A stretch of DNA of 64,000 nt from Burkholderia sp. BCC0506 (lineage in GTDB: Bacteria > Pseudomonadota > Gammaproteobacteria > Burkholderiales > Burkholderiaceae): NCBI RefSeq assembly GCF_902833145.1, contig NZ_CADFEN010000002.1:186001-250000 (forward strand), read 5' to 3'. Every line of letters begins with the position of its first letter. Within the stretch, counting starts at the first letter, position 1. Shown in pieces: positions 1 to 64,000 of this stretch. A model generated the notes under the pieces. The model did no database searches and was not told the origin of the DNA. It saw only the letters and a program-made list of their open reading frames with translations. A program made the translations under genes and the position numbers.

Positions 1-992
1 TGAGCGAGCGTTTCGCGGACAAGGCGCGCGCCGAGCGCGACAACTGGCGCGCCTACGTGATGCAGCATGTAGGCTTCCTTGCGCTGCTGGGGCTCGGCCT
101 CGCGATTCAGTTCTCGGTGACGTTCTGGCTGCTGCTGCCGCGTCATGCTGCCGGCGCGCTGTCGCTCGGCGACCTCGTGCTGTTCAACACGCTGCTGCTG
201 CAACTGAACCTGCCGTTCGACATGCTCGCGCGCTCGATCGACGAGAGTGTGCGCTCGCGCGCGGCGCTCGTGCCGTTCACTGCGCTGTGGACGGCGCCCG
301 AGGAGCGGCAGGTGTCGCACGCGTCGGCGTTCGTGCCGCGCGAAGGGCGCATCGTGTTCGAGCGCGTCGGCTATGCGTACGGCAACGGACGCGGCGTGCG
401 CGACATCGACTTCGTGGCCGAGCGCGGCGGCATCACGTTCATCGTCGGCGAAACCGGCGCGGGGAAGTCGACCGTCTTCAAGCTCGTGCTGAAATCGATC
501 GAGCCGGCCGACGGACGCATTCTGGTCGACGGCATCGATCTCGCGACGATCGACCGCGCCGACTGGTACGGCGCGGTGGCCGTCGTGCCGCAGGACGTCG
601 TGCTGCTGAACGAAAGCCTGGAGGACAACATCCTGCTCGGCCGCCCGCGCGATGCGCAGCGCCTGCGCGACGCGGCCGCGAAGGCCACGATCCTGCCGTT
701 CATCGACGGCTTGCCGGACGGGTTCCGCACGACGGTCGGCGAGCGCGGACTCAAACTGTCTGGCGGCGAGCGTCAGCGTATCGCGATCGCCCGCGCGCTG
801 TACGGCAATCCGACCGTGCTGTTTCTCGACGAGGCGAGTTCCGCGCTCGACGAAGCCACCGAGCGCGACATCATGGAGCACGTGCGGCTGCTGGCCCGCG
901 ACGTCACGGTGATCGCGATCACGCACCGGCGCTCGGTCATCGTGCCGACCGACAAGGTCGTGCGGCTCGGCCAGGCACGCCTGCCGGCCTGA
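1..992 (+). CDS. ABC exporter, permease-ATPase fusion (C-terminal part, cut by window edge)
   Basis: C-terminal 330 or so residues of a half-size ABC exporter; the reading frame is open to the left edge, so the N-terminus lies outside. Visible are the last membrane segments of the permease (hydrophobic stretch at nt 66-145) and a complete nucleotide-binding domain: Walker A GETGAGKST (near nt 450), signature LSGGERQR (near nt 760) and Walker B VLFLDEASSALD (near nt 820), with the H-loop histidine in ITHRR. This is the arrangement of ABCB/ATM1-type or peptide/lipid exporters that dimerise in the inner membrane and couple ATP hydrolysis to export. The substrate cannot be read from this part. 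It converges on the aldo/keto reductase gene. Confidence 0.9.
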   Translation, partial: SERFADKARAERDNWRAYVMQHVGFLALLGLGLAIQFSVTFWLLLPRHAAGALSLGDLVLFNTLLLQLNLPFDMLARSIDESVRSRAALVPFTALWTAPEERQVSHASAFVPREGRIVFERVGYAYGNGRGVRDIDFVAERGGITFIVGETGAGKSTVFKLVLKSIEPADGRILVDGIDLATIDRADWYGAVAVVPQDVVLLNESLEDNILLGRPRDAQRLRDAAAKATILPFIDGLPDGFRTTVGERGLKLSGGERQRIAIARALYGNPTVLFLDEASSALDEATERDIMEHVRLLARDVTVIAITHRRSVIVPTDKVVRLGQARLPA

Positions 993-1010
993 TGCCGGTA
1001 CCTGGGCGGC

Positions 1011-2048
1011 TTACCCGCGCATCGGCGGGTTGAGCCGCGCGAACGCCGCCTGCCGGCGATACGGGAAGTACGGATACGGCGCTTCCACCGCGCTCGCGGC
1101 GTCGAGCTTCGCGACCTGCGCATCCGTCAGCGCCCAGCCGACCGCACCGAGGTTCTGCCGCAACTGTTCCTCGTTGCGCGCGCCGACGATCACCGACGAC
1201 ACGGTCGGCCGCTGCAGCAGCCAGTTCAGCGCGATCTGCGGCACCGTCTTGCCGGTTTCCTCCGCGATCGCGTCGAGCGCATCGACCACGTCGTACAGGC
1301 GTTCGTCGTCGACCGGCGGTCCGTAGCTGGCCGTTTCATGCAGGCGGCTGCCTTCGGGCAGCGGCGCATTGCGCCGGATCTTGCCGGTGAGCCGGCCCCA
1401 GCCGAGCGGGCTCCACACGAGCGCGCCGAGGCCCTGGTCGGCGCCGAGCGGCATCAGATCCCATTCATAGTCGCGGCCGACGAGCGAGTAGTACACCTGG
1501 TTCGCCACGTAGCGCGACCAGCCGTGCCGGTCGGCCGCCGCGAGCGACTTCATGATTTGCCAGCCGGCGAAGTTCGACACGCCGATGTAGCGCAGCTTGC
1601 CCGCGCGCACGAGATCGTCGAGCGTCGACATCACTTCCTCGACCGGCGTGCCCGCATCGAACGCGTGCAGTTGCAGCAGGTCGATGTAGTCGGTGTCGAG
1701 GCGGCGCAGCGCGTCGTCGACGGCGCGCACCAGCCGTGCGCGCGACGTGCCCGCGTCGTTCGGGCCGTCGCCGGTCGGCAGGCCCGTCTTGGTGGAGATC
1801 AGCACCTGGTCGCGGCGCCCCTTGAGCGCGGCGCCGAGCACGCGTTCGGACGCGCCGTCGGAATACACGTCGGCCGTGTCGAACAGGTTGACGCCGGCTT
1901 CGACGCAGATGTCGATCAGGCGGCGCGCTTCGTCGACGCCGGTATGGCCCCATGCGCCGAACAGCGGCCCGGTGCCGCCGAAGGTGCCGGCGCCGAAGCT
2001 CAGGACGGGGACCTTGAGGCCGGAGCGGCCGAGCGTACGGTATTCCAT
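1011..2048 (-). CDS. Aldo/keto reductase
   Basis: NAD(P)H-dependent oxidoreductase of the aldo/keto reductase superfamily, about 345 residues, cytosolic. The N-terminal MEYRTLGRSGLKVPVLSFG, the catalytic Asp/Tyr motif LFDTADVYSDGASE, the Lys in STKTG and the YIDLLQLHAFD and IGVSNF motifs are typical of the YajO/YghZ-like branch that acts on small aldehydes and ketones. A second ATG six bases upstream exists, but the AAGGAA ribosome site is correctly spaced only for the chosen start. It is divergent from the LysR regulator gene across about 127 bases, so that regulator is the likely controller. The exact substrate is unknown. Confidence 0.95.
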   Translation of the reverse strand: MEYRTLGRSGLKVPVLSFGAGTFGGTGPLFGAWGHTGVDEARRLIDICVEAGVNLFDTADVYSDGASERVLGAALKGRRDQVLISTKTGLPTGDGPNDAGTSRARLVRAVDDALRRLDTDYIDLLQLHAFDAGTPVEEVMSTLDDLVRAGKLRYIGVSNFAGWQIMKSLAAADRHGWSRYVANQVYYSLVGRDYEWDLMPLGADQGLGALVWSPLGWGRLTGKIRRNAPLPEGSRLHETASYGPPVDDERLYDVVDALDAIAEETGKTVPQIALNWLLQRPTVSSVIVGARNEEQLRQNLGAVGWALTDAQVAKLDAASAVEAPYPYFPYRRQAAFARLNPPMRG

Positions 2049-2175
2049 GTGCATTTCCTTTCGTCGTATGGGCGCGGCGCGGCCGCGCGTCGATCGTCAG
2101 GCGACCACTGTATCGTTTGCGCCTTGCCCGGATAATCCCGAAGATGACGAAAATATCCTTCGGAAGGAGCGAATA

Positions 2176-3057
2176 ATGCTGCTCGACAACCTTGCGCTGT
2201 TCCTGCGCATCGTGGAGAAAGGCGGGCTGGCCGCGGCGGGCCGCGAGGTCGGCCTGTCGCCGGCCACGGTGTCCGAGCGGCTGACGGCGCTCGAGCGTCA
2301 CTACGGCGCGGCGCTGCTCACGCGCACGACGCGCGCGATCAGCCTGACCGACGAGGGGCGCACGCTCGTCGACGGCGCACGCCGCCTGCTGGCCGAGGCC
2401 GACGAACTCGAAAGCCGCGTGCGGCTGGGCGTGCAGACGCTGTCGGGGCCGGTGCGGCTGAGCGCGCCGGCCGATCTCGGGCGCGAGCGCGTCGTGCCCG
2501 TCGTCGACGCGTTCCTCGCCGATCATCCGGGCGTGACGGTCGACCTGCATCTCGGCGACGGGTATGTCGACCTCGTCGGGCAGGGGCTCGATTTCGCGAT
2601 CCGCCGCGGCACGCTGGCCGACAGTTCGCTGCGCAGCCGTTCGCTCGGCCGTGCGCGGCGCGTGGTGTGCGCGTCGCCCGCGTATCTCGCTGCGCATGGC
2701 ACGCCCGCGCATCCGGACGAGTTGGCTTCGCACGACTGCATCGTGATGCGCTTCGGCCAGGAGCTGTACGCCGAATGGCCGTTCAGCATCGATGGCGCAT
2801 TGAAGCGCGTGGTGGTGCGCGGCCGGCGCGTCGCCAACGACGGCGCGCTCGTGCGCGCGTGGTGCGTCGCGGGGCACGGCATCGCGCTGAAGTCGCTCGT
2901 CGACGTCGAGCGGGATCTGGCGTCGGGCGCGCTCGTCGAGGTGCTCGGCGCGTTCTCGCCGGGCGACGTGGATCTGCAGATCGTTTATCCGGGCAGTGTC
3001 GCGCAGCCGCGGCGTGTGCGGGCGTTGATCGACCGGCTGGCGCAGGCGCTGGCGTAA
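2176..3057 (+). CDS. LysR-family transcriptional regulator
   Basis: 293-residue LysR-type regulator. Residues 1-60 form the winged helix-turn-helix (LALFLRIVEKGGLAAAGREV, then SPATVSERLTALE); residues about 90-290 form the periplasmic-binding-protein-like effector domain, starting with the typical GPVRLSAPADLGRE. The start was chosen because AAGGAG lies about 7 bases before this ATG; the upstream open frame runs through the divergent gene and is not coding. This type generally activates the divergent neighbour, here the aldo/keto reductase, in response to a small molecule. The sequence belongs to the large group with the degenerate CrgA/PA2877-like effector domain, so the inducer cannot be named. 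Confidence 0.95.
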   Translation: MLLDNLALFLRIVEKGGLAAAGREVGLSPATVSERLTALERHYGAALLTRTTRAISLTDEGRTLVDGARRLLAEADELESRVRLGVQTLSGPVRLSAPADLGRERVVPVVDAFLADHPGVTVDLHLGDGYVDLVGQGLDFAIRRGTLADSSLRSRSLGRARRVVCASPAYLAAHGTPAHPDELASHDCIVMRFGQELYAEWPFSIDGALKRVVVRGRRVANDGALVRAWCVAGHGIALKSLVDVERDLASGALVEVLGAFSPGDVDLQIVYPGSVAQPRRVRALIDRLAQALA

Positions 3058-3233
3058 AGGCACGTTGTTTGCGCGGGCTGCGAGCGGTTGAAGCGGCGAT
3101 CTCGCCGCGATCGCGTCGAATGCCGGCAGCGCATACCGGCGAACGTCATCGCGCATGAAAATCGCTGTTCAAACCGTTTGCCCACATTTCGTCATTTAGC
3201 TAATATTCAAAACGTCAAACGAATCCGAACCCC

Positions 3234-3533
3234 ATGGACGACGTCACCCGCCTCAGCGCGCTGGCCAACGAAAGCCGTCTCGCCGTGATGCGCTGGCTCA
3301 GGCAGCCGCGCAAGCATTTCCCGCCGCAGCCGCACGGCGATGTCGACGCGCTCGGCGTGTGCTGCACGTACATCACCGAGAAGCTCGGCATCGCGCCGGC
3401 CACGACCACGCGCCACATGCGCATCCTCGCGGATGCCGGGCTCGTGCAGGCGACCCGCGTCGGCAAGTTCACGTACTACAAGCGGATCGACGGCGCGCTG
3501 CAGCAGCTCGGCCGCGATCTCTCGCAACTCTGA
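3234..3533 (+). CDS. ArsR-type HTH regulator
   Basis: 99-residue winged helix-turn-helix protein of the ArsR/SmtB type: LSALANESRLAVMRWL at the N-terminus, recognition helix region APATTTRHMRILADAGLV and wing VGKFTYYKRI. The family represses transcription as a dimer. No CXC or other metal-binding cluster is visible apart from a CC pair at residues 42-43, so this is probably not a classical metal sensor; the loop 24-40 is longer than usual. The gene lies 21 bases before the PLP decarboxylase and is probably co-transcribed. An 8-base palindrome TTAGCTAA (near 3196) sits about 30 bases before the start in an AT-rich patch and is a possible autoregulatory operator. Confidence 0.88.
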   Translation: MDDVTRLSALANESRLAVMRWLRQPRKHFPPQPHGDVDALGVCCTYITEKLGIAPATTTRHMRILADAGLVQATRVGKFTYYKRIDGALQQLGRDLSQL

Positions 3534-3554
3534 CTCTGACCCGAGGCAACCGAC

Positions 3555-4907
3555 ATGGACGAACTGGCACTGCTGGCCGACGCCGACCGGCGCGCGCACG
3601 CGTATCTGGCTGCAACGAACGAGCGGCGCGCGTTTCCCGATGCGGCGGCGCTCGCCGGCCTCGCGGCGTTCGACGAACCGCTGCCCGATACGGGCCGCCC
3701 GGCCGACGACGTGCTGCGCCTGCTCGATGAACACGGCACGCCCGCGACGGTCGCGTCGAACGGCCCGAACTACTTCGGCTTCGTGATCGGCGCGACGCTG
3801 CCGGCCGCGGCGGCGGCCGAGCGGCTGATGCTCGCGTGGGACCAGTGCGCGTCGTCGTATGCGAATTCGCCGGTGGCCGCGACGCTCGAGCGCCAGGCCG
3901 CACGCTGGGTCGTCGATGCGCTCGGGCTGCCCGAAGGCAGCGCGGTCGGCTTCGGCACGAGCGCGACGGCCTGCACGCTCGTCGCGCTGGTGGCCGCGCG
4001 GCGCGCGCTGCTCGCGCGCAAGGGCTGGGATATCGACGAGGATGGGCTGATCGGCGCACCCGAGGTGAAGGTCGTGATCTCCGCGCTCGCGCACATCACG
4101 GTGAAGAAGGCGCTGCGCGTGCTCGGCTTCGGGATGAAGCGCATCGTCGTCGCGCCGGTCGACACGTACGGCCGGATCGACCCGGCGCAGTTGCCGCCGC
4201 TCGACGACATGACGATCTTCTGCGTGCAGGCCGGCGAAGTGAATACCGGCGAATTCGATCCGTTTGCCGCACTGATTCCGCCCGCGAAGGCGGCGGGCGC
4301 GTGGGTGCACGTGGACGGCGCGTTCGGCCTGTGGGCGCGGGCGTCGTCGAAGCGCGCGCTGACGGACGGCATCGACGGCGCGGACAGCTGGACGACCGAC
4401 GGCCACAAATGGCTCAACACGCCATACGACGGCGCGATGGTGATCTGCCGCGACGCGGCCGCGCTCGCCACCGCGATGAACAGCGACGCCGTCTACCTGA
4501 GCGGCGCGCAGGATGCGCAGAAGAACCTGAACCTCGAATTCTCGCGACGCGCACGCGGCATTCCCGTATGGGCCGCGCTGCGTTCGCTCGGCCGCGCCGG
4601 CGTGGCCACGATGGTCGAGCGGCATTGCGCGCAGGCGGCGCGCGTCGCCGATGGCCTGCGTGCGGCCGGCTACGACGTGCTGAACCGCGTCGTGCTGAAC
4701 CAGGTGCTCGTGCGCGCCGGCACCGACGAGGAAACGGCGGCGATCCTCGAAGCGGCGCAAGCGTCGGGCGACGTGTGGTTCGGTGCGACCGTATGGCAGG
4801 GGCGGCCGGCGTTCCGGATCAGCGTGTCGTCGTGGCGCACCGAGGATGCGCACATCGATCGACTCGTCGCGTTGCTGACGAAGCTGCGCGGCGTACACGT
4901 GGGTTGA
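3555..4907 (+). CDS. PLP-dependent group II decarboxylase family protein
   Basis: 450-residue protein of the pyridoxal-phosphate group II decarboxylase family (glutamate/tyrosine/aromatic amino acid decarboxylase fold, aspartate aminotransferase fold type I). Seen: SNGPNYFGFVIG near the N-terminus, the cofactor-binding region GFGTSATACTLVALVAAR, the Asp/His pair in AWVHVDGAFGLWA, and the Schiff-base lysine in TTDGHKWLNTPYD. It should decarboxylate, or possibly transaldolise, an amino acid in the cytosol; the substrate is unknown. It follows the ArsR-type regulator by 21 bases, so the two probably form a substrate-responsive unit. Confidence 0.92.
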   Translation: MDELALLADADRRAHAYLAATNERRAFPDAAALAGLAAFDEPLPDTGRPADDVLRLLDEHGTPATVASNGPNYFGFVIGATLPAAAAAERLMLAWDQCASSYANSPVAATLERQAARWVVDALGLPEGSAVGFGTSATACTLVALVAARRALLARKGWDIDEDGLIGAPEVKVVISALAHITVKKALRVLGFGMKRIVVAPVDTYGRIDPAQLPPLDDMTIFCVQAGEVNTGEFDPFAALIPPAKAAGAWVHVDGAFGLWARASSKRALTDGIDGADSWTTDGHKWLNTPYDGAMVICRDAAALATAMNSDAVYLSGAQDAQKNLNLEFSRRARGIPVWAALRSLGRAGVATMVERHCAQAARVADGLRAAGYDVLNRVVLNQVLVRAGTDEETAAILEAAQASGDVWFGATVWQGRPAFRISVSSWRTEDAHIDRLVALLTKLRGVHVG

Positions 4908-5088
4908 GCGTCGCGCGTTGCCCGTGGCCGTAACGGTTGCGCGCGCAACTTTCTGGCGTTCCATGAAGTGAGACGCGGCCTGCGGGGCATGCGGCACGCC
5001 TGCACGCGTGAAAATGTCGGACAATAGTCGTCGCGCGGGCCGCACCGGCGTCGCGTCCAACAGCAACATTCACGCTTGCGAGATCCCC

Positions 5089-5556
5089 ATGTCGACTCCC
5101 TTTCCCCGGGAACTGCTGAAGGCCGCCGATATCGCGAAGATGGAACCGACGCGCGAGGTGCATTCGCTCAATCCCAATGCCGTTCGTCTGAAGCGGCAGC
5201 TCAGCGACCTGACCGGCCTGACGCAATTCGGCGTTCATCGGCTCACGCTGATGCCCGGTCACGAATCGGCCGAGTATCACCGCCATCTTTACGAAGAGGA
5301 ATTCGTGTACGTGCTGTCCGGCACCGGCACGGTGACGATCGGCGAACGCGCCAGCGAAATCGGTCCCGGCGATTTTCTGGGCTTTCCGCGCGGCGGCGAA
5401 GCGCATACGGTGCAGAACACCGGCGATGCGCCGCTGGAGCTGCTCGTCGGCGGGCAGCGGCTCGAACACGACGTGTGCGAATACCCGCGCATCGGCAAGC
5501 GGCTTTATATCGCGGGCGAGCTCGAGGGATATGTCGAGCTGCCGAAACAACCGTGA
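5089..5556 (+). CDS. Cupin-domain protein
   Basis: 155-residue single-domain cupin. The two cupin motifs are visible: motif 1 around ESAEYHRHLYEEEFVYVLSG, with metal-binding His/Glu residues, and motif 2 around GDFLGFPRGGEAHTVQN with its His. The start shown gives the usual MSTPFPRELL opening; an in-frame ATG 81 bases upstream adds a stretch without conserved character. Such proteins bind a metal and may act as isomerases, dioxygenases or small-molecule binders; no more specific role can be read here. It stands alone between the decarboxylase and the SDR gene. Confidence 0.85.
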   Translation: MSTPFPRELLKAADIAKMEPTREVHSLNPNAVRLKRQLSDLTGLTQFGVHRLTLMPGHESAEYHRHLYEEEFVYVLSGTGTVTIGERASEIGPGDFLGFPRGGEAHTVQNTGDAPLELLVGGQRLEHDVCEYPRIGKRLYIAGELEGYVELPKQP

Positions 5557-5679
5557 CGGCCGATTGCGCGTCATCTCCGGAGAATGCCTGCAGCCAGCGG
5601 CTGCCTACATCGATTGCATTTCGATCCTGTACCCCGTCGCGCTTATGATGCGGGAACGCCACCGACAAGGTTCCACGCC

Positions 5680-6501
5680 ATGGACGCGCCGCTTCCGCCG
5701 ATGTCTGCCCCGATTGCCGAAACGACACCTGAAACCGAAGCCGCCGGCGAGCCGCGCGCGTCGCGCCTGCACCGGCCGGTCGCGCTCGTCACCGGCTCGA
5801 CGTCGGGGATCGGCGCGGCCGTCGCGCGCCGCCTCGCGGCCGACGGCTACGCGGTGATCCTGCATTCGCGCCGCTCGGCCGACACCGGGCGCGCGATGGC
5901 GCGCGAACTCGGTGGCGCCTACGTGCAGGCCGATCTGGCCGACGATGCCGAGCGCGTGCGGCTGATCCGCGACGCACTCGCCGTGCACGGGCGGCTCGAC
6001 GTGCTCGTCAACAACGCGGGCGTCAGCCGCGTGATTCCGCATGACGACCTCGCGGCGGCCACGCCCGACGTGTGGCGCGAGATGCACGAAATCAACGTGA
6101 TCGCGCCGTTCCGGCTGGTGGCCGAAGCGGAGGCCGCGCTGCGCGAGGCGGCATCGCACGGGCGGGCCGGATGCGTCGTGAACGTCAGCTCGCATGCGGG
6201 CGTGCGGCCGAAGGGTGCGTCGATTCCATATGCGGCGGCGAAGGCCGCGCTCAATCACACGACGCGGCTGCTCGCGCGCACGCTCGCGCCGGCGATTCGC
6301 GTCAATGCGGTCGCGCCGGGGCTCGTCGATACGCCGCTGACCGCCGACTGGACCGAAGCGCAGCAGCTCTGGCGCGAGCGCGCGCCGATGCGTCGCGCGG
6401 CGACGCCGGACGACATCGCGCAGACGGTCGCGATGCTCGTCGCGTCCGATTACGTGACGGGCGAGATCGTGATGCTCGACGGCGGGTTGAATCTGACGTG
6501 A
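5680..6501 (+). CDS. SDR-family oxidoreductase
   Basis: 273-residue short-chain dehydrogenase/reductase. Seen: nucleotide-binding VTGSTSGIGAAVARRLA, structural NNAGVSR, catalytic Ser in NVSSHAG, the Tyr-X3-Lys pair in PYAAAKAALNH and the C-terminal VTGEIVMLDGGLNLT usual in 3-oxoacyl-ACP-reductase-like enzymes. The roughly 35 residues before the Rossmann fold (rich in Pro, Ala, Glu) are longer than normal, and a second ATG at 5701 would shorten them. NADP(H) preference is suggested by the basic HSRRS after strand 2. The substrate is unknown. Confidence 0.9.
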   Translation: MDAPLPPMSAPIAETTPETEAAGEPRASRLHRPVALVTGSTSGIGAAVARRLAADGYAVILHSRRSADTGRAMARELGGAYVQADLADDAERVRLIRDALAVHGRLDVLVNNAGVSRVIPHDDLAAATPDVWREMHEINVIAPFRLVAEAEAALREAASHGRAGCVVNVSSHAGVRPKGASIPYAAAKAALNHTTRLLARTLAPAIRVNAVAPGLVDTPLTADWTEAQQLWRERAPMRRAATPDDIAQTVAMLVASDYVTGEIVMLDGGLNLT

Positions 6502-6570
6502 TGCGGTGACGCGGCGGCGCGCGGGCATTGCGTATTGCGCATCCGCCGGCGCCGTTCGAAGCGCTTGCGA

Positions 6571-7350
6571 TCAGCCGAGGTTCGATCGCAGCCGCGCGAG
6601 CGCCTGATCGTGCGTGCGTTCGAACTTCAGCGGCGTGACCGAGATATACCCTTCGCCCAGTGCGACCGTTTCCGAATCCGCATCGTCGTCGCGCGGTGCG
6701 CGCGCGAGCTTCAGCCAGTGATAGTCGATCTCGCGCGGATCGCGTCCCGACACGATTTCGACGCCCTGCAGCGTGCCGGCGCCCTGGTTCGTCACCTTCA
6801 GGCCGCGCACGTCGTCGGCCGGCCGCGGCGGGAAATTCACGTTGAGGCACGCGTCGCTGTCCCAGCCGGCGGCGACGAGCCGGCGGATGACGTCCGGCGC
6901 ATGCGCGAGCGCGGTGCCCCACGGCACCGCGTTGCGATCGGTGAAGGCCTGACTCAGCGCGATGGCCGGCACGCCGACCAGCAGGCTCGTCATCGCGGCG
7001 CCGACCGTGCCGGAAAACACCGTTTCGGTGCCGAGGTTCGCGCCGCGATTCACGCCGGACAGCACGACGTCGGGACGCGCGCCCGTCATCAAATGGCTGA
7101 CCGCGATCGCGACGCAATCGCCGGGCGTGCCGCGCACCGCGAAGCGGCGCTCGCCCTTGCGATGCACGCGCAGCGGCTCGTGCAGGCTCAGCGAATGCGA
7201 CGTGCCGCTCTGGTCTTCGGCCGGCGCGACGATCCACACTTCGCGGGCGAGTTGCGTGGCGACCTGCTCGAGTATGTCGAGGCCGGGAGCGTCGAATCCG
7301 TCGTCGTTGGTGAGCAGGACGCGGTCGAACAGCGGGGTGGTGGCTTGCAT
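6571..7350 (-). CDS. surE: SurE-type 5'/3'-nucleotidase
   Basis: 259-residue acid-phosphatase SurE. The metal-binding LTNDDGFDAPGL at the N-terminus, the SGTSHSLSLHEPLR segment and the SGVNRGANLGTETVFSGTVGAA motif are diagnostic of the family, which removes phosphate from nucleoside 5'- and 3'-monophosphates. The start is the ATG giving MQATTPLFDRVLLTNDDG; the upstream extension of the frame is arginine-rich and unconserved. In most proteobacteria surE lies with pcm, nlpD and rpoS; here it stands alone between an SDR gene and azlCD, so this may be a second, paralogous copy. Confidence 0.93.
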   Translation of the reverse strand: MQATTPLFDRVLLTNDDGFDAPGLDILEQVATQLAREVWIVAPAEDQSGTSHSLSLHEPLRVHRKGERRFAVRGTPGDCVAIAVSHLMTGARPDVVLSGVNRGANLGTETVFSGTVGAAMTSLLVGVPAIALSQAFTDRNAVPWGTALAHAPDVIRRLVAAGWDSDACLNVNFPPRPADDVRGLKVTNQGAGTLQGVEIVSGRDPREIDYHWLKLARAPRDDDADSETVALGEGYISVTPLKFERTHDQALARLRSNLG

Positions 7351-7541
7351 CGGAACGATCCTCGCGAAGGGCAATGACAGGGGAGTGCGGTGTGGCGCAA
7401 GCCACAAGGCTAGCACTCCGGCACGACGATCGTCGTGTCGCGCCAGCAGAGCCGGTCGGCGCGAACGTGAAAACGGGCGCATCGCGCGCCCGTTCATCGT
7501 GTCGTGGCAGGTGCCTGCCGGGTGCGGCGGCCCGGAACCGT

Positions 7542-7850
7542 TCAGCCGAGCAGGTAGCGCAGCAGGCCGGCCGACGCGACGCCGACGATGACCGTCGGCA
7601 GGATCGACAGGCGCGTCGCCGCGGCGAGCGTGATCGCGAGCGCGAGCAGGTCGGCCGGGCGCGTCGACACGAACGCCGGCGCGATCACCGAGATCAGCAC
7701 GCAGCCCGGCACGTTCTCCATCACCGACGCCATTCGCGGGCTCAGCGTGCGGTTGCGCAGCAGCACGTAGCCGAGGATGCGCGACAGGTAGGTGGTCGAC
7801 GCCATCAGCACGATCGTCGCGACCGTGCCGAAATCGGGAAGCTCAGGCAT
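7542..7850 (-). CDS. azlD: AzlD-family branched-chain amino acid export subunit
   Basis: 102-residue, almost wholly hydrophobic protein of the AzlD family with about four membrane segments (TVATIVLMASTTYLSRILG at the N-terminus, then VLISVIAPAF, LLALAITLAAATRL and LPTVIVGVASAGLLRYLLG). AzlD is the small partner of AzlC in a branched-chain amino acid exporter. Its start overlaps the end of azlC by 8 bases, indicating translational coupling. Confidence 0.9.
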   Translation of the reverse strand: MPELPDFGTVATIVLMASTTYLSRILGYVLLRNRTLSPRMASVMENVPGCVLISVIAPAFVSTRPADLLALAITLAAATRLSILPTVIVGVASAGLLRYLLG

Positions 7851-8577
7851 CGCGCGGCTCCCACAGCAACGCGGCGATCAGCCCCGCGCACGCGCCGGCC
7901 GCGACGTACCACGCGCCGGGCAGCGCGAGATGGGTGGCCGCCGCGACGACGAGGCTCACGAACCACGGGCGGCTCGCGCGCACGCCTTTCCACATCCCGC
8001 GCAGCAGCACCAGAAACACGGCCGTGAACGCCATGTCGAAACCGTACCGTTCGACGTTGCCGATCGTCGGGCCGACTGCCGCGCCGAGCGTCGTCATCGA
8101 GATCCACGTGAGGTAGAGCCCCATGCAGATGCCCGCGTAATAGGGCACGCTGATGTGCTTGGCCGAGCGCTCGCGCGCGTCGGCGAGCGACATCGCCCAG
8201 CTCTCGTCGCACATGAAGAACAGCGCGACGAACGCGCGGCGGCGCGGCAAGCGTCGGATATACGGCTCGAACGCGGCACCCATCAGGATGTGGCGCGAAT
8301 TCACGAGGAACGACATCGCGACGATCAGCGCGATGTGCGGCGGCGACGTCCACAGATGGATCGCCGCGAATTCGGAGCCGCCGCCGAAGTTCAGGCCCGT
8401 CATCATCGGCACCTCGAACAGGCTCAGCCCTTTTTGCGCGGCCTGCGCGCCCAGCACCAGCGCGAACGGCACGAAACCCAGCATGACGGGCAGCGCCGCG
8501 CGCAAACCGCGACCCATCTCGGCGACATGGGCGGGCTTGTCGCGAAGCCCGGACGACGTTGAAACGCTACTGCTCAT
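7843..8577 (-). CDS. azlC: AzlC-family branched-chain amino acid exporter
   Basis: 244-residue inner-membrane protein of the AzlC/LIV-E family. The conserved opening region (GLRAALPVMLGFVPFALVLG), LNFGGGSEFAAI and NSRHILMGAAFEPYIRRLP match the family; several membrane segments follow. With AzlD it exports branched-chain amino acids or analogues. GGAGGAG lies just before the start. The divergently transcribed Lrp/AsnC-type gene begins about 125 bases away, the same pairing known for azlB-azlCD in Bacillus and brnQ/brnFE-lrp in other bacteria, so Lrp-type control by leucine or methionine is likely. Confidence 0.93.
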   Translation of the reverse strand: MSSSVSTSSGLRDKPAHVAEMGRGLRAALPVMLGFVPFALVLGAQAAQKGLSLFEVPMMTGLNFGGGSEFAAIHLWTSPPHIALIVAMSFLVNSRHILMGAAFEPYIRRLPRRRAFVALFFMCDESWAMSLADARERSAKHISVPYYAGICMGLYLTWISMTTLGAAVGPTIGNVERYGFDMAFTAVFLVLLRGMWKGVRASRPWFVSLVVAAATHLALPGAWYVAAGACAGLIAALLWEPRDA

Positions 8578-8702
8578 TACTCCTCCTTCGGGGGAGGAAT
8601 TGTCTGCTTTTTTGACTCGAATCGGGTTGCGTTGTCGCCAGATTTTTCTCAGAATTTGGCATCAAGCGCATGATGCGCGAATTTTTTGGAATCGGATGCC
8701 AA

Positions 8703-9161
8703 ATGAAACTTGACGCGATCGACCGCCGGATCCTGAGCGCGCTGCAGCGCGACGGCCGCATGCAGAACGTGGAACTCGCGCAGGAGGTGGGGCTGTCGCC
8801 GTCGCCGTGCCTGCGGCGCGTGCGGCTGCTGGAGGAAGCCGGCGTGATCGAGAAATACGTGGCCGTGCTGAACCCGGCGAAGGTCGGCAAGGGACTGACG
8901 ATCTTCACGCGCGTGTGGCTGAAGGGGCAGGATGCGGAATCGGTGAACCGTTTCGCGGAGGCCGTCCAGCAGATGCCGGAAGTCGTCGAATGCCACCTGA
9001 TGGCCGGCGACTGCGATTTCCTGCTGCGCGTCGTCGCGGCCGACATCGACGATTACCGGCGCTTCCAGATGGAATACCTGACACGCATCCCGGGCGTGCT
9101 CAGCGTGAAGACCGACATTCCGATGCAGAAGGTCAAGCTCACGTCGGCGCTGCCGACCTGA
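8703..9161 (+). CDS. Lrp/AsnC-family transcriptional regulator
   Basis: 152-residue feast/famine regulator: helix-turn-helix at residues 1-60 (LDAIDRRILSALQRDGRMQN, then SPSPCLRRVRLLEEAGVI) and an Asn/Leu-binding RAM domain (residues 70-150, with VVECHLMAGDCDFLLRVVA). The MKLDAIDRR start matches family length; an upstream in-frame ATG (8670) would add 11 residues. It is divergent from azlCD and most likely activates that operon upon binding an amino acid. Confidence 0.94.
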   Translation: MKLDAIDRRILSALQRDGRMQNVELAQEVGLSPSPCLRRVRLLEEAGVIEKYVAVLNPAKVGKGLTIFTRVWLKGQDAESVNRFAEAVQQMPEVVECHLMAGDCDFLLRVVAADIDDYRRFQMEYLTRIPGVLSVKTDIPMQKVKLTSALPT

Positions 9162-9386
9162 CGCAGCGCGGGCCGTGCGGCGATGCGCCGACGAGCGTCA
9201 TGGCGCGGTGACAATCGCCCGATAAACTGATGGGGTGAGTCGCATCGCATGCTTTGCCTGCGCAGTCATGCGGTGTTCGATGCGCAAGCAACTAACGGTC
9301 AATGCCGACGCGCTCGGCCGAGCGGCGCTGCATAGCGCGCCGGGTCACGCGTCAGCGCGGATGCGTTTCTTTCTGTCGAGCCCTAC

Positions 9387-9956
9387 ATGCAGCCATTCAA
9401 TACGCCGTGGAATTCGCTGGAAATCGTCAAGCTCGTGCTCGGCGTGCTGACGCCGTTGTCGGTCGCGTGTCTCGGCTGGCTCGTCGCGCGCCGGCTGAAG
9501 CGGCTCGAACTCGTGCAGTGGACCAACCAGCGGCTGATCGAGAAGCGGCTCGCGCTGTACGACACGGTCGCGCCGCAGCTCAACGCGCTGCTGTGCTTCT
9601 ACACGTGGATCGGCTACTGGAAGGACATTTCGCCGGAGGACGTGATTCGTGCGAAGCGCGACCTCGACCGCACGTTCCACATCTACCGCTACCTGTTCGA
9701 CGACGACGTGTACGACGCGTATCACACGTTCATCCATGCGCTGTTCGAAATGCATACGGGCCCCGGCCGTGACGCGCGGATCCGCTCGCTGATCCAGGCG
9801 CCCGACGGCGACCGCAGCGTGCATGGTTCGTATGAGTGGAAGCCGGTGTGGTCCGAGCGTTTCGCGACCGCGAACGTCGTGTCGAAGGACGACGTGCTGC
9901 GGCATTACACGCGGTTGATGGAACGGTTGCGCGTGGCGCTGGGGGCGACGCGCTGA
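9387..9956 (+). CDS. Hypothetical membrane-anchored protein
   Basis: 189-residue protein not recognised by family. It has one N-terminal membrane segment (about residues 10-34, IVKLVLGVLTPLSVACLGWLVARRL) with a basic flank and a soluble, aromatic-rich C-terminal part (LCFYTWIGYWKDI, FHIYRYLFDDDVYDAYHTF). The layout suggests an inner-membrane anchored cytosolic domain. Codon usage matches the neighbours, so it is likely a real gene. It stands alone with about 225 bases before and 195 bases after, in which I see no other feature. Confidence 0.75.
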   Translation: MQPFNTPWNSLEIVKLVLGVLTPLSVACLGWLVARRLKRLELVQWTNQRLIEKRLALYDTVAPQLNALLCFYTWIGYWKDISPEDVIRAKRDLDRTFHIYRYLFDDDVYDAYHTFIHALFEMHTGPGRDARIRSLIQAPDGDRSVHGSYEWKPVWSERFATANVVSKDDVLRHYTRLMERLRVALGATR

Positions 9957-10151
9957 AGGGGGCTGCGTTCGGGCGCCTCGGAAGCGGACACAGGGCAGTT
10001 GGTCGGACGTAAGGGGAGTTCGCGACCGTATTGCTTCGGTCGGCGATATCGGTGAGGAAGTGCGGCCCTGAATGTCCTCGGGAAACTCAGGTCCGGAAAG
10101 CCGCGTGATTCGGTATCAGCGTACGCCGGGCACGATGGAAGCGCGACGGGG

Positions 10152-10784
10152 TTAGTTCCGCCCCGCCACCGCGAGCCGCGCCGCCAGCCCCACGAATACC
10201 GACCCGAGCAGATACTGCGGCACTTTCGACGGCCGGCGGCGCGCGCCGATCCGCTGGCTGAGCCGGCTCGCGGAGAGGATCACCGCACCGTTCACGACGA
10301 TCCCGATCAGGTTGAGCACCGTCGCGAGCACGAGGATCTGCACGGCGATCGAGCCATGTTCGGGCCGCACGAACTGCGGGAACAGCGCCAGCACGAACAA
10401 CGCCATCTTCGGGTTCAGCAGATTCGTCGTCAGCCCTTGGCGGAAGATCGTCGCGGTCGAGCGGCGACGTTGCGACGCGACGGGCGACAGCGCGGTCGCG
10501 TCCGAACGGAAGGTCTTCCACGCGAGATACAGCAGATACGCGGCGCCCGCGAAGCGCACCGCGTCGTACGCGAGCGGCACCGCGACGAAGAGCTGCGACA
10601 GCCCGAGCGCGGCCGCGAGCGCGTGGCAGTAGGTGCCCGCCTGAATGCCGGCGAGCGTCGCGAAGCCGGCGCGCCGGCCCTGGCTCACGCTGCGGGACGC
10701 GATCAGCAACATGTCGGGGCCGGGCGTGGCCGTCAGCGCGAGACACGCGCCGGAGAACAGCGCGAGCGTGGAGAAGTCGATCAT
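10152..10784 (-). CDS. LysE/RhtB-family translocator
   Basis: 210-residue inner-membrane amino-acid exporter of the LysE/RhtB family. The opening LFSGACLALTATPGPDMLLIASRSVSQGRRAG contains the family signature (TPGPD, then G-R-x-A-G), followed by about five more hydrophobic segments and the central TNLLNPKMALFVLALFPQFV motif. It likely exports an amino acid or homoserine lactone-like compound. It is transcribed away from the hypothetical gene; no dedicated regulator lies next to it. Confidence 0.93.
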   Translation of the reverse strand: MIDFSTLALFSGACLALTATPGPDMLLIASRSVSQGRRAGFATLAGIQAGTYCHALAAALGLSQLFVAVPLAYDAVRFAGAAYLLYLAWKTFRSDATALSPVASQRRRSTATIFRQGLTTNLLNPKMALFVLALFPQFVRPEHGSIAVQILVLATVLNLIGIVVNGAVILSASRLSQRIGARRRPSKVPQYLLGSVFVGLAARLAVAGRN

Positions 10785-10906
10785 GGCAATCCCTTTTGCG
10801 GGCGCGGCGTAAAACGGAAGTCAGTTCAGGAGGGGGCGCGAGGCCGGTCAATCGAGCAAACGGACGATGGCCGGACGGCACGGATCGCGTGACGCCTGCA
10901 CGCCGA

Positions 10907-11776
10907 TCACTGCTTGCGACAGGCAACCTGATAGTCGATCACGGTGTTCTCGGAAGGCCTGTCCGGCTCGCCGCCCACCGTCGTCACGCCGAGCACGCCG
11001 GCCGCGTTCCGGTAGCGCAGCGCGCAATACCCGATGCCGGTGCCCGAGCACGCTTCGGCTTCGACGATGCCGTGCTTCGCGAGCGTCGCCGCGCCGTCCA
11101 TCGCATCCGGCTTCTCGCGCGGACGCAGCGGCTGCCAGCCATGCGCGATCAGGATTTTGCGGGCCGCGTCGAGCGGCTTGCCGTACACGTTCGGTACGAC
11201 CGCGCGGCCGTCGCAGAACGTGCGCTCGGCGGCAACGCGAGTCAGGCGCAGGCCGCCGTCTGCTTCGTGCAATTCGCCGACGGGCGCGCCGGGGCCGTTG
11301 CCGCCCCAGACGAGCAGCGCGCCGTTTTCCATACGATCGACCGAGCCGAGCTGCCAGCCCGCCTTGCGCGCCGTATAGCCGAGCGCGACGAGCGCCGTGC
11401 CGTCGAATACGCCGATGTTGCCGTTGCGCGCGAAACACATCGCGCTCGTACCGGCGTTGAATCCGCTCGCGAAGCTCACGACCGTGTAGCGCCCGAGCGG
11501 TGCTTCGGACGTCACGATCCACGCACGCTTCGCGACTTCGCGGCCGGCCGCCGTGGTCGTCTTCGCGCGATATTGGGTGCAGAAGGGATCGAGCGAACCG
11601 CTTTCGGGCGAGTGCGGCAGCGTGTCGAGCGGCACGAGCGACGCACCGGCGATATCGGAGCCCGTGCGCAGCGGCTCGGCCGATGCCGTGCCGGCGAACG
11701 GGGTGCCGGCCAATGCCGCGATCGAAACGATCGAAGCAAGATGGCGGGTGAGCGCTGAGGGAGCGGAAGGAAACAC
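10907..11776 (-). CDS. Secreted hypothetical protein with PASTA-like C-terminal segment
   Basis: 289-residue protein of unrecognised family. The GTG start is preferred because GGAG lies 9 bases upstream and it yields a normal signal peptide (TRHLASIVSIAALAGTPFAGTASA, cleavage near residue 33); a longer frame with ATG at 11851 lacks this. Four or more cysteines in the mature part fit a periplasmic disulfide-bonded protein. Near residue 190, VVPNVYGKPLDAARKILIAHGWQPL resembles one PASTA-type repeat (V-P-x-V-x-G, then A-x-x-x-L). That resemblance is suggestive only; the role is unknown. Confidence 0.7.
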   Translation of the reverse strand: MFPSAPSALTRHLASIVSIAALAGTPFAGTASAEPLRTGSDIAGASLVPLDTLPHSPESGSLDPFCTQYRAKTTTAAGREVAKRAWIVTSEAPLGRYTVVSFASGFNAGTSAMCFARNGNIGVFDGTALVALGYTARKAGWQLGSVDRMENGALLVWGGNGPGAPVGELHEADGGLRLTRVAAERTFCDGRAVVPNVYGKPLDAARKILIAHGWQPLRPREKPDAMDGAATLAKHGIVEAEACSGTGIGYCALRYRNAAGVLGVTTVGGEPDRPSENTVIDYQVACRKQ

Positions 11777-11884
11777 GCAGGCAATCTCCAGGGAAAGCGC
11801 GACGGGCGCGGCAATCGCTTTATTCCGCCCGTCTGTCAGGGTCGCGCGCATCGCCCGGCGGCACGCGCGCGTGTCGCCACCGAC

Positions 11885-12217
11885 TCAGCCCTTCGCGACC
11901 ACGTCGATGCGCAGCGCATCGCCGCCCGCGACGATCGCCAGCAGACGATCGACGTTCGGGTGCGCGCCCGGACGGTTGCGCGCATCGGCCGTATGTTCGG
12001 CGAATACCGCGAGGCCGTGCTCGGCCGCTTTCGCGTCGAGCGTGCCGAACGTCTGCTTCAGATAGTGGTACACAGCGAGCGAGCCCTGCTTGCCCGGCTG
12101 GTTCTCGATGGTCGCGACCACGTCGCCGTTCGCGCCGACGAGATCGATGCGCGCGATGCCGTCGATGGCCGGCTGTTGCGCGAGGTTGTCCTTGAATACT
12201 GAGGTCGGTTGAATCAC
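11885..12217 (-). CDS. DUF2322-like protein
   Basis: 110-residue cytosolic protein. The sequence IDGIARIDLVGANGDVVATIENQPGKQGSLAVYHYL and AEHTADARNRPGAHPNVDRLL look like the DUF2322 family from memory; no function is established. The second of two GTG codons is chosen as start because GGAG lies 8 bases before it and overlaps the first. No operon partner is obvious; the next gene on this strand lies about 260 bases upstream, with a possible decayed gene between. Confidence 0.75.
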   Translation of the reverse strand: MIQPTSVFKDNLAQQPAIDGIARIDLVGANGDVVATIENQPGKQGSLAVYHYLKQTFGTLDAKAAEHGLAVFAEHTADARNRPGAHPNVDRLLAIVAGGDALRIDVVAKG

Positions 12218-12239
12218 TGAAAACACTCCGTCGGTTCGG

Positions 12240-12481
12240 TCATGGGCCAGGGTGCGGCCGGCCGTATCTTATCCGATCGGCTTCGGCGGACCGGCCTGCG
12301 TGCCGGTGCCGGTGGCGCGCCACGCGAGTACTGCGCCCGCGAGCTGCGGCGCGCTGCCCCGTCAGGATCGCGACGCGCAGCGCGGTCGCACCGCCGCCGC
12401 ACGCATCGTCCAGCGCACCCGGCATCGCGACGCCGAATACCGCGCCGATCATCCGCGCCGTGCCGCGGCGTGCGGCGTCAT
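12240..12481 (-). pseudogene. Possible frameshifted gene remnant
   Basis: On the minus strand, an ATG overlaps the flavin reductase stop codon and a stop codon lies at 12269-12271 in the same frame, 70 codons apart. Between them the protein-like text switches frame twice: MTPHAAARR, then MIGAVFGVAMPGALDD...VAILTG in a second frame, then APQLAGAVLAWRATGTG...KPIG back in the first. This would fit a small co-transcribed gene broken by two compensating indels. It could also be chance in GC-rich DNA. Confidence 0.22.
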
Positions 12482-13182
12482 CACCGTCCGGTACCGGTCA
12501 ACGTGCCCACTTCACGCGAACGCTCGATGTCGGGGCTGCGATACGCGCGCTCCGGAATCTCCGCGAGCCGCGACGCATGCACCTGCCGCGGCGCCAGCCC
12601 GTAGAACTTCTGAAAGCTCATGATCAGCGGCGACCACTTGTCCGGATCGATGCGGTCCGGATGACCGTCCATCAGGAGGTCGGGATGCACGTGCACGCGC
12701 TGGATGCGCACCTCGAACACGCGGATGCGGCCGCGCAGGTCCGGCATGTCGTCGCCGATTCCGTAGGTGGCCGCGACGACTGCCTCCATATGCACCGGGC
12801 ATTCGAGTGCGCGCGGCGGCGCGATCGTTTGCGACGCGGCTTCGGTGAGCCCGGCCGTGCCGAACTTGTCCGGTTCGAATACGTAGCCCTTCGCGCGCTT
12901 GCCGTCGGGCACCGGATACGTGCCGGTCGTGCGCGCGATCCGGTCGACCGCGTCCGCCTGCGCCGACGACGGCAGGTTCAGCACGCATTCGCCGGTGCGC
13001 AGCAGGTTGCGGGTGGTCTGCGAGCTGGCGGCGATGCCGATCACGCCGCGCCAGCCGAGCCAGAACGCGGACGAGATCGGCGCGAGATTGGCCGTGCCGT
13101 TTTCGTTCAGCGTGCTGACCAGCACGACGGGCGTGCCGAAGTACAGGATGTTCGGTTCGGTGACGCAATGCGGCGCATTCAT
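12481..13182 (-). CDS. Flavin reductase-family FMN-binding protein
   Basis: 233-residue protein of the flavin reductase-like, FMN-binding split-barrel family (DIM6/NTAB type). The N-terminal PVVLVSTLNENGTANLAPISSAFWLG contains the conserved core in which FMN binds, followed by SSQTTRNLLRTGECVLNLPS. It probably binds FMN and reduces flavin for a partner oxygenase, or acts as an oxidoreductase itself. The start giving MNAPHCVTEPNILYFG is chosen since upstream frame text is not conserved. The thioredoxin-like gene is divergent from it. Confidence 0.9.
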   Translation of the reverse strand: MNAPHCVTEPNILYFGTPVVLVSTLNENGTANLAPISSAFWLGWRGVIGIAASSQTTRNLLRTGECVLNLPSSAQADAVDRIARTTGTYPVPDGKRAKGYVFEPDKFGTAGLTEAASQTIAPPRALECPVHMEAVVAATYGIGDDMPDLRGRIRVFEVRIQRVHVHPDLLMDGHPDRIDPDKWSPLIMSFQKFYGLAPRQVHASRLAEIPERAYRSPDIERSREVGTLTGTGR

Positions 13183-13413
13183 GGTCGAGTCCTTCGTTGA
13201 CGGGAACGGTTCCCATGCTGATCCCGTCGCGGCGGCATGGCGCTCCGAATCTTGTCGTGTCATTCCGAACGGTGCGCACAGGCGTCTCCGGCGCCGCGCC
13301 GGACCGAGCCGGCACCGCACGGGCTTTTCCGCTACAGTAAGAAATCGAAGACTGCACCCGCCTGCATCGCGCAGGCGACGCAGCCATGTTCCGCCAACGC
13401 ACACGAGGGCCCG

Positions 13414-13740
13414 ATGGATACCGAGCAACGCTACACCGCCAACGCGCCGACCCGCGCGGAAGTCGACGCACTGGGCGGCGCAACCGTCATCGAATTCGGC
13501 GCGAACTGGTGCGGAATCTGCGCAGGCGCGCAGCCCGCGATCGCGGCGTCGTTCTCCGCGCATCCTGCCGTGCGGCACCTGAAGATCGAGGACGGCCCCG
13601 GCCGCCCGCTCGGCCGCTCGTTCGGCGTGAAGTTGTGGCCGACGCTGGTGTTCCTGCGCGACGGGGTCGAAGTCGCACGCGTCGTGCGTCCCGTCGATGC
13701 GAAACAGATCGAAGCCGACGGCTTCGCGGCATTGGCCTGA
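13414..13740 (+). CDS. Thioredoxin-like protein with CGIC active site
   Basis: 108-residue cytosolic thioredoxin-fold protein without a signal peptide. The active site reads NWCGIC (residues 33-38) instead of the usual WCGPC; the cis-Pro loop is WPTLVF (near residue 75). Replacement of the Pro in the CXXC loop usually shifts the redox potential. The start giving MDTEQRYTANAP is chosen for length. The YjbQ-family gene follows after 4 bases, so they are probably co-transcribed. Likely a disulfide reductase; the partner is unknown. Confidence 0.88.
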   Translation: MDTEQRYTANAPTRAEVDALGGATVIEFGANWCGICAGAQPAIAASFSAHPAVRHLKIEDGPGRPLGRSFGVKLWPTLVFLRDGVEVARVVRPVDAKQIEADGFAALA

Positions 13741-13744
13741 GATC

Positions 13745-14170
13745 ATGGCGATGCAACAGGCCATCACGCACGTCGGCGTCGACACGCGCGGCAGCGGCCT
13801 CGTCGAAATCACGCCGCAGGTGCGCGCGTTCGTCGACCAGCAGGCGATCCGCACCGGCCTGCTCACCGTGTTCTGCCGCCATACGTCGGCGTCGCTGCTG
13901 ATCCAGGAGAACGCGGATCCGTCGGTGCAGCGCGATATCGAACGCTATTTCGCGACGCTCGCGCCGGAAGACGATACGCGCTACGAGCACGACACCGAAG
14001 GCGCCGACGACATGCCCGCGCATCTGCGCACGGCGCTCACGCAGGTGCAACTGTCCATTCCGGTCGAGCACGGGCGCATGGTGCTCGGCACGTGGCAGGG
14101 GATCTACGTGTTCGAGCATCGCCGCGCGGCGCACCGGCGCGACATCGTGCTGCATCTGATCGGCGAGTAG
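13745..14170 (+). CDS. YjbQ-family protein (secondary thiamine-phosphate synthase type)
   Basis: 141-residue YjbQ/UPF0047 family member. Conserved HTSASLLIQENADPSV, DMPAHLRTALTQVQLSIPV and LGTWQGIYVFEHR are family hallmarks, with His and Glu residues likely binding a metal. A weak thiamin-phosphate synthase activity is known for E. coli YjbQ, but the physiological role is not settled. It follows the thioredoxin-like gene by 4 bases; a second ATG lies two codons in. Confidence 0.93.
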   Translation: MAMQQAITHVGVDTRGSGLVEITPQVRAFVDQQAIRTGLLTVFCRHTSASLLIQENADPSVQRDIERYFATLAPEDDTRYEHDTEGADDMPAHLRTALTQVQLSIPVEHGRMVLGTWQGIYVFEHRRAAHRRDIVLHLIGE

Positions 14171-14221
14171 GCGAGTAGGCGAGTCGCCCGGCAAGCGGGA
14201 ACGCGCGATGCGGCGCGCGGC

Positions 14222-16042
14222 TCAGGCGAGCAGCTTGTCGACGAGCGCGCCGAGATCGCGCAGGTGGACGGGCTTCGGCAGGAATGCGTCGAACACCCGC
14301 TGGTTCTCGCGCAACGCAGCCGATTCATACGCGCTGACGCCGAGGATCGCCGGATGCCGGCCGTCGTCGTCGGGTTGCGCGACCGCGCGAATGCGCCGCG
14401 CGACGTCGAATCCGCTCACGTCCGGCAGTTCGAGATCCAGCACGACGAGATCGTAGCGGCTCGTACCGAAGCGGGCGACGCCCTCCTGCCCGGTGCCGCT
14501 CAGATCGGCCTCGATGCCGAGCGCCGCCAGCATCGCGCCGAGCGTTTCGCGCGCGTTGTCGTTGTCGTCGACCACCAGCGCGCGTCGGCCCTGGTGCGCC
14601 GGCACGGGCGGCAGCGCGGGCATGTCGCCCGCCGCGGTGCCGGCCGTGTCGACGCCGGGCGCTTCGACCGGCAGCGTCACGACGAACTCGCTGCCTTCGC
14701 CGACCACGCTGCGCACGTCCACGTGGCCGCGCAGCGTCGTCACGATTTCGCGCACGACCGCGAGCCCCATCCCGATCCCGTCCACGTGCAGCCCGACCGC
14801 GTCGTTCGCGCGATAGAACGGCTCGAAGATCTTCGACAGATGCTGCTTCGCGATGCCGGCGCCGGTATCGCGCACGGCGATCTTCACCTGCTGGCCGGCC
14901 GGCGCGTCGGCGAGCGTGATCGCCACGTTGATCGAGCCGCCCAGCGTGTACTTGACCGAGTTCTCGATCAGGTTCGACAGCACCTGCCGCAGTAGCTTGC
15001 GATCGGAGCGGATCGCGAGGCCGGGCGGCTCGACGCGCTGCGTGACCGTGATCCGCTTCGCCGCGATCTTCTCGCGCAGCGGTTCGAGCACTTCGGCAAG
15101 CAGCGGCGTGACGCCGATGGTATCCAGTTCGGCGACGCGTTTCGTCGAGCGCAGCTTGATGTAGTCGGTAAGGTCCTTGACGAGCGCCTCCAGCGACAGC
15201 GCGGAATTCTGCAGCCGCCGGATCGTCTTCAGGTTCGCGTCGGACTGCGCTCGCGCGAGCAGGATCTCGATCGATCCGCAGATCGCCTGCAGCGGCGTAC
15301 GCAGTTCGTGGCTCACCATCCCGAGGAACGCGTTCTTCGCCTCGATCATCTCGAACGCGCGATCGGATGCCTTGCGTTCCGCCTCGAGCGCCGCGTTTTG
15401 CCGCTCCAGCAGGTCGTCGCGCGTGCGCATCGTATAGAACAGCAGCAGGAACAGCGCGCACAGGATCACGCCGAGCACGATGCCGAGGATCAGGATCGCG
15501 CGCTGCTTGTCCTTCAATTGGTGGAACGTGAAATCGCGCTGCGCCATTTCGATCGCGCGGAAGTAATTCGCGAGGCCGTTGACCTTCGGCCAGTACGCGT
15601 TGACTTCGTCGATCACCTGCCGGGCCTGCTGCGGCGAATCGCGCAGCAGCGGCACCTCGCGCTTCAGGCGCATCATGAATTCGCCCAACGCGTCGATCTC
15701 GTTGCGCGCGCGGGGGATGCGCAGCCAGTATTGGGACACTTCGGATGGCCGCTGCAGGAACCCGAACGACACCGACAGGCTGTCGAGCTGCATCTGCACG
15801 TGATCGAAGTCGTCGTCCTCGTGCGTCGCGTAGAGAATCAGCTGCCGGTCGAAGCGGGTGTAGACGTTGCGGTATTGGGCGGCGGTCCAGAACACGCCTT
15901 CGCGCGGCCCCTCGAGCACGCCCTCGTTGACCGAGGTGGCGAGGAGGTCCCACAGCAGGAACGCCCAGGCGGCGCACCCCATGATCCACAGCGAGCCGAG
16001 GATCAGGATGATTTTTCTATTTTTCCATCGCCGCCGCGTCAT
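14222..16042 (-). CDS. Hybrid sensor histidine kinase
   Basis: 606-residue membrane kinase. Order: membrane segment about 11-33, periplasmic sensor 34-181, second membrane segment 182-204, HisKA with phospho-accepting H245 in SHELRTPLQAI, HATPase (N-box LIENSVKYT, then DTGAGI and GIGMGLAVV), and C-terminal receiver with VVDDND and phosphoacceptor D536 in VVLDLELPDVSG. The periplasmic domain is helical and of no named type seen. Its start lies one base after the stop of the periplasmic molybdopterin-fold gene, so all three genes of this minus-strand set (response regulator, periplasmic protein, kinase) are co-transcribed. The periplasmic protein may be its sensory partner. Confidence 0.95.
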   Translation of the reverse strand: MTRRRWKNRKIILILGSLWIMGCAAWAFLLWDLLATSVNEGVLEGPREGVFWTAAQYRNVYTRFDRQLILYATHEDDDFDHVQMQLDSLSVSFGFLQRPSEVSQYWLRIPRARNEIDALGEFMMRLKREVPLLRDSPQQARQVIDEVNAYWPKVNGLANYFRAIEMAQRDFTFHQLKDKQRAILILGIVLGVILCALFLLLFYTMRTRDDLLERQNAALEAERKASDRAFEMIEAKNAFLGMVSHELRTPLQAICGSIEILLARAQSDANLKTIRRLQNSALSLEALVKDLTDYIKLRSTKRVAELDTIGVTPLLAEVLEPLREKIAAKRITVTQRVEPPGLAIRSDRKLLRQVLSNLIENSVKYTLGGSINVAITLADAPAGQQVKIAVRDTGAGIAKQHLSKIFEPFYRANDAVGLHVDGIGMGLAVVREIVTTLRGHVDVRSVVGEGSEFVVTLPVEAPGVDTAGTAAGDMPALPPVPAHQGRRALVVDDNDNARETLGAMLAALGIEADLSGTGQEGVARFGTSRYDLVVLDLELPDVSGFDVARRIRAVAQPDDDGRHPAILGVSAYESAALRENQRVFDAFLPKPVHLRDLGALVDKLLA

Positions 16043-16043
16043 G

Positions 16044-16547
16044 TCACTTCACGGTCAGGCCGATGATCTGCCACGCGAACTTGGCTTCGCCGAGCGGCGT
16101 TTTCAGCTCGTCGGGATACTGGTCGCGCGGATACATGATCCACAGCGGGCCGTAGTTGTCGTTGCCGAGCACCTTGCCGTTCATCGTCCGCGCGAGGATC
16201 ACGCCGTACCTGGCGGCATCGGACACGGGAATCGTGAACGTGTATTCGTCGATGCAGCGGAATTCGATTTGCGTGCCGTGCGCGCCCACCGTCTTCAGCA
16301 CGTCGGACAGACGCGGGCCGGTGAAGGTCGCCTTCGGCGTCCAGCTCGTCGACGTGACGATCGTATGCTGCGGCAGCGCCATCAGCGCCTGCTCGGAAAA
16401 GACGTAGGTCATCTTCCCCTGCTGGTTGCTCTTGCTGATCTTGCCGTCGACGGTGAACGTGAACGACGACGCGGCCCATGCCGCGGCGGCCATCCCGAGC
16501 AGGCAGGCCATCAGCAGGCTTTTGGTCCAGATGGTTGAAACGCGCAT
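16044..16547 (-). CDS. Periplasmic molybdopterin-oxidoreductase-fold protein
   Basis: 167-residue exported protein with a signal peptide (residues 1-25, SLLMACLLGMAAAAWA) and a domain like the oxidoreductase molybdopterin-binding (SUOX/YedY) fold, judged from TFTGPRLSDVLKTVGAHG and DEYTFTIPVSDA and the closing WQIIGLTVK. The Cys that ligates Mo in YedY has no clear counterpart; the only mature cysteine is in FRCIDEY. It may therefore have lost catalysis and serve as a periplasmic binding partner. It sits between a response regulator and a hybrid kinase in one operon, which supports a sensory role. Confidence 0.85.
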   Translation of the reverse strand: MRVSTIWTKSLLMACLLGMAAAAWAASSFTFTVDGKISKSNQQGKMTYVFSEQALMALPQHTIVTSTSWTPKATFTGPRLSDVLKTVGAHGTQIEFRCIDEYTFTIPVSDAARYGVILARTMNGKVLGNDNYGPLWIMYPRDQYPDELKTPLGEAKFAWQIIGLTVK

Positions 16548-16593
16548 GTTTCCCTCGGTCCGTTGATTCGTGTGGTGGTGTGTCGCTCAGGTC

Positions 16594-17466
16594 TCAGTTC
16601 GCGGCGGCCGCCGCCGGCAGCGCGAGTTTCAGTTCGCGGGCGACTTCCGCGAACAGGATCGGCAGGCGCACCGGCTTTTCTTCGCAGCGCGCGTTGTAGT
16701 GCGACACGATGTGCGCGATCTCGTCCTCGCTCGCTTCGCCGGTCGAGATCTTGCCGGTCAGCAGGAAGATCGGCGCGCCGCTGTTCTCGCTCGAGCGGAT
16801 GCCGCGCACGAGTTCGGCGGCCGTCTGGTCGCCGAGCATCCAGTCGAGGATGTAGCCGTCGAAATCCTCGACTTCGAGCGCCTTGCGGAAACTCGCGCCG
16901 TCGAAGTACGGGATCGCGTTTACGCCTTTCTCGATGAAATATTCGCAGACCGTTTCGGCGACGTCCTGCGAATCGTCGACCACGGCGATCCGCGCCGCAT
17001 ACACGTTCGGCTGCGCCGAGCGCAGCTCGATCACGTCGACCGGATACGTGCGGCCTTCGCGTGCGTGCTCGCGCTCGGTGACGATCCACTCGCCCTGCCA
17101 CTGCAGCGCGACGAAATCCGTCTCGATCTGGCTGGTGGCCTTCGTCGAGATCGCCGCGCGGCAGCGCAAACGCTTCGATTCGATCACGAACGTCGCATCG
17201 ATCATCTCGGCCGCGGCCGGCTGCGTGCCCTTGTCGTCGAGCAGGATCGCGGGCGGCACGCCGAAGTGCGTCGCGATGTCCTGCAACTGCGACAGGTTCC
17301 ACGGGATCAGACCTTTCATCTTGCGCGTGACGACCGAGAAGCTCAGGCCGAGCACGTTCGCGATCGTCGTGTTGTGACTTCGCGGCGGAATGCCGTTCCG
17401 GTTCAGGAGATCGCGCACCCTGTTGGCGGTGATGAGATCGACGTTGGCCTGCTCGGTGGTGGACAT
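16594..17466 (-). CDS. BetR-type response regulator (N-terminal HTH, C-terminal receiver)
   Basis: 290-residue regulator with reversed domain order. Residues about 8-75 look like a BetR-type lambda-repressor-like HTH (ITANRVRDLLNRNGIP, then VLGLSFSVVTRKMKG); residues about 155-270 form a receiver with the acidic pair in VVDDSQD, phosphoacceptor Asp in YILDWMLGD and the Lys in EEKPVRLP. The middle part is unassigned. The start was set at MSTTEQANVD; a start 39 bases further up is possible but lacks a spaced ribosome site. It is first in the operon with the periplasmic protein (46-base gap) and the hybrid kinase, its likely cognate phosphodonor. Confidence 0.9.
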   Translation of the reverse strand: MSTTEQANVDLITANRVRDLLNRNGIPPRSHNTTIANVLGLSFSVVTRKMKGLIPWNLSQLQDIATHFGVPPAILLDDKGTQPAAAEMIDATFVIESKRLRCRAAISTKATSQIETDFVALQWQGEWIVTEREHAREGRTYPVDVIELRSAQPNVYAARIAVVDDSQDVAETVCEYFIEKGVNAIPYFDGASFRKALEVEDFDGYILDWMLGDQTAAELVRGIRSSENSGAPIFLLTGKISTGEASEDEIAHIVSHYNARCEEKPVRLPILFAEVARELKLALPAAAAAN

Positions 17467-17829
17467 CTCGATGGGGTCTCCAGGGTTTTGGGCGAGGAAG
17501 AGCATATCAAAACTGACGCGTCATGCAAACTTTGAGGCGGCGAATGACCTTGACATGCCATTTTTCTTCGTTATTATTGCTCACCACGTCACTATTGTTT
17601 GCTGTGTCATGTTTGGAGGTCGATGCCGGCCCGGTCGGGCAGCGAAAAACGGCAGCAATGAAATAGTGACGGAACGATTCGAAGAGAGAACCTGAGAGAG
17701 CCCAGGACTGCGTGTCGGCGTTGGCGGAGGGAATTGTATCCGCTGCGCCGCGCGCAAACCGGGTACGAACTCACGGGGTGGGATAGCTCGAAGCATTGCG
17801 GCGCCGATAAAAACTTGAGGAAAGTACCC
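17467..17829. other. Intergenic region between divergent units
   Basis: 363 bases separate the BetR-type regulator from the Sel1-type lipoprotein gene. The part around 17540-17610 is AT-rich, unlike the coding DNA, and holds one good sigma70-like promoter (listed separately). No ORF with protein-like character was seen. Confidence 0.6.
17550..17577 (+). promoter_or_regulatory. Sigma70-type promoter
   Basis: TTGACA (17550-17555) and TATTAT (17572-17577) separated by 16 bases, pointing to the Sel1-type lipoprotein gene 250 bases downstream. The long leader is unusual but nothing else better was seen. Confidence 0.5.
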
Positions 17830-18417
17830 ATGTATCGCCGTTTACTCGCACCGGGGCTGCTGTTGCTGCTGGCCGCGTGCGCGCAGGATCCGTCGGTGAC
17901 CGCCGGCACGGTACGGATCTGCGACGACACAGGATGTTCCGATCGACCTAAAGATCAGGTCTCCTATCAAAAAAGGGACGACGCGGAAGACCGCGAGGAT
18001 CCGCGCATCGCCGCGCTCAAGCAAACCGCGAAGACCCAGCCGAAGGCCGCCTACGACCTCGGCCTGCGCTATTTCCGCGGCGACGGCGTGCGTCAGGACA
18101 GCTACCAGGCGCTCAAGTGGATGCGCGAGGCCGCCGAGCGCGGCGACCTGAACGCGCAGAAGGCGCTCGGCAGTTTCTACCTGTTCGGCCTCGAGGAAAT
18201 GGGCTCGGATGCGCGCGAAGCGGAGAAGTGGCTGTCGATCGCGGCCGGCCGCGGCGACAAGGAATCGAAGAAGCTGCTCGATTTCGCGCGCAAGGCGAAG
18301 AAGGAAGACGAAGAAGACTGGAAATGGCGCACGCAGTGGCGTGACGTCTATTACGGCTACTGGTACTCGGGCTATCCGTACTACGGCGTCTGGCAGCAGA
18401 CGTACTGGTACTACTGA
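17830..18417 (+). CDS. Sel1-repeat lipoprotein with Tyr-rich tail
   Basis: 195-residue lipoprotein: signal with lipobox LLAAC (Cys near residue 18), an acidic linker, then about two Sel1-like repeats (AAYDLGLRYFRGDGVRQDSYQALKW and AEKWLSIAAGRGDKESKKLL). The tail is striking for Tyr and Trp, ending YPYYGVWQQTYWYY. Sel1 repeats mediate protein contacts, so a scaffold role in the outer membrane or periplasm is likely. A CsgG-like lipoprotein gene follows after about 120 bases; they may act together at the cell envelope. Confidence 0.88.
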   Translation: MYRRLLAPGLLLLLAACAQDPSVTAGTVRICDDTGCSDRPKDQVSYQKRDDAEDREDPRIAALKQTAKTQPKAAYDLGLRYFRGDGVRQDSYQALKWMREAAERGDLNAQKALGSFYLFGLEEMGSDAREAEKWLSIAAGRGDKESKKLLDFARKAKKEDEEDWKWRTQWRDVYYGYWYSGYPYYGVWQQTYWYY

Positions 18418-18538
18418 CCGGGCATCGGGCAACGGGGGCAGCCGCGGGGAGACCACCATCGCGCGCCACGCCGGGGGGCTTATCGAAGTTCGCACGGACA
18501 CATAAGCCGAACAACGACTCTAATCGATCGACAACGAC

Positions 18539-19366
18539 ATGAAGACCATCCTTTCCCAACGTCTCACTCAAGGTGCGCTGGTTGCAGCGCTTGGCGCGTC
18601 CGTCGCGGGTTGCGGCGGCATGGTGACGCCCGGCGGGCAGAACGCCGGCGTGACGGGCGCGGCGGCCGGCGGCGCGAGCGCCGGCGCCGATTCGCAACTG
18701 CAGCGCTGCGCGTCGCCGCTCGGCACGATCGCGGTCGACGACGGCCGCAACGCCGACTGGTGGGGCCCGTTCGGCAGCGCGACCAAGGTGACGAGCATCG
18801 ATCCGCTGCTGCGGCTGGCCGTGCAGCAGTCGAACTGCTTCGTGATCACGTCGATCGGCAACCAGAAGAGCGACGCGCGCCTGTCGCGCATCACGCAGTT
18901 GCAGCGCAACTCGGGCGAATACCGCACGGGCTCGAAGCAGCAGAAGGGCCAGCGCGTGGCGGCCGACTACTACATGGAACCGCAGATCGTGATCAACGAT
19001 TCGCCGATCGGCGGAATCGGCAGCATGATCGGCGGGCTGATCGGCAACAGCGCGGTGGCGGCGGTGGCGGGCCACCTGCAGACGAAGGCGTCGGTGGTGA
19101 CGCTGACGCTGTTCGACGTGCGCTCGGCGGTGCAGATCGCGGCGGCGGAAGGCAGCTCGACGGCGACGAACTACGGCGCGGCGCTGGGCGGTCTCGGCGG
19201 CGGCGTGGGCGGCGGGCTCGCCGGTTTCTCGACGACGCCGGAAGGCAAGGCGACGGTCGTCGCGTTCATCGACGCCTGGAACAAGATGGTCGTCGCGCTG
19301 CGCAGCTACAAGGCGCAGGACGTGAAGGGCGGCCTGGGCCGCGGCGGCCAGTTGCAGGTCAACTGA
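18539..19366 (+). CDS. CsgG/HfaB-like lipoprotein
   Basis: 275-residue lipoprotein with lipobox VAGC (Cys near residue 25), low-complexity Gly/Ala linker, and a body resembling CsgG/HfaB-type proteins (DPLLRLAVQQSNCFVITSIG, ADYYMEPQIVINDS, TLTLFDVRSAVQIAAAEGSS). Two glycine-rich stretches (IGGIGSMIGGLIGNSAVAAVAG and LGGLGGGVGGGLAG) could be membrane-inserting hairpins as in the CsgG pore. In other bacteria such proteins secrete curli or anchor holdfast, but no csgA-like gene is nearby. A strong hairpin terminator follows. Confidence 0.75.
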   Translation: MKTILSQRLTQGALVAALGASVAGCGGMVTPGGQNAGVTGAAAGGASAGADSQLQRCASPLGTIAVDDGRNADWWGPFGSATKVTSIDPLLRLAVQQSNCFVITSIGNQKSDARLSRITQLQRNSGEYRTGSKQQKGQRVAADYYMEPQIVINDSPIGGIGSMIGGLIGNSAVAAVAGHLQTKASVVTLTLFDVRSAVQIAAAEGSSTATNYGAALGGLGGGVGGGLAGFSTTPEGKATVVAFIDAWNKMVVALRSYKAQDVKGGLGRGGQLQVN

Positions 19367-19374
19367 CGTCGCGG

Positions 19375-19402
19375 GGCCGGCGGGATGCCGCCGGCCATTT
19401 TT
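19375..19402 (+). terminator. Rho-independent terminator after the CsgG-like gene
   Basis: Perfect 9-base stem GGCCGGCGG / CCGCCGGCC with a 4-base loop (GATG), followed by ATTTTT, 8 bases after the stop codon. Confidence 0.85.
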
Positions 19403-19849
19403 CCCGGGCGTTTCACGCGCTCGGTGCTGCTGTCGCGGCAGTCGCCCCACTTCGTCCTAAGTGGGCAAGCAGCACGGGCTTCTCGTGCAACGCATGCAAT
19501 CCGGCCGTGGACAGGACGTTCGCATGTCTCGTGCGAGCGCTTCCGATGCGCCCGACATCGTCGCGCGCACCGTTTGCTGCCGGTTTGCTGGCAGCGATTC
19601 TCATCCAGCCACCTCTCCCCGACATCGAATCGAACTCGGCCGCGTGCCGGCGCGACGGCATGCGGCCCGCATGACGTCCGCCCATGCACCGCCAAATGAT
19701 CGCCGTTCATCGTCCCGATCGGCTGATGCGCGTTCGAGCCGACCTGTCAGCCGCTACCGACTGCATCGCCCCCACGTCTGGAGCTAGCGCTCTACATCCG
19801 TAGTCGCTCGGCAGCATGCGCTTGCGCCCGAGCAAAGCGAAAATTCGAC

Positions 19850-19895
19850 TTGACGGGGGCCGTGCCATCATTAAAAATTATCCTATCGGATAATA
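19850..19895 (+). promoter_or_regulatory. Promoter with TetR-type operator (site 1)
   Basis: TTGACG (19850-19855), 17-base spacer and TAAAAA (19873-19878) form a sigma70-like promoter. The palindrome ATTATCC-TATC-GGATAAT (19878-19895) starts at the last base of the -10 box. Two further copies with the same placement occur at 23548-23592 and 25968-26011. Transcription would run into the first sulfatase gene 135 bases on. Likely bound by the TetR-type regulator of the island. Confidence 0.75.
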
Positions 19896-20030
19896 AATGC
19901 TGCGGGCCAGCAAATCCGGTTACGGTTCGGATCGAAGCGCGTCGAGCGCGCTCGATCACGCGGGGCGCTCGCGATTTTCCGTGTGGCAGTGGAGACGATT
20001 CATCAATCATACAAATAGGACCACGAATTA

Positions 20031-21662
20031 ATGAAAGCGATCATGGTGATGTACGACAGTCTCAACCGCCGGATGCTGCCTGCGTACGGCTGCGACTGGA
20101 TCGTCGCACCGAACTTTCAGCGGCTGGCGGCGCGGAGCGCGACGTTCGACAACTGCTATGTGGGCAGCATGGCGTGCATTCCGGCGCGTCGAGAGCTGCA
20201 TACCGGGCGCCACAACTTCCTTCATCGGAGCTGGGGGCCGCTCGAACCATTCGACGACTCGATGCCTCAAATGCTCGGCGCGCGCGGTGTCTATACGCAT
20301 CTCGTGAGCGATCATCCGCATTACTGGGAGGATGGCGGCGCCACCTATCACACGCGCTACCGTAGCTGGGAGTTCTTCCGCGGCCAGGAGGGCGACCCCT
20401 GGAAAGGCGAGGTGCGCGAGCCGCACAGCCCGTTTCCGCTGAAGGGCGCATTGAAGGAAAGCGGTGCCCGCCAGGACTGGGTGAATCGGCAATATATGCA
20501 GACCGAGGACCGTCATCCGCAGACATTGACGTTCGATGCAGGCGAGGAGTTCATCCGCAAGAATCACGATGCCGATGCGTGGTTCCTGCAAATCGAGACG
20601 TTCGATCCGCACGAGCCGTTCTTCAGTTATCCGCGCTACAAGGCGTTGTATCCACACGAGTATCGCGGGCCGCATTTCGACTGGCCGCCATACGGGCCGC
20701 GTTGCGAGGACGATACCGACGACGAAGTGGACCATGTTCGCGCCGAATATGCCGCACTCGTATCGATGTGCGACCGCTCGCTCGGCAGGGTGCTCGACTT
20801 GATGGACGAGTTCGATCTGTGGAAGGACACGATGCTGATCGTGTGCACCGATCATGGTTTCATGCTGGGTGAACATGGCTGGTGGGCAAAGACGGTTCAG
20901 CCGTGGTTCAACGAACTGGCGCATACGCCGCTGTTCGTCTGGGATCCCCGAAGTGCGAGACAGGGCGTGCGGCGCCAGTCGCTCGTGCAGACCATCGACC
21001 TGGCGCCCACGATCCTCGACTTCTTCGGCGTGGCGCCGACGCCGGACATGCAGGGCGTCCCGCTTCGCGACACGATCCGGGACGACACGCCGGTTCGCCA
21101 GGCCGCGCTGTTCGGCGTGCATGGAGAGCATGTGAACGTCACCGACGGAAGATACGTCTACATGCGCACGGGGCCCGACCCGGGCAGAAACGTGCCGTTG
21201 CACGAATACACGCTGATGCCCACGCACATGCGGGCGATGTTCGGCGTCGACGAGCTGCAGGAGATCGAACTGGCCGCGCCTTTTTCGTTTACGAAGGGAG
21301 TGCGGACCATGAAGATCGCGGCCAGGCCGCTGGGATATTCGTATCGCTCCGGCACGCTGCTGTTCGATCTCGCGTCGGATCCGCGGCAGGAGCGCCCGAT
21401 CGCGGATGCCGACGTGGAGCGGCGCATGGCGACGCTGTTGCGCGACCTCATGGTAGCGAACGATGCGCCGCCGGAGCAGTACGAGCGCCTGGGGCTGCCT
21501 GCCGAAGGTGAAATCGACCGAAACCATCTGCTCGCGAGTGCGCATTCGGGATACGCGGACACATTGCGGGCGACGTTGGCGAAGCAGGCGCAGGCCATGC
21601 GGGCGTCGGTGGCGACGGCTCGGCTCGCGCAGCATGCGGCCCGATCGACCGTGGCGGGCTGA
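20031..21662 (+). CDS. Sulfatase (CxPAR-type, formylglycine-dependent)
   Basis: 543-residue arylsulfatase-superfamily enzyme without a signal peptide, thus cytosolic. The catalytic cysteine is C49 in MACIPARRELHTGR, a C-x-P-A-R variant of the usual C-x-P-S-R that a formylglycine-generating enzyme converts to the hydrated aldehyde nucleophile. Other metal and substrate residues: D9 at the N-terminus, the region TFDPHEPFF, and TDHGFMLGEHGWWAK with the Asp-His pair. It hydrolyses a sulfate ester; the substrate is not readable, though the island context suggests a sulfated glycoside. First gene of its unit, followed after 50 bases by its presumed activating enzyme, and preceded by promoter/operator site 1. 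Confidence 0.93.
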   Translation: MKAIMVMYDSLNRRMLPAYGCDWIVAPNFQRLAARSATFDNCYVGSMACIPARRELHTGRHNFLHRSWGPLEPFDDSMPQMLGARGVYTHLVSDHPHYWEDGGATYHTRYRSWEFFRGQEGDPWKGEVREPHSPFPLKGALKESGARQDWVNRQYMQTEDRHPQTLTFDAGEEFIRKNHDADAWFLQIETFDPHEPFFSYPRYKALYPHEYRGPHFDWPPYGPRCEDDTDDEVDHVRAEYAALVSMCDRSLGRVLDLMDEFDLWKDTMLIVCTDHGFMLGEHGWWAKTVQPWFNELAHTPLFVWDPRSARQGVRRQSLVQTIDLAPTILDFFGVAPTPDMQGVPLRDTIRDDTPVRQAALFGVHGEHVNVTDGRYVYMRTGPDPGRNVPLHEYTLMPTHMRAMFGVDELQEIELAAPFSFTKGVRTMKIAARPLGYSYRSGTLLFDLASDPRQERPIADADVERRMATLLRDLMVANDAPPEQYERLGLPAEGEIDRNHLLASAHSGYADTLRATLAKQAQAMRASVATARLAQHAARSTVAG

Positions 21663-21712
21663 CGATCGTCGATCATGCGCGAGACGAGGGCGCGGACCGC
21701 GGCTTCCGGCGG

Positions 21713-22735
21713 ATGCCGCGCGCTTTTGGGGAGAGGAAGTTGAGCGAACACGAGGAAGCGACTGTGCGCCGATCGTGCTGCGTGCCGCTGCGCGACGACA
21801 CGTGCGCGCGTCCCGTCGATCCGGTCGGCCGGCCTGAACGTTGCGTACCGGAAGGTCCGCGCGCGCGCGTCGACGACGTCGCGTGGTTCGACGGCGGCGT
21901 GAGCTGGATGGGGACGGACGCACCGGTGATCAAGGCGGACGGCGAGGGGCCGCGCCGCAAGACGCATCTCAAGCCGTTCGGTATCGACCGGTTTGCCGTG
22001 ACGAACCGGCGGTTCGCCGATTTTGTCGCGGCGACGGGTTATCGGACCGATGCCGAGCGGTTCGGCTGGAGCTACGTGTTCGCCGCATTCGTTACCGCCG
22101 ACGCGCGCGACGCGGCATCGGACGGCGATAGCTGGTGGCGTGCCGTTGACGGCGCGTACTGGGCGGCGCCGGAAGGGCCGGCTTCATCGCTTGCCGAGCG
22201 CGACATGCATCCTGTTTGCCACATTTCCTGGCGCGACGCGATGGCCTTTGCAAAATGGTGCGGCGGCCGGTTGCCGACCGAGGCGGAATGGGAGCACGCG
22301 GCCCGCGGCGGCACGACCGAGCGCCGCTATCCGTGGGGCGACGACGAGCCGGCGGAAAGCGCCGTTCTATGCAACATCTGGCAAGGCCGCTTTCCCGACC
22401 TGTACGTCGGCGCAAGCAGGCGTTTCGGAACCGTGCGCGTGGACGCATTTGCGCCGAACCCGGCCGGGCTCCACAATTGCAGCGGCAACGTATGGGAATG
22501 GTGTGCCGATCCATTCCGGGTCCGCTCGTTGTCGAGCGAGGGCAAGGCCCGCGATCGTCAGGCGGTTCGGGACCGCGAGTACACGTTGAAAGGCGGCTCC
22601 TACCTGTGTCATCGCACATCGTGCTTTCGTTACCGGATCGCCGCCCGGACGGGGCGGCCCACCGACACGTCAGCCGGCCACACGGGGTTTCGCGTCGCAT
22701 ACGACCGCGACACGCTCGCCGTGCCGCGCGAGTGA
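21713..22735 (+). CDS. Formylglycine-generating enzyme (sulfatase-activating)
   Basis: 340-residue member of the FGE/SUMF1 family. The core runs from AWFDGGVSWMGTD to the C-terminal TSAGHTGFRVAY and includes the two active-site cysteines that bind copper, C299 and C304 in SYLCHRTSCFRYR, which is the hallmark separating genuine FGE from related non-catalytic family members. It oxidises the sulfatase active-site Cys to formylglycine with O2. The N-terminal 50 residues are unconserved, and a later GTG (near 21764) with a better-spaced GAGGAAG could be the true start. Its place right behind the first sulfatase makes the island independent of any other activating enzyme. Confidence 0.93.
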   Translation: MPRAFGERKLSEHEEATVRRSCCVPLRDDTCARPVDPVGRPERCVPEGPRARVDDVAWFDGGVSWMGTDAPVIKADGEGPRRKTHLKPFGIDRFAVTNRRFADFVAATGYRTDAERFGWSYVFAAFVTADARDAASDGDSWWRAVDGAYWAAPEGPASSLAERDMHPVCHISWRDAMAFAKWCGGRLPTEAEWEHAARGGTTERRYPWGDDEPAESAVLCNIWQGRFPDLYVGASRRFGTVRVDAFAPNPAGLHNCSGNVWEWCADPFRVRSLSSEGKARDRQAVRDREYTLKGGSYLCHRTSCFRYRIAARTGRPTDTSAGHTGFRVAYDRDTLAVPRE

Positions 22736-22802
22736 TCATGCCCGTCCGTGCGCGGCGCGCGATCGGCAGCCCCGGCTCGCCTGCGTTCCGTCGACGACCG
22801 TT

Positions 22803-23417
22803 TCAACGGAAGATGAACGCGACGACGGCATCGCAGTGCGCGTCGATCGAGCGTTCGCTGAGTGCGTCGATACCGTGTGCGTAGCGCATTTCCGCCGTCA
22901 GCAGATAGGGAACCTGTGCGATCGACGTGATCATGTAGAGCAGCATGACCGGGTCGATGCCGGACAGGCCCTTCATTTTCTCGCTGAGGTAGCGGACCAG
23001 CGGCACCGTGCGCGCGTGGCGGCTGCGTACGAAAGTTTCCGCCATCCACTTCAGTCGTTCGGAGTCGCGATTCGCTTCCTGCATCATCAGGCGCGCATGT
23101 TCCGGATGGGCCGCGCAGTAGCGGACGTAATTCCGGACATACCGCTTCGCCTCGTCGATCGAAAATCCGCTTGATGCGGGGTCCGGTGTTTCGATGCCCT
23201 CCATGAAGCGCTCGAAGAGCTGCGTCACGCTCGCCCGCCACAGGTTTTCCTTGTTCCCGAAGTAGTAGCGAATCATCGCGTGATTGACGCCGGCCGCGTC
23301 AGCGATGTCTCGCAGGCTGACCGCATCGAAGCCGCGCGTCGAAAACTGCTCGAGCGCGATAGCCAGGATCTCGGCTCGCGTGAGTTCGCTGCGTTCCTGC
23401 TGCGCTTGTCGGACCAT
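22803..23417 (-). CDS. TetR-family regulator of the sulfatase island
   Basis: 204-residue TetR/AcrR-type repressor. HTH at residues about 14-60 (TRAEILAIALEQFSTRGFDAVSLRDIADAAGVNHAMIRYYFGNKENL), then an all-helical ligand domain of the CecR/YbiH-like kind (EGIETPDPASSGF, HARLMMQEANRDSERLKW). The gene converges on the FGE gene and is divergent from the GH3 gene, with operator site 2 in the 325-base gap. It very likely represses the three island promoters and possibly its own gene, and is released by a sulfated glycoside or breakdown product. Confidence 0.93.
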   Translation of the reverse strand: MVRQAQQERSELTRAEILAIALEQFSTRGFDAVSLRDIADAAGVNHAMIRYYFGNKENLWRASVTQLFERFMEGIETPDPASSGFSIDEAKRYVRNYVRYCAAHPEHARLMMQEANRDSERLKWMAETFVRSRHARTVPLVRYLSEKMKGLSGIDPVMLLYMITSIAQVPYLLTAEMRYAHGIDALSERSIDAHCDAVVAFIFR

Positions 23418-23547
23418 CTATGTCGTTTCCATCCTGGCTCAATTGGGAGAATTCTGCCGTGCTTGCCGGTTAGCCGCAACGACGCAGTGCGCGGCGCCGG
23501 ATGTCGCCCCTAGGGAAAACACCGCCGGTATTTCGCGGTCGTCCATG

Positions 23548-23592
23548 TTGACACGGCGATGTCCAAAATTATAATTATCCAATCGGATAATT
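23548..23592 (+). promoter_or_regulatory. Consensus promoter with TetR-type operator (site 2)
   Basis: Perfect TTGACA (23548-23553) and TATAAT (23570-23575) with a 16-base spacer, reading toward the GH3 gene. The operator AATTATCC-AATC-GGATAATT (23573-23592, 8-base arms) overlaps the -10 box. As a full-consensus promoter it must be strongly repressed when not needed. The site lies 156 bases from the TetR start and may also serve autoregulation. Confidence 0.85.
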
Positions 23593-23742
23593 TCAATCGT
23601 GCGGATGGCGTTTCTGGTCGGCCGTGTCGGCCATCCGGTCGCACGATGGCGACGTTATCCGTCGGAACGAACGTCGCTGACGAAACGGTATTCGAATAAT
23701 TCGGACTGCGATATAAAAGAAGACGATAGAGGTATCGAGAAA

Positions 23743-25905
23743 TTGAACACGAACACTGAACCGGCAATGAGCGGAACCGACACGCAGGACGTGTCGGAAC
23801 GACACGCATCGGACGCGGACGCGCGGGCCCGTGCAACCGAGGCACGGATGACCGACGACGAGCGCTACGGTCTGCTCTACAGCCTGATGGTTCGCGTATT
23901 CGGCAGGGGCGAGCGCGAATCGCGGGTGCCGCACGATCTGCCGGTCATCGCAGGCTACGTGCAAGGCGTGCCGCGGCTCGGCGTACCTGCGCTGAAGCTG
24001 GCCGATGCGAGCCTGGGCATACGGGACACGGAAACCGGCGATGCGGAGGCGACGGCATTTCCGGCAGGGCTCGCGTTGGGCTCGACGTTCGATCCCGAAC
24101 TGGCCCGCCGGGTCGGTCACGCGATCGGCCGCGAGGCGCGCTCGCGCGAGTTCAATGTGGCGCTGGGCGGTGGCATCAACCTGATACGCGACGTTCGCAA
24201 CGGCCGCAATTTCGAATACGTGTCTGAAGATCCGCTGCTGTCCGGCATGGTCGGCGGCGCCGTGGTCGCTGGCATGCAGGCGGAGGGCGTCGTCGCCGTC
24301 CTCAAGCATCTTTCGCTGAATGCGACCGAAACGAACAAGTTTTTCCTGAATGCGATCATCGATCCGGACGCGCACCGCGAGAGCGATCTGCTGGCGTTTC
24401 AGATCGCGATCGAGCAAGGCCGGCCGGGCGCGTTGATGGGCGCCTACAACCTCGTCAACGGCGCGTACGCGTGCGGCAACGGTCACTTGCTGAACGACGT
24501 CGTCAAGGGTGCGATGGGATTCCGCGGCTGGATCATGTCCGACTGGCGGGCGGTCCACGGCTGGGAGTACGCGTTGCACGGGCTCGACCAGCACTCCGGC
24601 GCGCAACTCGACGAGCAGGAATGGTTCAATGAGCCGCTCCGGCGCGCGGTTGAAGCGAACCAGGTGCCGAAGGAGCGGATTCGCGACATGGTCGTGCGGA
24701 TCCTGCGGTCATGCTACGAGGCGGGCATCGACCGGCAAGACACCCCGCCGGAGGTCGACCACGCCGCACATCATGCGCTCGCGCTGCAGGTCGCGCGGCA
24801 AGGCGCCGTGCTGCTCAGGAATCGCGACGGCCTGCTGCCGCTGGCGCCCACTGTGCGGCGCATCGTGTTGATCGGCGGATACGGCCAGGCCGGCGTATTG
24901 TCCGGTTCGGGATCGAGCCAGGTGAAGCCGCGCGGCGGCTATGGCGCGGTGATTCCGCAGCGCACCCATGCGCTGCTGGGGCCGACCGCGATGCACTTGT
25001 ACGGCGAGTCGCTGGTGTCGGCGCTGCGCACGCAGTTCCCGGGCGCGACGATCGAATACGACAGCGGTGCTTTCGTTGCCGAGGCCGCAAGACGCGCGGG
25101 GGCGGCGGACATCGCGATCGTCAATGCGATACGCCACGAAGGCGAGCGGTTCGACTGCCCGGACATGTCGCTACCCTATGGACAGGATGCGCTGATCGAT
25201 GCCGTCGCCGCCGCCAATCGAAATACGGTCGTCGTGCTTCAGACCGGCAATCCGGTGGCGATGCCGTGGCGGGACCGCGTCGCCGCGATCCTGCAGGCGT
25301 GGTATCCGGGCCAGGCAGGCGCCCAGGCGATCGCGGAGATTCTGGCGGGTACGGTCAATCCGTCGGGGCGTTTGCCCGTCACCTTTCCGGTCGATGTCGA
25401 GCAGACACCGCATCCGGTGCTGCCGTGTGCGGACGTCGAACTCGGAACCTTCGTGGACGTGCACTATCGCGAAGGCGCGGAAGTCGGTTACCGGTGGTTC
25501 GCGAAACGCGGGACGACGCCGCTGTTCGGTTTCGGATTCGGGCTCGGCTACAGCACGTTTTCGTACGGCGGCCTGGTCGTCGATGCCGGCGAGTCGATTT
25601 CGGCGCGGTTCACGGTCACGAACACCGGCGAGCGGGACGGGGACGACATCCCGCAGCTGTACTTGACCGGAGTGGACGACGGCGTGCGAATGCGTTTGCT
25701 CGGGTTCCGACGCGTCGCACTCGCGGCAGGCGAATCGACGGATGTGACGATCGAGATCGATCCTCGCTTGCTCGCGCACTTCGACGGCGCGGCCGGCAAC
25801 TGGCACCTTCGGCGCGGACGCTATCGCCTCGTTCTCGCAAGGGCAGCGACGCTACCCGTGATCGAGGTCGACGTCGAGCTTGCCGAGCGCAGGTTCGGCG
25901 CGTGA
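23743..25905 (+). CDS. GH3-family glycoside hydrolase (beta-glucosidase-like)
   Basis: About 720-residue glycoside hydrolase family 3 enzyme without a signal peptide. Domain 1 carries the catalytic nucleophile Asp in GWIMSDWRAVHG (codon at 24541-24543) and VAVLKHLSLN in place of the usual KHF; domain 2 begins near RQGAVLLRNRDGLLPL and holds the likely acid/base Glu in RHEGERFDCPDMSLPYGQ; a fibronectin-like C-terminal domain ends it. A TTG at 23743 with an AGAGGT ribosome site about 10 bases upstream is chosen; the alternative is ATG at 23767. Bases before it are AT-rich leader. It should cleave a terminal sugar from a small imported glycoside in the cytosol. The MFS gene follows after 160 bases with its own promoter. 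Confidence 0.92.
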   Translation: MNTNTEPAMSGTDTQDVSERHASDADARARATEARMTDDERYGLLYSLMVRVFGRGERESRVPHDLPVIAGYVQGVPRLGVPALKLADASLGIRDTETGDAEATAFPAGLALGSTFDPELARRVGHAIGREARSREFNVALGGGINLIRDVRNGRNFEYVSEDPLLSGMVGGAVVAGMQAEGVVAVLKHLSLNATETNKFFLNAIIDPDAHRESDLLAFQIAIEQGRPGALMGAYNLVNGAYACGNGHLLNDVVKGAMGFRGWIMSDWRAVHGWEYALHGLDQHSGAQLDEQEWFNEPLRRAVEANQVPKERIRDMVVRILRSCYEAGIDRQDTPPEVDHAAHHALALQVARQGAVLLRNRDGLLPLAPTVRRIVLIGGYGQAGVLSGSGSSQVKPRGGYGAVIPQRTHALLGPTAMHLYGESLVSALRTQFPGATIEYDSGAFVAEAARRAGAADIAIVNAIRHEGERFDCPDMSLPYGQDALIDAVAAANRNTVVVLQTGNPVAMPWRDRVAAILQAWYPGQAGAQAIAEILAGTVNPSGRLPVTFPVDVEQTPHPVLPCADVELGTFVDVHYREGAEVGYRWFAKRGTTPLFGFGFGLGYSTFSYGGLVVDAGESISARFTVTNTGERDGDDIPQLYLTGVDDGVRMRLLGFRRVALAAGESTDVTIEIDPRLLAHFDGAAGNWHLRRGRYRLVLARAATLPVIEVDVELAERRFGA

Positions 25906-25967
25906 CGGCGGATGGCGAAAGGCACACGCATATCAGTTTTCGAGAGATTCATATCGTTAATTGCGGC

Positions 25968-26011
25968 TTGACGCTTCCTCCGCTTATCCATAAATTCACC
26001 AGTCGGATAAA
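25968..26011 (+). promoter_or_regulatory. Promoter with TetR-type operator (site 3, degenerate)
   Basis: TTGACG (25968-25973), 17-base spacer and TAAATT (25991-25996), with the operator ATTCACC-AGTC-GGATAAA (25994-26011) overlapping the -10 box exactly as at sites 1 and 2. The right arm matches the consensus in 6 of 7 positions, the left in 5 of 7. It precedes the MFS gene by 55 bases. Confidence 0.7.
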
Positions 26012-26065
26012 TATCCGCTGCAACTGGCAGGACGACGCCGGGCGACCGGAGATCAGGGAACAACC

Positions 26066-27313
26066 ATGGACGAACTTTCGCTCGCCGTCGCAAGCCGGCG
26101 CCCGCACAGATACCTGGGTGTCACGCTCGGCGTGGCATTCATCGGCGTATGGCTCGCGATACTGCCGTATCCGATGGTCATCCTGCCGATGCTGGCCGAG
26201 CATATCGCGCCCGCCGAAAAGGCGACCGTGCTCGCCCGAGTGATCGGGATCGGCGCGACGATCGGCCTGTTCGCGCAACCGATATACGGCGTACTGAGCG
26301 ATCACACGCGTTCGCGGTGGGGGATGCGCAAGCCGTGGATTCTAGGCGGCGCGATCGGCGGCGTAGTGGGGATGGCGGTGCTCGTCGACGCGCAATCGCC
26401 GATGCAGCTCGCGCTCGGCTGGGCGATGATGGCGCTCGCGTTCAATGCCACGCTGAGCGGGCTCAATGCGGTGTTGCCGGATCAGGTGCCGGAAAAGCGT
26501 CTCGGCTTCTATTCGTCGATCGTCGGCTTCACGCCGCCGATCGGCATCTTGCTGGGAACGTGGATCGTGAAGCGGCTCGCACCGGATCTCGTCTCCGTGG
26601 CCGTGGTTCAGGGGGCGGTCACGCTGGCGGCGATCGCGTGCTTCGTCACGTTCGCGGCGGATCGGCAACTCGACGCGGCGCGCGTCCGGCCGCTCGACTG
26701 GCGCAAGCTGGCCGGTAGCTTCTGGACCAACCCCGTCAAGCATCCGGACTTCGCGATCGCATGGCTGTCGCGGGCGCTGGTGCTGTTCGGCGTGAGCGCG
26801 CTGCAGCACTACCTGTTGTTCTATCTGCGCGACCGAATCGGTTTGTCGCGGCAGGAGACGCCGCACGCGATGTTCGTCTGCATGCTGACCGCGACGGTGG
26901 TGATGACCGCGAGTGCGCTGCTGTTCGGGCGAATCTCCGATCGCGTGCAGCGCAGAAAGATCTTCGTCATCGTCGCGGGGCTCGGGCTCGCGAGCGGATT
27001 TCCGGTACTGCTCGCGTGCACGACCTTGCCCCAGGTGCTGTACGTCGTCGTGTGGATCGCGTTCGCGCAGGGCGCCTATCTGGCGGTCGACCTCGCATTG
27101 CTGACCGAGGTGCTGCCCGATCGCAATGCAGCCGCGAAGGACATGGGCGTCTTTCATCTTGCAAACGTACTGCCGCAGGTGGTGCTTTCGCTGTGTGCAA
27201 CCTGGCTGGTGTCGCCCGACGGCGCGATTCGCTACGAAAGCCTGTTCGTCGCGGCCGCGTGCACGACCGCGCTCGGCGGCCTCGTCATCACGCTGATCCG
27301 GTCGGTACGCTGA
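26066..27313 (+). CDS. MFS transporter (sugar/glycoside importer type)
   Basis: 415-residue inner-membrane carrier with about 12 hydrophobic segments. The loop between segments 2 and 3 contains GVLSDHTRSRWGMRKPWILGG, a pattern close to the glycoside-pentoside-hexuronide and SLC45-like sugar transporters, and the second half has LFGRISDRVQRRKIFV. It likely brings the sulfated glycoside into the cytosol, since neither sulfatase nor the GH3 enzyme is exported. Start at MDELSLAVASRR; the upstream overlapping frames are not coding. The second sulfatase gene starts 30 bases after its stop, so the two form one unit under operator site 3. Confidence 0.92.
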   Translation: MDELSLAVASRRPHRYLGVTLGVAFIGVWLAILPYPMVILPMLAEHIAPAEKATVLARVIGIGATIGLFAQPIYGVLSDHTRSRWGMRKPWILGGAIGGVVGMAVLVDAQSPMQLALGWAMMALAFNATLSGLNAVLPDQVPEKRLGFYSSIVGFTPPIGILLGTWIVKRLAPDLVSVAVVQGAVTLAAIACFVTFAADRQLDAARVRPLDWRKLAGSFWTNPVKHPDFAIAWLSRALVLFGVSALQHYLLFYLRDRIGLSRQETPHAMFVCMLTATVVMTASALLFGRISDRVQRRKIFVIVAGLGLASGFPVLLACTTLPQVLYVVVWIAFAQGAYLAVDLALLTEVLPDRNAAAKDMGVFHLANVLPQVVLSLCATWLVSPDGAIRYESLFVAAACTTALGGLVITLIRSVR

Positions 27314-27343
27314 TTGACGGCCGTCTTTTTCAACGGATATTTC

Positions 27344-28828
27344 ATGACCACGCAACCCAACTTCATCATCATCGTCGCCGATCAGTTGCGCGCCGACTGT
27401 GTTCACGCGTTCAACCCGTCGACCCCGGTCCGCACGCCGAACCTCGACCGTCTCGCCCGCAACGGTGTCGCGTTCACGCAGGCGTTCGGGCAGCACAGCG
27501 TATGCTCGCCGTCGCGCGTGTCGTTCCTGTCCGGCTGGTATCCGCATGTGGCCGGCCACCGCACGCTCGATTACCTGCTCGGCCCGGAAGAACCCAATTT
27601 CCTGCGGACCTTCAAGGAAAACGGCTATCACGTCGCGATGGCGGGCGGCCGCGGCGACTCGTTCGCGGCCGGCGCGACCGAGCGTTCGATGCATGAACAT
27701 GGCTTCCTGCCGGAGGAGACCCGGCGCAGCGCCGCCGAATTCCTCAGAAGCAAGGCGCAGGGCGACCCCGCCGATCCGATGATTCGCGCGTTCTATCGCG
27801 GGCAACGTTCGGCGGAACAGGCGCAGCTCGAGTACGACGAGGTGGTGATCCGGACCGCGGAACACTGGCTGGCCAATCCGCCGGACAAGCCGTGGGTGCT
27901 GTATGTGCCGTTGTTCGCGCCGCACCCGCCGTTCGAGGCGGAGGAGCCGTGGTTCTCGATGTACGACCGGGCCGCCGTGGCGGACCGCGTGACCGGGCAT
28001 GAAGGGCAGCCGGCGTATGTCGACGCGCTGGCGAAAGCGCACGGCTGGGATCGCCTGACCGATGCGCAGTGGCGTGAATTGCGTGCGGTGTATTACGGCA
28101 TGGTGTCGCGGCTCGACCATCACGTCGGCCGCGTGATGGACGCCGCCGCGCGCGTGACGGATCCCGCGCGGCTCGTGACGACCTTCTTCTCCGACCACGG
28201 CGAATACCTGGGCGACTTCGGTCTGGCCGAAAAATGGCCGTCGGGCGTTCACGATTGCCTGCTCAGGAATCCGCTGATCGTATCGGGCGCGTCGACGTCC
28301 GCCGTCGCCGGAACCGTGTCCGATGCGATGGTGGAACTGATCGACGTGTTTCCCACGCTGCTCGACATTGCCGGCATCGAACCGTCGCACAACCACTACG
28401 GGCGCAGTTTCGCGCCGTGCCTGACGGATGCCGGTGCAACGCATCGGACCTACGCGTTCAGCGAAGGCGGGTTCCTCGTCGGGGAAACGGCGCATTTCGA
28501 AAAATCCGGGTTTCCCTACGACATCAAGGCCACGATGCAGGCCGAGCAGCCGGAGTCGGTCGGCAAGGCGGCCGTCGTCCGCACGCACGAATGGACCTAT
28601 GTGTGGCGCCTGTACGAAAGGCCCGAACTGTACCGACGGACGACCGATCCGAGCGAGACGACCAATCTCGCGGGGCGTGCCGAATACGCTGTAATCGAAG
28701 CGCAACTGCGCGACGTCCTGCTGCGGTGGCAGATCGAAACCGCGGACGTGCTGCCGTCGAAGAAGGGAACCCGATTCCCGGCCGTCGATCTGCCGCGCCC
28801 CGGCGAGTATCGCGAAAGCGAGGGCTGA
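27344..28828 (+). CDS. Sulfatase (CSPSR-type, formylglycine-dependent)
   Basis: 494-residue sulfatase, cytosolic. Metal ligand region IIIVADQLRADC at the N-terminus, catalytic cysteine C54 in HSVCSPSRVSFLSGW (canonical C-x-P-S-R), and TTFFSDHGEYLGDFGLAEKW near residue 285. The HTH-free C-terminal part ends with the usual ELYRRTTDPSETTNLAG segment of this superfamily. It differs strongly from the first sulfatase, so the two probably remove sulfate from different positions or substrates. Overall it resembles choline-sulfatase/iduronate-sulfatase-like enzymes, but the substrate is not assigned. Co-transcribed with the MFS carrier; a GC-rich hairpin follows. Confidence 0.94.
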   Translation: MTTQPNFIIIVADQLRADCVHAFNPSTPVRTPNLDRLARNGVAFTQAFGQHSVCSPSRVSFLSGWYPHVAGHRTLDYLLGPEEPNFLRTFKENGYHVAMAGGRGDSFAAGATERSMHEHGFLPEETRRSAAEFLRSKAQGDPADPMIRAFYRGQRSAEQAQLEYDEVVIRTAEHWLANPPDKPWVLYVPLFAPHPPFEAEEPWFSMYDRAAVADRVTGHEGQPAYVDALAKAHGWDRLTDAQWRELRAVYYGMVSRLDHHVGRVMDAAARVTDPARLVTTFFSDHGEYLGDFGLAEKWPSGVHDCLLRNPLIVSGASTSAVAGTVSDAMVELIDVFPTLLDIAGIEPSHNHYGRSFAPCLTDAGATHRTYAFSEGGFLVGETAHFEKSGFPYDIKATMQAEQPESVGKAAVVRTHEWTYVWRLYERPELYRRTTDPSETTNLAGRAEYAVIEAQLRDVLLRWQIETADVLPSKKGTRFPAVDLPRPGEYRESEG

Positions 28829-28837
28829 CCCGAAAGC

Positions 28838-28871
28838 CGCCGCGAGCGGGCGATTCCATCCGCTCGCGGCG
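28838..28871 (+). terminator. Hairpin between second sulfatase and porin
   Basis: Perfect 12-base stem CGCCGCGAGCGG / CCGCTCGCGGCG with a 10-base loop, 9 bases after the sulfatase stop. There is no T-run, so it is either a Rho-assisted end point or an mRNA-processing structure. A further palindrome TTGAT-A-ATCAA (28905-28915) lies between it and the porin start. Confidence 0.55.
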
Positions 28872-28942
28872 ACCGACGTGCGCCGCGAGCGCATCATGTT
28901 GACCTTGATAATCAATAGAACTAAGGATATGGAGGGGTGGCA

Positions 28943-30001
28943 ATGAGGAGTTTGATCGCTGCTTCATGCTTCGCGGCATTGGCAACGGGTGTGCATGCAC
29001 AGTCGAACGTGACGTTGTTCGGCACGCTCGGCGAAGGCGTACGATGGACCGACGGCGTGAAAGGCGGACATCAAATCGGGTTCGACAACAATGCAATCGC
29101 GGGCAATACGATCGGCCTGAAAGGCACGGAGGATCTGGGTTCGGGTTTGAAGGCGGTATTCCTGCTCCAGAGCGGGTTTTCACTGGGAACCGGTGCGCTG
29201 AAAACGTCGAGCGTGCTGTTCTCGCAGCGCGCATACGTCGGGCTGGAAGGGGGATTCGGTCGCTTGACGCTCGGGCGTCAGTTGAATGCATTCGAGGATG
29301 TCGGCACGCAGCTCGATCCCAACGAGGCGAACGGCCCGTCGCTCGCGACCGTGCCCGGCATCGTCTGGGGCGGCAATTTCTTTACGCTGGACGCGCGGTT
29401 CAACAACACGATCAAGTACGTCGGGCGCGCGGGCGGGTTCACGCTGCGGGCGAGCTATTCGCCGGGCGGTGTTGCCGGGAATACGCGCGCCGGCACCAAT
29501 TTCGCGGCGGCGGCCAGCTATCAGTTCAGCACGTTGCTGCTGGCCGGCGCATACCAGAAGACCTACAACGCGGCCGCCACGCAGTGGGCGCAGAGCACGC
29601 TCGGCGGGCTGACCTGGCAGTTGGGGCCGACGCGGCTCTATCTCGGCTATAGCGGGCTCGAGGTATCCGCGCCGAACGCGAAGAGCGTGGCACGCCGCGA
29701 CCATATTCCGTCGACGGGGCTCGTGTACCGGATCACGCCGACGTTGCAGCTCACGGGCGCCGCCTATTACGACATCGCCAGCAATCTGAAGAACGTCGCC
29801 GGCGCGGACGGACGGAAGATGACCACCTACGCGATGCTCGAATACTTCCTGTCGAAGCGAACGGAGCTCTATGTCGAATTCGACCGGAACGGCTTCTCGG
29901 GCGCCTACAAGAAGGATCCCGCCAACGTGTCCGCATTGAATCTGCGGCCGGACGGTCGCTCGGTGACGGGGGTGTCCGTCGGCGTCATCACGCAGTTCTA
30001 G
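28943..30001 (+). CDS. Gram-negative porin (OmpC-type)
   Basis: 352-residue outer-membrane porin of the betaproteobacterial general-porin family: signal peptide (residues 1-20, ending VHAQS), opening NVTLFGTLGEGVRWTDG, GLKGTEDLGSGLKAVFLLQSGF, SQRAYVGLEGGFGRLTLGRQ (loop-3 region follows) and terminal Phe in SVGVITQF, needed for barrel insertion. GGAGG lies 7 bases before the ATG; a GTG two codons earlier overlaps the ribosome site and is disfavoured. Trimeric 16-stranded barrel. Placed next to the MFS and sulfatase genes, it probably admits the glycoside through the outer membrane. Confidence 0.94.
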   Translation: MRSLIAASCFAALATGVHAQSNVTLFGTLGEGVRWTDGVKGGHQIGFDNNAIAGNTIGLKGTEDLGSGLKAVFLLQSGFSLGTGALKTSSVLFSQRAYVGLEGGFGRLTLGRQLNAFEDVGTQLDPNEANGPSLATVPGIVWGGNFFTLDARFNNTIKYVGRAGGFTLRASYSPGGVAGNTRAGTNFAAAASYQFSTLLLAGAYQKTYNAAATQWAQSTLGGLTWQLGPTRLYLGYSGLEVSAPNAKSVARRDHIPSTGLVYRITPTLQLTGAAYYDIASNLKNVAGADGRKMTTYAMLEYFLSKRTELYVEFDRNGFSGAYKKDPANVSALNLRPDGRSVTGVSVGVITQF

Positions 30002-30080
30002 TGCGGGAGCCGCGCGCAGGTCGGCGATCGTGGACGGATGCGCCGACGACGCGGACGAGCGAAATCAACGGAGAACATAC

Positions 30081-30452
30081 ATGAAAGGATCGAAGAAGAT
30101 CGGGGCGAGCATCGCGGCAGCCGCGCTGCTGGCGACGGGGGCTGCCGTACATGCGCAGGAACAGCCGGCCGCGGCGTCCCGGGTGCAAACCGATGCGGCA
30201 TCGGTACCCGCGCCGGCGGCATCGCAGAGGGCGGCCGACCGGCAATTGCGCAAGCGCGTGGCGCGCGCCCTTGGGCGGGCGAAGGAACTGGATGCGAGCC
30301 GGATGATGGTCTTCGCGCGCAATGGCATCGTGACGTTGTCCGGCGACATGACCGACGCGAACCAGATCTCGATGGCCGTTGCCGTGGCTCAATCGGTATC
30401 GGGCGTGTCGGCGGTGCGAAACCAGCTCCGCATCGGCATGCGCGAGCGATGA
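30081..30452 (+). CDS. BON-domain periplasmic protein
   Basis: 123-residue exported protein with signal peptide (cleavage near AVHAQE, residue 26), Ala-rich linker, and one BON domain (residues 60-120; RQLRKRVARALGRAK, then GIVTLSGDMTDANQISMAVAVAQSVSGVSAVRNQL). BON domains bind phospholipid or envelope components. It follows the porin by 79 bases and may be co-transcribed. It marks the right end of the island. The start is the ATG after a weakly purine-rich stretch. Confidence 0.88.
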   Translation: MKGSKKIGASIAAAALLATGAAVHAQEQPAAASRVQTDAASVPAPAASQRAADRQLRKRVARALGRAKELDASRMMVFARNGIVTLSGDMTDANQISMAVAVAQSVSGVSAVRNQLRIGMRER

Positions 30453-30732
30453 CGAAGCGGGGCGCCGGCGACATTGCATGGAGAGGCGTGGGGTGTCCAA
30501 TGTGGATGGAGAGCGAACCGCCGGCAGGCTGAAACCGCCCCAAACATTCGGTCAAGTTCAAAATCTGGAAAAATACAAATCAGACGTGTACTAAAAAGGT
30601 AATTCAAGACTGATTTTTGCGGAGTCGTTTGGCATAGTCGGGACATCTCCATCCGTTCTGACCGATACGCGACGCGCGATCGGGCCGCGATCCAGCCGCT
30701 TTTTCGTGCCCGCAGCGCTGTCGCGTCATGCC

Positions 30733-33700
30733 ATGCCGTACAGCACGCTTCAGTCCATTCGCCGTTACCAGAGCATTTCCGTGTTCGGTGGCGGCATCGT
30801 CGTGACGATCCTGATCCTGATTGCTTGCGCACTCGGGATCACGTCGATCGTCTACGGCTTTCTGGACGGCGAGCGGCGTAATTTCCTGAACGGCGTCGAG
30901 GAGACCGTCGACGAAGTGCAGATCAGCGAGGCGTCGTTCCGCAACGGCGTCACCAACACGCAACTGATCTGGCGCGAACTCGGCGCGGCGCCCGCGGATG
31001 TCGTAGCGGAATTCTTCGACAACGGCCAGCAACTCGCGATCAAGCCGTATCCGTCGCTCGTGGTCGGCGTGCCGGGGCAAACCACGCAGCGCGACGAGGT
31101 CTCGCGTTATATCGCGCTGTCGTTCATGCTGTCGCGCATTTGCGCGGCGAGCTCGATCAATCGCGGCCGCGCGCTGGAGGGGTACCACTACAGCACGCGC
31201 ACGGGCCTGTTCGGCATCGTGCCGCACCTGTCGCGCGACAATCCCGCGCTGGCGACGGCCGACGCGCGGGCCCACGTGCTTGCCACGCTCCATATCGATT
31301 TCGCCGATGCGTCTCCTGCCGCCGATGGCCGGCCGAACGTGCGCTGGCTCCCGCCCTACGCGAATCCGATCACCGGGCAGATGCGCATCCGGATCGCCGC
31401 CGAAGCGCGCGCCGACGGCCAGCCGTTCGCGGTGCTGGTCACCGAATACGCGCCCGAATACCTGCTGTCGTGGCTGCCGGATCGCAGCGTGCCCGGCACC
31501 TTCTTCATCACGACCGCCGACAACCAGCTCATCACGATCGACCCCCACGTCGAGCGCAAGGCCGAGTTCGTCCAGCGCTTGAAGACGCTCAACGTGGCGG
31601 GCGGCAGTGACGCGACGGGCGCGCCGGAGTTTCGGGATGGCGCGATCGTGTTTCGCGGCCCGTTGGCCCGCACCGGCTGGACCGTCGCATACGTGCTGTC
31701 GTGGGGCGACGTGGCAGCCGGCGTCGGCGTGCAGGCGGGTGCGCTCGCGGCGACGACGCTGTTCGCGATTGCGGTGATGTGGCTGCTGCTCGTTCGGTTC
31801 CACCGGCGCGTGCTGGTACCGGTCTATGCGCGCTCGGCGCGCGTGTTCGACAGCGAGAACCTGTGTCGCAGCGTGATCGAAATGGCGCCGGTCGGCATCG
31901 GCCTGCTGTCGTTGCCCGACGGGCGCCTGATGCTGGCGAGCGATTCGCTCACGCAAATGATCGCGCTGCATGGCGGCGACGAGCGCGCGCTGTTCGCACA
32001 GGCGATCGCGAAGTACGACGCGTTCGTCGCGACCGGCGGGGGCGGCATGACGCTGGTCGGCGAGCTCGTTCCCGATGCCGCGAGCACGGCGCCCGTGCAT
32101 CTGGAGATGGTCGCGCGCAGTGCGCGCTATCAGGGCGAGAACGTGCTGATCGTGGCGATCGTCGACGTGACGGCGAAGCGCCGTCTCGTGCGACAGCTCG
32201 AGGAAGCGGTCCAGGCGGCCGATTCGGCCAGCGCGGCGAAGTCGTCGTTTCTCGCCGCGACCAGCCACGAGATCCGCACGCCGCTCAATGTGATCCTCGG
32301 CAACCTGGAATTGCTCGAGCGTACCGCGCTCGATACGTCGCAGCAGAGCCGTGTGCGCACCTTGCGCACGTCGGCGCAGGATTTGCTCGCGATCGTCAGC
32401 GATATTCTCGATTTCTCGAAGATCGAGGCGGGCGCGATGTCGGTCGAGTCGATCGAATTCGACGTGCTCGACGTGCTCGCGCGCGAACTCGCCGCATTCG
32501 CGTCGGTTGCACGAGCCAAGGGCGTGCCGCTGTTCGAGGAGATCGATGCGAGCAGTACGCAGCGGATGCGCGGCGATCCGACGCGGTTCGCGCAGATCGT
32601 CGGCAATCTCCTCAGCAACGCAATCAAGTTTACGAGCGAAGGGCGTATCGTCGCGCGCGTGTCGGTTCATGCCGATGCGGCCGGTGTGCCCGAACTCGCG
32701 ATCGGCATCGAGGATACCGGCATCGGCATCGATGCCGAGCATCGGGCCAGGCTGTTCAAGCCGTTCTCGCAGGTCGATGCGTCGATCACGCGGCGGTACG
32801 GCGGGACGGGGCTCGGGTTGGCGCTGTGCGACCGACTGGCCCGCGCGATGGGCGGCACGATCTCGGTCGACAGTACGCCGGGCGTGGGCAGTTGCTTTAC
32901 GGTCCGGCTGCCGCTCGGCATGCCGATCGCGATCGAGCGTGCATGCAGGCAGTTCGACGGCAGGACGCTGGTGGTCGTGTCGCCCGAGGACGCGTGGCGC
33001 ACCTTCGCGTATCCGCATCTGCGCGCATGGGGTTTCGATGTCGCGATGCATGCGAGTCCGATCGGAATCGCCGCCAGCTGTCTCGCGCGTGCGCATGCCG
33101 TCGTGCTGTTCGGCGAGTCCGATCAGTGGCGACGCGAGGAACTCGACAGCCTGTCCGGACGTCGGCCCGTCGTGCTGGCTACGCCGGACGGCCCGCCGGA
33201 ACCAGAGGTCGCAGGGCGCACCGTTCGCGTGTCGAGTTATTCGATCAGCGGCTTGCGTGCGGCGCTCGTGCAGGCGGGCTCGGTCGCCGTCGACCCGGAC
33301 GAGCCGCGTCACGGCGAAGGCGTGCCGATGCCGGCGATGGCGCGGGCTGGCGCCGTGCGCGCGCTCCGTGTACTGGTGGCCGACGATGCGGCCGTCAACG
33401 GGTCGATTTTCCGCGAGCAACTGGAGGCACTGGGGTGTGAGGTCGGCAGCACGATGTCCGGCGCCGCGGCGCTCGACATGCTTTCGGTCGACGTGTGGGA
33501 CGTGCTGCTGCTGGGCGCGGATCTGCGCGACATGCGCGCGGTCGACCTGGCCGCCGCCGTTTGCGAGCGTGCGCTGACATGCGACATGATCGTCGTGGCA
33601 TCGCATCTGGTGCCGGACGATGCGCGCCGCTATGCGTCCGCGAACGTCGAGTGCGTGTTGACCAAGCCGGTCACCCTGGCCGACCTGCGCGGTGCGCTGG

Positions 33701-33885
33701 AGCGCCTGTCGCGGCGGGGCGGGGTGCGGTGGCCGGCCGGTGCGCGGGGAGCGCGGGACGGGGTTCGGGCAATGGGCCGCCTGAAGCCTGAAAGTGGAAT
33801 GGCGCGGGGAGGAGGAAGCCACGCGTGTGTACGACGAGGAAGGCAGATGGTCGGCATCGCTCCGACGCCGAACGATATCGAATGA
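30733..33885 (+). CDS. Hybrid sensor kinase with degenerate receiver (Rcs-like relay, first kinase)
   Basis: 1050-residue kinase. Order: membrane segment 17-42, large periplasmic domain about 43-330, second membrane segment 333-355, PAS-like linker, HisKA with H512 in TSHEIRTPLNVIL, HATPase (GNLLSNAIKF, DTGIGI, GGTGLGLALC), an apparently degenerate domain 735-870, then a C-terminal receiver. The receiver keeps the acid pair D884/D885 and the Lys K978, but the phosphoacceptor position 44 residues after D884 is G928 (DVLLLGADL), so it should not accept phosphate. No Hpt domain is present. The last 50 residues are low in conservation. It is the first gene of the phosphorelay set; GTG at 30706 is an alternative start. 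Confidence 0.93.
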   Translation: MPYSTLQSIRRYQSISVFGGGIVVTILILIACALGITSIVYGFLDGERRNFLNGVEETVDEVQISEASFRNGVTNTQLIWRELGAAPADVVAEFFDNGQQLAIKPYPSLVVGVPGQTTQRDEVSRYIALSFMLSRICAASSINRGRALEGYHYSTRTGLFGIVPHLSRDNPALATADARAHVLATLHIDFADASPAADGRPNVRWLPPYANPITGQMRIRIAAEARADGQPFAVLVTEYAPEYLLSWLPDRSVPGTFFITTADNQLITIDPHVERKAEFVQRLKTLNVAGGSDATGAPEFRDGAIVFRGPLARTGWTVAYVLSWGDVAAGVGVQAGALAATTLFAIAVMWLLLVRFHRRVLVPVYARSARVFDSENLCRSVIEMAPVGIGLLSLPDGRLMLASDSLTQMIALHGGDERALFAQAIAKYDAFVATGGGGMTLVGELVPDAASTAPVHLEMVARSARYQGENVLIVAIVDVTAKRRLVRQLEEAVQAADSASAAKSSFLAATSHEIRTPLNVILGNLELLERTALDTSQQSRVRTLRTSAQDLLAIVSDILDFSKIEAGAMSVESIEFDVLDVLARELAAFASVARAKGVPLFEEIDASSTQRMRGDPTRFAQIVGNLLSNAIKFTSEGRIVARVSVHADAAGVPELAIGIEDTGIGIDAEHRARLFKPFSQVDASITRRYGGTGLGLALCDRLARAMGGTISVDSTPGVGSCFTVRLPLGMPIAIERACRQFDGRTLVVVSPEDAWRTFAYPHLRAWGFDVAMHASPIGIAASCLARAHAVVLFGESDQWRREELDSLSGRRPVVLATPDGPPEPEVAGRTVRVSSYSISGLRAALVQAGSVAVDPDEPRHGEGVPMPAMARAGAVRALRVLVADDAAVNGSIFREQLEALGCEVGSTMSGAAALDMLSVDVWDVLLLGADLRDMRAVDLAAAVCERALTCDMIVVASHLVPDDARRYASANVECVLTKPVTLADLRGALERLSRRGGVRWPAGARGARDGVRAMGRLKPESGMARGGGSHACVRRGRQMVGIAPTPNDIE

Positions 33886-33901
33886 AAACAAGGAGATGGC
33901 C

Positions 33902-34099
33902 GTGCGCCACATGAAAAAGGTGTTCGGGTTGCTGGTCGGATTCGCGACGCTGCCGGAGAAGTCCAGACGGGACTTTCTGACGAAGCTGAACGACTTCATC
34001 ATGATGTCGCCGTCGCAAAAGCGCCGGGCCGTCACCGAGTGGCAGCAAACGTTGGACGATGCGTTGAGCGAACTGGAAGAGCGCGCGAGCAAACGTTAG
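33902..34099 (+). CDS. Small hypothetical protein in phosphorelay locus
   Basis: 65-residue basic, helical protein (MRHMKKVFGLLVGFATLPEK, then FLTKLNDFIMMSPSQKRRAV and LDDALSELEERASKR). AAGGAG precedes the GTG start by 6 bases, and the gene lies 16 bases after the first hybrid kinase, so it is co-transcribed. No family was recognised. It carries no membrane or signal segment. The position between kinase and regulator suggests a modulator of the relay, but nothing in the sequence proves this. Confidence 0.6.
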   Translation: MRHMKKVFGLLVGFATLPEKSRRDFLTKLNDFIMMSPSQKRRAVTEWQQTLDDALSELEERASKR

Positions 34100-34582
34100 C
34101 GGCCGAGTCCGGTCGTACGGCTAGGGATGGGTGGCGACGCGCGCGGCGTCGATCGGAGACGCGTGGGCGCTCGATCACCCGACTGTCGCGACAGGCAGCG
34201 ATGCGGTGGGGGCGGTCCGCGGCTTCGATGGTGCACGTCGCGCGCGCGTGTCGTCACGACGGGATGCCGGCGCGATGCGGGCTCCGGCGACCGTCTCGGC
34301 ACGACGTGTGATCCCGTGCGGGGTGCGTACGCCGTCATGTGCCCGCAGCACGATCACGTTGATCGACGAACGTGTCGCCTGGCGTGCAGCGCGTGTCGTC
34401 ATGCACGAGCCAGGCGGCATGACGCACCGCCGGTGGTACACCGGCGCACCGCGAAACAGCCATTTATCTTAAAATTGGATGCGCGTTGCCCTGTCGCTGA
34501 CTCGACGATGGACTCGGACCATGAGGTTTCGCGGTGCGTCGCAGCATACGGTACGTCAGGCCATATGGATCGGGGAGAAAAG
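34100..34582. other. Intergenic region before the RcsB-like gene
   Basis: About 480 bases without a gene. Most of it is GC-rich without protein-like character in any frame; the last part (34455-34485) turns AT-rich with TAAAAT at 34470 or so and may hold the regulator's promoter, but no good -35 box was seen. Confidence 0.5.
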
Positions 34583-35242
34583 ATGGATGAATTTTTTGTG
34601 CGAGTGATGGTGGCGGACGATCATCCGTCGTCCGCACTCGGGATGGCGCAGGCGCTCGAGGGCAGCAGCACGATCCGGCTGGTTGGATCGGTTTCGAATT
34701 CGACCGATCTGGTCGCCATGCTGGACGAACGGCCGAGCGACGTGCTGGTGGTCGACTACGTGATGCCGGGCGGGAAATACGGCGACGGGTTGGCGCTGCT
34801 GTCGTTCCTGCAGCGTCGCTACCCTGCGCTGCGCCTCGTCACGATCACGATGATCGACAATCCGAGTGTGTTGCACGCGATCCAGAAGCAGGGCGTGGCC
34901 TGCATCCTGAGCAAGTCGGATGCCATTTCGCATCTGGTGGGCGCGGTTCACGCGGCCTATGTCGGGGCCAACTATCTGTCGCCGTTCATCAAGCAACTGC
35001 TCGAGGGCAGCGAATCGTCACCGAATCAGCGGCCGTTGACCGTTCGCGAGATCGAGGTCGTGCGGCTCTATGGCGCCGGCTACACGGTAGGCGAGATCGC
35101 GACGCAACTGCATCGCAGCAAACAAACCATCAGTTCGCAGAAGTCGAGTGCGATGAAGAAGCTTGGCATCATCCGCGATGCCGATCTGATCCGCTATGCG
35201 AGCGAGGGGGCCCTTCCCGAAGAATCGGGAAGTACCGAATAG
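34583..35242 (+). CDS. RcsB-like response regulator (NarL/FixJ type)
   Basis: 219-residue regulator. Receiver at residues 1-125 with VADDHP, phosphoacceptor D58 in VVDYVMPGGKYGDGLALL and the Lys in CILSKSDA; LuxR-type HTH at about 145-210 (RPLTVREIEVVRLYGAGYTVGEIATQL, then SKQTISSQKSSAMKKLGI). The MPGGKYGDG and TISSQKSSAM stretches are very close to those of enterobacterial RcsB, which is activated by the RcsC-RcsD relay. The start was set at MDEFFVRV behind GGGGAG (5 bases); the ATG at 34565 is an alternative. Flanked by two hybrid kinases, one with an Hpt domain, it is their likely output. Confidence 0.93.
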   Translation: MDEFFVRVMVADDHPSSALGMAQALEGSSTIRLVGSVSNSTDLVAMLDERPSDVLVVDYVMPGGKYGDGLALLSFLQRRYPALRLVTITMIDNPSVLHAIQKQGVACILSKSDAISHLVGAVHAAYVGANYLSPFIKQLLEGSESSPNQRPLTVREIEVVRLYGAGYTVGEIATQLHRSKQTISSQKSSAMKKLGIIRDADLIRYASEGALPEESGSTE

Positions 35243-35933
35243 CAGGCGAGAAAGGCGTGTCATATCGATGACCGGTCAATACCGAGCCGACACGATCGGA
35301 CGGGGTGAAATCCGGCAGCGAAATAGAGGCGAGTGTGGCACCCATCGGCCCGTTGTATTTTGTCCTGTCGGCGATGTTTTACATTTGATCCCGCTAGCGT
35401 GGGCCGGATTGTGCCGATCCTCGGGCATGCGCGCTATCCGGCGTCATTTTGATTCTCGTCGCTTCGTATTTCGTTTTCCTGCAGTCCGTTTTCCGGCGTG
35501 AGCGGTGCGGGGCCGTCGATGCACCGCCGCATCTTGAGCAGGGAGTGGCGACCGAACGCAAGATTTTTGCCGCTTCGACGCCGCAAGGGAATGGGACATG
35601 CACGAATCTTCGTTTTAAAAATCTCGTACACGACATATCGGCGGCCCGTCTTCAACGCGTCCCGACGACGGTCGAGCCGCGCGCGTGGCGCCGGGTCGAG
35701 ATGGGGGGCAGGAAATCGAACTGATTTAGAATGGCCCCGTTTGTCGCGGCATGGGGTACTGGTCGGCACGACCTGGCTCCGCACGCGACGTGTCCTGACC
35801 GATCTGATGGCTTCGACGGAAGCGACGTGACGGAAGCGTTCCGGGGCGGGGTGGTGAAATCGCCGCGGGATGCGGTCGGATCACCCCACGGGCTGAGTTG
35901 TCGTCGTCTCCTTCGGGCTCGAATACCGCGCGT
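35243..35933. other. Long intergenic region before the second kinase
   Basis: About 690 bases with no convincing gene on either strand. The base composition is lower in GC than the coding DNA at 35340-35480 and 35560-35640. It probably contains the promoter of the second kinase and the end of the regulator transcript; no clear promoter pair or hairpin was found. Confidence 0.5.
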
Positions 35934-38900
35934 ATGCCAACCCAACTCAAAGCGCTGTTCGCGCACGATGCGACGCCCGGTCGCAAGCCTTACGATCCGC
36001 GCCGGGCTCGGCGTCATCAACAGTTCCTGCTCTACGGCGGCGGGCTGGCGATCACCCTGTTCATCCTGATCTGCGCGACGCTCGCCGTGCGGCTCGAGGT
36101 ACTCGACTACCTCACGCAGACGCGCAGCACGTTTCTGCGGCACAGTGCGCGGCTGAACGCGGAGCTCTTGCTCCGCAAGGACGTGCTGATTCAGAACGCC
36201 AACCGCGCGCAAGGCCAGTGGCGGCTCGGCGAGCAGGCGTCCGATCGCGAACTGGCGGAGTTCGCCGCCGGTCACGGCAGGATCGTGCGAAAGCGTTTCG
36301 GCGAACTGGCGTTCGTCGGGCTGGGCGACGTCGACGCGGAACATCCGGCCAGCACCTATTCGCGCTACCTTGCGTCGATTCTCCGGCAGTTCGAACTCAT
36401 GTCGACGCAGCCGACCGACTACGGCGGGCGTTCCGGCTACCTGATCGGCGTGGATCAGGCGTTCCTCGGCGTGTATTCGCCGGCGCTGGGTGCCCGGGCG
36501 CTGGCGTTGCCGCCCGGCACCGCGGTGCACGCGCTGATCCGGCAGTTGATGCCGTCGACGCGATTCGATGCGCCGGGCACGAATGCCGTCGAGATCGAGC
36601 GGCGCTTCGATCCGCTGCTCGGGCACGCGGTATTGCGATTTGCCAAGCTTTTGCGCGATGGCGATGGTCGGCCGTTCGCGTGGCTCGTCGTGAACAGCCC
36701 CGTGGAGATCGACCGCATTGCCGCGCTGCGGCCCGGAGAGCCGGCGCTCGGGCTGATCGACCGCGATGCGAATCTGCTCGCGGGCGCGCGGCCTGACAGT
36801 GCGATGGTCGCGCGCGCGCTCGGCGATCTGGGCGCCGATCCGGATCACGAAATCGCGCATCGCGTCGGTTCGCGCTTCATCGTCAGCGATCGTTTGCCGG
36901 ACTTCGATCTGATCCTGGTGATGACCTTTTCGTGGCGCAGCGTCGTCGCCGCCATCGCGACGCCGGCGGGCTTCACGATCGGCATTGCGCTGCTGGCCAT
37001 CGCGTCGATGTGGCTCGCGATCGTCATGTTCGATCGACGCGCGTTGCAGCCGGCCAACCGGCGAGCCGTCCGGCTGATCGAAAGCGACGCGCTGAACCGC
37101 ACGCTGATCCGCACCGCACCCGCCGGACTCGTGCTGCTGTCGGCCGCCGACGGCGACGCGCTGGTCCGCAACGACGCGATGCTCGCCTACGAGCGGGCGG
37201 CATCGAGCCCGCCGCTCGGCAAGCGCATCTGGGAAACGTGGCGCGGCTGCGTGCGCGATGCCGGCGCGCGGCGCGCGGTGACGCAGTTCGAGCTGAGCCT
37301 CGACGCCGAATCGGAAGAGCCGAATTACGTGGCCGTGAGCGTCGTGCGCAGCAAATATCGCGGTGTCGACGCGCTGCTTTGCACGTTGATCGACATCACG
37401 CAGCGCAAGCAGACGGAACAGAAGCTAAGGGAAGCCCGTCAGGCGGCCGACGATGCGAACAAGGCGAAGTCGACGTTCCTCGCGACGATGAGCCATGAAA
37501 TCCGCACGCCGCTGAACGCGATCATCGGCAACCTCGAGCTGATGGAGCGCGCGCCGCTGCCGCCTACCGAGGAGCGGCGCCTCGGGACGATCATGTCGGC
37601 GTCGGATTCGCTGCTGCGTGTCATCAACGACGTGCTCGATCTATCGAAGGCCGAGTCCAACCAGATCGTGCTCGAGCACGTTCCATTCGATTTGCGGGGC
37701 CTGTTGCGCGACGTCGCCGAGATCTTCGGTCCCGTCGCGAAGGCGAAGGGGCTCGCGATCGAATGCTGGATCGAGCCGGAACTGGCGGACGGCTATGTCG
37801 GCGATCCGGTTCGCATGCGTCAACTGGTGTGGAACCTGGTCAGCAATGCGCTCAAGTTTACGGAACACGGGCACGTGACGATCCAAGCGCGGCCCGGTCA
37901 TGGCGACGAGCCGACGCGGGGCGTCGAGATCGGCGTGTGCGACACCGGCATGGGCATTCCGGAGGACAGCCTGCCGACGCTGTTCGACATCTATATCCAG
38001 GCGGATGCGTCGATTTACCGGCGCTTCGGCGGCACCGGGCTCGGGCTGCCGCTGTGCCGCCGCATCGTCGAATTGATGCACGGAACGTTGTCCGTCGAGA
38101 GCCGGCTCGGAGCAGGCTCCACGTTCACGGCCGCGCTGCCGTTGCGCGAGGCCCCGGCGCAGTGGCAGGCGGCGGACGCCGTGGCGCACGTCGCGCCGAG
38201 CCTCCCGCCGGTCGCGGCGCCAGCGGCCGACGACGCGCCGTTGCGCGTGCTCGTGGCCGAGGATCATCCGGCGAGCCGGGCGTTGTTGCGGGATCAGCTC
38301 GACGCGCTCGGTCACGACGCGACGATCGTGACGAACGGCAAGGAAGCGATGCGCACGTACTTCTCGCAGCCGTTCGACATCGTGTTGACCGATCTCGGCA
38401 TGCCGGAGCTGGACGGGTTCGCCCTCGCGAATTTCCTGCGCGAGCAGCGGTCGGTCGTGCCGGTCGTGGCGATGACCGCGCATGCCACCGAGGACGACTA
38501 CCGGCGCTGCGACAGCGTCGGCGTGGTGGAAGTCGTGTTGAAGCCGCTATCGATCGACATGCTCGACGCGGTGCTGCGGCGGCATGGCGGGCGGGTATCG
38601 AAGGCGTCGGACGCACCCGCGCATCACGAGCGTGCCGGTGCGCTGGCAGGTGTGACGGACGAGATTCGCGAGACGCTGCGGGTCGCGACACTCGAGTCGC
38701 TGGCGGCGCTCGATGCTGCATTGATGCATCGCGATCTCGACCGGATCAAGGTCGAACTTCATTCGATGCGAGGGGGGTTTGCGCTCGCGGGAGAGGCGGC
38801 GGGACGGGATACGTGTGCGCAGGCCGAGCGGATGCTGGCCGACGGCGGTGTCGATGGCCTGGCAGTCGGCTGGCAGGCCCTGCGCGCATCGATCGAAGCC

Positions 38901-38954
38901 GCGCTCGAACGCGTGTGCGGTGGCGCGCCAGATGGATCGCGCGACCGCGCCTGA
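35934..38954 (+). CDS. Hybrid sensor kinase with receiver and Hpt domain (Rcs-like relay, second kinase)
   Basis: 1006-residue kinase. Order: membrane segment 25-45, periplasmic domain about 46-338, membrane segment 339-362, PAS-like region (LIRTAPAGLVLLSAADG, ending IDITQRKQTEQKL), HisKA with H521 in MSHEIRTPLNAII, HATPase (NLVSNALKFTEHG, DTGMGI, GGTGLGLPLC), intact receiver (VAEDHP, phosphoacceptor D820 in VLTDLGMPELDG) and a C-terminal Hpt domain with H943 in LHSMRGGFALAG. This is a complete His-Asp-His chain able to charge the RcsB-like regulator. It is related to the first kinase in the sensor layout. A long perfect hairpin overlaps the stop codon. Confidence 0.95.
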   Translation: MPTQLKALFAHDATPGRKPYDPRRARRHQQFLLYGGGLAITLFILICATLAVRLEVLDYLTQTRSTFLRHSARLNAELLLRKDVLIQNANRAQGQWRLGEQASDRELAEFAAGHGRIVRKRFGELAFVGLGDVDAEHPASTYSRYLASILRQFELMSTQPTDYGGRSGYLIGVDQAFLGVYSPALGARALALPPGTAVHALIRQLMPSTRFDAPGTNAVEIERRFDPLLGHAVLRFAKLLRDGDGRPFAWLVVNSPVEIDRIAALRPGEPALGLIDRDANLLAGARPDSAMVARALGDLGADPDHEIAHRVGSRFIVSDRLPDFDLILVMTFSWRSVVAAIATPAGFTIGIALLAIASMWLAIVMFDRRALQPANRRAVRLIESDALNRTLIRTAPAGLVLLSAADGDALVRNDAMLAYERAASSPPLGKRIWETWRGCVRDAGARRAVTQFELSLDAESEEPNYVAVSVVRSKYRGVDALLCTLIDITQRKQTEQKLREARQAADDANKAKSTFLATMSHEIRTPLNAIIGNLELMERAPLPPTEERRLGTIMSASDSLLRVINDVLDLSKAESNQIVLEHVPFDLRGLLRDVAEIFGPVAKAKGLAIECWIEPELADGYVGDPVRMRQLVWNLVSNALKFTEHGHVTIQARPGHGDEPTRGVEIGVCDTGMGIPEDSLPTLFDIYIQADASIYRRFGGTGLGLPLCRRIVELMHGTLSVESRLGAGSTFTAALPLREAPAQWQAADAVAHVAPSLPPVAAPAADDAPLRVLVAEDHPASRALLRDQLDALGHDATIVTNGKEAMRTYFSQPFDIVLTDLGMPELDGFALANFLREQRSVVPVVAMTAHATEDDYRRCDSVGVVEVVLKPLSIDMLDAVLRRHGGRVSKASDAPAHHERAGALAGVTDEIRETLRVATLESLAALDAALMHRDLDRIKVELHSMRGGFALAGEAAGRDTCAQAERMLADGGVDGLAVGWQALRASIEAALERVCGGAPDGSRDRA

Positions 38955-38974
38955 CGGGCCGCGGTCGCGCGATC
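38935..38974. terminator. Bidirectional hairpin between kinase and TpsA genes
   Basis: Perfect 15-base stem (38935-38949 with 38960-38974, GATCGCGCGACCGCG and its complement) around a 10-base loop that contains the kinase stop codon. A second hairpin, 9-base stem CCGGCCGGC / GCCGGCCGG (38983-38991 and 38997-39005), lies between it and the end of the converging TpsA gene. Neither has a long T-run; both probably serve to end converging transcripts. Confidence 0.65.
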
Positions 38975-39016
38975 GTTCGAAACCGGCCGGCAGCGCGCCG
39001 GCCGGCTACGCCGACG

Positions 39017-41950
39017 TTACCTCACGGGGCCGTAGACGAACTTGCCGTCGACCTTCCCGAGGTTCAGGCCGATCGTGTTGACATCGCGCGCGGGGCCGAA
39101 GGTCGAACTCGAGTCGATGCTGCCATAGTTGAGCGCGACCAGGCCGCCCTGGAACGCGGTGCTCTGCCACTGCGGCAGGTTCAGCTTCGAGCCTGAACGG
39201 GATGAACGAATCGTGCCCGAGTTCTGCGCGACGAGGCCGCCGAGATCCGATCCCTCACCGCCGATCGTACCGGTCGACGTCGAATCGGCGATCAGTGCGC
39301 CAGCATCGTTGACGCCGACGAGGCCACCCACCTGCGAACGCTGCGCGGTGACGTTACCCGTTGCCGACGCGTGACGAACGATGGCGTTGCCGCCGCGATT
39401 CGTGCCGATCAGGCCGCCGGCCAGACTGTTGGCGCCGGCGAGCACGTTGACGCTTGCCTTCGCGGTGTCGATCGTGCCGGTGTTCACGCCGACGAGGCCG
39501 CCCGCCTGGCTCTTGCTGCCGGCATTCACCGCACCGGTTGCGCTTGCGTTGCCGATGAAGCCGCCATTGACGCCCGCGAGACCGCCGATCTGGTTGCTCG
39601 TCGTATCGGTCACGATGCTCTTCGATGCGACGTCGTTCAGCTTGCCGTCGGTGTTGCCGGCGAAGCCGCCGATCGATGCCGCGCCGCTTGCGTTCACCTT
39701 GCCCGATGCACTGGCGTGCTCGATCGACGCGCCGTTATGGTTCCAGCCGACGAATCCGCCGACGTGGCTGCTCTTGCCGGCCGTCACGTCGACCGTTGCC
39801 ACCGCGCGGCGGATCGTGCCGCCGTCGTTGTGGCCGACGAGGCCGCCGACGTTCGCGTGGTTGCCTGCCGTGACGCGGCCGCCGGCCGAAACGTCGGAGA
39901 GCGTGCCCGTATTGGTGCCGACGAGGCCGCCCACGCTCTGCACGTTCGCGTACAGGCCCGGATAGCTCGACCCTGCGACCATGACGTCGGCGCTAGCGTG
40001 GCTGTCCGCGATCGAACCGGACATGTTGTAGCCGACCAGCCCGCCCACCGAGAACGTGTTGGCGCTGCCCGCGATCTTGCCGGCGAACCGCGCGCGGTCG
40101 ATCTGGCCGGCGACATTCCGGCCGACGAGCCCCCCGATCATCGTCCATCCCGTCTTGCCGGTATAAGCGACCGCCGTGTTCGTCGCAGAGACGTTCGACA
40201 GGCGGCCGCCGAAGTTGTCGCCGACGAGACCGCCGATGGCCGCGTTGCCGTTCGAGTTGTCACCGGTGACGGCAACGGAGTCGAGCGCCAGGTTCGCGAT
40301 GCGACCGCTGTTCTTCGCGAACAGGCCGACTGCGTATTGGCCCGGATTGGCAACGTTCAGGCGGCTGACGGTGTTGCCGAGGCCGTCGAAATCGCCGGTG
40401 AACGCACTGTTGGCACCGATGCTGCGGAAGTTCGCGCCGCGGCCGTCGATCGCGTTGCCGACCACGTAGCGGCCGTTCAGGTCGTTGTCCACGCGACGCA
40501 GATCGTCGACGGTGTGCAGGACCTTATAGTCGTGGCCATTCGAGCGGAACGATGCGTTGTCGCCCGACAGCGTGACGGCCTTGCCGGACGCGAGCGTATG
40601 GCCGTTCCTCGCGTTCAGCCCGAGGTGTGCCGCGCGACCGGTGAGGCTGACCGCATCGTTGACGTGGATCGTATCGGCGGCATCGACACGCAGGCTCGCG
40701 TGTTCGCCGGTGGCGGACACGGTGCGTTGCAGGTCGACATTGCCTTGCTGCGAAGCCAGCGTCAGTGCGTTGTCGCTGTTCCACGCGAGCGGGCCGTCGA
40801 CGCTCAGGTCGCCTTGCGTATTGGTCAGTGCGACGTTGGTGGTGCCGAGGTTGCGCGACAGCGTGTCCGCCGCGATCGAGCGATCACCGCCGTTCGTGCC
40901 GTTCACGCCCGCGTTGGCCGCTTCGATCGACCACGTGCCGGCGGTGTTGCCTGCACGCGTGTCGACGTTCGTATCGGCGGCGACGTTCACGCGCTGGCCG
41001 CGCGTGACGACCGAACCGGTCTGCGCGCCACTGGCGTCGAGCGTGCCACCGACGTTGACGGTGTCGCCGTCGAGCGAGATCTTGCCGCCGCGGCTCGCAA
41101 GCCCCTTCGCCTCGATCGTGCCGCTGTTGTTGACCACGGCGTTGAGCAGGTTGCCCGCCGCGCGTGCGGTCATCAGCACTTCGCCGCCGTCGGCCTTGAG
41201 CATCCCGCCGTTGGTCGCTTGCGCATCGACCGCACCGCCTTCGACCTGAAGACTGAGCAAATCGTTGCCGTCGAAGTTGACCTTGAACGCATTGCCTGCG
41301 CCGAGCGCGACGCGGCCCATCTTCGCCTGAATCACGCCGTTGTTCGACACGCGCGCGCCGAGCAGCGCGACGCTGCCGCCGTCGGCCGCGGTGATCTTGC
41401 CGTCGTTGACGATCGATGCGGCGGAGTGACCGGCGAAGCGATAGTTGCCGGCGAGGAAGTCGGCGTCGGAAATGGCTTGAGTCGACGCGACGAGACCACC
41501 GACGTTGACCTGCGCGCCGGAGCCGAACACCATGCCGTTCGGGTTGACGAGGAAGACCTTGCCGTTGGCGTCGATGCTGCCGTGGATCTGGCTGCCGTTG
41601 TTGCCGATGACGCGGTTCAGCGCGATGGACTGGCTGCCGGGTTGATGGAACGACACGCGTTCGCCGCCTGCGACGTCGAACGACTGCCAGTTGGTGACGA
41701 GTTTGTCGGTGTGCTGGTTGACGGACATCGACTTGCCGTCGACGTCGCGCAGGATATCGGCCTTGCCGGCGGTGATGGCTTCGCCGGTGGGCAGTGCGAA
41801 GGCGGGCAGCGCGGCGAGGCCGAGCAGGGAGACGGCAGCGGCGGCGAGGCGCTTGCCGCCGGCGGACTTGCCGTGCCGGCGCGCGGTTTCCCCGACAGCG
41901 CTCCAGCAACCCTGGGCCTGGTTCCATACGAGTGCGTAGGTCTTGTTCAT
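39017..41950 (-). CDS. FHA-like TpsA exoprotein with GLUG repeats (copy 1)
   Basis: 977-residue two-partner-secretion exoprotein. Residues 1-28 form an extended signal peptide region (MNKTYALVWNQAQGCWSAVG), followed by a hydrophobic core ending near ALPAFALP; residues about 53-310 are the TPS/hemagglutination-activity domain with NPNGM at 136-140; the rest is beta-helix, and from about residue 540 a run of GLUG-type repeats (GGLVGxNxGTI pattern). The C-terminus is short without a CDI-like toxin part. It is the third and last exoprotein gene downstream of the shared TpsB gene. Likely an adhesin. The last part, after the repeats, differs from the other two copies. Confidence 0.93.
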   Translation of the reverse strand: MNKTYALVWNQAQGCWSAVGETARRHGKSAGGKRLAAAAVSLLGLAALPAFALPTGEAITAGKADILRDVDGKSMSVNQHTDKLVTNWQSFDVAGGERVSFHQPGSQSIALNRVIGNNGSQIHGSIDANGKVFLVNPNGMVFGSGAQVNVGGLVASTQAISDADFLAGNYRFAGHSAASIVNDGKITAADGGSVALLGARVSNNGVIQAKMGRVALGAGNAFKVNFDGNDLLSLQVEGGAVDAQATNGGMLKADGGEVLMTARAAGNLLNAVVNNSGTIEAKGLASRGGKISLDGDTVNVGGTLDASGAQTGSVVTRGQRVNVAADTNVDTRAGNTAGTWSIEAANAGVNGTNGGDRSIAADTLSRNLGTTNVALTNTQGDLSVDGPLAWNSDNALTLASQQGNVDLQRTVSATGEHASLRVDAADTIHVNDAVSLTGRAAHLGLNARNGHTLASGKAVTLSGDNASFRSNGHDYKVLHTVDDLRRVDNDLNGRYVVGNAIDGRGANFRSIGANSAFTGDFDGLGNTVSRLNVANPGQYAVGLFAKNSGRIANLALDSVAVTGDNSNGNAAIGGLVGDNFGGRLSNVSATNTAVAYTGKTGWTMIGGLVGRNVAGQIDRARFAGKIAGSANTFSVGGLVGYNMSGSIADSHASADVMVAGSSYPGLYANVQSVGGLVGTNTGTLSDVSAGGRVTAGNHANVGGLVGHNDGGTIRRAVATVDVTAGKSSHVGGFVGWNHNGASIEHASASGKVNASGAASIGGFAGNTDGKLNDVASKSIVTDTTSNQIGGLAGVNGGFIGNASATGAVNAGSKSQAGGLVGVNTGTIDTAKASVNVLAGANSLAGGLIGTNRGGNAIVRHASATGNVTAQRSQVGGLVGVNDAGALIADSTSTGTIGGEGSDLGGLVAQNSGTIRSSRSGSKLNLPQWQSTAFQGGLVALNYGSIDSSSTFGPARDVNTIGLNLGKVDGKFVYGPVR
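41011..41950. repeat. Triplicated TpsA 5' segment, copy 1
   Basis: About 940 bases coding for signal and TPS domain, near-identical to 44611-45550 and 48238-49177. Direct repeats, all in the same orientation, spaced about 3.6 kb; a substrate for homologous recombination. Confidence 0.85.
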
Positions 41951-42018
41951 ATCTTCCTTCTCGCTGAAGAAGTAGCAGCCGGCAGAGCGGATTGACCGGT
42001 CGACCGGCGATGGGGCCA

Positions 42019-42034
42019 GCGGCCGGACGGCCGC
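42019..42034 (-). other. Small GC hairpin between TpsA copies 2 and 1
   Basis: GCGGCC-GGAC-GGCCGC lies in the 153-base gap between copies 2 and 1. A stronger hairpin sits in the matching gap between copies 3 and 2. It may end or process part of the transcripts. Confidence 0.4.
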
Positions 42035-42103
42035 CGGCCGGGATTCGCCACGGCCTCCGACCATGCCGGTGCGGACATGGCCGGAGGCACGAGCGCTGGA
42101 GCG

Positions 42104-45100
42104 TTAGTTCATCGCCAAGCCGTAGTTGACGCCGATGAGCGGACCGGAGGTCTGCCCATAGCCAGCCACGGTTTCGACGCGGCTCGTGGTCGACGAACCG
42201 GCGATGGAGATCCAGCCGAAGTTGCCGCCGATCAGCCCGCCGAGGACGGCGTAGCGTCCGCCGGAAACCGTGCCGCTCGAGGACGACGCCAAGATGTTGC
42301 CGCCGTTGAAGCCGACGAGGCCACCGACGAAGCTGCCATTGCCGCCCTTGACGGACCCGGTGGCCCGGGACTGTTTGACCGAGCCGATCAGTTCGCCGAC
42401 GAGGCCGCCGACCCGGCTGTCCGCGCCGGCCTCGACATTGCCCGATGCGATCGACGCGTCGATCGTGCCGCTCTTCTTTCCTCCGACCAGGCCACCTACT
42501 CCGACCAGGCCACCCGCGACGGAATTGTTGCCGGCCTTGACTGCACCGCTTGCCTGCGCGCCGACAATCTGTCCGGTATTTTGGCCGACCAGGCCGCCGA
42601 TCGAACCCTTGACACCGGCCAGCACGTTGCCGCTGGCAGTTGCCTGTCGGAGGGCGCCGCTGTTGGTTCCGACAAAACCGCCCGCCTTGCTGGTGGAGCC
42701 GACCGTCACGTTGCCCGATGCCTCGGACGCGTTGATATCGCCGGTATTCACGCCCGCGAAACCGCCGGCCGAACTCCCGTTGCCGGTATTCACGTCCCCG
42801 AAGGCGTTCGATGCTTCGATGCGGCTGCTGTTCGTTCCCGCGAAGCCGCCAGCCACGCTGTCGATGCCGGCCATCACGCTGCCTTCGGCCCGCGACGTTT
42901 CGATGAACCCGTCGTTGAGACCCGCAAAGCCGCCGACCGTCGATTTGCCCGCAACCTTGACGTTGCCGTGCGCGACCGAGGCATGAATGGCGCTATCTTT
43001 GGCGGCACGGCCAACAAAACCGCCTGTCCAGCTGTTCGCGCCGCCGAACACGTTGCCTGTCGCAGTCGACCCGTCGATGCCGCCGGCGTTGAAGCCGATG
43101 AAGCCGCCGGCGCTGCCGTCGTTGCCGATCGTTACGTTGCCGTGTGCCTGCGATGCGCTGATGTGGCCGTAGCTCGAGGAGGCGAAACCGCCCACCGTGC
43201 CGCCCCGTCCACCCACGACGTCGCCGTCGGCCGTCGATGCGTCGATCGTGCCGCTGTTGCCGCTGACCAGTCCACCGGCCAAGCTGTAATCGCCCACGGT
43301 GACTTTTCCGCTCGCGCGCGACGCCGAGAGGGTGCCTGCATTGTGGCCTGCCAGGCCGCCCGCCACCGCTTTCAGGCCAGCCGTGACGGTCGTCGTCGAC
43401 GCGGAGGAGTCGATGGCGCCATAGTTCACGCCGACGAAACCACCGAGCAATCCTCCTGTATTCGTCGTGGCGATGCTACCGGCGCTCGACGACGTTTCGA
43501 TGCGGCCATCGTTATGGCCAGCGAAGCCGCCCGCCTGGACGAAGGAGCCAGTCGTGACCTGAACATTGGCGTGACTGTTGCGGATCGTTGCTGCCGTCAC
43601 CGAGCCCGGCTTCGCGAGGTTGGCCCCGACAAGGCCGCCGATCACATACGAATCGCGGTCGCCCTGGACACGCCCGGTCACGGTCGCGCGATCGATCGTG
43701 CCGTAGTTGTAGCCGACCAGACCGCCGGCGTTGGCGGGTCCTTTGATCGTGACGGCGACATCCTTGGCCGCCACGTTGGAGAGCGTGCCGAAGTTGTCGC
43801 CGGCAAGCGCGCCGGCCGCGGTCGACGTGCTGTTGGGCAGACCGGTGGCGTTCACCGTGATGTTTCGCAGGCCGAGGTTCGAGATCCGCCCGGTATTGGT
43901 GGCGAACAGGCCGACGGCGCGCTGGCCCGTGTTGGAAACGTTCAGGCGGCTGACGGTGTTGCCGAGGCCATCGAATACGCCGGAGAACGCTGCGTCGCCG
44001 CCGATGCTACGGAAGCCCGCGTTCGCGCCGTCGATGGCGTTACCGACCACGTAGCGGCCGTTCAGGTTGGCGTCGACGTTGCGCAGGTCCGCAACCGTGT
44101 GCAGCACCTTGTAGCCTTCGCCGTTCGAACTGAACGATGCGTTGGTGCCGGACAGCGTGACGACGGCGTTGTCATTCGTGAAGTCGTGGCCATTCTTCGC
44201 ATTCAGTTCGAGGTGCGCGTTTTGGCCGGTCAGCTTCACCGCGTCGTTCACGTGAATCTTGTTCGCAGCGTTGACCGCCACGCTGGCGTTCGTACCCGTT
44301 GCCGACAGTTCGCGTTGCAGATCGACGTGGCCCTTCTGCGAGGTCAGCGTCAGCGCGTTGTCGCTCGTCCACGACACCGGGCCGCCAACCGTGAGATCGC
44401 CTTGCGTGTTCGTCAGTGCGACGTTGGTGGCGCCGAGGTTGCGCGACAGCGTGTCTGCATCGATCGAGCGAGCGCCACCGGTCGTGTCGTTCACGCCTGC
44501 GTTCGCCGCTTCGATCGTCCACGTGCCTGCCGTGTTGCCGGCGCGCGTATCGACCTGTGCGTCGTTTGCGACATCGACGTGATCACCACGCGTCGTGACC
44601 GAACCCACCTGCGCGTTGGCTTCGGCAGCCGACGTGTCGAGGTTGCCCGCGACGTTAACCGCGCCGCCGTCGAGCGTGATCTTGCCGCCGCGACTGGCGA
44701 GCCCTTTCGCTTCGATCGTGCCGGTGTTGTTGACCACGGCATTGAGCAGATTGCCCGCCGCGCGTGCGGTCATCAGCACTTCGCCGCCGTCGGCCTTCAA
44801 CAAACCGCCGTTGGTGGCCTGCGCGTCAACCGCGCCGCCTTCGACCTGCAGGCTGAGCAGGTCGCTGCCGTCGAAGTTGACCTTGAAGGCATTGCCTGCG
44901 CCGAGCGCGACGCGGCCCATCTTGGCCTGGATCACGCCGTTGTTCGACACGCGTGCGCCGAGCAGCGCGACGCTGCCGCCGTCGGCCGCGGTGATCTTGC
45001 CGTCGTTGACGATCGATGCGGCGGATGTACCGGCAAAGCGATAGTTGCCGGCGAGGAAGTCGGCGTCGGAAATCGCTTGAGTCGACGCGACGAGACCACC

Positions 45101-45550
45101 GACGTTGACCTGCGCGCCGGAGCCGAACACCATGCCGTTCGGGTTGACGAGGAACACCTTGCCGTTGGCGTCGATGCTGCCGTGGATCTGGCTGCCGTTG
45201 TTGCCGATCACGCGGTTCAGCGCGATGGACTGGCTGCCGGGCTGGAGGAAGGCGACACGTTCGCCGCCGGCAACGTCGAAGGACTGCCAGTTGGTGACGA
45301 GCTTGTCGGAATGCTGATTGACGGACATCGACTTGCCGTCGGCGTCGCGCACGATGTCGGCCTTGCCGGCGGTGATGGCTTCGCCGGTGGGCAATGCGAA
45401 AGCGGGCAGGGCGGCGAGGCCGAGCAGGGAGACGGCAGCGGCGGCGAGGCGCTTGCCGCCGGCGGACTTGCCGTGCCGGCGCGCGGTTTCCCCGACGGCG
45501 CTCCAGCAACCCTGGGCCTGGTTCCACACGAGTGCGTAAGTCTTGTTCAT
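42104..45550 (-). CDS. FHA-like TpsA exoprotein with GLUG repeats (copy 2)
   Basis: 1148-residue exoprotein of the same plan as the neighbouring copies: extended signal peptide, TPS domain with NPNGM, beta-helical region, then about 600 residues of GLUG repeats ending in GPLIGVNYGLAMN. The first 313 residues are nearly identical with the other two copies. The segment around residues 325-370 carries its own version (EANAQVGSVTTRG, DVANDAQVDTRAG), while residues 470-530 resemble copy 3. It has no secretion partner of its own; the TpsB gene upstream of copy 3 must serve all three. Confidence 0.94.
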   Translation of the reverse strand: MNKTYALVWNQAQGCWSAVGETARRHGKSAGGKRLAAAAVSLLGLAALPAFALPTGEAITAGKADIVRDADGKSMSVNQHSDKLVTNWQSFDVAGGERVAFLQPGSQSIALNRVIGNNGSQIHGSIDANGKVFLVNPNGMVFGSGAQVNVGGLVASTQAISDADFLAGNYRFAGTSAASIVNDGKITAADGGSVALLGARVSNNGVIQAKMGRVALGAGNAFKVNFDGSDLLSLQVEGGAVDAQATNGGLLKADGGEVLMTARAAGNLLNAVVNNTGTIEAKGLASRGGKITLDGGAVNVAGNLDTSAAEANAQVGSVTTRGDHVDVANDAQVDTRAGNTAGTWTIEAANAGVNDTTGGARSIDADTLSRNLGATNVALTNTQGDLTVGGPVSWTSDNALTLTSQKGHVDLQRELSATGTNASVAVNAANKIHVNDAVKLTGQNAHLELNAKNGHDFTNDNAVVTLSGTNASFSSNGEGYKVLHTVADLRNVDANLNGRYVVGNAIDGANAGFRSIGGDAAFSGVFDGLGNTVSRLNVSNTGQRAVGLFATNTGRISNLGLRNITVNATGLPNSTSTAAGALAGDNFGTLSNVAAKDVAVTIKGPANAGGLVGYNYGTIDRATVTGRVQGDRDSYVIGGLVGANLAKPGSVTAATIRNSHANVQVTTGSFVQAGGFAGHNDGRIETSSSAGSIATTNTGGLLGGFVGVNYGAIDSSASTTTVTAGLKAVAGGLAGHNAGTLSASRASGKVTVGDYSLAGGLVSGNSGTIDASTADGDVVGGRGGTVGGFASSSYGHISASQAHGNVTIGNDGSAGGFIGFNAGGIDGSTATGNVFGGANSWTGGFVGRAAKDSAIHASVAHGNVKVAGKSTVGGFAGLNDGFIETSRAEGSVMAGIDSVAGGFAGTNSSRIEASNAFGDVNTGNGSSAGGFAGVNTGDINASEASGNVTVGSTSKAGGFVGTNSGALRQATASGNVLAGVKGSIGGLVGQNTGQIVGAQASGAVKAGNNSVAGGLVGVGGLVGGKKSGTIDASIASGNVEAGADSRVGGLVGELIGSVKQSRATGSVKGGNGSFVGGLVGFNGGNILASSSSGTVSGGRYAVLGGLIGGNFGWISIAGSSTTSRVETVAGYGQTSGPLIGVNYGLAMN
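44611..45550. repeat. Triplicated TpsA 5' segment, copy 2
   Basis: Second copy of the direct repeat at 41011-41950 and 48238-49177. The first 130 coding bases are almost the same in all three. Confidence 0.85.
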
Positions 45551-45619
45551 TGTTATGCGATCCTCATGGAAGGTTCAAGGACCGGTCGACCGTATCGTCG
45601 ATCGGCCGGTGACACGGAA

Positions 45620-45641
45620 CCGGCGGCCCGTCGGCCGCCGG
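45620..45641 (-). other. GC hairpin between TpsA copies 3 and 2
   Basis: Perfect 9-base stem CCGGCGGCC / GGCCGCCGG with a 4-base loop in the 171-base gap between copy 3 and copy 2, without a T-run. It could attenuate transcription or protect the upstream message, grading expression along the operon. Confidence 0.5.
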
Positions 45642-45721
45642 CCGGGCGTGGTCAGGCGCCCGCGATGCGAACCCGGCTAACCGTCACGAAGGTTGACGCC
45701 GGCGATCGCATCGAATCACGC

Positions 45722-48700
45722 TCACGGGCGTACGGCGCCAATATTGAGACCGACGAGCGAACCGCGGGTCTGGCTGTACCCGTTCTTGGGGTCAACGCGG
45801 CTGGTGGTAGACGAGCCGTAGACGGTGCCGAAATTGGCGCCGACGAGGCCGCCCAGGAACGCATATCGCCCGCCGGAAACCGTGCCGCTCGACGAGGAAT
45901 TCCGGATGACGCCGCCACCGTAGCCGACGAGACCGCCGACGAAGCTGTCGTCGCCGCCCTTGACGGAGCCCGTCGCGCTCGACTTCTCGATCGTGCCCGC
46001 GAGTCGGCCGACCAGCCCGCCGACGTTGGCATTCGCACCCGCCTCGACGTTGCCCGAAGCCGTCGATTGAGACACGCTGCCGCCTTCGCTATGGCCGATC
46101 AGACCGCCGGCACTCGCGTTATCGAGCGCCTTGACCGACCCGCTGGCGTGGCCGTCGGAGACGGTTCCTTGAAAATTCCGGCCGACCAGGCCGCCAACGT
46201 CGGCGGAATAGCCTGCGGACGCGTTGCCGCCTGCTTTCACCGACTTCAGCGTGCCGATGTTCAGGCCGGTGAAGCCGCCCACGGTGCCCGCGTAACGGCC
46301 GGTGACATTACCGGCCGCGCTCGACGTGTCGATGGTGGCGACGTTGAAGCCCGCGAAGCCGCCGGTGTTGCCGTTGTCGCTCGCGATCACGTCGCCGGTT
46401 GCATCGGAAGTACTGATGCGGCCGGACGCATTGGCGCCGACGAAGCCGCCCGTGTTGCCGCTTGCGCCGCCCAGAACCGTGCCGCTTGCCTTCGAGGTAT
46501 CGACGATCCCGTTGTTCTGGCCCGCGAAGCCGCCGACCGTCGACTGGAATCCGCCCTTCACCTGGCCGAGCGCGTTCGACGCATGGATACGCCCCGCTTT
46601 ATCGTTACGGCCGACCAGACCACCCGCCGTGCCGACGTTGCCGACGGCGACATTGCCGCTGGCGACCGACTCGTCGATATCGCCCGAGTTGGTACCGGCG
46701 AGTCCGCCGACCGCCCAGCTTCCGTTGCCCGCCGTCACGTTGCCGGTGGCTTTCGACGCGCCGAGGTGGCCGTGGTTCGCGCCGACGAGACCGCCGACGG
46801 TGCCGCTGCCGTTGATCGTCACGTCGCCGTTGGCCGTGGACGATCCGATGTTGCCGAAGTTGATGCCGGCGAGGCCGCCCGCGGTGCTGCTGCTACTGAC
46901 CGCGACCTTGCCGTTGGCGTGCGAGGCCGAGATGGCGCCGAAGTTCATGCCGGCGATGCCGCCTGCGACAGCGTTCTGGCCCGCCGCCACGGTTGCCGTT
47001 GCGGACGACGACGCGTTCTTGATCACGCCTTCCTCAAAGTTCATCCCGACGAGGCCACCGATCATTGCCGAGTCGCCCGTTGCCGTCACGGCGCCCGTGC
47101 TCGACGATCCGTCGATCGTGCCCGTGTTGCGGCCGACCAGCCCGCCGGTGGTAGCCGCGCCTGCGACCTTGACATTCACATCGGCGTGGCTGTCGCGGAT
47201 CGTTGCGGTGATCCAGTCGGTCAACTTACCGTTCACCACGTCCTTTCTGGAAAAATTCTCCCCGACGAGGCCGCCGACGGCGAGCGCGTCGCGTTCGCCT
47301 TCGACACGACCGGAAACCGATGCATGTTCGATCGTGCCGCCATAGTTGCCGCCGACGAGGCCGCCGACGATCGTGCCGGCCTTGCCGGTGACCGCGACGT
47401 CCTTGGCCGTGACGTTGGAGATCGTGCCGAAGTTGTAGCCGGCCAGCGCCCCGACCGAAACCGGAGAGCCGTACGGGCGGATTGCCGCGGTCGCCGTGAC
47501 GTTCGACAGGTTGAGGTTCGAGATGGAACCGTGGTTGGCCGTGAACAGGCCGACTGCGTATTGGCCCGGATTGGAGACGTTCAGGCGGCTGATCGTATTG
47601 CCCAGGCCGTCGAACTTGCCGAAGAACGGCATGTCGCCGCCGATGCCGCGGAAGCTCGCGTTCGCGCCGTCGATGGCGTTGCCGACGACGTAGCGGCCGT
47701 TCAGGTTGGCGTCGACGTTACGCAGGTCGGCGACCGTATGCAGCACCTTGTAGCCTTCACCGTTCGAACTGAACGACGCGTTGCTGCCGGACAGCGTGAC
47801 GACGGCCTTGTCGTTGGTCAGGTCGTGGCCATTCTTCGCGTTCAGTTCGAGGTGTGCGTTCCGGCCGGTCAGCTTGATTGCGTCGTTGATGCGGATCTTG
47901 TCGGCTGCGTTGGCTGCCACGCTGGCGTTCGTGCCCGTTGCCGACAGCGCCTGCCGCAGATCGACGCTGCCTTTCTGCGCGGTCAGCGTCAGTGCGTTGT
48001 CGCTGTTCCACGTGAGCGGGCCGTCGACGCTCAGGTCGCCTTGCGTATTGGTCAGTGCGACGTTGGTGGTGCCGAGGTTGCGCGACAGCGTGTCCGCCGC
48101 GATCGAGCGATCACCGCCGTTCGTGCCGTTCACGCCCGCGTTGGCCGCTTCGATCGACCACGTGCCGGCGGTGTTGCCTGCACGCGTGTCGACGTTCGTA
48201 TCGGCGGCGACGTTCACGCGCTGGCCGCGCGTGACAACCGAACCGGTCTGCGCGCCACTGGCGTCGAGCGTGCCACCGACGTTGACGGTGTCGCCGTCGA
48301 GCGTGATCTTGCCGCCGCGGCTCGCAAGCCCCTTCGCCTCGATCGTGCCGCTGTTGTTGACCACGGCGTTGAGCAGGTTGCCTGCCGCGCGTGCGGTCAT
48401 CAGCACTTCGCCGCCGTCGGCCTTGAGCAGGCCGCCGTTGGTGGCCTGCGCATCGACCGCGCCGCCCTCGACCTGCAGGCTGAGCAGGTCGTTGCCGTCG
48501 AAGTTGACCTTGAACGCATTGCCGGCGCCGAGCGCGACGCGGCCCATCTTCGCCTGAATCACGCCATTGTTCGACACGCGTGCGCCGAGCAGCGCGACGC
48601 TGCCGCCGTCGGCCGCGGTGATCTTGCCGTCGTTGACGATGGACGCGGCGGAGTTACCGGCAAAGCGATAGTTGCCGGCGAGGAAGTCGGCGTCGGAAAT

Positions 48701-49177
48701 CGCTTGAGTCGACGCGACGAGACCACCGACGTTGACCTGCGCGCCGGAGCCGAACACCATGCCGTTCGGGTTGACGAGGAAGACCTTGCCGTTGGCGTCG
48801 ATGCTGCCGTGGATCTGGCTGCCGTTGTTGCCGATCACGCGGTTCAGCGCGATGGACTGGCTGCCGGGCTGGCGGAAGGCGACACGCTCGCCGCCGGCGA
48901 CGTCGAAGGACTGCCAGTTGGTGACGAGCTTGTCGGAATGCTGGTTGATGGACATCGACTTGCCGTCGGCGTCGCGCACGATGTCGGCCTTGCCGGCGGT
49001 GATGGCTTCGCCGGTGGGCAATGCGAAAGCGGGCAGGGCGGCGAGGCCGAGCAGGGAGACGGCAGCGGCGGCGAGGCGCTTGCCGCCGGCGGACTTGCCG
49101 TGCCGGCGCGCGGTTTCCCCGACGGCGTTCCAGCAACCCTGGGCCTGGTTCCACACGAGTGCGTAGGTCTTGTTCAT
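45722..49177 (-). CDS. FHA-like TpsA exoprotein with GLUG repeats (copy 3, first in operon)
   Basis: 1151-residue exoprotein, the first behind the TpsB gene. Extended signal peptide, TPS domain (NPNGM), beta-helix and GLUG repeats as in the other copies, ending in GSLVGLNIGAVRP. A stretch of about 286 bases (48018-48303) is the same as in copy 1 (40791-41076) with one difference that I see, whereas copy 2 differs there; by contrast residues near 470-530 match copy 2 better. This mosaic pattern indicates gene conversion. Secretion goes via the TpsB pore to the cell surface. Likely an adhesin or biofilm component. Confidence 0.94.
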   Translation of the reverse strand: MNKTYALVWNQAQGCWNAVGETARRHGKSAGGKRLAAAAVSLLGLAALPAFALPTGEAITAGKADIVRDADGKSMSINQHSDKLVTNWQSFDVAGGERVAFRQPGSQSIALNRVIGNNGSQIHGSIDANGKVFLVNPNGMVFGSGAQVNVGGLVASTQAISDADFLAGNYRFAGNSAASIVNDGKITAADGGSVALLGARVSNNGVIQAKMGRVALGAGNAFKVNFDGNDLLSLQVEGGAVDAQATNGGLLKADGGEVLMTARAAGNLLNAVVNNSGTIEAKGLASRGGKITLDGDTVNVGGTLDASGAQTGSVVTRGQRVNVAADTNVDTRAGNTAGTWSIEAANAGVNGTNGGDRSIAADTLSRNLGTTNVALTNTQGDLSVDGPLTWNSDNALTLTAQKGSVDLRQALSATGTNASVAANAADKIRINDAIKLTGRNAHLELNAKNGHDLTNDKAVVTLSGSNASFSSNGEGYKVLHTVADLRNVDANLNGRYVVGNAIDGANASFRGIGGDMPFFGKFDGLGNTISRLNVSNPGQYAVGLFTANHGSISNLNLSNVTATAAIRPYGSPVSVGALAGYNFGTISNVTAKDVAVTGKAGTIVGGLVGGNYGGTIEHASVSGRVEGERDALAVGGLVGENFSRKDVVNGKLTDWITATIRDSHADVNVKVAGAATTGGLVGRNTGTIDGSSSTGAVTATGDSAMIGGLVGMNFEEGVIKNASSSATATVAAGQNAVAGGIAGMNFGAISASHANGKVAVSSSSTAGGLAGINFGNIGSSTANGDVTINGSGTVGGLVGANHGHLGASKATGNVTAGNGSWAVGGLAGTNSGDIDESVASGNVAVGNVGTAGGLVGRNDKAGRIHASNALGQVKGGFQSTVGGFAGQNNGIVDTSKASGTVLGGASGNTGGFVGANASGRISTSDATGDVIASDNGNTGGFAGFNVATIDTSSAAGNVTGRYAGTVGGFTGLNIGTLKSVKAGGNASAGYSADVGGLVGRNFQGTVSDGHASGSVKALDNASAGGLIGHSEGGSVSQSTASGNVEAGANANVGGLVGRLAGTIEKSSATGSVKGGDDSFVGGLVGYGGGVIRNSSSSGTVSGGRYAFLGGLVGANFGTVYGSSTTSRVDPKNGYSQTRGSLVGLNIGAVRP
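48238..49177. repeat. Triplicated TpsA 5' segment, copy 3
   Basis: Third copy of the direct repeat at 41011-41950 and 44611-45550. Confidence 0.85.
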
Positions 49178-49212
49178 GAAATTGTTATCCCTCTAGATAA
49201 GGACAAGACAAT

Positions 49213-49245
49213 CGCTTCATATTAGTACGTATACCTAATGAAGCG
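49213..49245 (-). promoter_or_regulatory. AT-rich imperfect hairpin in tpsB-tpsA gap
   Basis: CGCTTCAT-AT-TAG pairs with CTA-ATGAAGCG across a 9-base loop, with a two-base bulge. It lies 36 bases before the start of TpsA copy 3 in an AT-rich patch unlike the coding DNA. It may be a leader structure, or part of a separate tpsA promoter. Confidence 0.45.
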
Positions 49246-49353
49246 AAGAAGGCGGAAGCGCGGTACGTCGACGCTTCCCGTGACGCGGACGGCGAGGCCG
49301 CCTGCGATACATGCGGCCCGACTCGATCGGCCGGGCCGTCAATCGTGCACCGC

Positions 49354-51015
49354 TCAGAAATACTGGGCGGCCTGCAGCCAGACGCTCGGCGAACGCGTGG
49401 CGGATGCAACCGGATCGGCGCGGCCGAGCGGCAGCGCGGCGGCCACGGTGACCTGGCGGCCCGAGCCGAACCAGCTCGCGCCGACCCCGATCGCGGACAA
49501 CTGCACGGTGTTGCGCTCGCGCGACCACGGCTGCTTGCTGAGTTGAACGCGGCCGGTGTCGACGAACGTACTGACCTGCCAGCCCGGGCTGGCGAGGTAG
49601 CGCAACTCCGCGCTCGCTTGCCAGCCCTGGTCGCCGTTGCCTGCGCCGAGCGCGTATGCCCGCACGCCATACGGGCCGCCGAGATTGAATTTTTCGGAAG
49701 AGTCGAGATTGCGCGACGCCAGTTGCGCGTTGAATTGCGTATAGAGCTGCAGCCGCGAGCCGAGCGCCTGCAGTCGCAACGCGCTGACGTTGAGCTTGGT
49801 GAAGCGGCCTTGCGCATGCGTCAGATCGTTCATGTCGAGCGCATCGTTGCCGCGCAAGCGGCCGGTGCCGACCGCGATCGAGAAGCCGTTTCGGCCGCCG
49901 CCGCCGAAGGTGTCGTCGCTGTTGCCGCTCAGGCCAAGGGTCAGCAGGTCGACGGCCTTGTCGTTGGTGATGTCGAAGATGCCGTACGTGTCGCGCAGGT
50001 GCTTGTTCTCGTACGTGACCTGCGCATTGAGCGTGGCACGACGACTGCGCACCAGCGGCTGCGTGACGAATACCGAACGGACGTCGGCGCTGCCGTGATA
50101 GCCGAGATCTTTCAGGCGGCCGCCGATCCGGTAGTTCATGTCGGAGTAGGCCACGCCGACGCGGGTCGATGCGGGGCCGACCGGCAGTTGATAGGCGGCG
50201 CGGTAGTAGCGTTGATGCGCATCGCTGGTGAGGCCGCGCAACGAAAAGCGATCGCCGACACGCAGCGGCGCGTTGACGTCGACGCTGCCGGTCGCACGAT
50301 AGCGGCCGGTCAAGGCGTCGCCGTAGTTGTCGAGTTCGACGGAACCGGTGGCGAACGGGCCACGTTCGGCGTCGATCACGAGATCGGTCGTGCCGGGCTC
50401 GGCGCCCGGGCGCAGCGTGCCCTTCGCCGTGACACCGGGCATCTCGTCGAGCAGCATGAGCGTGCGCTCGAGCGACCCGCCATGCGCGACCATGCCCGGC
50501 TGCAGCGCGCCGATCTGTTGACGCAGCACGCCATCCAGCACGCGCGAGTGGTTCTGCACGTCGATCTTTCCGTATCGACCTTCGACGACCGCGATGCGAA
50601 CGATGCCGTCGTCGATGTCCTGGCGGGGCAGATAGGCGCGCGCGAGGACGTAACCGTGGTCGCGATAGTACTGCGTGATGCGGCTCGTGGCCTGTTGGAG
50701 TTCCGCGAAGCTCAGATCGCGACCGGTGAACTCGGCGAGCAATGCGTCGAGTTCACCGGTCGGCACCGTCGTGTTGCCTTCGACGACGAACGCGCGTACG
50801 GCCACGCGCGGGCCCGCGTCTTCGCTCGGCGCGGACTGCGGCTCGGTGGGCGCCATGTCGATGTCGGGATGCGTCGCGGCCGGCAGCGACGGCCGGACGG
50901 CCTCGATGTCGCGGATCGATTGCCCGGCGCTCGGTACGGGAACTTGTGCGTGTGCGACACCGGCTGCCAGCAGCGTGGCCGCGACGCACCCGGCCCGTCG
51001 TGTAGCTGCATCCAT
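49354..51015 (-). CDS. TpsB two-partner-secretion outer-membrane transporter (FhaC/ShlB type)
   Basis: 553-residue Omp85-superfamily pore. Signal peptide (residues 1-24, ending GVAHAQ), Pro-rich linker, one clear POTRA domain with ShlB-type features (VRAFVVEGNTTVPTGELDALL, ITQYYRDHGYVLARAYLP), a second weaker POTRA with RTLMLLDEMPGVTAKGTL, then the 16-strand barrel with the conserved GGPYGVRAY motif of loop 6 and a terminal Phe (QAAQYF). It recognises the TPS domain in the periplasm and exports the TpsA proteins. One TpsB serving three TpsA genes downstream is uncommon. Start MDAATRRAG preferred; an ATG 39 bases upstream exists. Confidence 0.94.
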   Translation of the reverse strand: MDAATRRAGCVAATLLAAGVAHAQVPVPSAGQSIRDIEAVRPSLPAATHPDIDMAPTEPQSAPSEDAGPRVAVRAFVVEGNTTVPTGELDALLAEFTGRDLSFAELQQATSRITQYYRDHGYVLARAYLPRQDIDDGIVRIAVVEGRYGKIDVQNHSRVLDGVLRQQIGALQPGMVAHGGSLERTLMLLDEMPGVTAKGTLRPGAEPGTTDLVIDAERGPFATGSVELDNYGDALTGRYRATGSVDVNAPLRVGDRFSLRGLTSDAHQRYYRAAYQLPVGPASTRVGVAYSDMNYRIGGRLKDLGYHGSADVRSVFVTQPLVRSRRATLNAQVTYENKHLRDTYGIFDITNDKAVDLLTLGLSGNSDDTFGGGGRNGFSIAVGTGRLRGNDALDMNDLTHAQGRFTKLNVSALRLQALGSRLQLYTQFNAQLASRNLDSSEKFNLGGPYGVRAYALGAGNGDQGWQASAELRYLASPGWQVSTFVDTGRVQLSKQPWSRERNTVQLSAIGVGASWFGSGRQVTVAAALPLGRADPVASATRSPSVWLQAAQYF

Positions 51016-51194
51016 CGTTCGCCGCGCGGACGGTGCATCGTACGGGCCCGGCAACGGTCTCGCGGAAAGCGTGGTCGATATATGGGCGACCCGATGTGCG
51101 CGAATGAGACGGTTGATTCGAATAGTCCACCCCGGATAAATAATATGGACTCTTTTAGGCTCGCTTGCCGGTCCATTCAGAAGTCGAGGATGTT

Positions 51195-51209
51195 ACGGAA
51201 AGGTTCCGT
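51195..51209. promoter_or_regulatory. Palindrome ACGGAA-AGG-TTCCGT
   Basis: Perfect inverted repeat with 6-base arms and 3-base centre, about 180 bases before the tpsB start in the AT-rich control region. A candidate regulator site; the binding protein is unknown. Confidence 0.4.
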
Positions 51210-51835
51210 GCGTAGATATTGAATGAGTACGAGGGGGCGATTTCACTCGATAATTTTTGTCTGATTTTTATGTGCGTGTGCGTCAGTGCATATTTCTCCC
51301 ATGCAGGCGTGCCGTGGCGATCGCCCGACTTCGCATGCCAGGAGGCCGTCGCGGCGCGTGGCGCCCGCGACGATCACCGGATCGACAATGAATCGATTGC
51401 CGATCGGATCGGTTCGATACCGTACTCGTCGTGATCGTGCGCGTTGTTTGGGATCATGCAAAGATGTCGGCGACACAGGCGACGATTTGCCTGGTTGCAT
51501 CAATCCTGCGTCGTCGTGGCAAGCGAACTTTAAAGAGATATATGAAAGCATCGCTAATCATTGTCACGACGTGGATTGGACAGGATGTGATCGGTAAGTA
51601 GATTGACCTGTGTTGCGTATTGGGTGCCAAATGTAATGAATCGTCAAATAGTACGAATTCTATTTGAATGGCAATTTGTTTCGGACGCGTCCTATTTAAA
51701 TGGTTGTTTTGAGGTGGCAGTATCCACATCTGCATCGCGTCAATTTCAGATGAATCCGCGATGAACGGGGCGCGACGGTCTTTGGAAGGTCATCGGATCG
51801 CGTCATTTAAACCCGATATTTAACAGTTCACGACG

Positions 51836-51850
51836 CTGATCGAAGATCAG
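51836..51850. promoter_or_regulatory. Palindrome CTGATC-GAA-GATCAG
   Basis: Perfect inverted repeat with 6-base arms, about 140 bases before the first polysaccharide gene, directly next to an AT-rich stretch with TATTGC and TAAATAAT that could be its -10 region. A candidate operator. Confidence 0.4.
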
Positions 51851-51986
51851 GTTAATTCCGTCATGTTCTGTATTGCTAAATAATAGGATAAGGCCGGAGT
51901 CGATTCGGACCGGTGTGAGCGGGTGGCGTGAACGCACGCTGCCGGTTCGCCGCGATTCGCTTGCGACGAACGGCCGACCACGTGTC

Positions 51987-53393
51987 ATGCGATTTTTCGA
52001 CCATGCAAGTTACGCGCCCGTCGGTCGCCGGAGGGTTTCCTGGTTTCGGCTGGCGGACGCTGGCGTGCTTGTCGTGACCGCGTGGGCGGCCAGGAACGGG
52101 TTCGGCGATTCGTCGTCCATCCGCTCCGATTCCGTACTGATCGCCATCGCGATCACGTGTGCACTGGTGCTGCTTCCGTTGATCGGCCTGTATGGCGATC
52201 CCGAGCGCCGCCTGTCGTGGCGCCGGCTCTGGCTCGCGCCGGCGGGCGTGGCCGTTGCCCTGTGCGTGGGCGCGATTTCCGTCACGGCGCTCGACTGGCA
52301 ATCCGGCACGGAGCTTGGTTGGGTGTTCGGTTGGTTCGTGTTGTCGGCGGCTGCGCTGAATGCGTCGCAGGCCGTGCGGCACTGGTTCGGCGTGCGCGCC
52401 GCGGCGTGGAGCACGCGACGCAAGCCGATCGCGCTCGTCGGGCATCGCGAGCATTGTCTGACGCTCGCGGGCCGCGACGCTCGCGAGGCGGCGGCCCCGT
52501 TTCCAGTGGCGGCGATCTTCGATCTGTCCGACACACCGGCAGCCGCGGTGAACGATGTGGAGGTGCATCGCGATCTCGGTGCGTTCGTCGACTGCGTGCG
52601 CCGCGCGTACGTCGGGGAAATCTGGATCGTGCTGCCGCTGTCGGAGGCCGATCGCATCGGCGCGATCGTTCGTGCGTTCGACATGGATCTCGTGGATATC
52701 CGGTTCATGCCGGATCTCGCGGATCTCACGCCGCTCCATCCGCGCCGCGCGATTCGCGGCCGCGCGCTCGATCTCGTGGCAGCGCCGCTGTCCGCGCGGG
52801 CGCTCGTGGGCAAGGCCGTGTTCGACCGCGTGTTCGCGGGGCTGGCGCTGATCGCGCTCGCGCCGCTGATGGGCGCGATCGCGATCGCGGTGAAGTGTTC
52901 GTCGCCGGGGCCGGTGCTGTTCCGGCAGCAGCGCAGGGGCGCATACGGGCGGATTTTCACGATCTACAAGTTCAGGACGATGCGGCAGCACGACACCGAC
53001 GTGCCGGGCGAAGTGCGTCAGGCGACGCGCGGCGATCCGCGCATCACGCGCGTCGGCGCGCTGCTGCGGCGAACGAGCCTCGACGAGTTGCCGCAGTTCC
53101 TGAACGTACTGAAAGGCGACATGTCGGTGGTCGGGCCGCGCCCGCACGCGGTGGAGCACGACCGCTTCTACCAGCATCGGGTCGACGGCTATATCCAGCG
53201 CTACCGGATCAAGCCGGGCATTACCGGGTGGGCGCAGGTCAACGGGCATCGCGGCGAGACGGATCGCATCGAGAAGATGCAGCAGCGGGTCGAACACGAC
53301 CTCTATTACCTGAACAACTGGTCGTTTGCGCTGGATATGCGGATCGTGGCCGCGACCGTGATGTGTGGATTCACGCATCGCAACGCTTATTGA
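51987..53393 (+). CDS. Undecaprenyl-phosphate sugar phosphotransferase (polysaccharide initiation)
   Basis: 468-residue polyprenyl glycosylphosphotransferase of the WbaP/WcaJ/BceB type. N-terminal membrane segments (about residues 15-150), a CoA-binding-like middle part, one more membrane segment ([26 protein letters not shown]) and the C-terminal catalytic domain: [49 protein letters not shown] and [10 protein letters not shown]. It places sugar-1-phosphate, probably glucose or galactose, on undecaprenyl phosphate to start each repeat unit. The start is chosen at [10 protein letters not shown]; a GTG at 51915 and a TTG at 51873 would lengthen it, but lie in AT-rich leader. First gene of the polysaccharide operon. 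Confidence 0.92.
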
Positions 53394-53428
53394 ACGACGC
53401 GTCGACGCACGCGGCTTGGAAAACACGA

Positions 53429-54661
53429 ATGGAAACTGGAAAACGGTCCCGCTCCTGGGCGCAACGCTCGCGGACGGCGCTGACGGTCTTGCCCGTCGTG
53501 CTGTTGTCCGCTTGCGCGGTCGAGCCGGGCATGCACATGAACTTCGCGAACGAGTCGCCGCATGGCGGCGGCATCCCGACGCAGACGCTCGACGACGGCC
53601 TGACGGTATCGATGCACCGTATCGATGCGGCGTCGTTCGATCGAGCGCAGCAAGCCCCCGCTACACGTGACGCGGCATCGGTGCCGATCGGTCCGATCGA
53701 CGCTGCGACGATCGCGGCGCAGCGCCGCGATGCCCGCGCACGGGAAGAGCGCACGCGTGCCGCGCTGTTTGCCGTGCCGGCGCCGTACGCGATCGACGCC
53801 GGCGACGTGTTGCAGATCACCGTGTGGGATCACCCCGAACTGGCCGCCGCGCAGGGCAATCCGGGCAGCCAGACGGTCCGTCCCGCCGATCCGCCGACGG
53901 GCTTCGTCGTCGATCAGGCCGGCAACCTTGCGTTTCCCTATGCGGGCGAACTGCATGTCGCGGGCATGAGCACGAGCGAGATCCGGGACGCGCTGCGCGC
54001 GCGGCTGTCGAAATGGTTCGTCGCGCCGCAACTGACGGTACGCGTCGCGTCGTATCGTGCCAATCGCGTCTATATCGATGGAGAAGTCCATGCGCCGGGC
54101 GCGCAACCGCTCAACGACACGCCGATGACGCTGCTCGAAGCCGTCACGCGTGCGGGCGGCTTCACGGCCGAGGCCGATCAGAGCCGCATGACGCTCGTGC
54201 GTGGCGGTATCGCCTATCCGGTCGATCTGCCCGGGTTGATTCGCGAGCGTTTCGATCCGTCGCGCATCGTGCTGCGCAGCGGCGACCTGCTGCAGGTCGG
54301 TGCGCGCGACCAGTTCGGCGTGTACGTGATGGGCGAGGTCAACCGGCCGACGACCGCGCTGCCGCAGCGCAACGGTCGGCTCACGCTGGCCGATGCGCTG
54401 TCGCAAGCCGGCAGCGTCAACCCGGGTACGTCCGATCCGAGGCAAACCTACGTGATTCGCGCCGGCGAGGGCCGGCAGGCGCAGGTATTTCATCTGGACG
54501 GGCGATCGCCGGTATCGATGGTGCTGGCCAACGAATTCGAGCTGCAGCCGCGCGACGTCGTGTACGTCGACAGCACGAAGCTCGCGCGCTTCGGCCGCGT
54601 GCTCGCGCAACTGCTGCCGGCCATCAACGCGGGCCTGACCGCCGCGATCGTCACGAAATGA
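53429..54661 (+). CDS. Wza-like polysaccharide export lipoprotein
   Basis: 410-residue outer-membrane polysaccharide export protein. Lipobox LLSAC with C29, a long linker, the export domain (YAIDAGDVLQITVWDHPELA, then AGNLAFPYAGELHVAGMS), two SLBB domains (VYIDGEVHAPGAQPL and VYVMGEVNRPTTALP) and a C-terminal amphipathic helix that may cross the outer membrane as in Wza. It forms the exit channel for the polymer with the tyrosine kinase. It starts 35 bases after the phosphotransferase gene and its stop overlaps the start of the phosphatase gene, thus co-translated. Confidence 0.94.
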   Translation: METGKRSRSWAQRSRTALTVLPVVLLSACAVEPGMHMNFANESPHGGGIPTQTLDDGLTVSMHRIDAASFDRAQQAPATRDAASVPIGPIDAATIAAQRRDARAREERTRAALFAVPAPYAIDAGDVLQITVWDHPELAAAQGNPGSQTVRPADPPTGFVVDQAGNLAFPYAGELHVAGMSTSEIRDALRARLSKWFVAPQLTVRVASYRANRVYIDGEVHAPGAQPLNDTPMTLLEAVTRAGGFTAEADQSRMTLVRGGIAYPVDLPGLIRERFDPSRIVLRSGDLLQVGARDQFGVYVMGEVNRPTTALPQRNGRLTLADALSQAGSVNPGTSDPRQTYVIRAGEGRQAQVFHLDGRSPVSMVLANEFELQPRDVVYVDSTKLARFGRVLAQLLPAINAGLTAAIVTK

Positions 54662-55149
54662 TGAACCGGATCCTGGTGGTGTGTACCGGCAACGTCTGCC
54701 GTAGCCCGGCCGCGCAGGCGCTGTTCTCGCGCGCGTTGCCCGGCCGCACGGTCGAGTCGGCCGGCATCGCGGCGATCGGCGGAATGCCGATCGATCCGCT
54801 GATGAACGAATTGCTGATCGCGCGCGGCCTTGCGCCGTCGCCGCACCGGGCCCGCCGGCTCGACGACCGCGTCTGCCGGTGGGCCGACCTGATTCTCGTG
54901 ATGGAGGCCGCGCAGCGCCATCTGATCGAGCGGACCTACCCGATCACGCGCGGCCGCGTGTATCGCCTCACCGAGCGTTGCCGGACCGACGTTCCCGATC
55001 CGTACCGCCGAAGCCGCCATGTGTACGACTACGCGATGACGCTGATCGAGCATGGCGTCGTCGATTGGGCCGAGCGGATCGCCTGCCTCGAATCGAACCG
55101 GCCGCGACGTCGGGATGCCGGCGCAGACGCGCCGGAATACTTGAAGTGA
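54661..55149 (+). CDS. Low-molecular-weight protein tyrosine phosphatase (Wzb/BceD type)
   Basis: 162-residue phosphatase with the P-loop CTGNVCRS (C8 and R14 of the C-x5-R motif) and the general acid D113 in VPDPYRRS. In polysaccharide loci it removes phosphate from the Tyr-rich tail of the autokinase, cycling it during polymer assembly. The upstream ATG shares bases with the stop of the export gene (ATGATG), so the start could be one codon earlier. The kinase gene follows 7 bases on. Confidence 0.95.
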   Translation: MNRILVVCTGNVCRSPAAQALFSRALPGRTVESAGIAAIGGMPIDPLMNELLIARGLAPSPHRARRLDDRVCRWADLILVMEAAQRHLIERTYPITRGRVYRLTERCRTDVPDPYRRSRHVYDYAMTLIEHGVVDWAERIACLESNRPRRRDAGADAPEYLK

Positions 55150-55156
55150 GCCTCAG

Positions 55157-57409
55157 ATGAACGCAACCAACCCAGGCCGATCCCTTGCACGCGATGCCGA
55201 CGAGCTCGACGTGCGAGGCATCCTCGACGTGCTGATCGCGCACGCTGGCCGTATCTTCGCGGTCACGGCGGCATGTACCGCGCTCGGCGCCACGTATGCG
55301 CTGGTCGCGAAGCCGGTTTTCAAGGCCGACATCGCCGTGCAGGTGGAAAGCGGCGGCTCCGACCTGCGCAGCATGGCGGAAGGCGGGCTCGTCGGCGGCC
55401 TCGGCGCGCTGTTCGACGTGAAGTCGACCGACGACGGCGAAATGGAAATCCTGCGCTCGCGGCTCGTGACCGAACCGGTCGTCGACGCCCAGCGCCTGTA
55501 CATCGACGCGCGGCCGCGCCGCGTGCCGGTGATCGGAGCCGCGATCGCGCGCTTCAATCGCGGGTTGTCGACGCCCGGCCTGTTCGGGATCGGCGGCTTC
55601 GTCTGGGGCAAGGAGCGCATCGACATCACCGCGTTCGACGTGCCGCCCGCCTTCCACGAACACCTGTTCATCGTCACGTCGCTGGGCGACGGGCGCTATC
55701 GGCTGTCCGGCAACGATCTCGATCGCGATGTGGAAGGCGGGATCGGGGAGCCGCTGCACGTGAAGACGGCCGCCGGCGACGTGACGCTGCAGGTCGCCGG
55801 CATCGAAGCCGTGGCCGGTGCGCAGTTCGTCGTGACGGCCGAGTCGAAGCAGGTCGTGCTCGTCGATCTGCAGAAGAAGCTGGTCATCGCGAACCGCGGC
55901 AAGGACCAGTCCGGCGTGATCGGCGTGTCGTACGAAAGCCGCGATCCGGTGCGCGCGGCGGCCGTGCTGAACGCGATTGCCGACAACTACGTGCGGCAGA
56001 ACGCGAACCGCAAGGCGGCGACGGCCGAGAAGTCGCTGGCGTTCCTCAGCGATCAGGTGCCGACGGTGGAGCGTCAGCTGCGTACGGCGGAAGACCGTCT
56101 CAACGCATACCAGGCCCGCCATGAAATCGTCGATCTGACCGAACAGGCGAAGGCGATGCTGACGCAATCGACGACCGTGCACGCGTCGTTGTTCGAACTC
56201 GAGCAGAAGCGGCTTGCGCTGGCCTCGACGTTGACGCCGGCGCATCCGGAACTCATCGCGGTCGACCGGCAGATCGCCGCGGCCCGCGCGCAGATCGGAA
56301 CGGTCAACGACGCGATCCGGCGCCTGCCCGACGCGCAGCGCAACATCGTGCGGCTGCGCCGCGACGTGACCGTGCAGACCGAAATCTACGTCGGCCTGCT
56401 GAACAGCATCCAGCAGCTTCGCGTCGCGACCGCGAGCAAGATCGGCAACGTGCGCGTGATCGATCGTGCGATCGTACCGGACGAGCCCGTGCGGCCGAAG
56501 CCGGTACTGGTCACGGCGATCGCCGCACTGGTGGGGCTCGTGCTCGGCACGTGCGGCGTCATCGGCCGCGCGGTGCTGTTCGGCGGCATCACCGATCCGG
56601 CCGAGATCGAACGCGACACGGGCCTGAACGTGATGGCGACGATTCCGTACAGCGCCGCCCAACGCCGGCTCGCGCAGCGCGCTGTCGCGGCGCAGGGCGC
56701 GGCGCCTCTCCTGTCGCTCGCGCGGCCGAACGAACCCGCGGTGGAGGCGCTGCACAGCCTGTGCACGGCACTGCGGTTTCAGTTGCTCGACTGGCCCGAA
56801 GGCAACCGCGTGCTGATCACCGGGCCGTCCGCGGGCGTCGGGAAATCCTTCGTGTCGGCCAACGTTGCCGCACTGCTCGGACAGTCGGGCCAGCGTGTGT
56901 TGCTGATCGACGGCGACTTGCGACGCGGGGAGCTGGCCAAGCGCTTCGGCGTGCGGCCGGATACCGGCCTGTCGACCGTCCTGCGCGGTGGCGCAAGCTT
57001 CGAGGACACCGTCGTGCGCGATATCGCACCGAACGTCGACCTGCTGCCTGCCGGCCCGCGTACCGACAGACCGGTCGAGCTGCTGTCGTCGGATCGACTG
57101 GCGGCATTGCTGACGCACGTCGGCCGCGACTACGGCCTCGTGCTGCTCGACGCACCGCCGCTGCTGCCCGTGACGGACGCCACGGTGCTGGCCGCGCATG
57201 CGGACACGATCCTGCTCGCCGCGCGCTCCGGCGTGACGACCGCGGGCGAGCTGCTCGAATCGGCGAAGCGCATCGAGCGCGTCGGCGCGCGTACGACGGC
57301 CGTCGTGTTCAACGGCTTCCGGCCGGGGCTGCGCTCCGCGCAGTACGGCAACTACGGCGCATACGCGTATGACGGCGCCGATTCGCACACGGCCGCGGAT
57401 CGCGCGTGA
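55157..57409 (+). CDS. Wzc/BceF-like polysaccharide co-polymerase tyrosine kinase
   Basis: 750-residue inner-membrane BY-kinase. N-terminal Wzz domain between two membrane segments (about 33-55 and 447-470), a coiled-coil region ([24 protein letters not shown]) and the C-terminal kinase: Walker [11 protein letters not shown], Walker A' [11 protein letters not shown], Walker [12 protein letters not shown]. The Tyr cluster for autophosphorylation lies at the end ([12 protein letters not shown]). It controls chain length and export with the Wza-like protein, and is the substrate of the phosphatase encoded just upstream. Confidence 0.95.
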
Positions 57410-57428
57410 TCCGCCGACGGAGAATCCG

Positions 57429-58607
57429 ATGACTCACCGCTACGAAAACATTCTCGTTACTTTCGGCACTCGTCCGGAGGCCATCAAGATGGCGCCGCTC
57501 GTCCATGCGTTGCGGGCTCGCGAAGGCGTACGCTGCGGCGTCTGCGTGACGGCCCAGCATCGCCAGATGCTGGACCAGGTGCTCGACCTGTTCGGCGTCG
57601 TGCCGGATTTCGATCTCGACCTGATGCGCGCCGGACAGACGCTCGGCAGCCTGACCGGGCACATCCTCAATGCGCTCGATCCGGTACTGGAGGCGTTCCG
57701 GCCCGATCTCGTGCTCGTGCACGGCGATACCACCACCACGCTCGGCGCGACGCTCGCGGCTTACTACCGGCGCATTCCGGTCGGGCACGTGGAAGCCGGG
57801 CTGCGTACCGGCGACCTGTATTCGCCGTGGCCGGAGGAGGCGAACCGCCGGGTGACGGGCGCACTCGCGCTGCATCACTTCGCGCCGACCGAAACGTCGC
57901 GCGCGAACCTGCTGGCCGAAGGCGTCGCGGCCAGCCGGGTCCATGTGACCGGCAACACGGTGATCGACGCGCTACTGACGATCACCCAACGCCTGACGCG
58001 CGACCGGGCACTCGTGCAGCAGATGCACGAGCGGTTCCCGTTCATCGACGATGCCCGACGCATGATTCTCGTCACCGGCCACCGTCGCGAGAACTTCGGT
58101 CGCGGCTTCGAACAGATCTGCGAGGCGATCGCGACGATCGCGAAGCGCTACCCCGAGTGCCGGATCGTCTATCCGATGCATCTGAATCCGAACGTGCGGG
58201 AACCGGTCACGCGACTGCTCGGCGACATCGACAACGTCATGCTGATCGAGCCGCAGGAGTATTTGCCGTTCGTCTATCTGATGAGCCGCGCGTGGCTCAT
58301 CCTGACCGATTCCGGCGGGATCCAGGAAGAGGCGCCGTCGCTCGGCAAGCCGGTGCTCGTGATGCGCGACACCACCGAGCGGCCGGAAGCCGTCGCGGCG
58401 GGCACGGTACGGCTGGTCGGTACCGAGGTCGAGCGGCTGGTCGGCGCGGTGGTCGAGCTGTGGGAAGACGGCCGGGCCTATCGCGCGATGAGCCGCGCGC
58501 ACAACCCATACGGCGACGGTCGCGCGAGCGGGCGGATCGCCGACCTGCTCGTGTCGCCGCCGACATTGACGCAGGGGCCGGCATACGCGGCCGGCTCGCT
58601 CTGTTGA
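57429..58607 (+). CDS. wecB: UDP-N-acetylglucosamine 2-epimerase
   Basis: 392-residue non-hydrolysing epimerase that turns UDP-GlcNAc into UDP-ManNAc. Seen: [14 protein letters not shown] at the N-terminus, [45 protein letters not shown] and [27 protein letters not shown]. The start is taken at MTHRYENIL with GGAGA 6 bases before; the 20 residues preceding it overlap the kinase gene. Followed by the matching dehydrogenase gene 28 bases on. Confidence 0.96.
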
Positions 58608-58635
58608 ATCCCCTGACGTCCGGAGAGCCTCATTC

Positions 58636-59880
58636 ATGTCATTCGAAACCATTTCCGTCATCGGGCTGGGCTACATCGGCCTGCCTACCGCAGCGGCCTT
58701 TGCCGCACGTCGCAAAAGCGTGATCGGCGTCGACGTGTCGCAACACGCGGTCGACACGATCAATCGCGGCCAGATTCACATCGTCGAACCTGAACTCGAC
58801 ATGCTCGTGCATGCGGCCGTGACGCAGGGCCACCTGCGCGCGACGACGACGCCCGAGCCGGCCGATGCGTTCCTGATCGCGGTGCCGACGCCGTTTACCG
58901 ACGGCAACAAGCCCGACTTGAGCTACATCGAGGCCGCTTGCCGGTCGATCGCGCCGGTGTTGAAGAAGGGCGACCTGGTCGTGCTCGAGTCGACTTCTCC
59001 GGTCGGCGCGACCGAACGGATGGCGGTGTGGCTCGCGGCGCAACGCCCGGACCTGACGTTCCCGCAGCAGGCCGGAGAGCGCTCGGACATCCGGATCGCG
59101 CATTGCCCGGAGCGCGTGCTGCCGGGCCATGTGGTGCGCGAGCTGGTGGAGAACGATCGTGTGATCGGCGGAATGACGCGCAAGTGCGGCACGCGTGCGC
59201 AGGAACTGTATGCGGTGTTCGTGCGCGGCGAGTGCATCCTGACCGATGCGCGCACGGCCGAAATGTGCAAGCTCACCGAGAATTCGTTCCGCGACGTGAA
59301 CATCGCGTTCGCGAACGAACTCTCGGTGATCTGCGACCAGCTCGACATCAACGTGTGGGAACTGATCCGGCTGGCGAACCGCCACCCGCGCGTGAACGTG
59401 CTCCAGCCGGGGCCGGGTGTCGGCGGACATTGTATCGCGGTCGATCCGTGGTTCATCGTCGATTCGGCGCCGGAGCATGCGCGGCTGATCCGTACCGCGC
59501 GGCATGTGAACGACGACAAGCCGCATTTCGTGTACGAGCGCGTGCGGCATGCGGCGAGCCGGTTCCGCGAGCCGGTGATCGCGTGTCTCGGCCTCGCGTT
59601 CAAGGCCGATATCGACGATCTGCGAGAGAGCCCGGCGATGGAGATCGTCGAGGCGCTGGCCGAGCATGCCGACGCGACGCTGCTGGTCGTCGAACCGAAC
59701 GTCGGCGCGTTGCCCGCGTCGCTCGAAGCGAAGGCGCGGCTGTGCGAACTCCATACCGCGCTGGCAGAAGCCGACGTGATCGTCATCCTCGTCGATCACG
59801 CGCCATTCCGTCGCATGGACCCGGTGCGGCTGCAGACCAAGGTCGTGATCGACACGCGTGGCGTGCTGGCGCAGGCGTGA
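58636..59880 (+). CDS. wecC: UDP-N-acetyl-D-mannosamine dehydrogenase
   Basis: 414-residue nucleotide-sugar dehydrogenase oxidising UDP-ManNAc to UDP-ManNAcA with NAD. Rossmann motif GLGYIGLPTAAAFA, the middle ESTSPVGATE, KLTENSFRDVNIAFANEL, and the catalytic cysteine in GPGVGGHCIAVDPWF; C-terminal LGLAFKADIDDLRESPAMEI binds the second nucleotide. Together with WecB it provides UDP-ManNAcA, so the polymer of this locus should contain N-acetylmannosaminuronic acid. Confidence 0.95.
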   Translation: MSFETISVIGLGYIGLPTAAAFAARRKSVIGVDVSQHAVDTINRGQIHIVEPELDMLVHAAVTQGHLRATTTPEPADAFLIAVPTPFTDGNKPDLSYIEAACRSIAPVLKKGDLVVLESTSPVGATERMAVWLAAQRPDLTFPQQAGERSDIRIAHCPERVLPGHVVRELVENDRVIGGMTRKCGTRAQELYAVFVRGECILTDARTAEMCKLTENSFRDVNIAFANELSVICDQLDINVWELIRLANRHPRVNVLQPGPGVGGHCIAVDPWFIVDSAPEHARLIRTARHVNDDKPHFVYERVRHAASRFREPVIACLGLAFKADIDDLRESPAMEIVEALAEHADATLLVVEPNVGALPASLEAKARLCELHTALAEADVIVILVDHAPFRRMDPVRLQTKVVIDTRGVLAQA

Positions 59881-59899
59881 CGTACGGGATGCGCACGCC

Positions 59900-61168
59900 A
59901 TGATACGGAACGCCGATATCGGAAAGCTGCTGGGCCGTCTCGAGGCGCTCGTCTGTACGGGCGCGCCCGGCCTGTATCGCGTGCTGACGTTCTGGGTCAT
60001 CCAGCGGCTCTATTCGCTGGACGAACTCGGACATGCGGCGTCCAGCATGTCGGTCGCGCAGATGATCGGCTTCTTCACGGCCATCGGCTGGGCGACGCTG
60101 ATTCTCGTGCGCGTGCCGGCCAGCGACGGGCGGCAGGCGGCGCGCGACACGTTCTACTCGCTGGTGTCGATGGCGGGATGGACGACAGCGGCCGCCACGC
60201 TCGCGTGCGTGCTGGTGTCCGCGAGCGGCGTCGTCGCGTTCGATGTCGGGGGCGTGGTTGCGTTGATGTGGGGCTGGACCGTGTATCAGCTCGCGCGTCA
60301 TTTCTTCGTGTCGACCCGTCGCTACCGGATCACGATTGCGTTCGACTGCCTGCTGATCGCGGGTTCGTGCGCGATGCTCCAGGTCGGCGCGCGTCATGGC
60401 TATTCCGCGTCGCTGTGTCTGGCGCTCTCGCTGATCGTGGCGGCTGTCGCGATGTTCGTCGCGATCGGTGTGCCGACGCGTGGCGTGTTCTCGACGCGTC
60501 TCGACATGAAGGGGCTGCAGTTCGGGCTGACCAATTTCCTGTCCGGCGGTATCGCGCTGGTGACGGTGCCGGCGGCCAAGGCCATGTGCGGCGCGTCGTT
60601 CGCGGGGATGCTGTCGCTGTTCGTGTCGGCGACCGCGATCGGCAATCTGCTGCCGCGCGCCATCTCGATCGCGCAACTGCCCGATCTCGTGAAGCGGAAG
60701 AAGGACAAGGTGCCGCTCGATACGACGCTGGGCGCGATGCGGCGCGACATCGGTCTGTCGAATCTGGTCGTGCTGGTCGTGAATCTCGCGATGGTGGCGG
60801 GGTTGACTTATCGGGTGGGGATGGACGGTGCGGACCGGTACATCACGCTCGCGGGCGGCGTGTTGCTCGCGATTCAGTGCGCGGCCGGGGTGCTCGGTGT
60901 CGTCGGCAGCAACGTGATGATGGCGTTCGAGAAGAGTGCCGTCACCGCGCGGATCAACATCGGTACGTCGGCGCTGTTCATCGCGTTGCTCGGCGGCAGC
61001 GTCGCGATCGGCGGCGAAGCCGGCTTCTTCTGCATGCTCACGTCGGCCGTGGTTGTCACGCTGGTTCGGAACGGGATCGTGGTCTTGCATGCGCGGCGGG
61101 TGTGTTCGGCGTATGCGGAGTCAGTGCGGGCAGTCGACGTTCCGGTCGCATCGGGAGTGCGCCCATGA
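59900..61168 (+). CDS. Wzx-like polysaccharide flippase (putative)
   Basis: 422-residue membrane protein with about 12 hydrophobic segments and no other domain (GLYRVLTFWVIQRLYSLDELG near the N-terminus; VSATAIGNLLPRAISIAQLPDLV in the middle). Size, topology and place in the operon fit a Wzx-type flippase that moves the lipid-linked repeat unit across the inner membrane. It lacks strong family motifs, as is usual. The start follows the wecC stop by 19 bases; its stop overlaps the start of the next gene (ATGA). Confidence 0.85.
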   Translation: MIRNADIGKLLGRLEALVCTGAPGLYRVLTFWVIQRLYSLDELGHAASSMSVAQMIGFFTAIGWATLILVRVPASDGRQAARDTFYSLVSMAGWTTAAATLACVLVSASGVVAFDVGGVVALMWGWTVYQLARHFFVSTRRYRITIAFDCLLIAGSCAMLQVGARHGYSASLCLALSLIVAAVAMFVAIGVPTRGVFSTRLDMKGLQFGLTNFLSGGIALVTVPAAKAMCGASFAGMLSLFVSATAIGNLLPRAISIAQLPDLVKRKKDKVPLDTTLGAMRRDIGLSNLVVLVVNLAMVAGLTYRVGMDGADRYITLAGGVLLAIQCAAGVLGVVGSNVMMAFEKSAVTARINIGTSALFIALLGGSVAIGGEAGFFCMLTSAVVVTLVRNGIVVLHARRVCSAYAESVRAVDVPVASGVRP

Positions 61169-62412
61169 GCGTCGCGATTCGAGTGCCGGCAATGGCGGGT
61201 CGTCGCTCGCGGGTCGCCGACGCAGGCGCCGGACTGCTGGCGCTCGCGTATTTCGTCTTCTGCGTCAGCGATACGTTGCTCACGCTCGACGACGATCGCT
61301 CGCAGATCGTCAAGATGGGTGCGTTCGTCCTGGTGTTCGCGGCAATCCTGCTGCGTCCGCGCTTTCACCGGCTGGCCGTCGTGGCGCTTCCCGTCGCGGT
61401 GTCGCTCTGCATCGGGATGCTGCTGTCGTTCAACGTGGCGGCGGGAGTCGAGGAACTCGTCCGCTTCCTCTTTCCCGTTGCGATCACGGTGGCGATCTTC
61501 CCGTACCGTGACCGGCTCGACGTGCTGGTCAAGACGTTCATCGGCGTGGTCGTGAGCAACGATCTGTTCCAGTTGTACTTCTACGCTTCGTACGCGATCG
61601 GGCTGCCGCTGTTCATGCCGGTCCGGATCGATTCCGGGCTGTTCCTGCGCGCACAGGGATGGATGGGATTTTTCTCGGAATTCAGTTTCATCAATTTCTG
61701 CGCATTCCTGCTGTGCCGCTGGTACTGGACCGGCCGCCGTGCGGCGATGGCATCGTGGGGCTTCCTGCTCTTCGGGCTGCTCGGTTTCTCGTTCAAACTG
61801 TTTGCGGCGCTCGCGTTCTACCCGTTCGTGAGGAACGTCAGGGACGTGCGCGCGTGGCTGGCCGCGGCAGGTATGGCGGGCGCGATGCTCGTGCTGATGG
61901 CGATGGGCGTGCTCGATTCGCTGCTGAAGGTCGGCATGGCGAAGATCCTGTTCTATGTCGTCGCGGGCAATTCGGCGCGCGCCGAATCCTATCGCGTGAT
62001 GTTCGAGTCGATCCGCGACGGCAATCTGCTCGGCGAGGGGTTGGGCAGCTTCGGCGGCCCGGCGTCGGTGAAATTTTCGTCGCCGCTCTACCCGCTTTAT
62101 CACTTCGACTGGTACGGGCTTGGCGGGCTGCTGAAGACCACCGATACGTTCTATCCGCACCTGTTCGTCGAGATGGGCGTGTTCGGCGCGATCGCGTGGC
62201 TCGTGTTCGTGTTGGCTTACGGACAGGCGCGGCGCAAGCCGACCGTCTGGTTCTACATCGTCGGCGCGTTCTGTTTCGACAACATCTTCTCGATGGCGTT
62301 TGTGTCGCCGTCTTACGTATTTTCCGCACTGCTGGCCATGTACGCGTTCTCGTGGGGGCGGCCGGGAGCCGGCCGCGCATCTCGCCATGGCGCGGTGGAG
62401 GTTCGCTCATGA
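61165..62412 (+). CDS. Wzy-like polysaccharide polymerase (putative)
   Basis: 415-residue membrane protein with about 10 to 11 segments and a large periplasmic loop near residues 270-330 (AESYRVMFESIRDGNLLGEGLGSFGG, then TDTFYPHLFVEMGVFG), a layout found in O-antigen ligase/polymerase proteins. It would join repeat units in the periplasm. Both ends overlap the neighbours by four bases (ATGA), indicating strict translational coupling. Confidence 0.85.
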   Translation: MSVAIRVPAMAGRRSRVADAGAGLLALAYFVFCVSDTLLTLDDDRSQIVKMGAFVLVFAAILLRPRFHRLAVVALPVAVSLCIGMLLSFNVAAGVEELVRFLFPVAITVAIFPYRDRLDVLVKTFIGVVVSNDLFQLYFYASYAIGLPLFMPVRIDSGLFLRAQGWMGFFSEFSFINFCAFLLCRWYWTGRRAAMASWGFLLFGLLGFSFKLFAALAFYPFVRNVRDVRAWLAAAGMAGAMLVLMAMGVLDSLLKVGMAKILFYVVAGNSARAESYRVMFESIRDGNLLGEGLGSFGGPASVKFSSPLYPLYHFDWYGLGGLLKTTDTFYPHLFVEMGVFGAIAWLVFVLAYGQARRKPTVWFYIVGAFCFDNIFSMAFVSPSYVFSALLAMYAFSWGRPGAGRASRHGAVEVRS

Positions 62413-63425
62413 AAATTCTCGTCGTCACGAACATGTATCTCGGCAGTAACCATGCGAGCCCGTGGCAAGGCGTGTTCGTGACCGAGCAGGTCGAGGCGCT
62501 GCGGCGTTCGGATACCTGCACGGTCGACGTGCTCGTCATCGAAGGATATCGCGACAAGCGCGAATATCTGCGATCGATCGGGCGCGTCTGGAAGGCGGCG
62601 CGCGCGGGCCGATACGACATCGTGCACTACCACTTCGGCCTGAGCGCGTGCTCCGCGCCGCTGGTTCGCCTGCTTACGCGAGCGCGCGTCGTCATCACGT
62701 TCCATGGCACCGACATCCTCGGCCCGCTGTGGATGCGGGCCGTGTCGAAAACGATGGCCTGTTTCGCGCACGCGTGCATTGGCGTGAGCGCGCAGATTTC
62801 ATCGCGTTTGACGCGGATGTGCCGGCGCTGCGAGACGATTCCGTGCGCGGTCGACGAGACGGTATTCGTCGAGCAGCGCGACGATGCGGGCGCTGATTCC
62901 GCGTTGCCGATCGTCGTGTTCCCGTCCTCCCCGCAGCGTCCGGAAAAGAACTATCCGCTGTTTGCGCAAGTGTTGCGGCAGTTGTCGCAGCAGCATGGCA
63001 TCCGCGTGCAGGAACGGCATATCGACGGTCTGGATCGCAGCGAGGTGCGCGAGCTGCTGGCGCGTGCCGCGTGCCTGCTGATGACGTCGACTCGCGAAGG
63101 GTCGCCGCAATCGGTCAAGGAGGCGATGGCGGTCAATTTGCCGGTGGTATCGGTCGATGTCGGCAACGTGCGGCAACTGCTCGACGGCGTGTCGCCCGGC
63201 ATGGTCGTGTTCGACCACGACGCGGGCTGGCTGACGAACGAGCTTGCGGATGTGTTGAAGGCCGGCACGCGATCCAACGGTCGCGAGCGGCTTGCGGCGC
63301 TCGGGTACTTCTCCGCCGATGTGTCCACGAAGTTGCAGGCGCTGTATGCATCGCTTTGCCGGCCGCCGCGATTCGCCCGCGTGGCACCGGCTACCGAAAA
63401 ACAGGACAACGAGGCCATGCAATGA
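62409..63425 (+). CDS. GT4-family glycosyltransferase
   Basis: 338-residue cytosolic GT-B glycosyltransferase of the GT4 family. N-terminal MKILVVTNMYLGSNHASPWQGVFV, DIVHYHFGLSA and ITFHGTDILG (acceptor side); C-terminal LMTSTREGSPQSVKEAMAVNLPVVSVDVG with the Glu-x7-Glu donor motif. It retains configuration when adding a sugar to the lipid-linked unit. Starts within the ATGA overlap with the polymerase gene and ends in an ATGA overlap with the next. Confidence 0.94.
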   Translation: MKILVVTNMYLGSNHASPWQGVFVTEQVEALRRSDTCTVDVLVIEGYRDKREYLRSIGRVWKAARAGRYDIVHYHFGLSACSAPLVRLLTRARVVITFHGTDILGPLWMRAVSKTMACFAHACIGVSAQISSRLTRMCRRCETIPCAVDETVFVEQRDDAGADSALPIVVFPSSPQRPEKNYPLFAQVLRQLSQQHGIRVQERHIDGLDRSEVRELLARAACLLMTSTREGSPQSVKEAMAVNLPVVSVDVGNVRQLLDGVSPGMVVFDHDAGWLTNELADVLKAGTRSNGRERLAALGYFSADVSTKLQALYASLCRPPRFARVAPATEKQDNEAMQ

Positions 63426-64000
63426 ACCAGGCCGAATTCTTTTCATGCCCGATCCACCTGATGTCGATGAACGAGACGGTCGACTGGATCGACGCGCGGG
63501 TCGAGAAGCGGGAATTCACGCAGCACGTAGTCGTCAACGTCGCGAAGCTCGTTCACCTGCAGCGCGACGCAGCGCTCGCCGCGTCGGTTCGCGCATGCGA
63601 CATCGTCAACGTCGACGGCATGGGCGTGGTCTGGGGGGCGCGGCTGCTCGGCATCCCGGTGCCGGAGCGTGTCGCGGGCGTGGATCTGTTCCATCGGCTG
63701 CTGGCACTGGCCGATGCGAAAGGGCTGCCGGTCTATCTGCTCGGCGCGACGCAGGAAGTCGTCGAACAGGTCGTCGCGGTGGCGACGGCGCGCTATCCGC
63801 GGCTGCCGATCGCGGGATATCACCACGGCTATTTCTGGGACGACGAACAGGCGGTCGTGGACGACATCCGTCGCTCGGGTGCACGAATGCTGTTCGTCGC
63901 GATCACGTCGCCGCGCAAGGAGAATTTCATCAATCGATGGAAAGCGCAGTTGGGCGTCGATTTCGTGATGGGCGTGGGCGGGACGTTCGACGTGGTGGCG
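63422..64000 (+). CDS. WecG/TagA/CpsF-family glycosyltransferase (partial, cut by window edge)
   Basis: First 193 residues of a GT26-family transferase; the frame is open to the right edge. Seen: MNETVDWIDARVEKREF, VVVNVAKLVHLQRD, the catalytic-region motif CDIVNVDGMGVVWGARLLGIPVPERVAGVDLFHRLL, YLLGATQEVV and FVAITSPRKENFI. WecG adds ManNAcA, and TagA adds ManNAc, to lipid-linked sugar; with wecB and wecC in the same operon, ManNAcA transfer is the likely job. ATGA overlap with the preceding gene. Confidence 0.92.
   Translation, partial: MNQAEFFSCPIHLMSMNETVDWIDARVEKREFTQHVVVNVAKLVHLQRDAALAASVRACDIVNVDGMGVVWGARLLGIPVPERVAGVDLFHRLLALADAKGLPVYLLGATQEVVEQVVAVATARYPRLPIAGYHHGYFWDDEQAVVDDIRRSGARMLFVAITSPRKENFINRWKAQLGVDFVMGVGGTFDVVA

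What the first reader, a model, noticed from the sequence alone, without database searches (positions are those of the whole stretch)
19850..30452. Self-contained sulfated-glycoside catabolic island under one TetR regulator
Two cytosolic sulfatases of different active-site type, a genuine formylglycine-generating enzyme, a cytosolic GH3 glycosidase, an MFS importer, a porin and a TetR regulator lie together. All catalytic proteins lack signal peptides, so the sulfated compound must be imported whole and broken down inside. Known sulfatase loci of Bacteroidetes work in the periplasm with a SusCD system; an MFS/GH3/dual-sulfatase pathway with its own activator in a betaproteobacterium is not one I recognise. 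Substrates could be plant or soil-derived sulfated glycosides.
Basis: partly seen in the sequence, partly recalled or inferred. Interest (0 to 1): 0.78.

Follow-up and report, generated by a model that had tools for sequence, protein, structure and literature searches.

The report
Mobile sulfated-glycoside import-and-breakdown gene island
A Burkholderia carries a movable block of genes, apparently kept off by one repressor, that looks built to bring a sulfated sugar compound into the cell and take it apart there; the same key enzyme sits beside different sugar importers in many unrelated bacteria, and its natural substrate is unknown.

Summary
The gene list is right. Window 19397-30531 (11.1 kb) encodes two S1 sulfatases, an FGE, a TetR regulator, a GH3 glycosidase, an MFS transporter, a porin and a BON-domain protein. 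One detail is wrong: both sulfatases are Cys-type (CIPAR, CSPSR). The 'one TetR' idea gains direct support: an 18-bp palindrome, ATTATCC-N4-GGATAAT, lies exactly at both promoters. Its exact form occurs in 7 of 65 Burkholderia genomes, all carriers, only at cassette promoters. It overlaps the presumed -10, so TetR is more likely a repressor than an activator. Six of 6 relatives compared lack the island at this site. Eight of 65 Burkholderia carry the first sulfatase (SulfA); in 7 of 8 the genes are linked, in differing orders, with conflicting gene trees. SulfA also occurs in Actinomycetota, Chloroflexota, Bacillota, rhizobia and about 10% of E. coli genomes, beside interchangeable importers (MFS, Opp ABC, sugar ABC, PTS). 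Best reading: a horizontally moving, repressor-controlled pathway that imports a sulfated glycoside or sugar and degrades it in the cytosol. The logic has precedents, so this is a new variant of a known kind. The substrate is unknown and no structure could be computed.

The parts
19397..30531 (.). whole island; absent from the same site in 6 of 6 relatives compared, 5 of which hold a homologous ~1.3-kb segment there (the sixth 0.4 kb)
   Evidence: blastn of window against L128-L133; gap segments
19850..19855 (+). TTGACG, presumed -35 of the sulfA promoter, 27 bp before the operator
   Evidence: TTGAC 24-28 bp upstream of all 12 operators listed there
19877..19894 (.). presumed TetR operator O1, ATTATCC-N4-GGATAAT, before sulfA
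20031..21662 (+). SulfA: S1 sulfatase without signal peptide, CIPAR formylglycine motif
   Evidence: Pfam PF00884; alignment A1; N-terminus
21713..22735 (+). FGE: formylglycine-generating enzyme
   Evidence: Pfam PF03781; alignment with solved FGE
22803..23417 (-). TetR-family regulator, presumed repressor
   Evidence: Pfam PF00440; divergent from GH3 over operator O2
23574..23591 (.). presumed TetR operator O2 between tetR and GH3
23599..25905 (+). GH3 glycosidase (likely start 23767); nucleophile Asp in MSDW, acid/base candidate Glu in HEGERFD
   Evidence: Pfam PF00933/PF01915; alignment with 4i3g and 7ms2; catalytic roles recalled
26066..27313 (+). MFS transporter, presumed importer
   Evidence: Pfam PF07690; weak GPH/MFS_2 matches
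27314..28828 (+). SulfB: second S1 sulfatase, CSPSR motif (likely start 27344)
   Evidence: Pfam PF00884; alignment A2; nearest solved relatives are the arylsulfatase/phosphonate monoester hydrolase group
28937..30001 (+). outer-membrane porin with signal-like N-terminus
   Evidence: Pfam PF13609; N-terminus
30081..30452 (+). small BON-domain protein with signal-like N-terminus; one also follows the porin in B. paludis (L045)
   Evidence: Pfam PF04972; N-terminus

Best explanation
It is a horizontally moving catabolic island for a sulfated glycoside or sugar. Without inducer, TetR sits on two palindromes with identical arms that overlap or abut the -10 regions of the sulfA-FGE unit and the GH3-MFS-sulfB-porin unit, and represses both (operator sites shown; binding and repression inferred). 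The compound passes the porin and is imported intact by the MFS protein (inferred). In the cytosol FGE converts the CxPxR cysteine of SulfA and SulfB to formylglycine (inferred from family). The two sulfatases remove sulfate ester(s), and GH3 cleaves the glycosidic bond, giving sugar, aglycone and sulfate (inferred). The imported compound or a product relieves TetR (inferred).
For: Gene content and families. Shared operator: exact at both promoters; 4 matches in the window at up to 3 mismatches against 0.35 expected, 0 of 100 shuffles with as many; exact form in 7 of 65 Burkholderia genomes, all among the 8 SulfA carriers, only at cassette promoters, reversed-pattern control 0 of 65; hypergeometric 1.1e-8; 12 sites in 8 genomes, each with TTGAC 24-28 bp upstream, one site changed symmetrically on both arms. 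Sites follow the unit structure: one before GH3 in all 8, a further one where sulfA or FGE heads its own unit. Linkage in 7 of 8 carriers despite different orders and conflicting gene trees. In 76 of 80 SulfA loci the codon aligned with residue 1 of the window protein, eight residues before the metal-site Asp9, is a start codon (69 ATG, 5 GTG, 2 TTG). Interchangeable importers: MFS types, Opp ABC, sugar ABC, PTS. GH3 within about 10 kb in 28 of 74 non-Burkholderia loci at 200 bits or more; background in 20 of these genomes 119 GH3 matches in 140.4 Mb, against 10 of those 20 loci.
Against: No substrate, expression or binding data exist here. GH3 was not found in 44 of 74 non-Burkholderia SulfA neighbourhoods (E 1e-12; 12 of the 74 are cut by contig ends) nor beside the E. 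coli copy, which also has no FGE within 9 kb, so SulfA's own substrate may be a sulfated sugar rather than a glycoside. An importer of the MFS or Opp type was not found in 18 of 74. The MFS family matches are weak and include drug-efflux models. B. aenigmatica has SulfA apart from the rest, lacking its first 24 residues, without an operator nearby and without a close FGE. The structure queue was full on all 11 tries, so active-site geometry is untested.
Confidence: 0.62

Rival explanations
1. Sulfur scavenging: the cell frees sulfate from organic sulfates for sulfur nutrition, and the sugar part is incidental.
For: Sulfatases often serve sulfur supply in soil bacteria (recalled). In 18 of 74 non-Burkholderia SulfA loci there is an importer but neither FGE nor GH3/GH1 within reach.
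Against: In Burkholderia a dedicated TetR with operators at the unit promoters, a glycosidase and a porin in the same run, and sugar-type importers elsewhere.
Confidence: 0.15
2. Detoxification or resistance: the cassette inactivates a sulfated or glycosylated antimicrobial, with the MFS protein as an efflux pump under a TetR repressor.
For: TetR-controlled MFS pumps are common (recalled); the best solved relative of GH3 is 4i3g, which I recall as the macrolide-activating glucosidase DesR of Streptomyces; multidrug MFS models match weakly.
Against: Relatives have binding-protein ABC or PTS importers beside SulfA in place of the MFS; a porin is included.
Confidence: 0.1
3. Two pathways parked together: sulfA-FGE and tetR-GH3-MFS-sulfB-porin act on different compounds and only share the regulator.
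For: The SulfA tree conflicts with the TetR and GH3 trees; B. aenigmatica keeps the second half without a linked SulfA; E. coli has SulfA without any glycosidase beside it.
Against: The same halves stand together in differing orders in 7 of 8 carriers, and GH3 accompanies SulfA far above background in other phyla.
Confidence: 0.13

Closest known systems
Bifidobacterium breve UCC2003 sulfatase clusters for N-acetylglucosamine-6-sulfate (Egan et al. 2016, seen only as cited in one passage of PMC7326374)
   Same: Sulfated sugar used by an intracellular sulfatase encoded in a dedicated gene cluster
   Different: From recall, that cluster uses an anaerobic radical-SAM maturase and a ROK-type regulator; here an FGE, a TetR, a second sulfatase, a GH3 and a porin
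Streptobacillus moniliformis GAG cluster (passages of PMC5430744)
   Same: Sulfated disaccharide imported whole by an ABC transporter, then sulfatase and glycoside hydrolase placed in the cytoplasm; ABC and PTS importers stand in for each other between species
   Different: Uses polysaccharide lyases and a GH88 unsaturated glucuronyl hydrolase; here GH3, no lyase among the island genes, FGE in the cluster
Bacteroidetes sulfatase loci with SusC/SusD (recalled)
   Same: Sulfatases and glycosidases grouped under one regulator
   Different: Periplasmic enzymes and SusCD uptake; here no SusC/SusD and no exported catalytic protein
Choline sulfatase BetC (NCBIfam TIGR03417)
   Same: S1 sulfatase (cytosolic, recalled)
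   Different: SulfA 111.7 and SulfB 149.7 bits against a cut-off of 433.45
Arylsulfatase / phosphonate monoester hydrolase group (4upi, 4upl, 2w8s, 2vqr)
   Same: Nearest solved relatives of SulfB
   Different: PehA model 164.7 bits against a cut-off of 900; SulfB specificity open

Membership tests
S1 formylglycine sulfatase (SulfA, SulfB) | Sulfatase domain with C/S-x-P-x-R motif and conserved metal and catalytic residues | tested here: met
   Pfam PF00884 above cut-off; C49 P51 R53, D274 H275, K287 invariant in 44 SulfA, D9 in at least 90%; C54 P56 R58, D284 H285, K297 invariant in 8 SulfB; residue roles recalled
S1 formylglycine sulfatase (SulfA, SulfB) | Formylglycine formed and sulfate ester cleaved | not testable with these tools
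   needs protein
   CIPAR and CSPSR, both Cys
Formylglycine-generating enzyme | FGE domain with the two copper-site cysteines (role recalled) | tested here: met
   PF03781 220.9 bits; both cysteines aligned with 6s07
GH3 glycosidase | GH3 N- and C-domains, catalytic Asp | tested here: met
   PF00933, PF01915, Fn3-like; SDW aspartate aligned with 4i3g and 7ms2
GH3 glycosidase | acid/base Glu | tested here: inconclusive
   a Glu of HEGERFD lies opposite a Glu in both 4i3g and 7ms2, but which Glu is catalytic was not checked
TetR repressor with operator | Palindromic operator at own and target promoters | tested here: met
   (sequence only; binding not tested)
Bacteroidetes polysaccharide utilization locus | SusC/SusD pair, exported enzymes | tested here: not met
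   no such domain among the island proteins; no signal-like N-terminus on the enzymes
Choline sulfatase BetC | TIGR03417 above cut-off | tested here: not met
   111.7 and 149.7 against 433.45
Bifidobacterium-type ats cluster | importer + cytosolic sulfatase + own maturase + own regulator (make-up recalled) | tested here: inconclusive
   same set of roles but, from recall, a different maturase and regulator; homology of parts not compared

The most novel reading that the evidence does not exclude
SulfA defines an uncharacterised, cross-phylum sulfatase family made for one chemical class of imported sulfated sugar or glycoside. It is passed between lineages as a cassette in which the importer (MFS, Opp ABC, sugar ABC, ascorbate-type or glucose-type PTS), the regulator (TetR, PadR, LysR) and the second sulfatase are interchangeable. 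In Burkholderia it is a mobile repressor-controlled island, and in about 10% of E. coli genomes a PTS-sulfatase gene group.
Probability: 0.45. Interest if true: 0.68.

Novelty: new variant of a known kind. Interest (0 to 1): 0.52.

Why it matters
Sulfated organic compounds are abundant (recalled), and 60 of 72 numbered subfamilies of formylglycine sulfatases had no known substrate in the 2016 classification (S1_13 to S1_72; passage of PMC5066984). A strongly conserved sulfatase without export signal, tied to importers in soil actinobacteria, rhizobia, Burkholderia and part of E. coli, gives a tractable route to a new substrate. The Burkholderia operator predicts which genes should respond, and an E. 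coli laboratory host could be used for the chemistry.

Tried and rejected
Rejected: one Ser-type and one Cys-type sulfatase (both Cys). Rejected as less likely: TetR as activator (operator at the -10), not excluded by experiment. Rejected: a choline-sulfate locus. Rejected: my early note that the B. aenigmatica SulfB carries an internal stop; one search flagged one TAG in the matched range, but the aligned residues 10-501 hold none, so the stop must lie at the end of the match.

Considered and left open: glucosinolates, GlcNAc-6-sulfate, sulfated phenolic glycosides, ascorbate sulfate (the E. coli PTS resembles ascorbate PTS). Nothing here separates them. Besides the ten cluster representatives, nineteen neighbours in relatives were scanned in Pfam for substrate hints (the twentieth protein being the window's own BON protein): a GH39 and a sugar-type MFS in Treponema and sugar binding proteins in Paenibacillus and Cohnella stood out; the rest gave no common theme.

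Failed: structure prediction of SulfA, answered 'busy' 11 times, so no fold search was run and SulfB was never submitted. The 20 genomes for the GH3 background were picked by hand after the neighbourhood table had been seen; the share with GH3 was 10 of 20 there and 28 of 62 in full-length non-Burkholderia loci at E 1e-12. The 119 GH3 matches include split and sub-cut-off matches. No control neighbourhoods of another sulfatase were collected. The profiles used to label neighbours were built from these same loci, so weak labels are soft; the counts at 200 bits are safer. Literature: searches listed no paper on this cassette by title or abstract; the library holds open-licence papers only and the listed papers were not read through.
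Full report
WHAT IS THERE. Both sulfatases are Cys-type, CIPAR and CSPSR, so the claim of two active-site types is wrong. The FGE aligns over residues 57-331 with solved formylglycine-generating enzymes and keeps both cysteines of the copper site (the role of those cysteines is recalled). The N-termini of the four enzymes lack a signal-like hydrophobic core while porin and BON protein have one. The FGE is not the only FGE-domain protein of this genome: three other matches exist, two of them in one frame on contig 12 and one beside another sulfatase on contig 2 at 434801-437648.

ONE REGULON. A perfect palindrome ATTATCC-N4-GGATAAT stands at 19877-19894 before sulfA and at 23574-23591 between tetR and GH3. 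At up to three mismatches the window holds 4 matches against 0.35 expected, and no shuffle of 100 reached 4. Over 65 Burkholderia genomes the exact form occurs in 7, every time at a cassette promoter; the reversed pattern occurs in none. All 7 are among the 8 SulfA carriers, hypergeometric 1.1e-8. The eighth carrier, G002, has two near forms, one of them changed symmetrically on both arms. I count 12 sites in 8 genomes: one before GH3 in each, one before sulfA in the three genomes where sulfA heads the cassette, and one before FGE in G002. In the four genomes where sulfA follows the porin there is no site before sulfA at two or fewer mismatches. In B. aenigmatica none was found near its separate SulfA at up to three. 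Each of the 12 sites has TTGAC 24-28 bp upstream; with a 17-bp spacer assumed, the palindrome overlaps or abuts the -10. This suits a repressor. None of 74 non-Burkholderia SulfA loci has the palindrome at two or fewer mismatches.

A MOVING ISLAND. Left and right flanks of the window lie 0.4-1.3 kb apart in 6 of 6 relatives compared. The left match reaches window 19396-19400 in four of them, one at 92% identity, but stops at 17999 and 17767 in the other two (G045, G047), so there the difference is a little larger. The right match begins at 30532-30548 in all six. Five hold a homologous 1.3-kb segment at the site, without similarity to the island (the sixth, 0.4 kb, was not compared); in the one inspected it encodes a lipoprotein-like ORF. 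So the island took the place of that segment in this lineage, or the relatives lost it. G001, G002 and G047 carry their own cassette genes elsewhere. The order differs: A-FGE-tetR-GH3-MFS-B-porin in the window; FGE-tetR-GH3-MFS-B-porin-A in G002; tetR-GH3-MFS-B-porin-A-FGE in three genomes; A-MFS'-FGE-tetR-GH3-porin-another sulfatase in two, where a different MFS and a different sulfatase stand in. The trees conflict: SulfA joins the window with LIG30 and Bp9143 (support 100), whereas TetR and GH3 put LIG30, Bp9143 and G002 together, apart from the window (support 100 each); FGE, MFS, SulfB and porin do not place the window firmly. No integrase or transposase is among the annotated island genes (no separate search was made), and its G+C (64.7%) is only slightly below the flanks (66.6 and 66.4%). 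In the family, SulfA was found at E 1e-100 in 8 of 398 genomes, all in one of 25 genera.

THE WIDER FAMILY. The one genome-collection scan found 271 relatives and kept the best 80: 6 Burkholderia and 74 others. The other 43 SulfA proteins of alignment A1 are 57-80% identical to the window's. In 76 of 80 loci the codon aligned with the window's residue 1 is a start codon, eight residues before Asp9; in the other four the match begins at residue 2, 3, 4 or 25. Longer upstream frames exist in some loci, so the start is likely, not proved. Within about 10 kb of the 74 non-Burkholderia SulfA genes, profiles made from these same loci give at 200 bits or more MFS in 44, PadR regulators in 36, FGE in 32 and GH3 in 28 (12 of the 74 are cut short by contig ends). 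At E 1e-12, 18 of 74 have neither MFS nor Opp importer and 44 of 74 no GH3. The GH3 background in 20 of these genomes is 119 matches in 140.4 Mb, while 10 of those 20 loci have one (P about 3e-13 if independent; they are related and were chosen by hand). A translated search of plasmid records gave 56 with a relative at E 1e-100, 48 of them under 60% identity. Six of those records were opened with annotation: GH3-MFS-TetR-FGE-PadR-MFS-GH1-SulfA in Streptomyces anulatus; FGE, two sulfatases and an MFS in another Streptomyces; sugar ABC transporter, SulfA and FGE in Rhizobium leguminosarum; Opp-type ABC transporter, three sulfatases and GH3 in Neorhizobium petrolearium; a glucose-family PTS with an anaerobic maturase nearby in Serratia entomophila; an ascorbate-type PTS in E. 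coli. A seventh, from Neorhizobium galegae, carries no annotation; a weak FGE match lies before its SulfA. The E. coli three-gene segment occurs in 552 of 5426 genomes, all chromosomal. In a tree with two other sulfatases the SulfA set, E. coli and Serratia included, stands together on a very long branch, poorly resolved inside. Binding-protein ABC and PTS systems work inward (established knowledge), which is the main argument that the MFS protein imports.

HOW IT LIKELY WORKS. Porin, MFS import, FGE maturation, desulfation, GH3 cleavage, with TetR released by the compound or a product. Shown: gene content, motifs, operator sites, linkage, differing location. Inferred: every catalytic and transport step, and repression. 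Precedents for importing a sulfated sugar and desulfating it in the cytosol are Bifidobacterium breve (one passage of PMC7326374) and Streptobacillus moniliformis, where ABC and PTS importers also stand in for each other between species (passages of PMC5430744). That paper argues that sugars sulfated at C-6 do not suit a PTS; if this applies to E. coli and Serratia, the sulfate of their SulfA substrate is not at C-6. Carrier LIG30 comes from wet tropical forest soil (start of the abstract of PMC4064042 in the listing), which fits plant matter but proves nothing.

VERDICT. It is not foreign in kind: it is a new variant of import-then-desulfate pathways. What is new here is the operator-defined moving island and the recognition that its first sulfatase belongs to a wide cross-phylum family whose substrate I could not identify.

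Noticed in passing
L152 7303-10482 (E. coli record CP088669.1, between rlmC and artJ): An ascorbate-type PTS IIC, a IIB and a SulfA relative (58% identity) stand in a row; the segment is present in 552 of 5426 E. coli genomes; function unknown.
   Followed up: partly
G000 contig 2, 434801-437648 (outside the window): Another sulfatase with an FGE-domain gene close behind it in the same genome.
   Followed up: no
L129 5165-6262 (minus strand): Lipoprotein-like ORF with repeated segments in a relative, in the 1.3-kb segment that occupies the island's site in 5 of 6 relatives.
   Followed up: partly
window 39020-42064 (minus strand): Two-partner secretion exoprotein with ESPR, TPS domain and GLUG repeats; next to it a 2382-codon open frame on the plus strand without Pfam match at 1e-10, perhaps antisense.
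   Followed up: no
window 52082-58604: Polysaccharide export, Wzc-type kinase and UDP-GlcNAc 2-epimerase genes: probably a capsule or exopolysaccharide cluster.
   Followed up: no
window 25994-26011: Degenerate form of the palindrome (3 mismatches) in the gap between GH3 and MFS; may be chance.
   Followed up: no
L044 9202-10773 (B. aenigmatica): SulfA copy without the first 24 residues, including the metal-site aspartate, on another contig than the rest of the cassette.
   Followed up: partly
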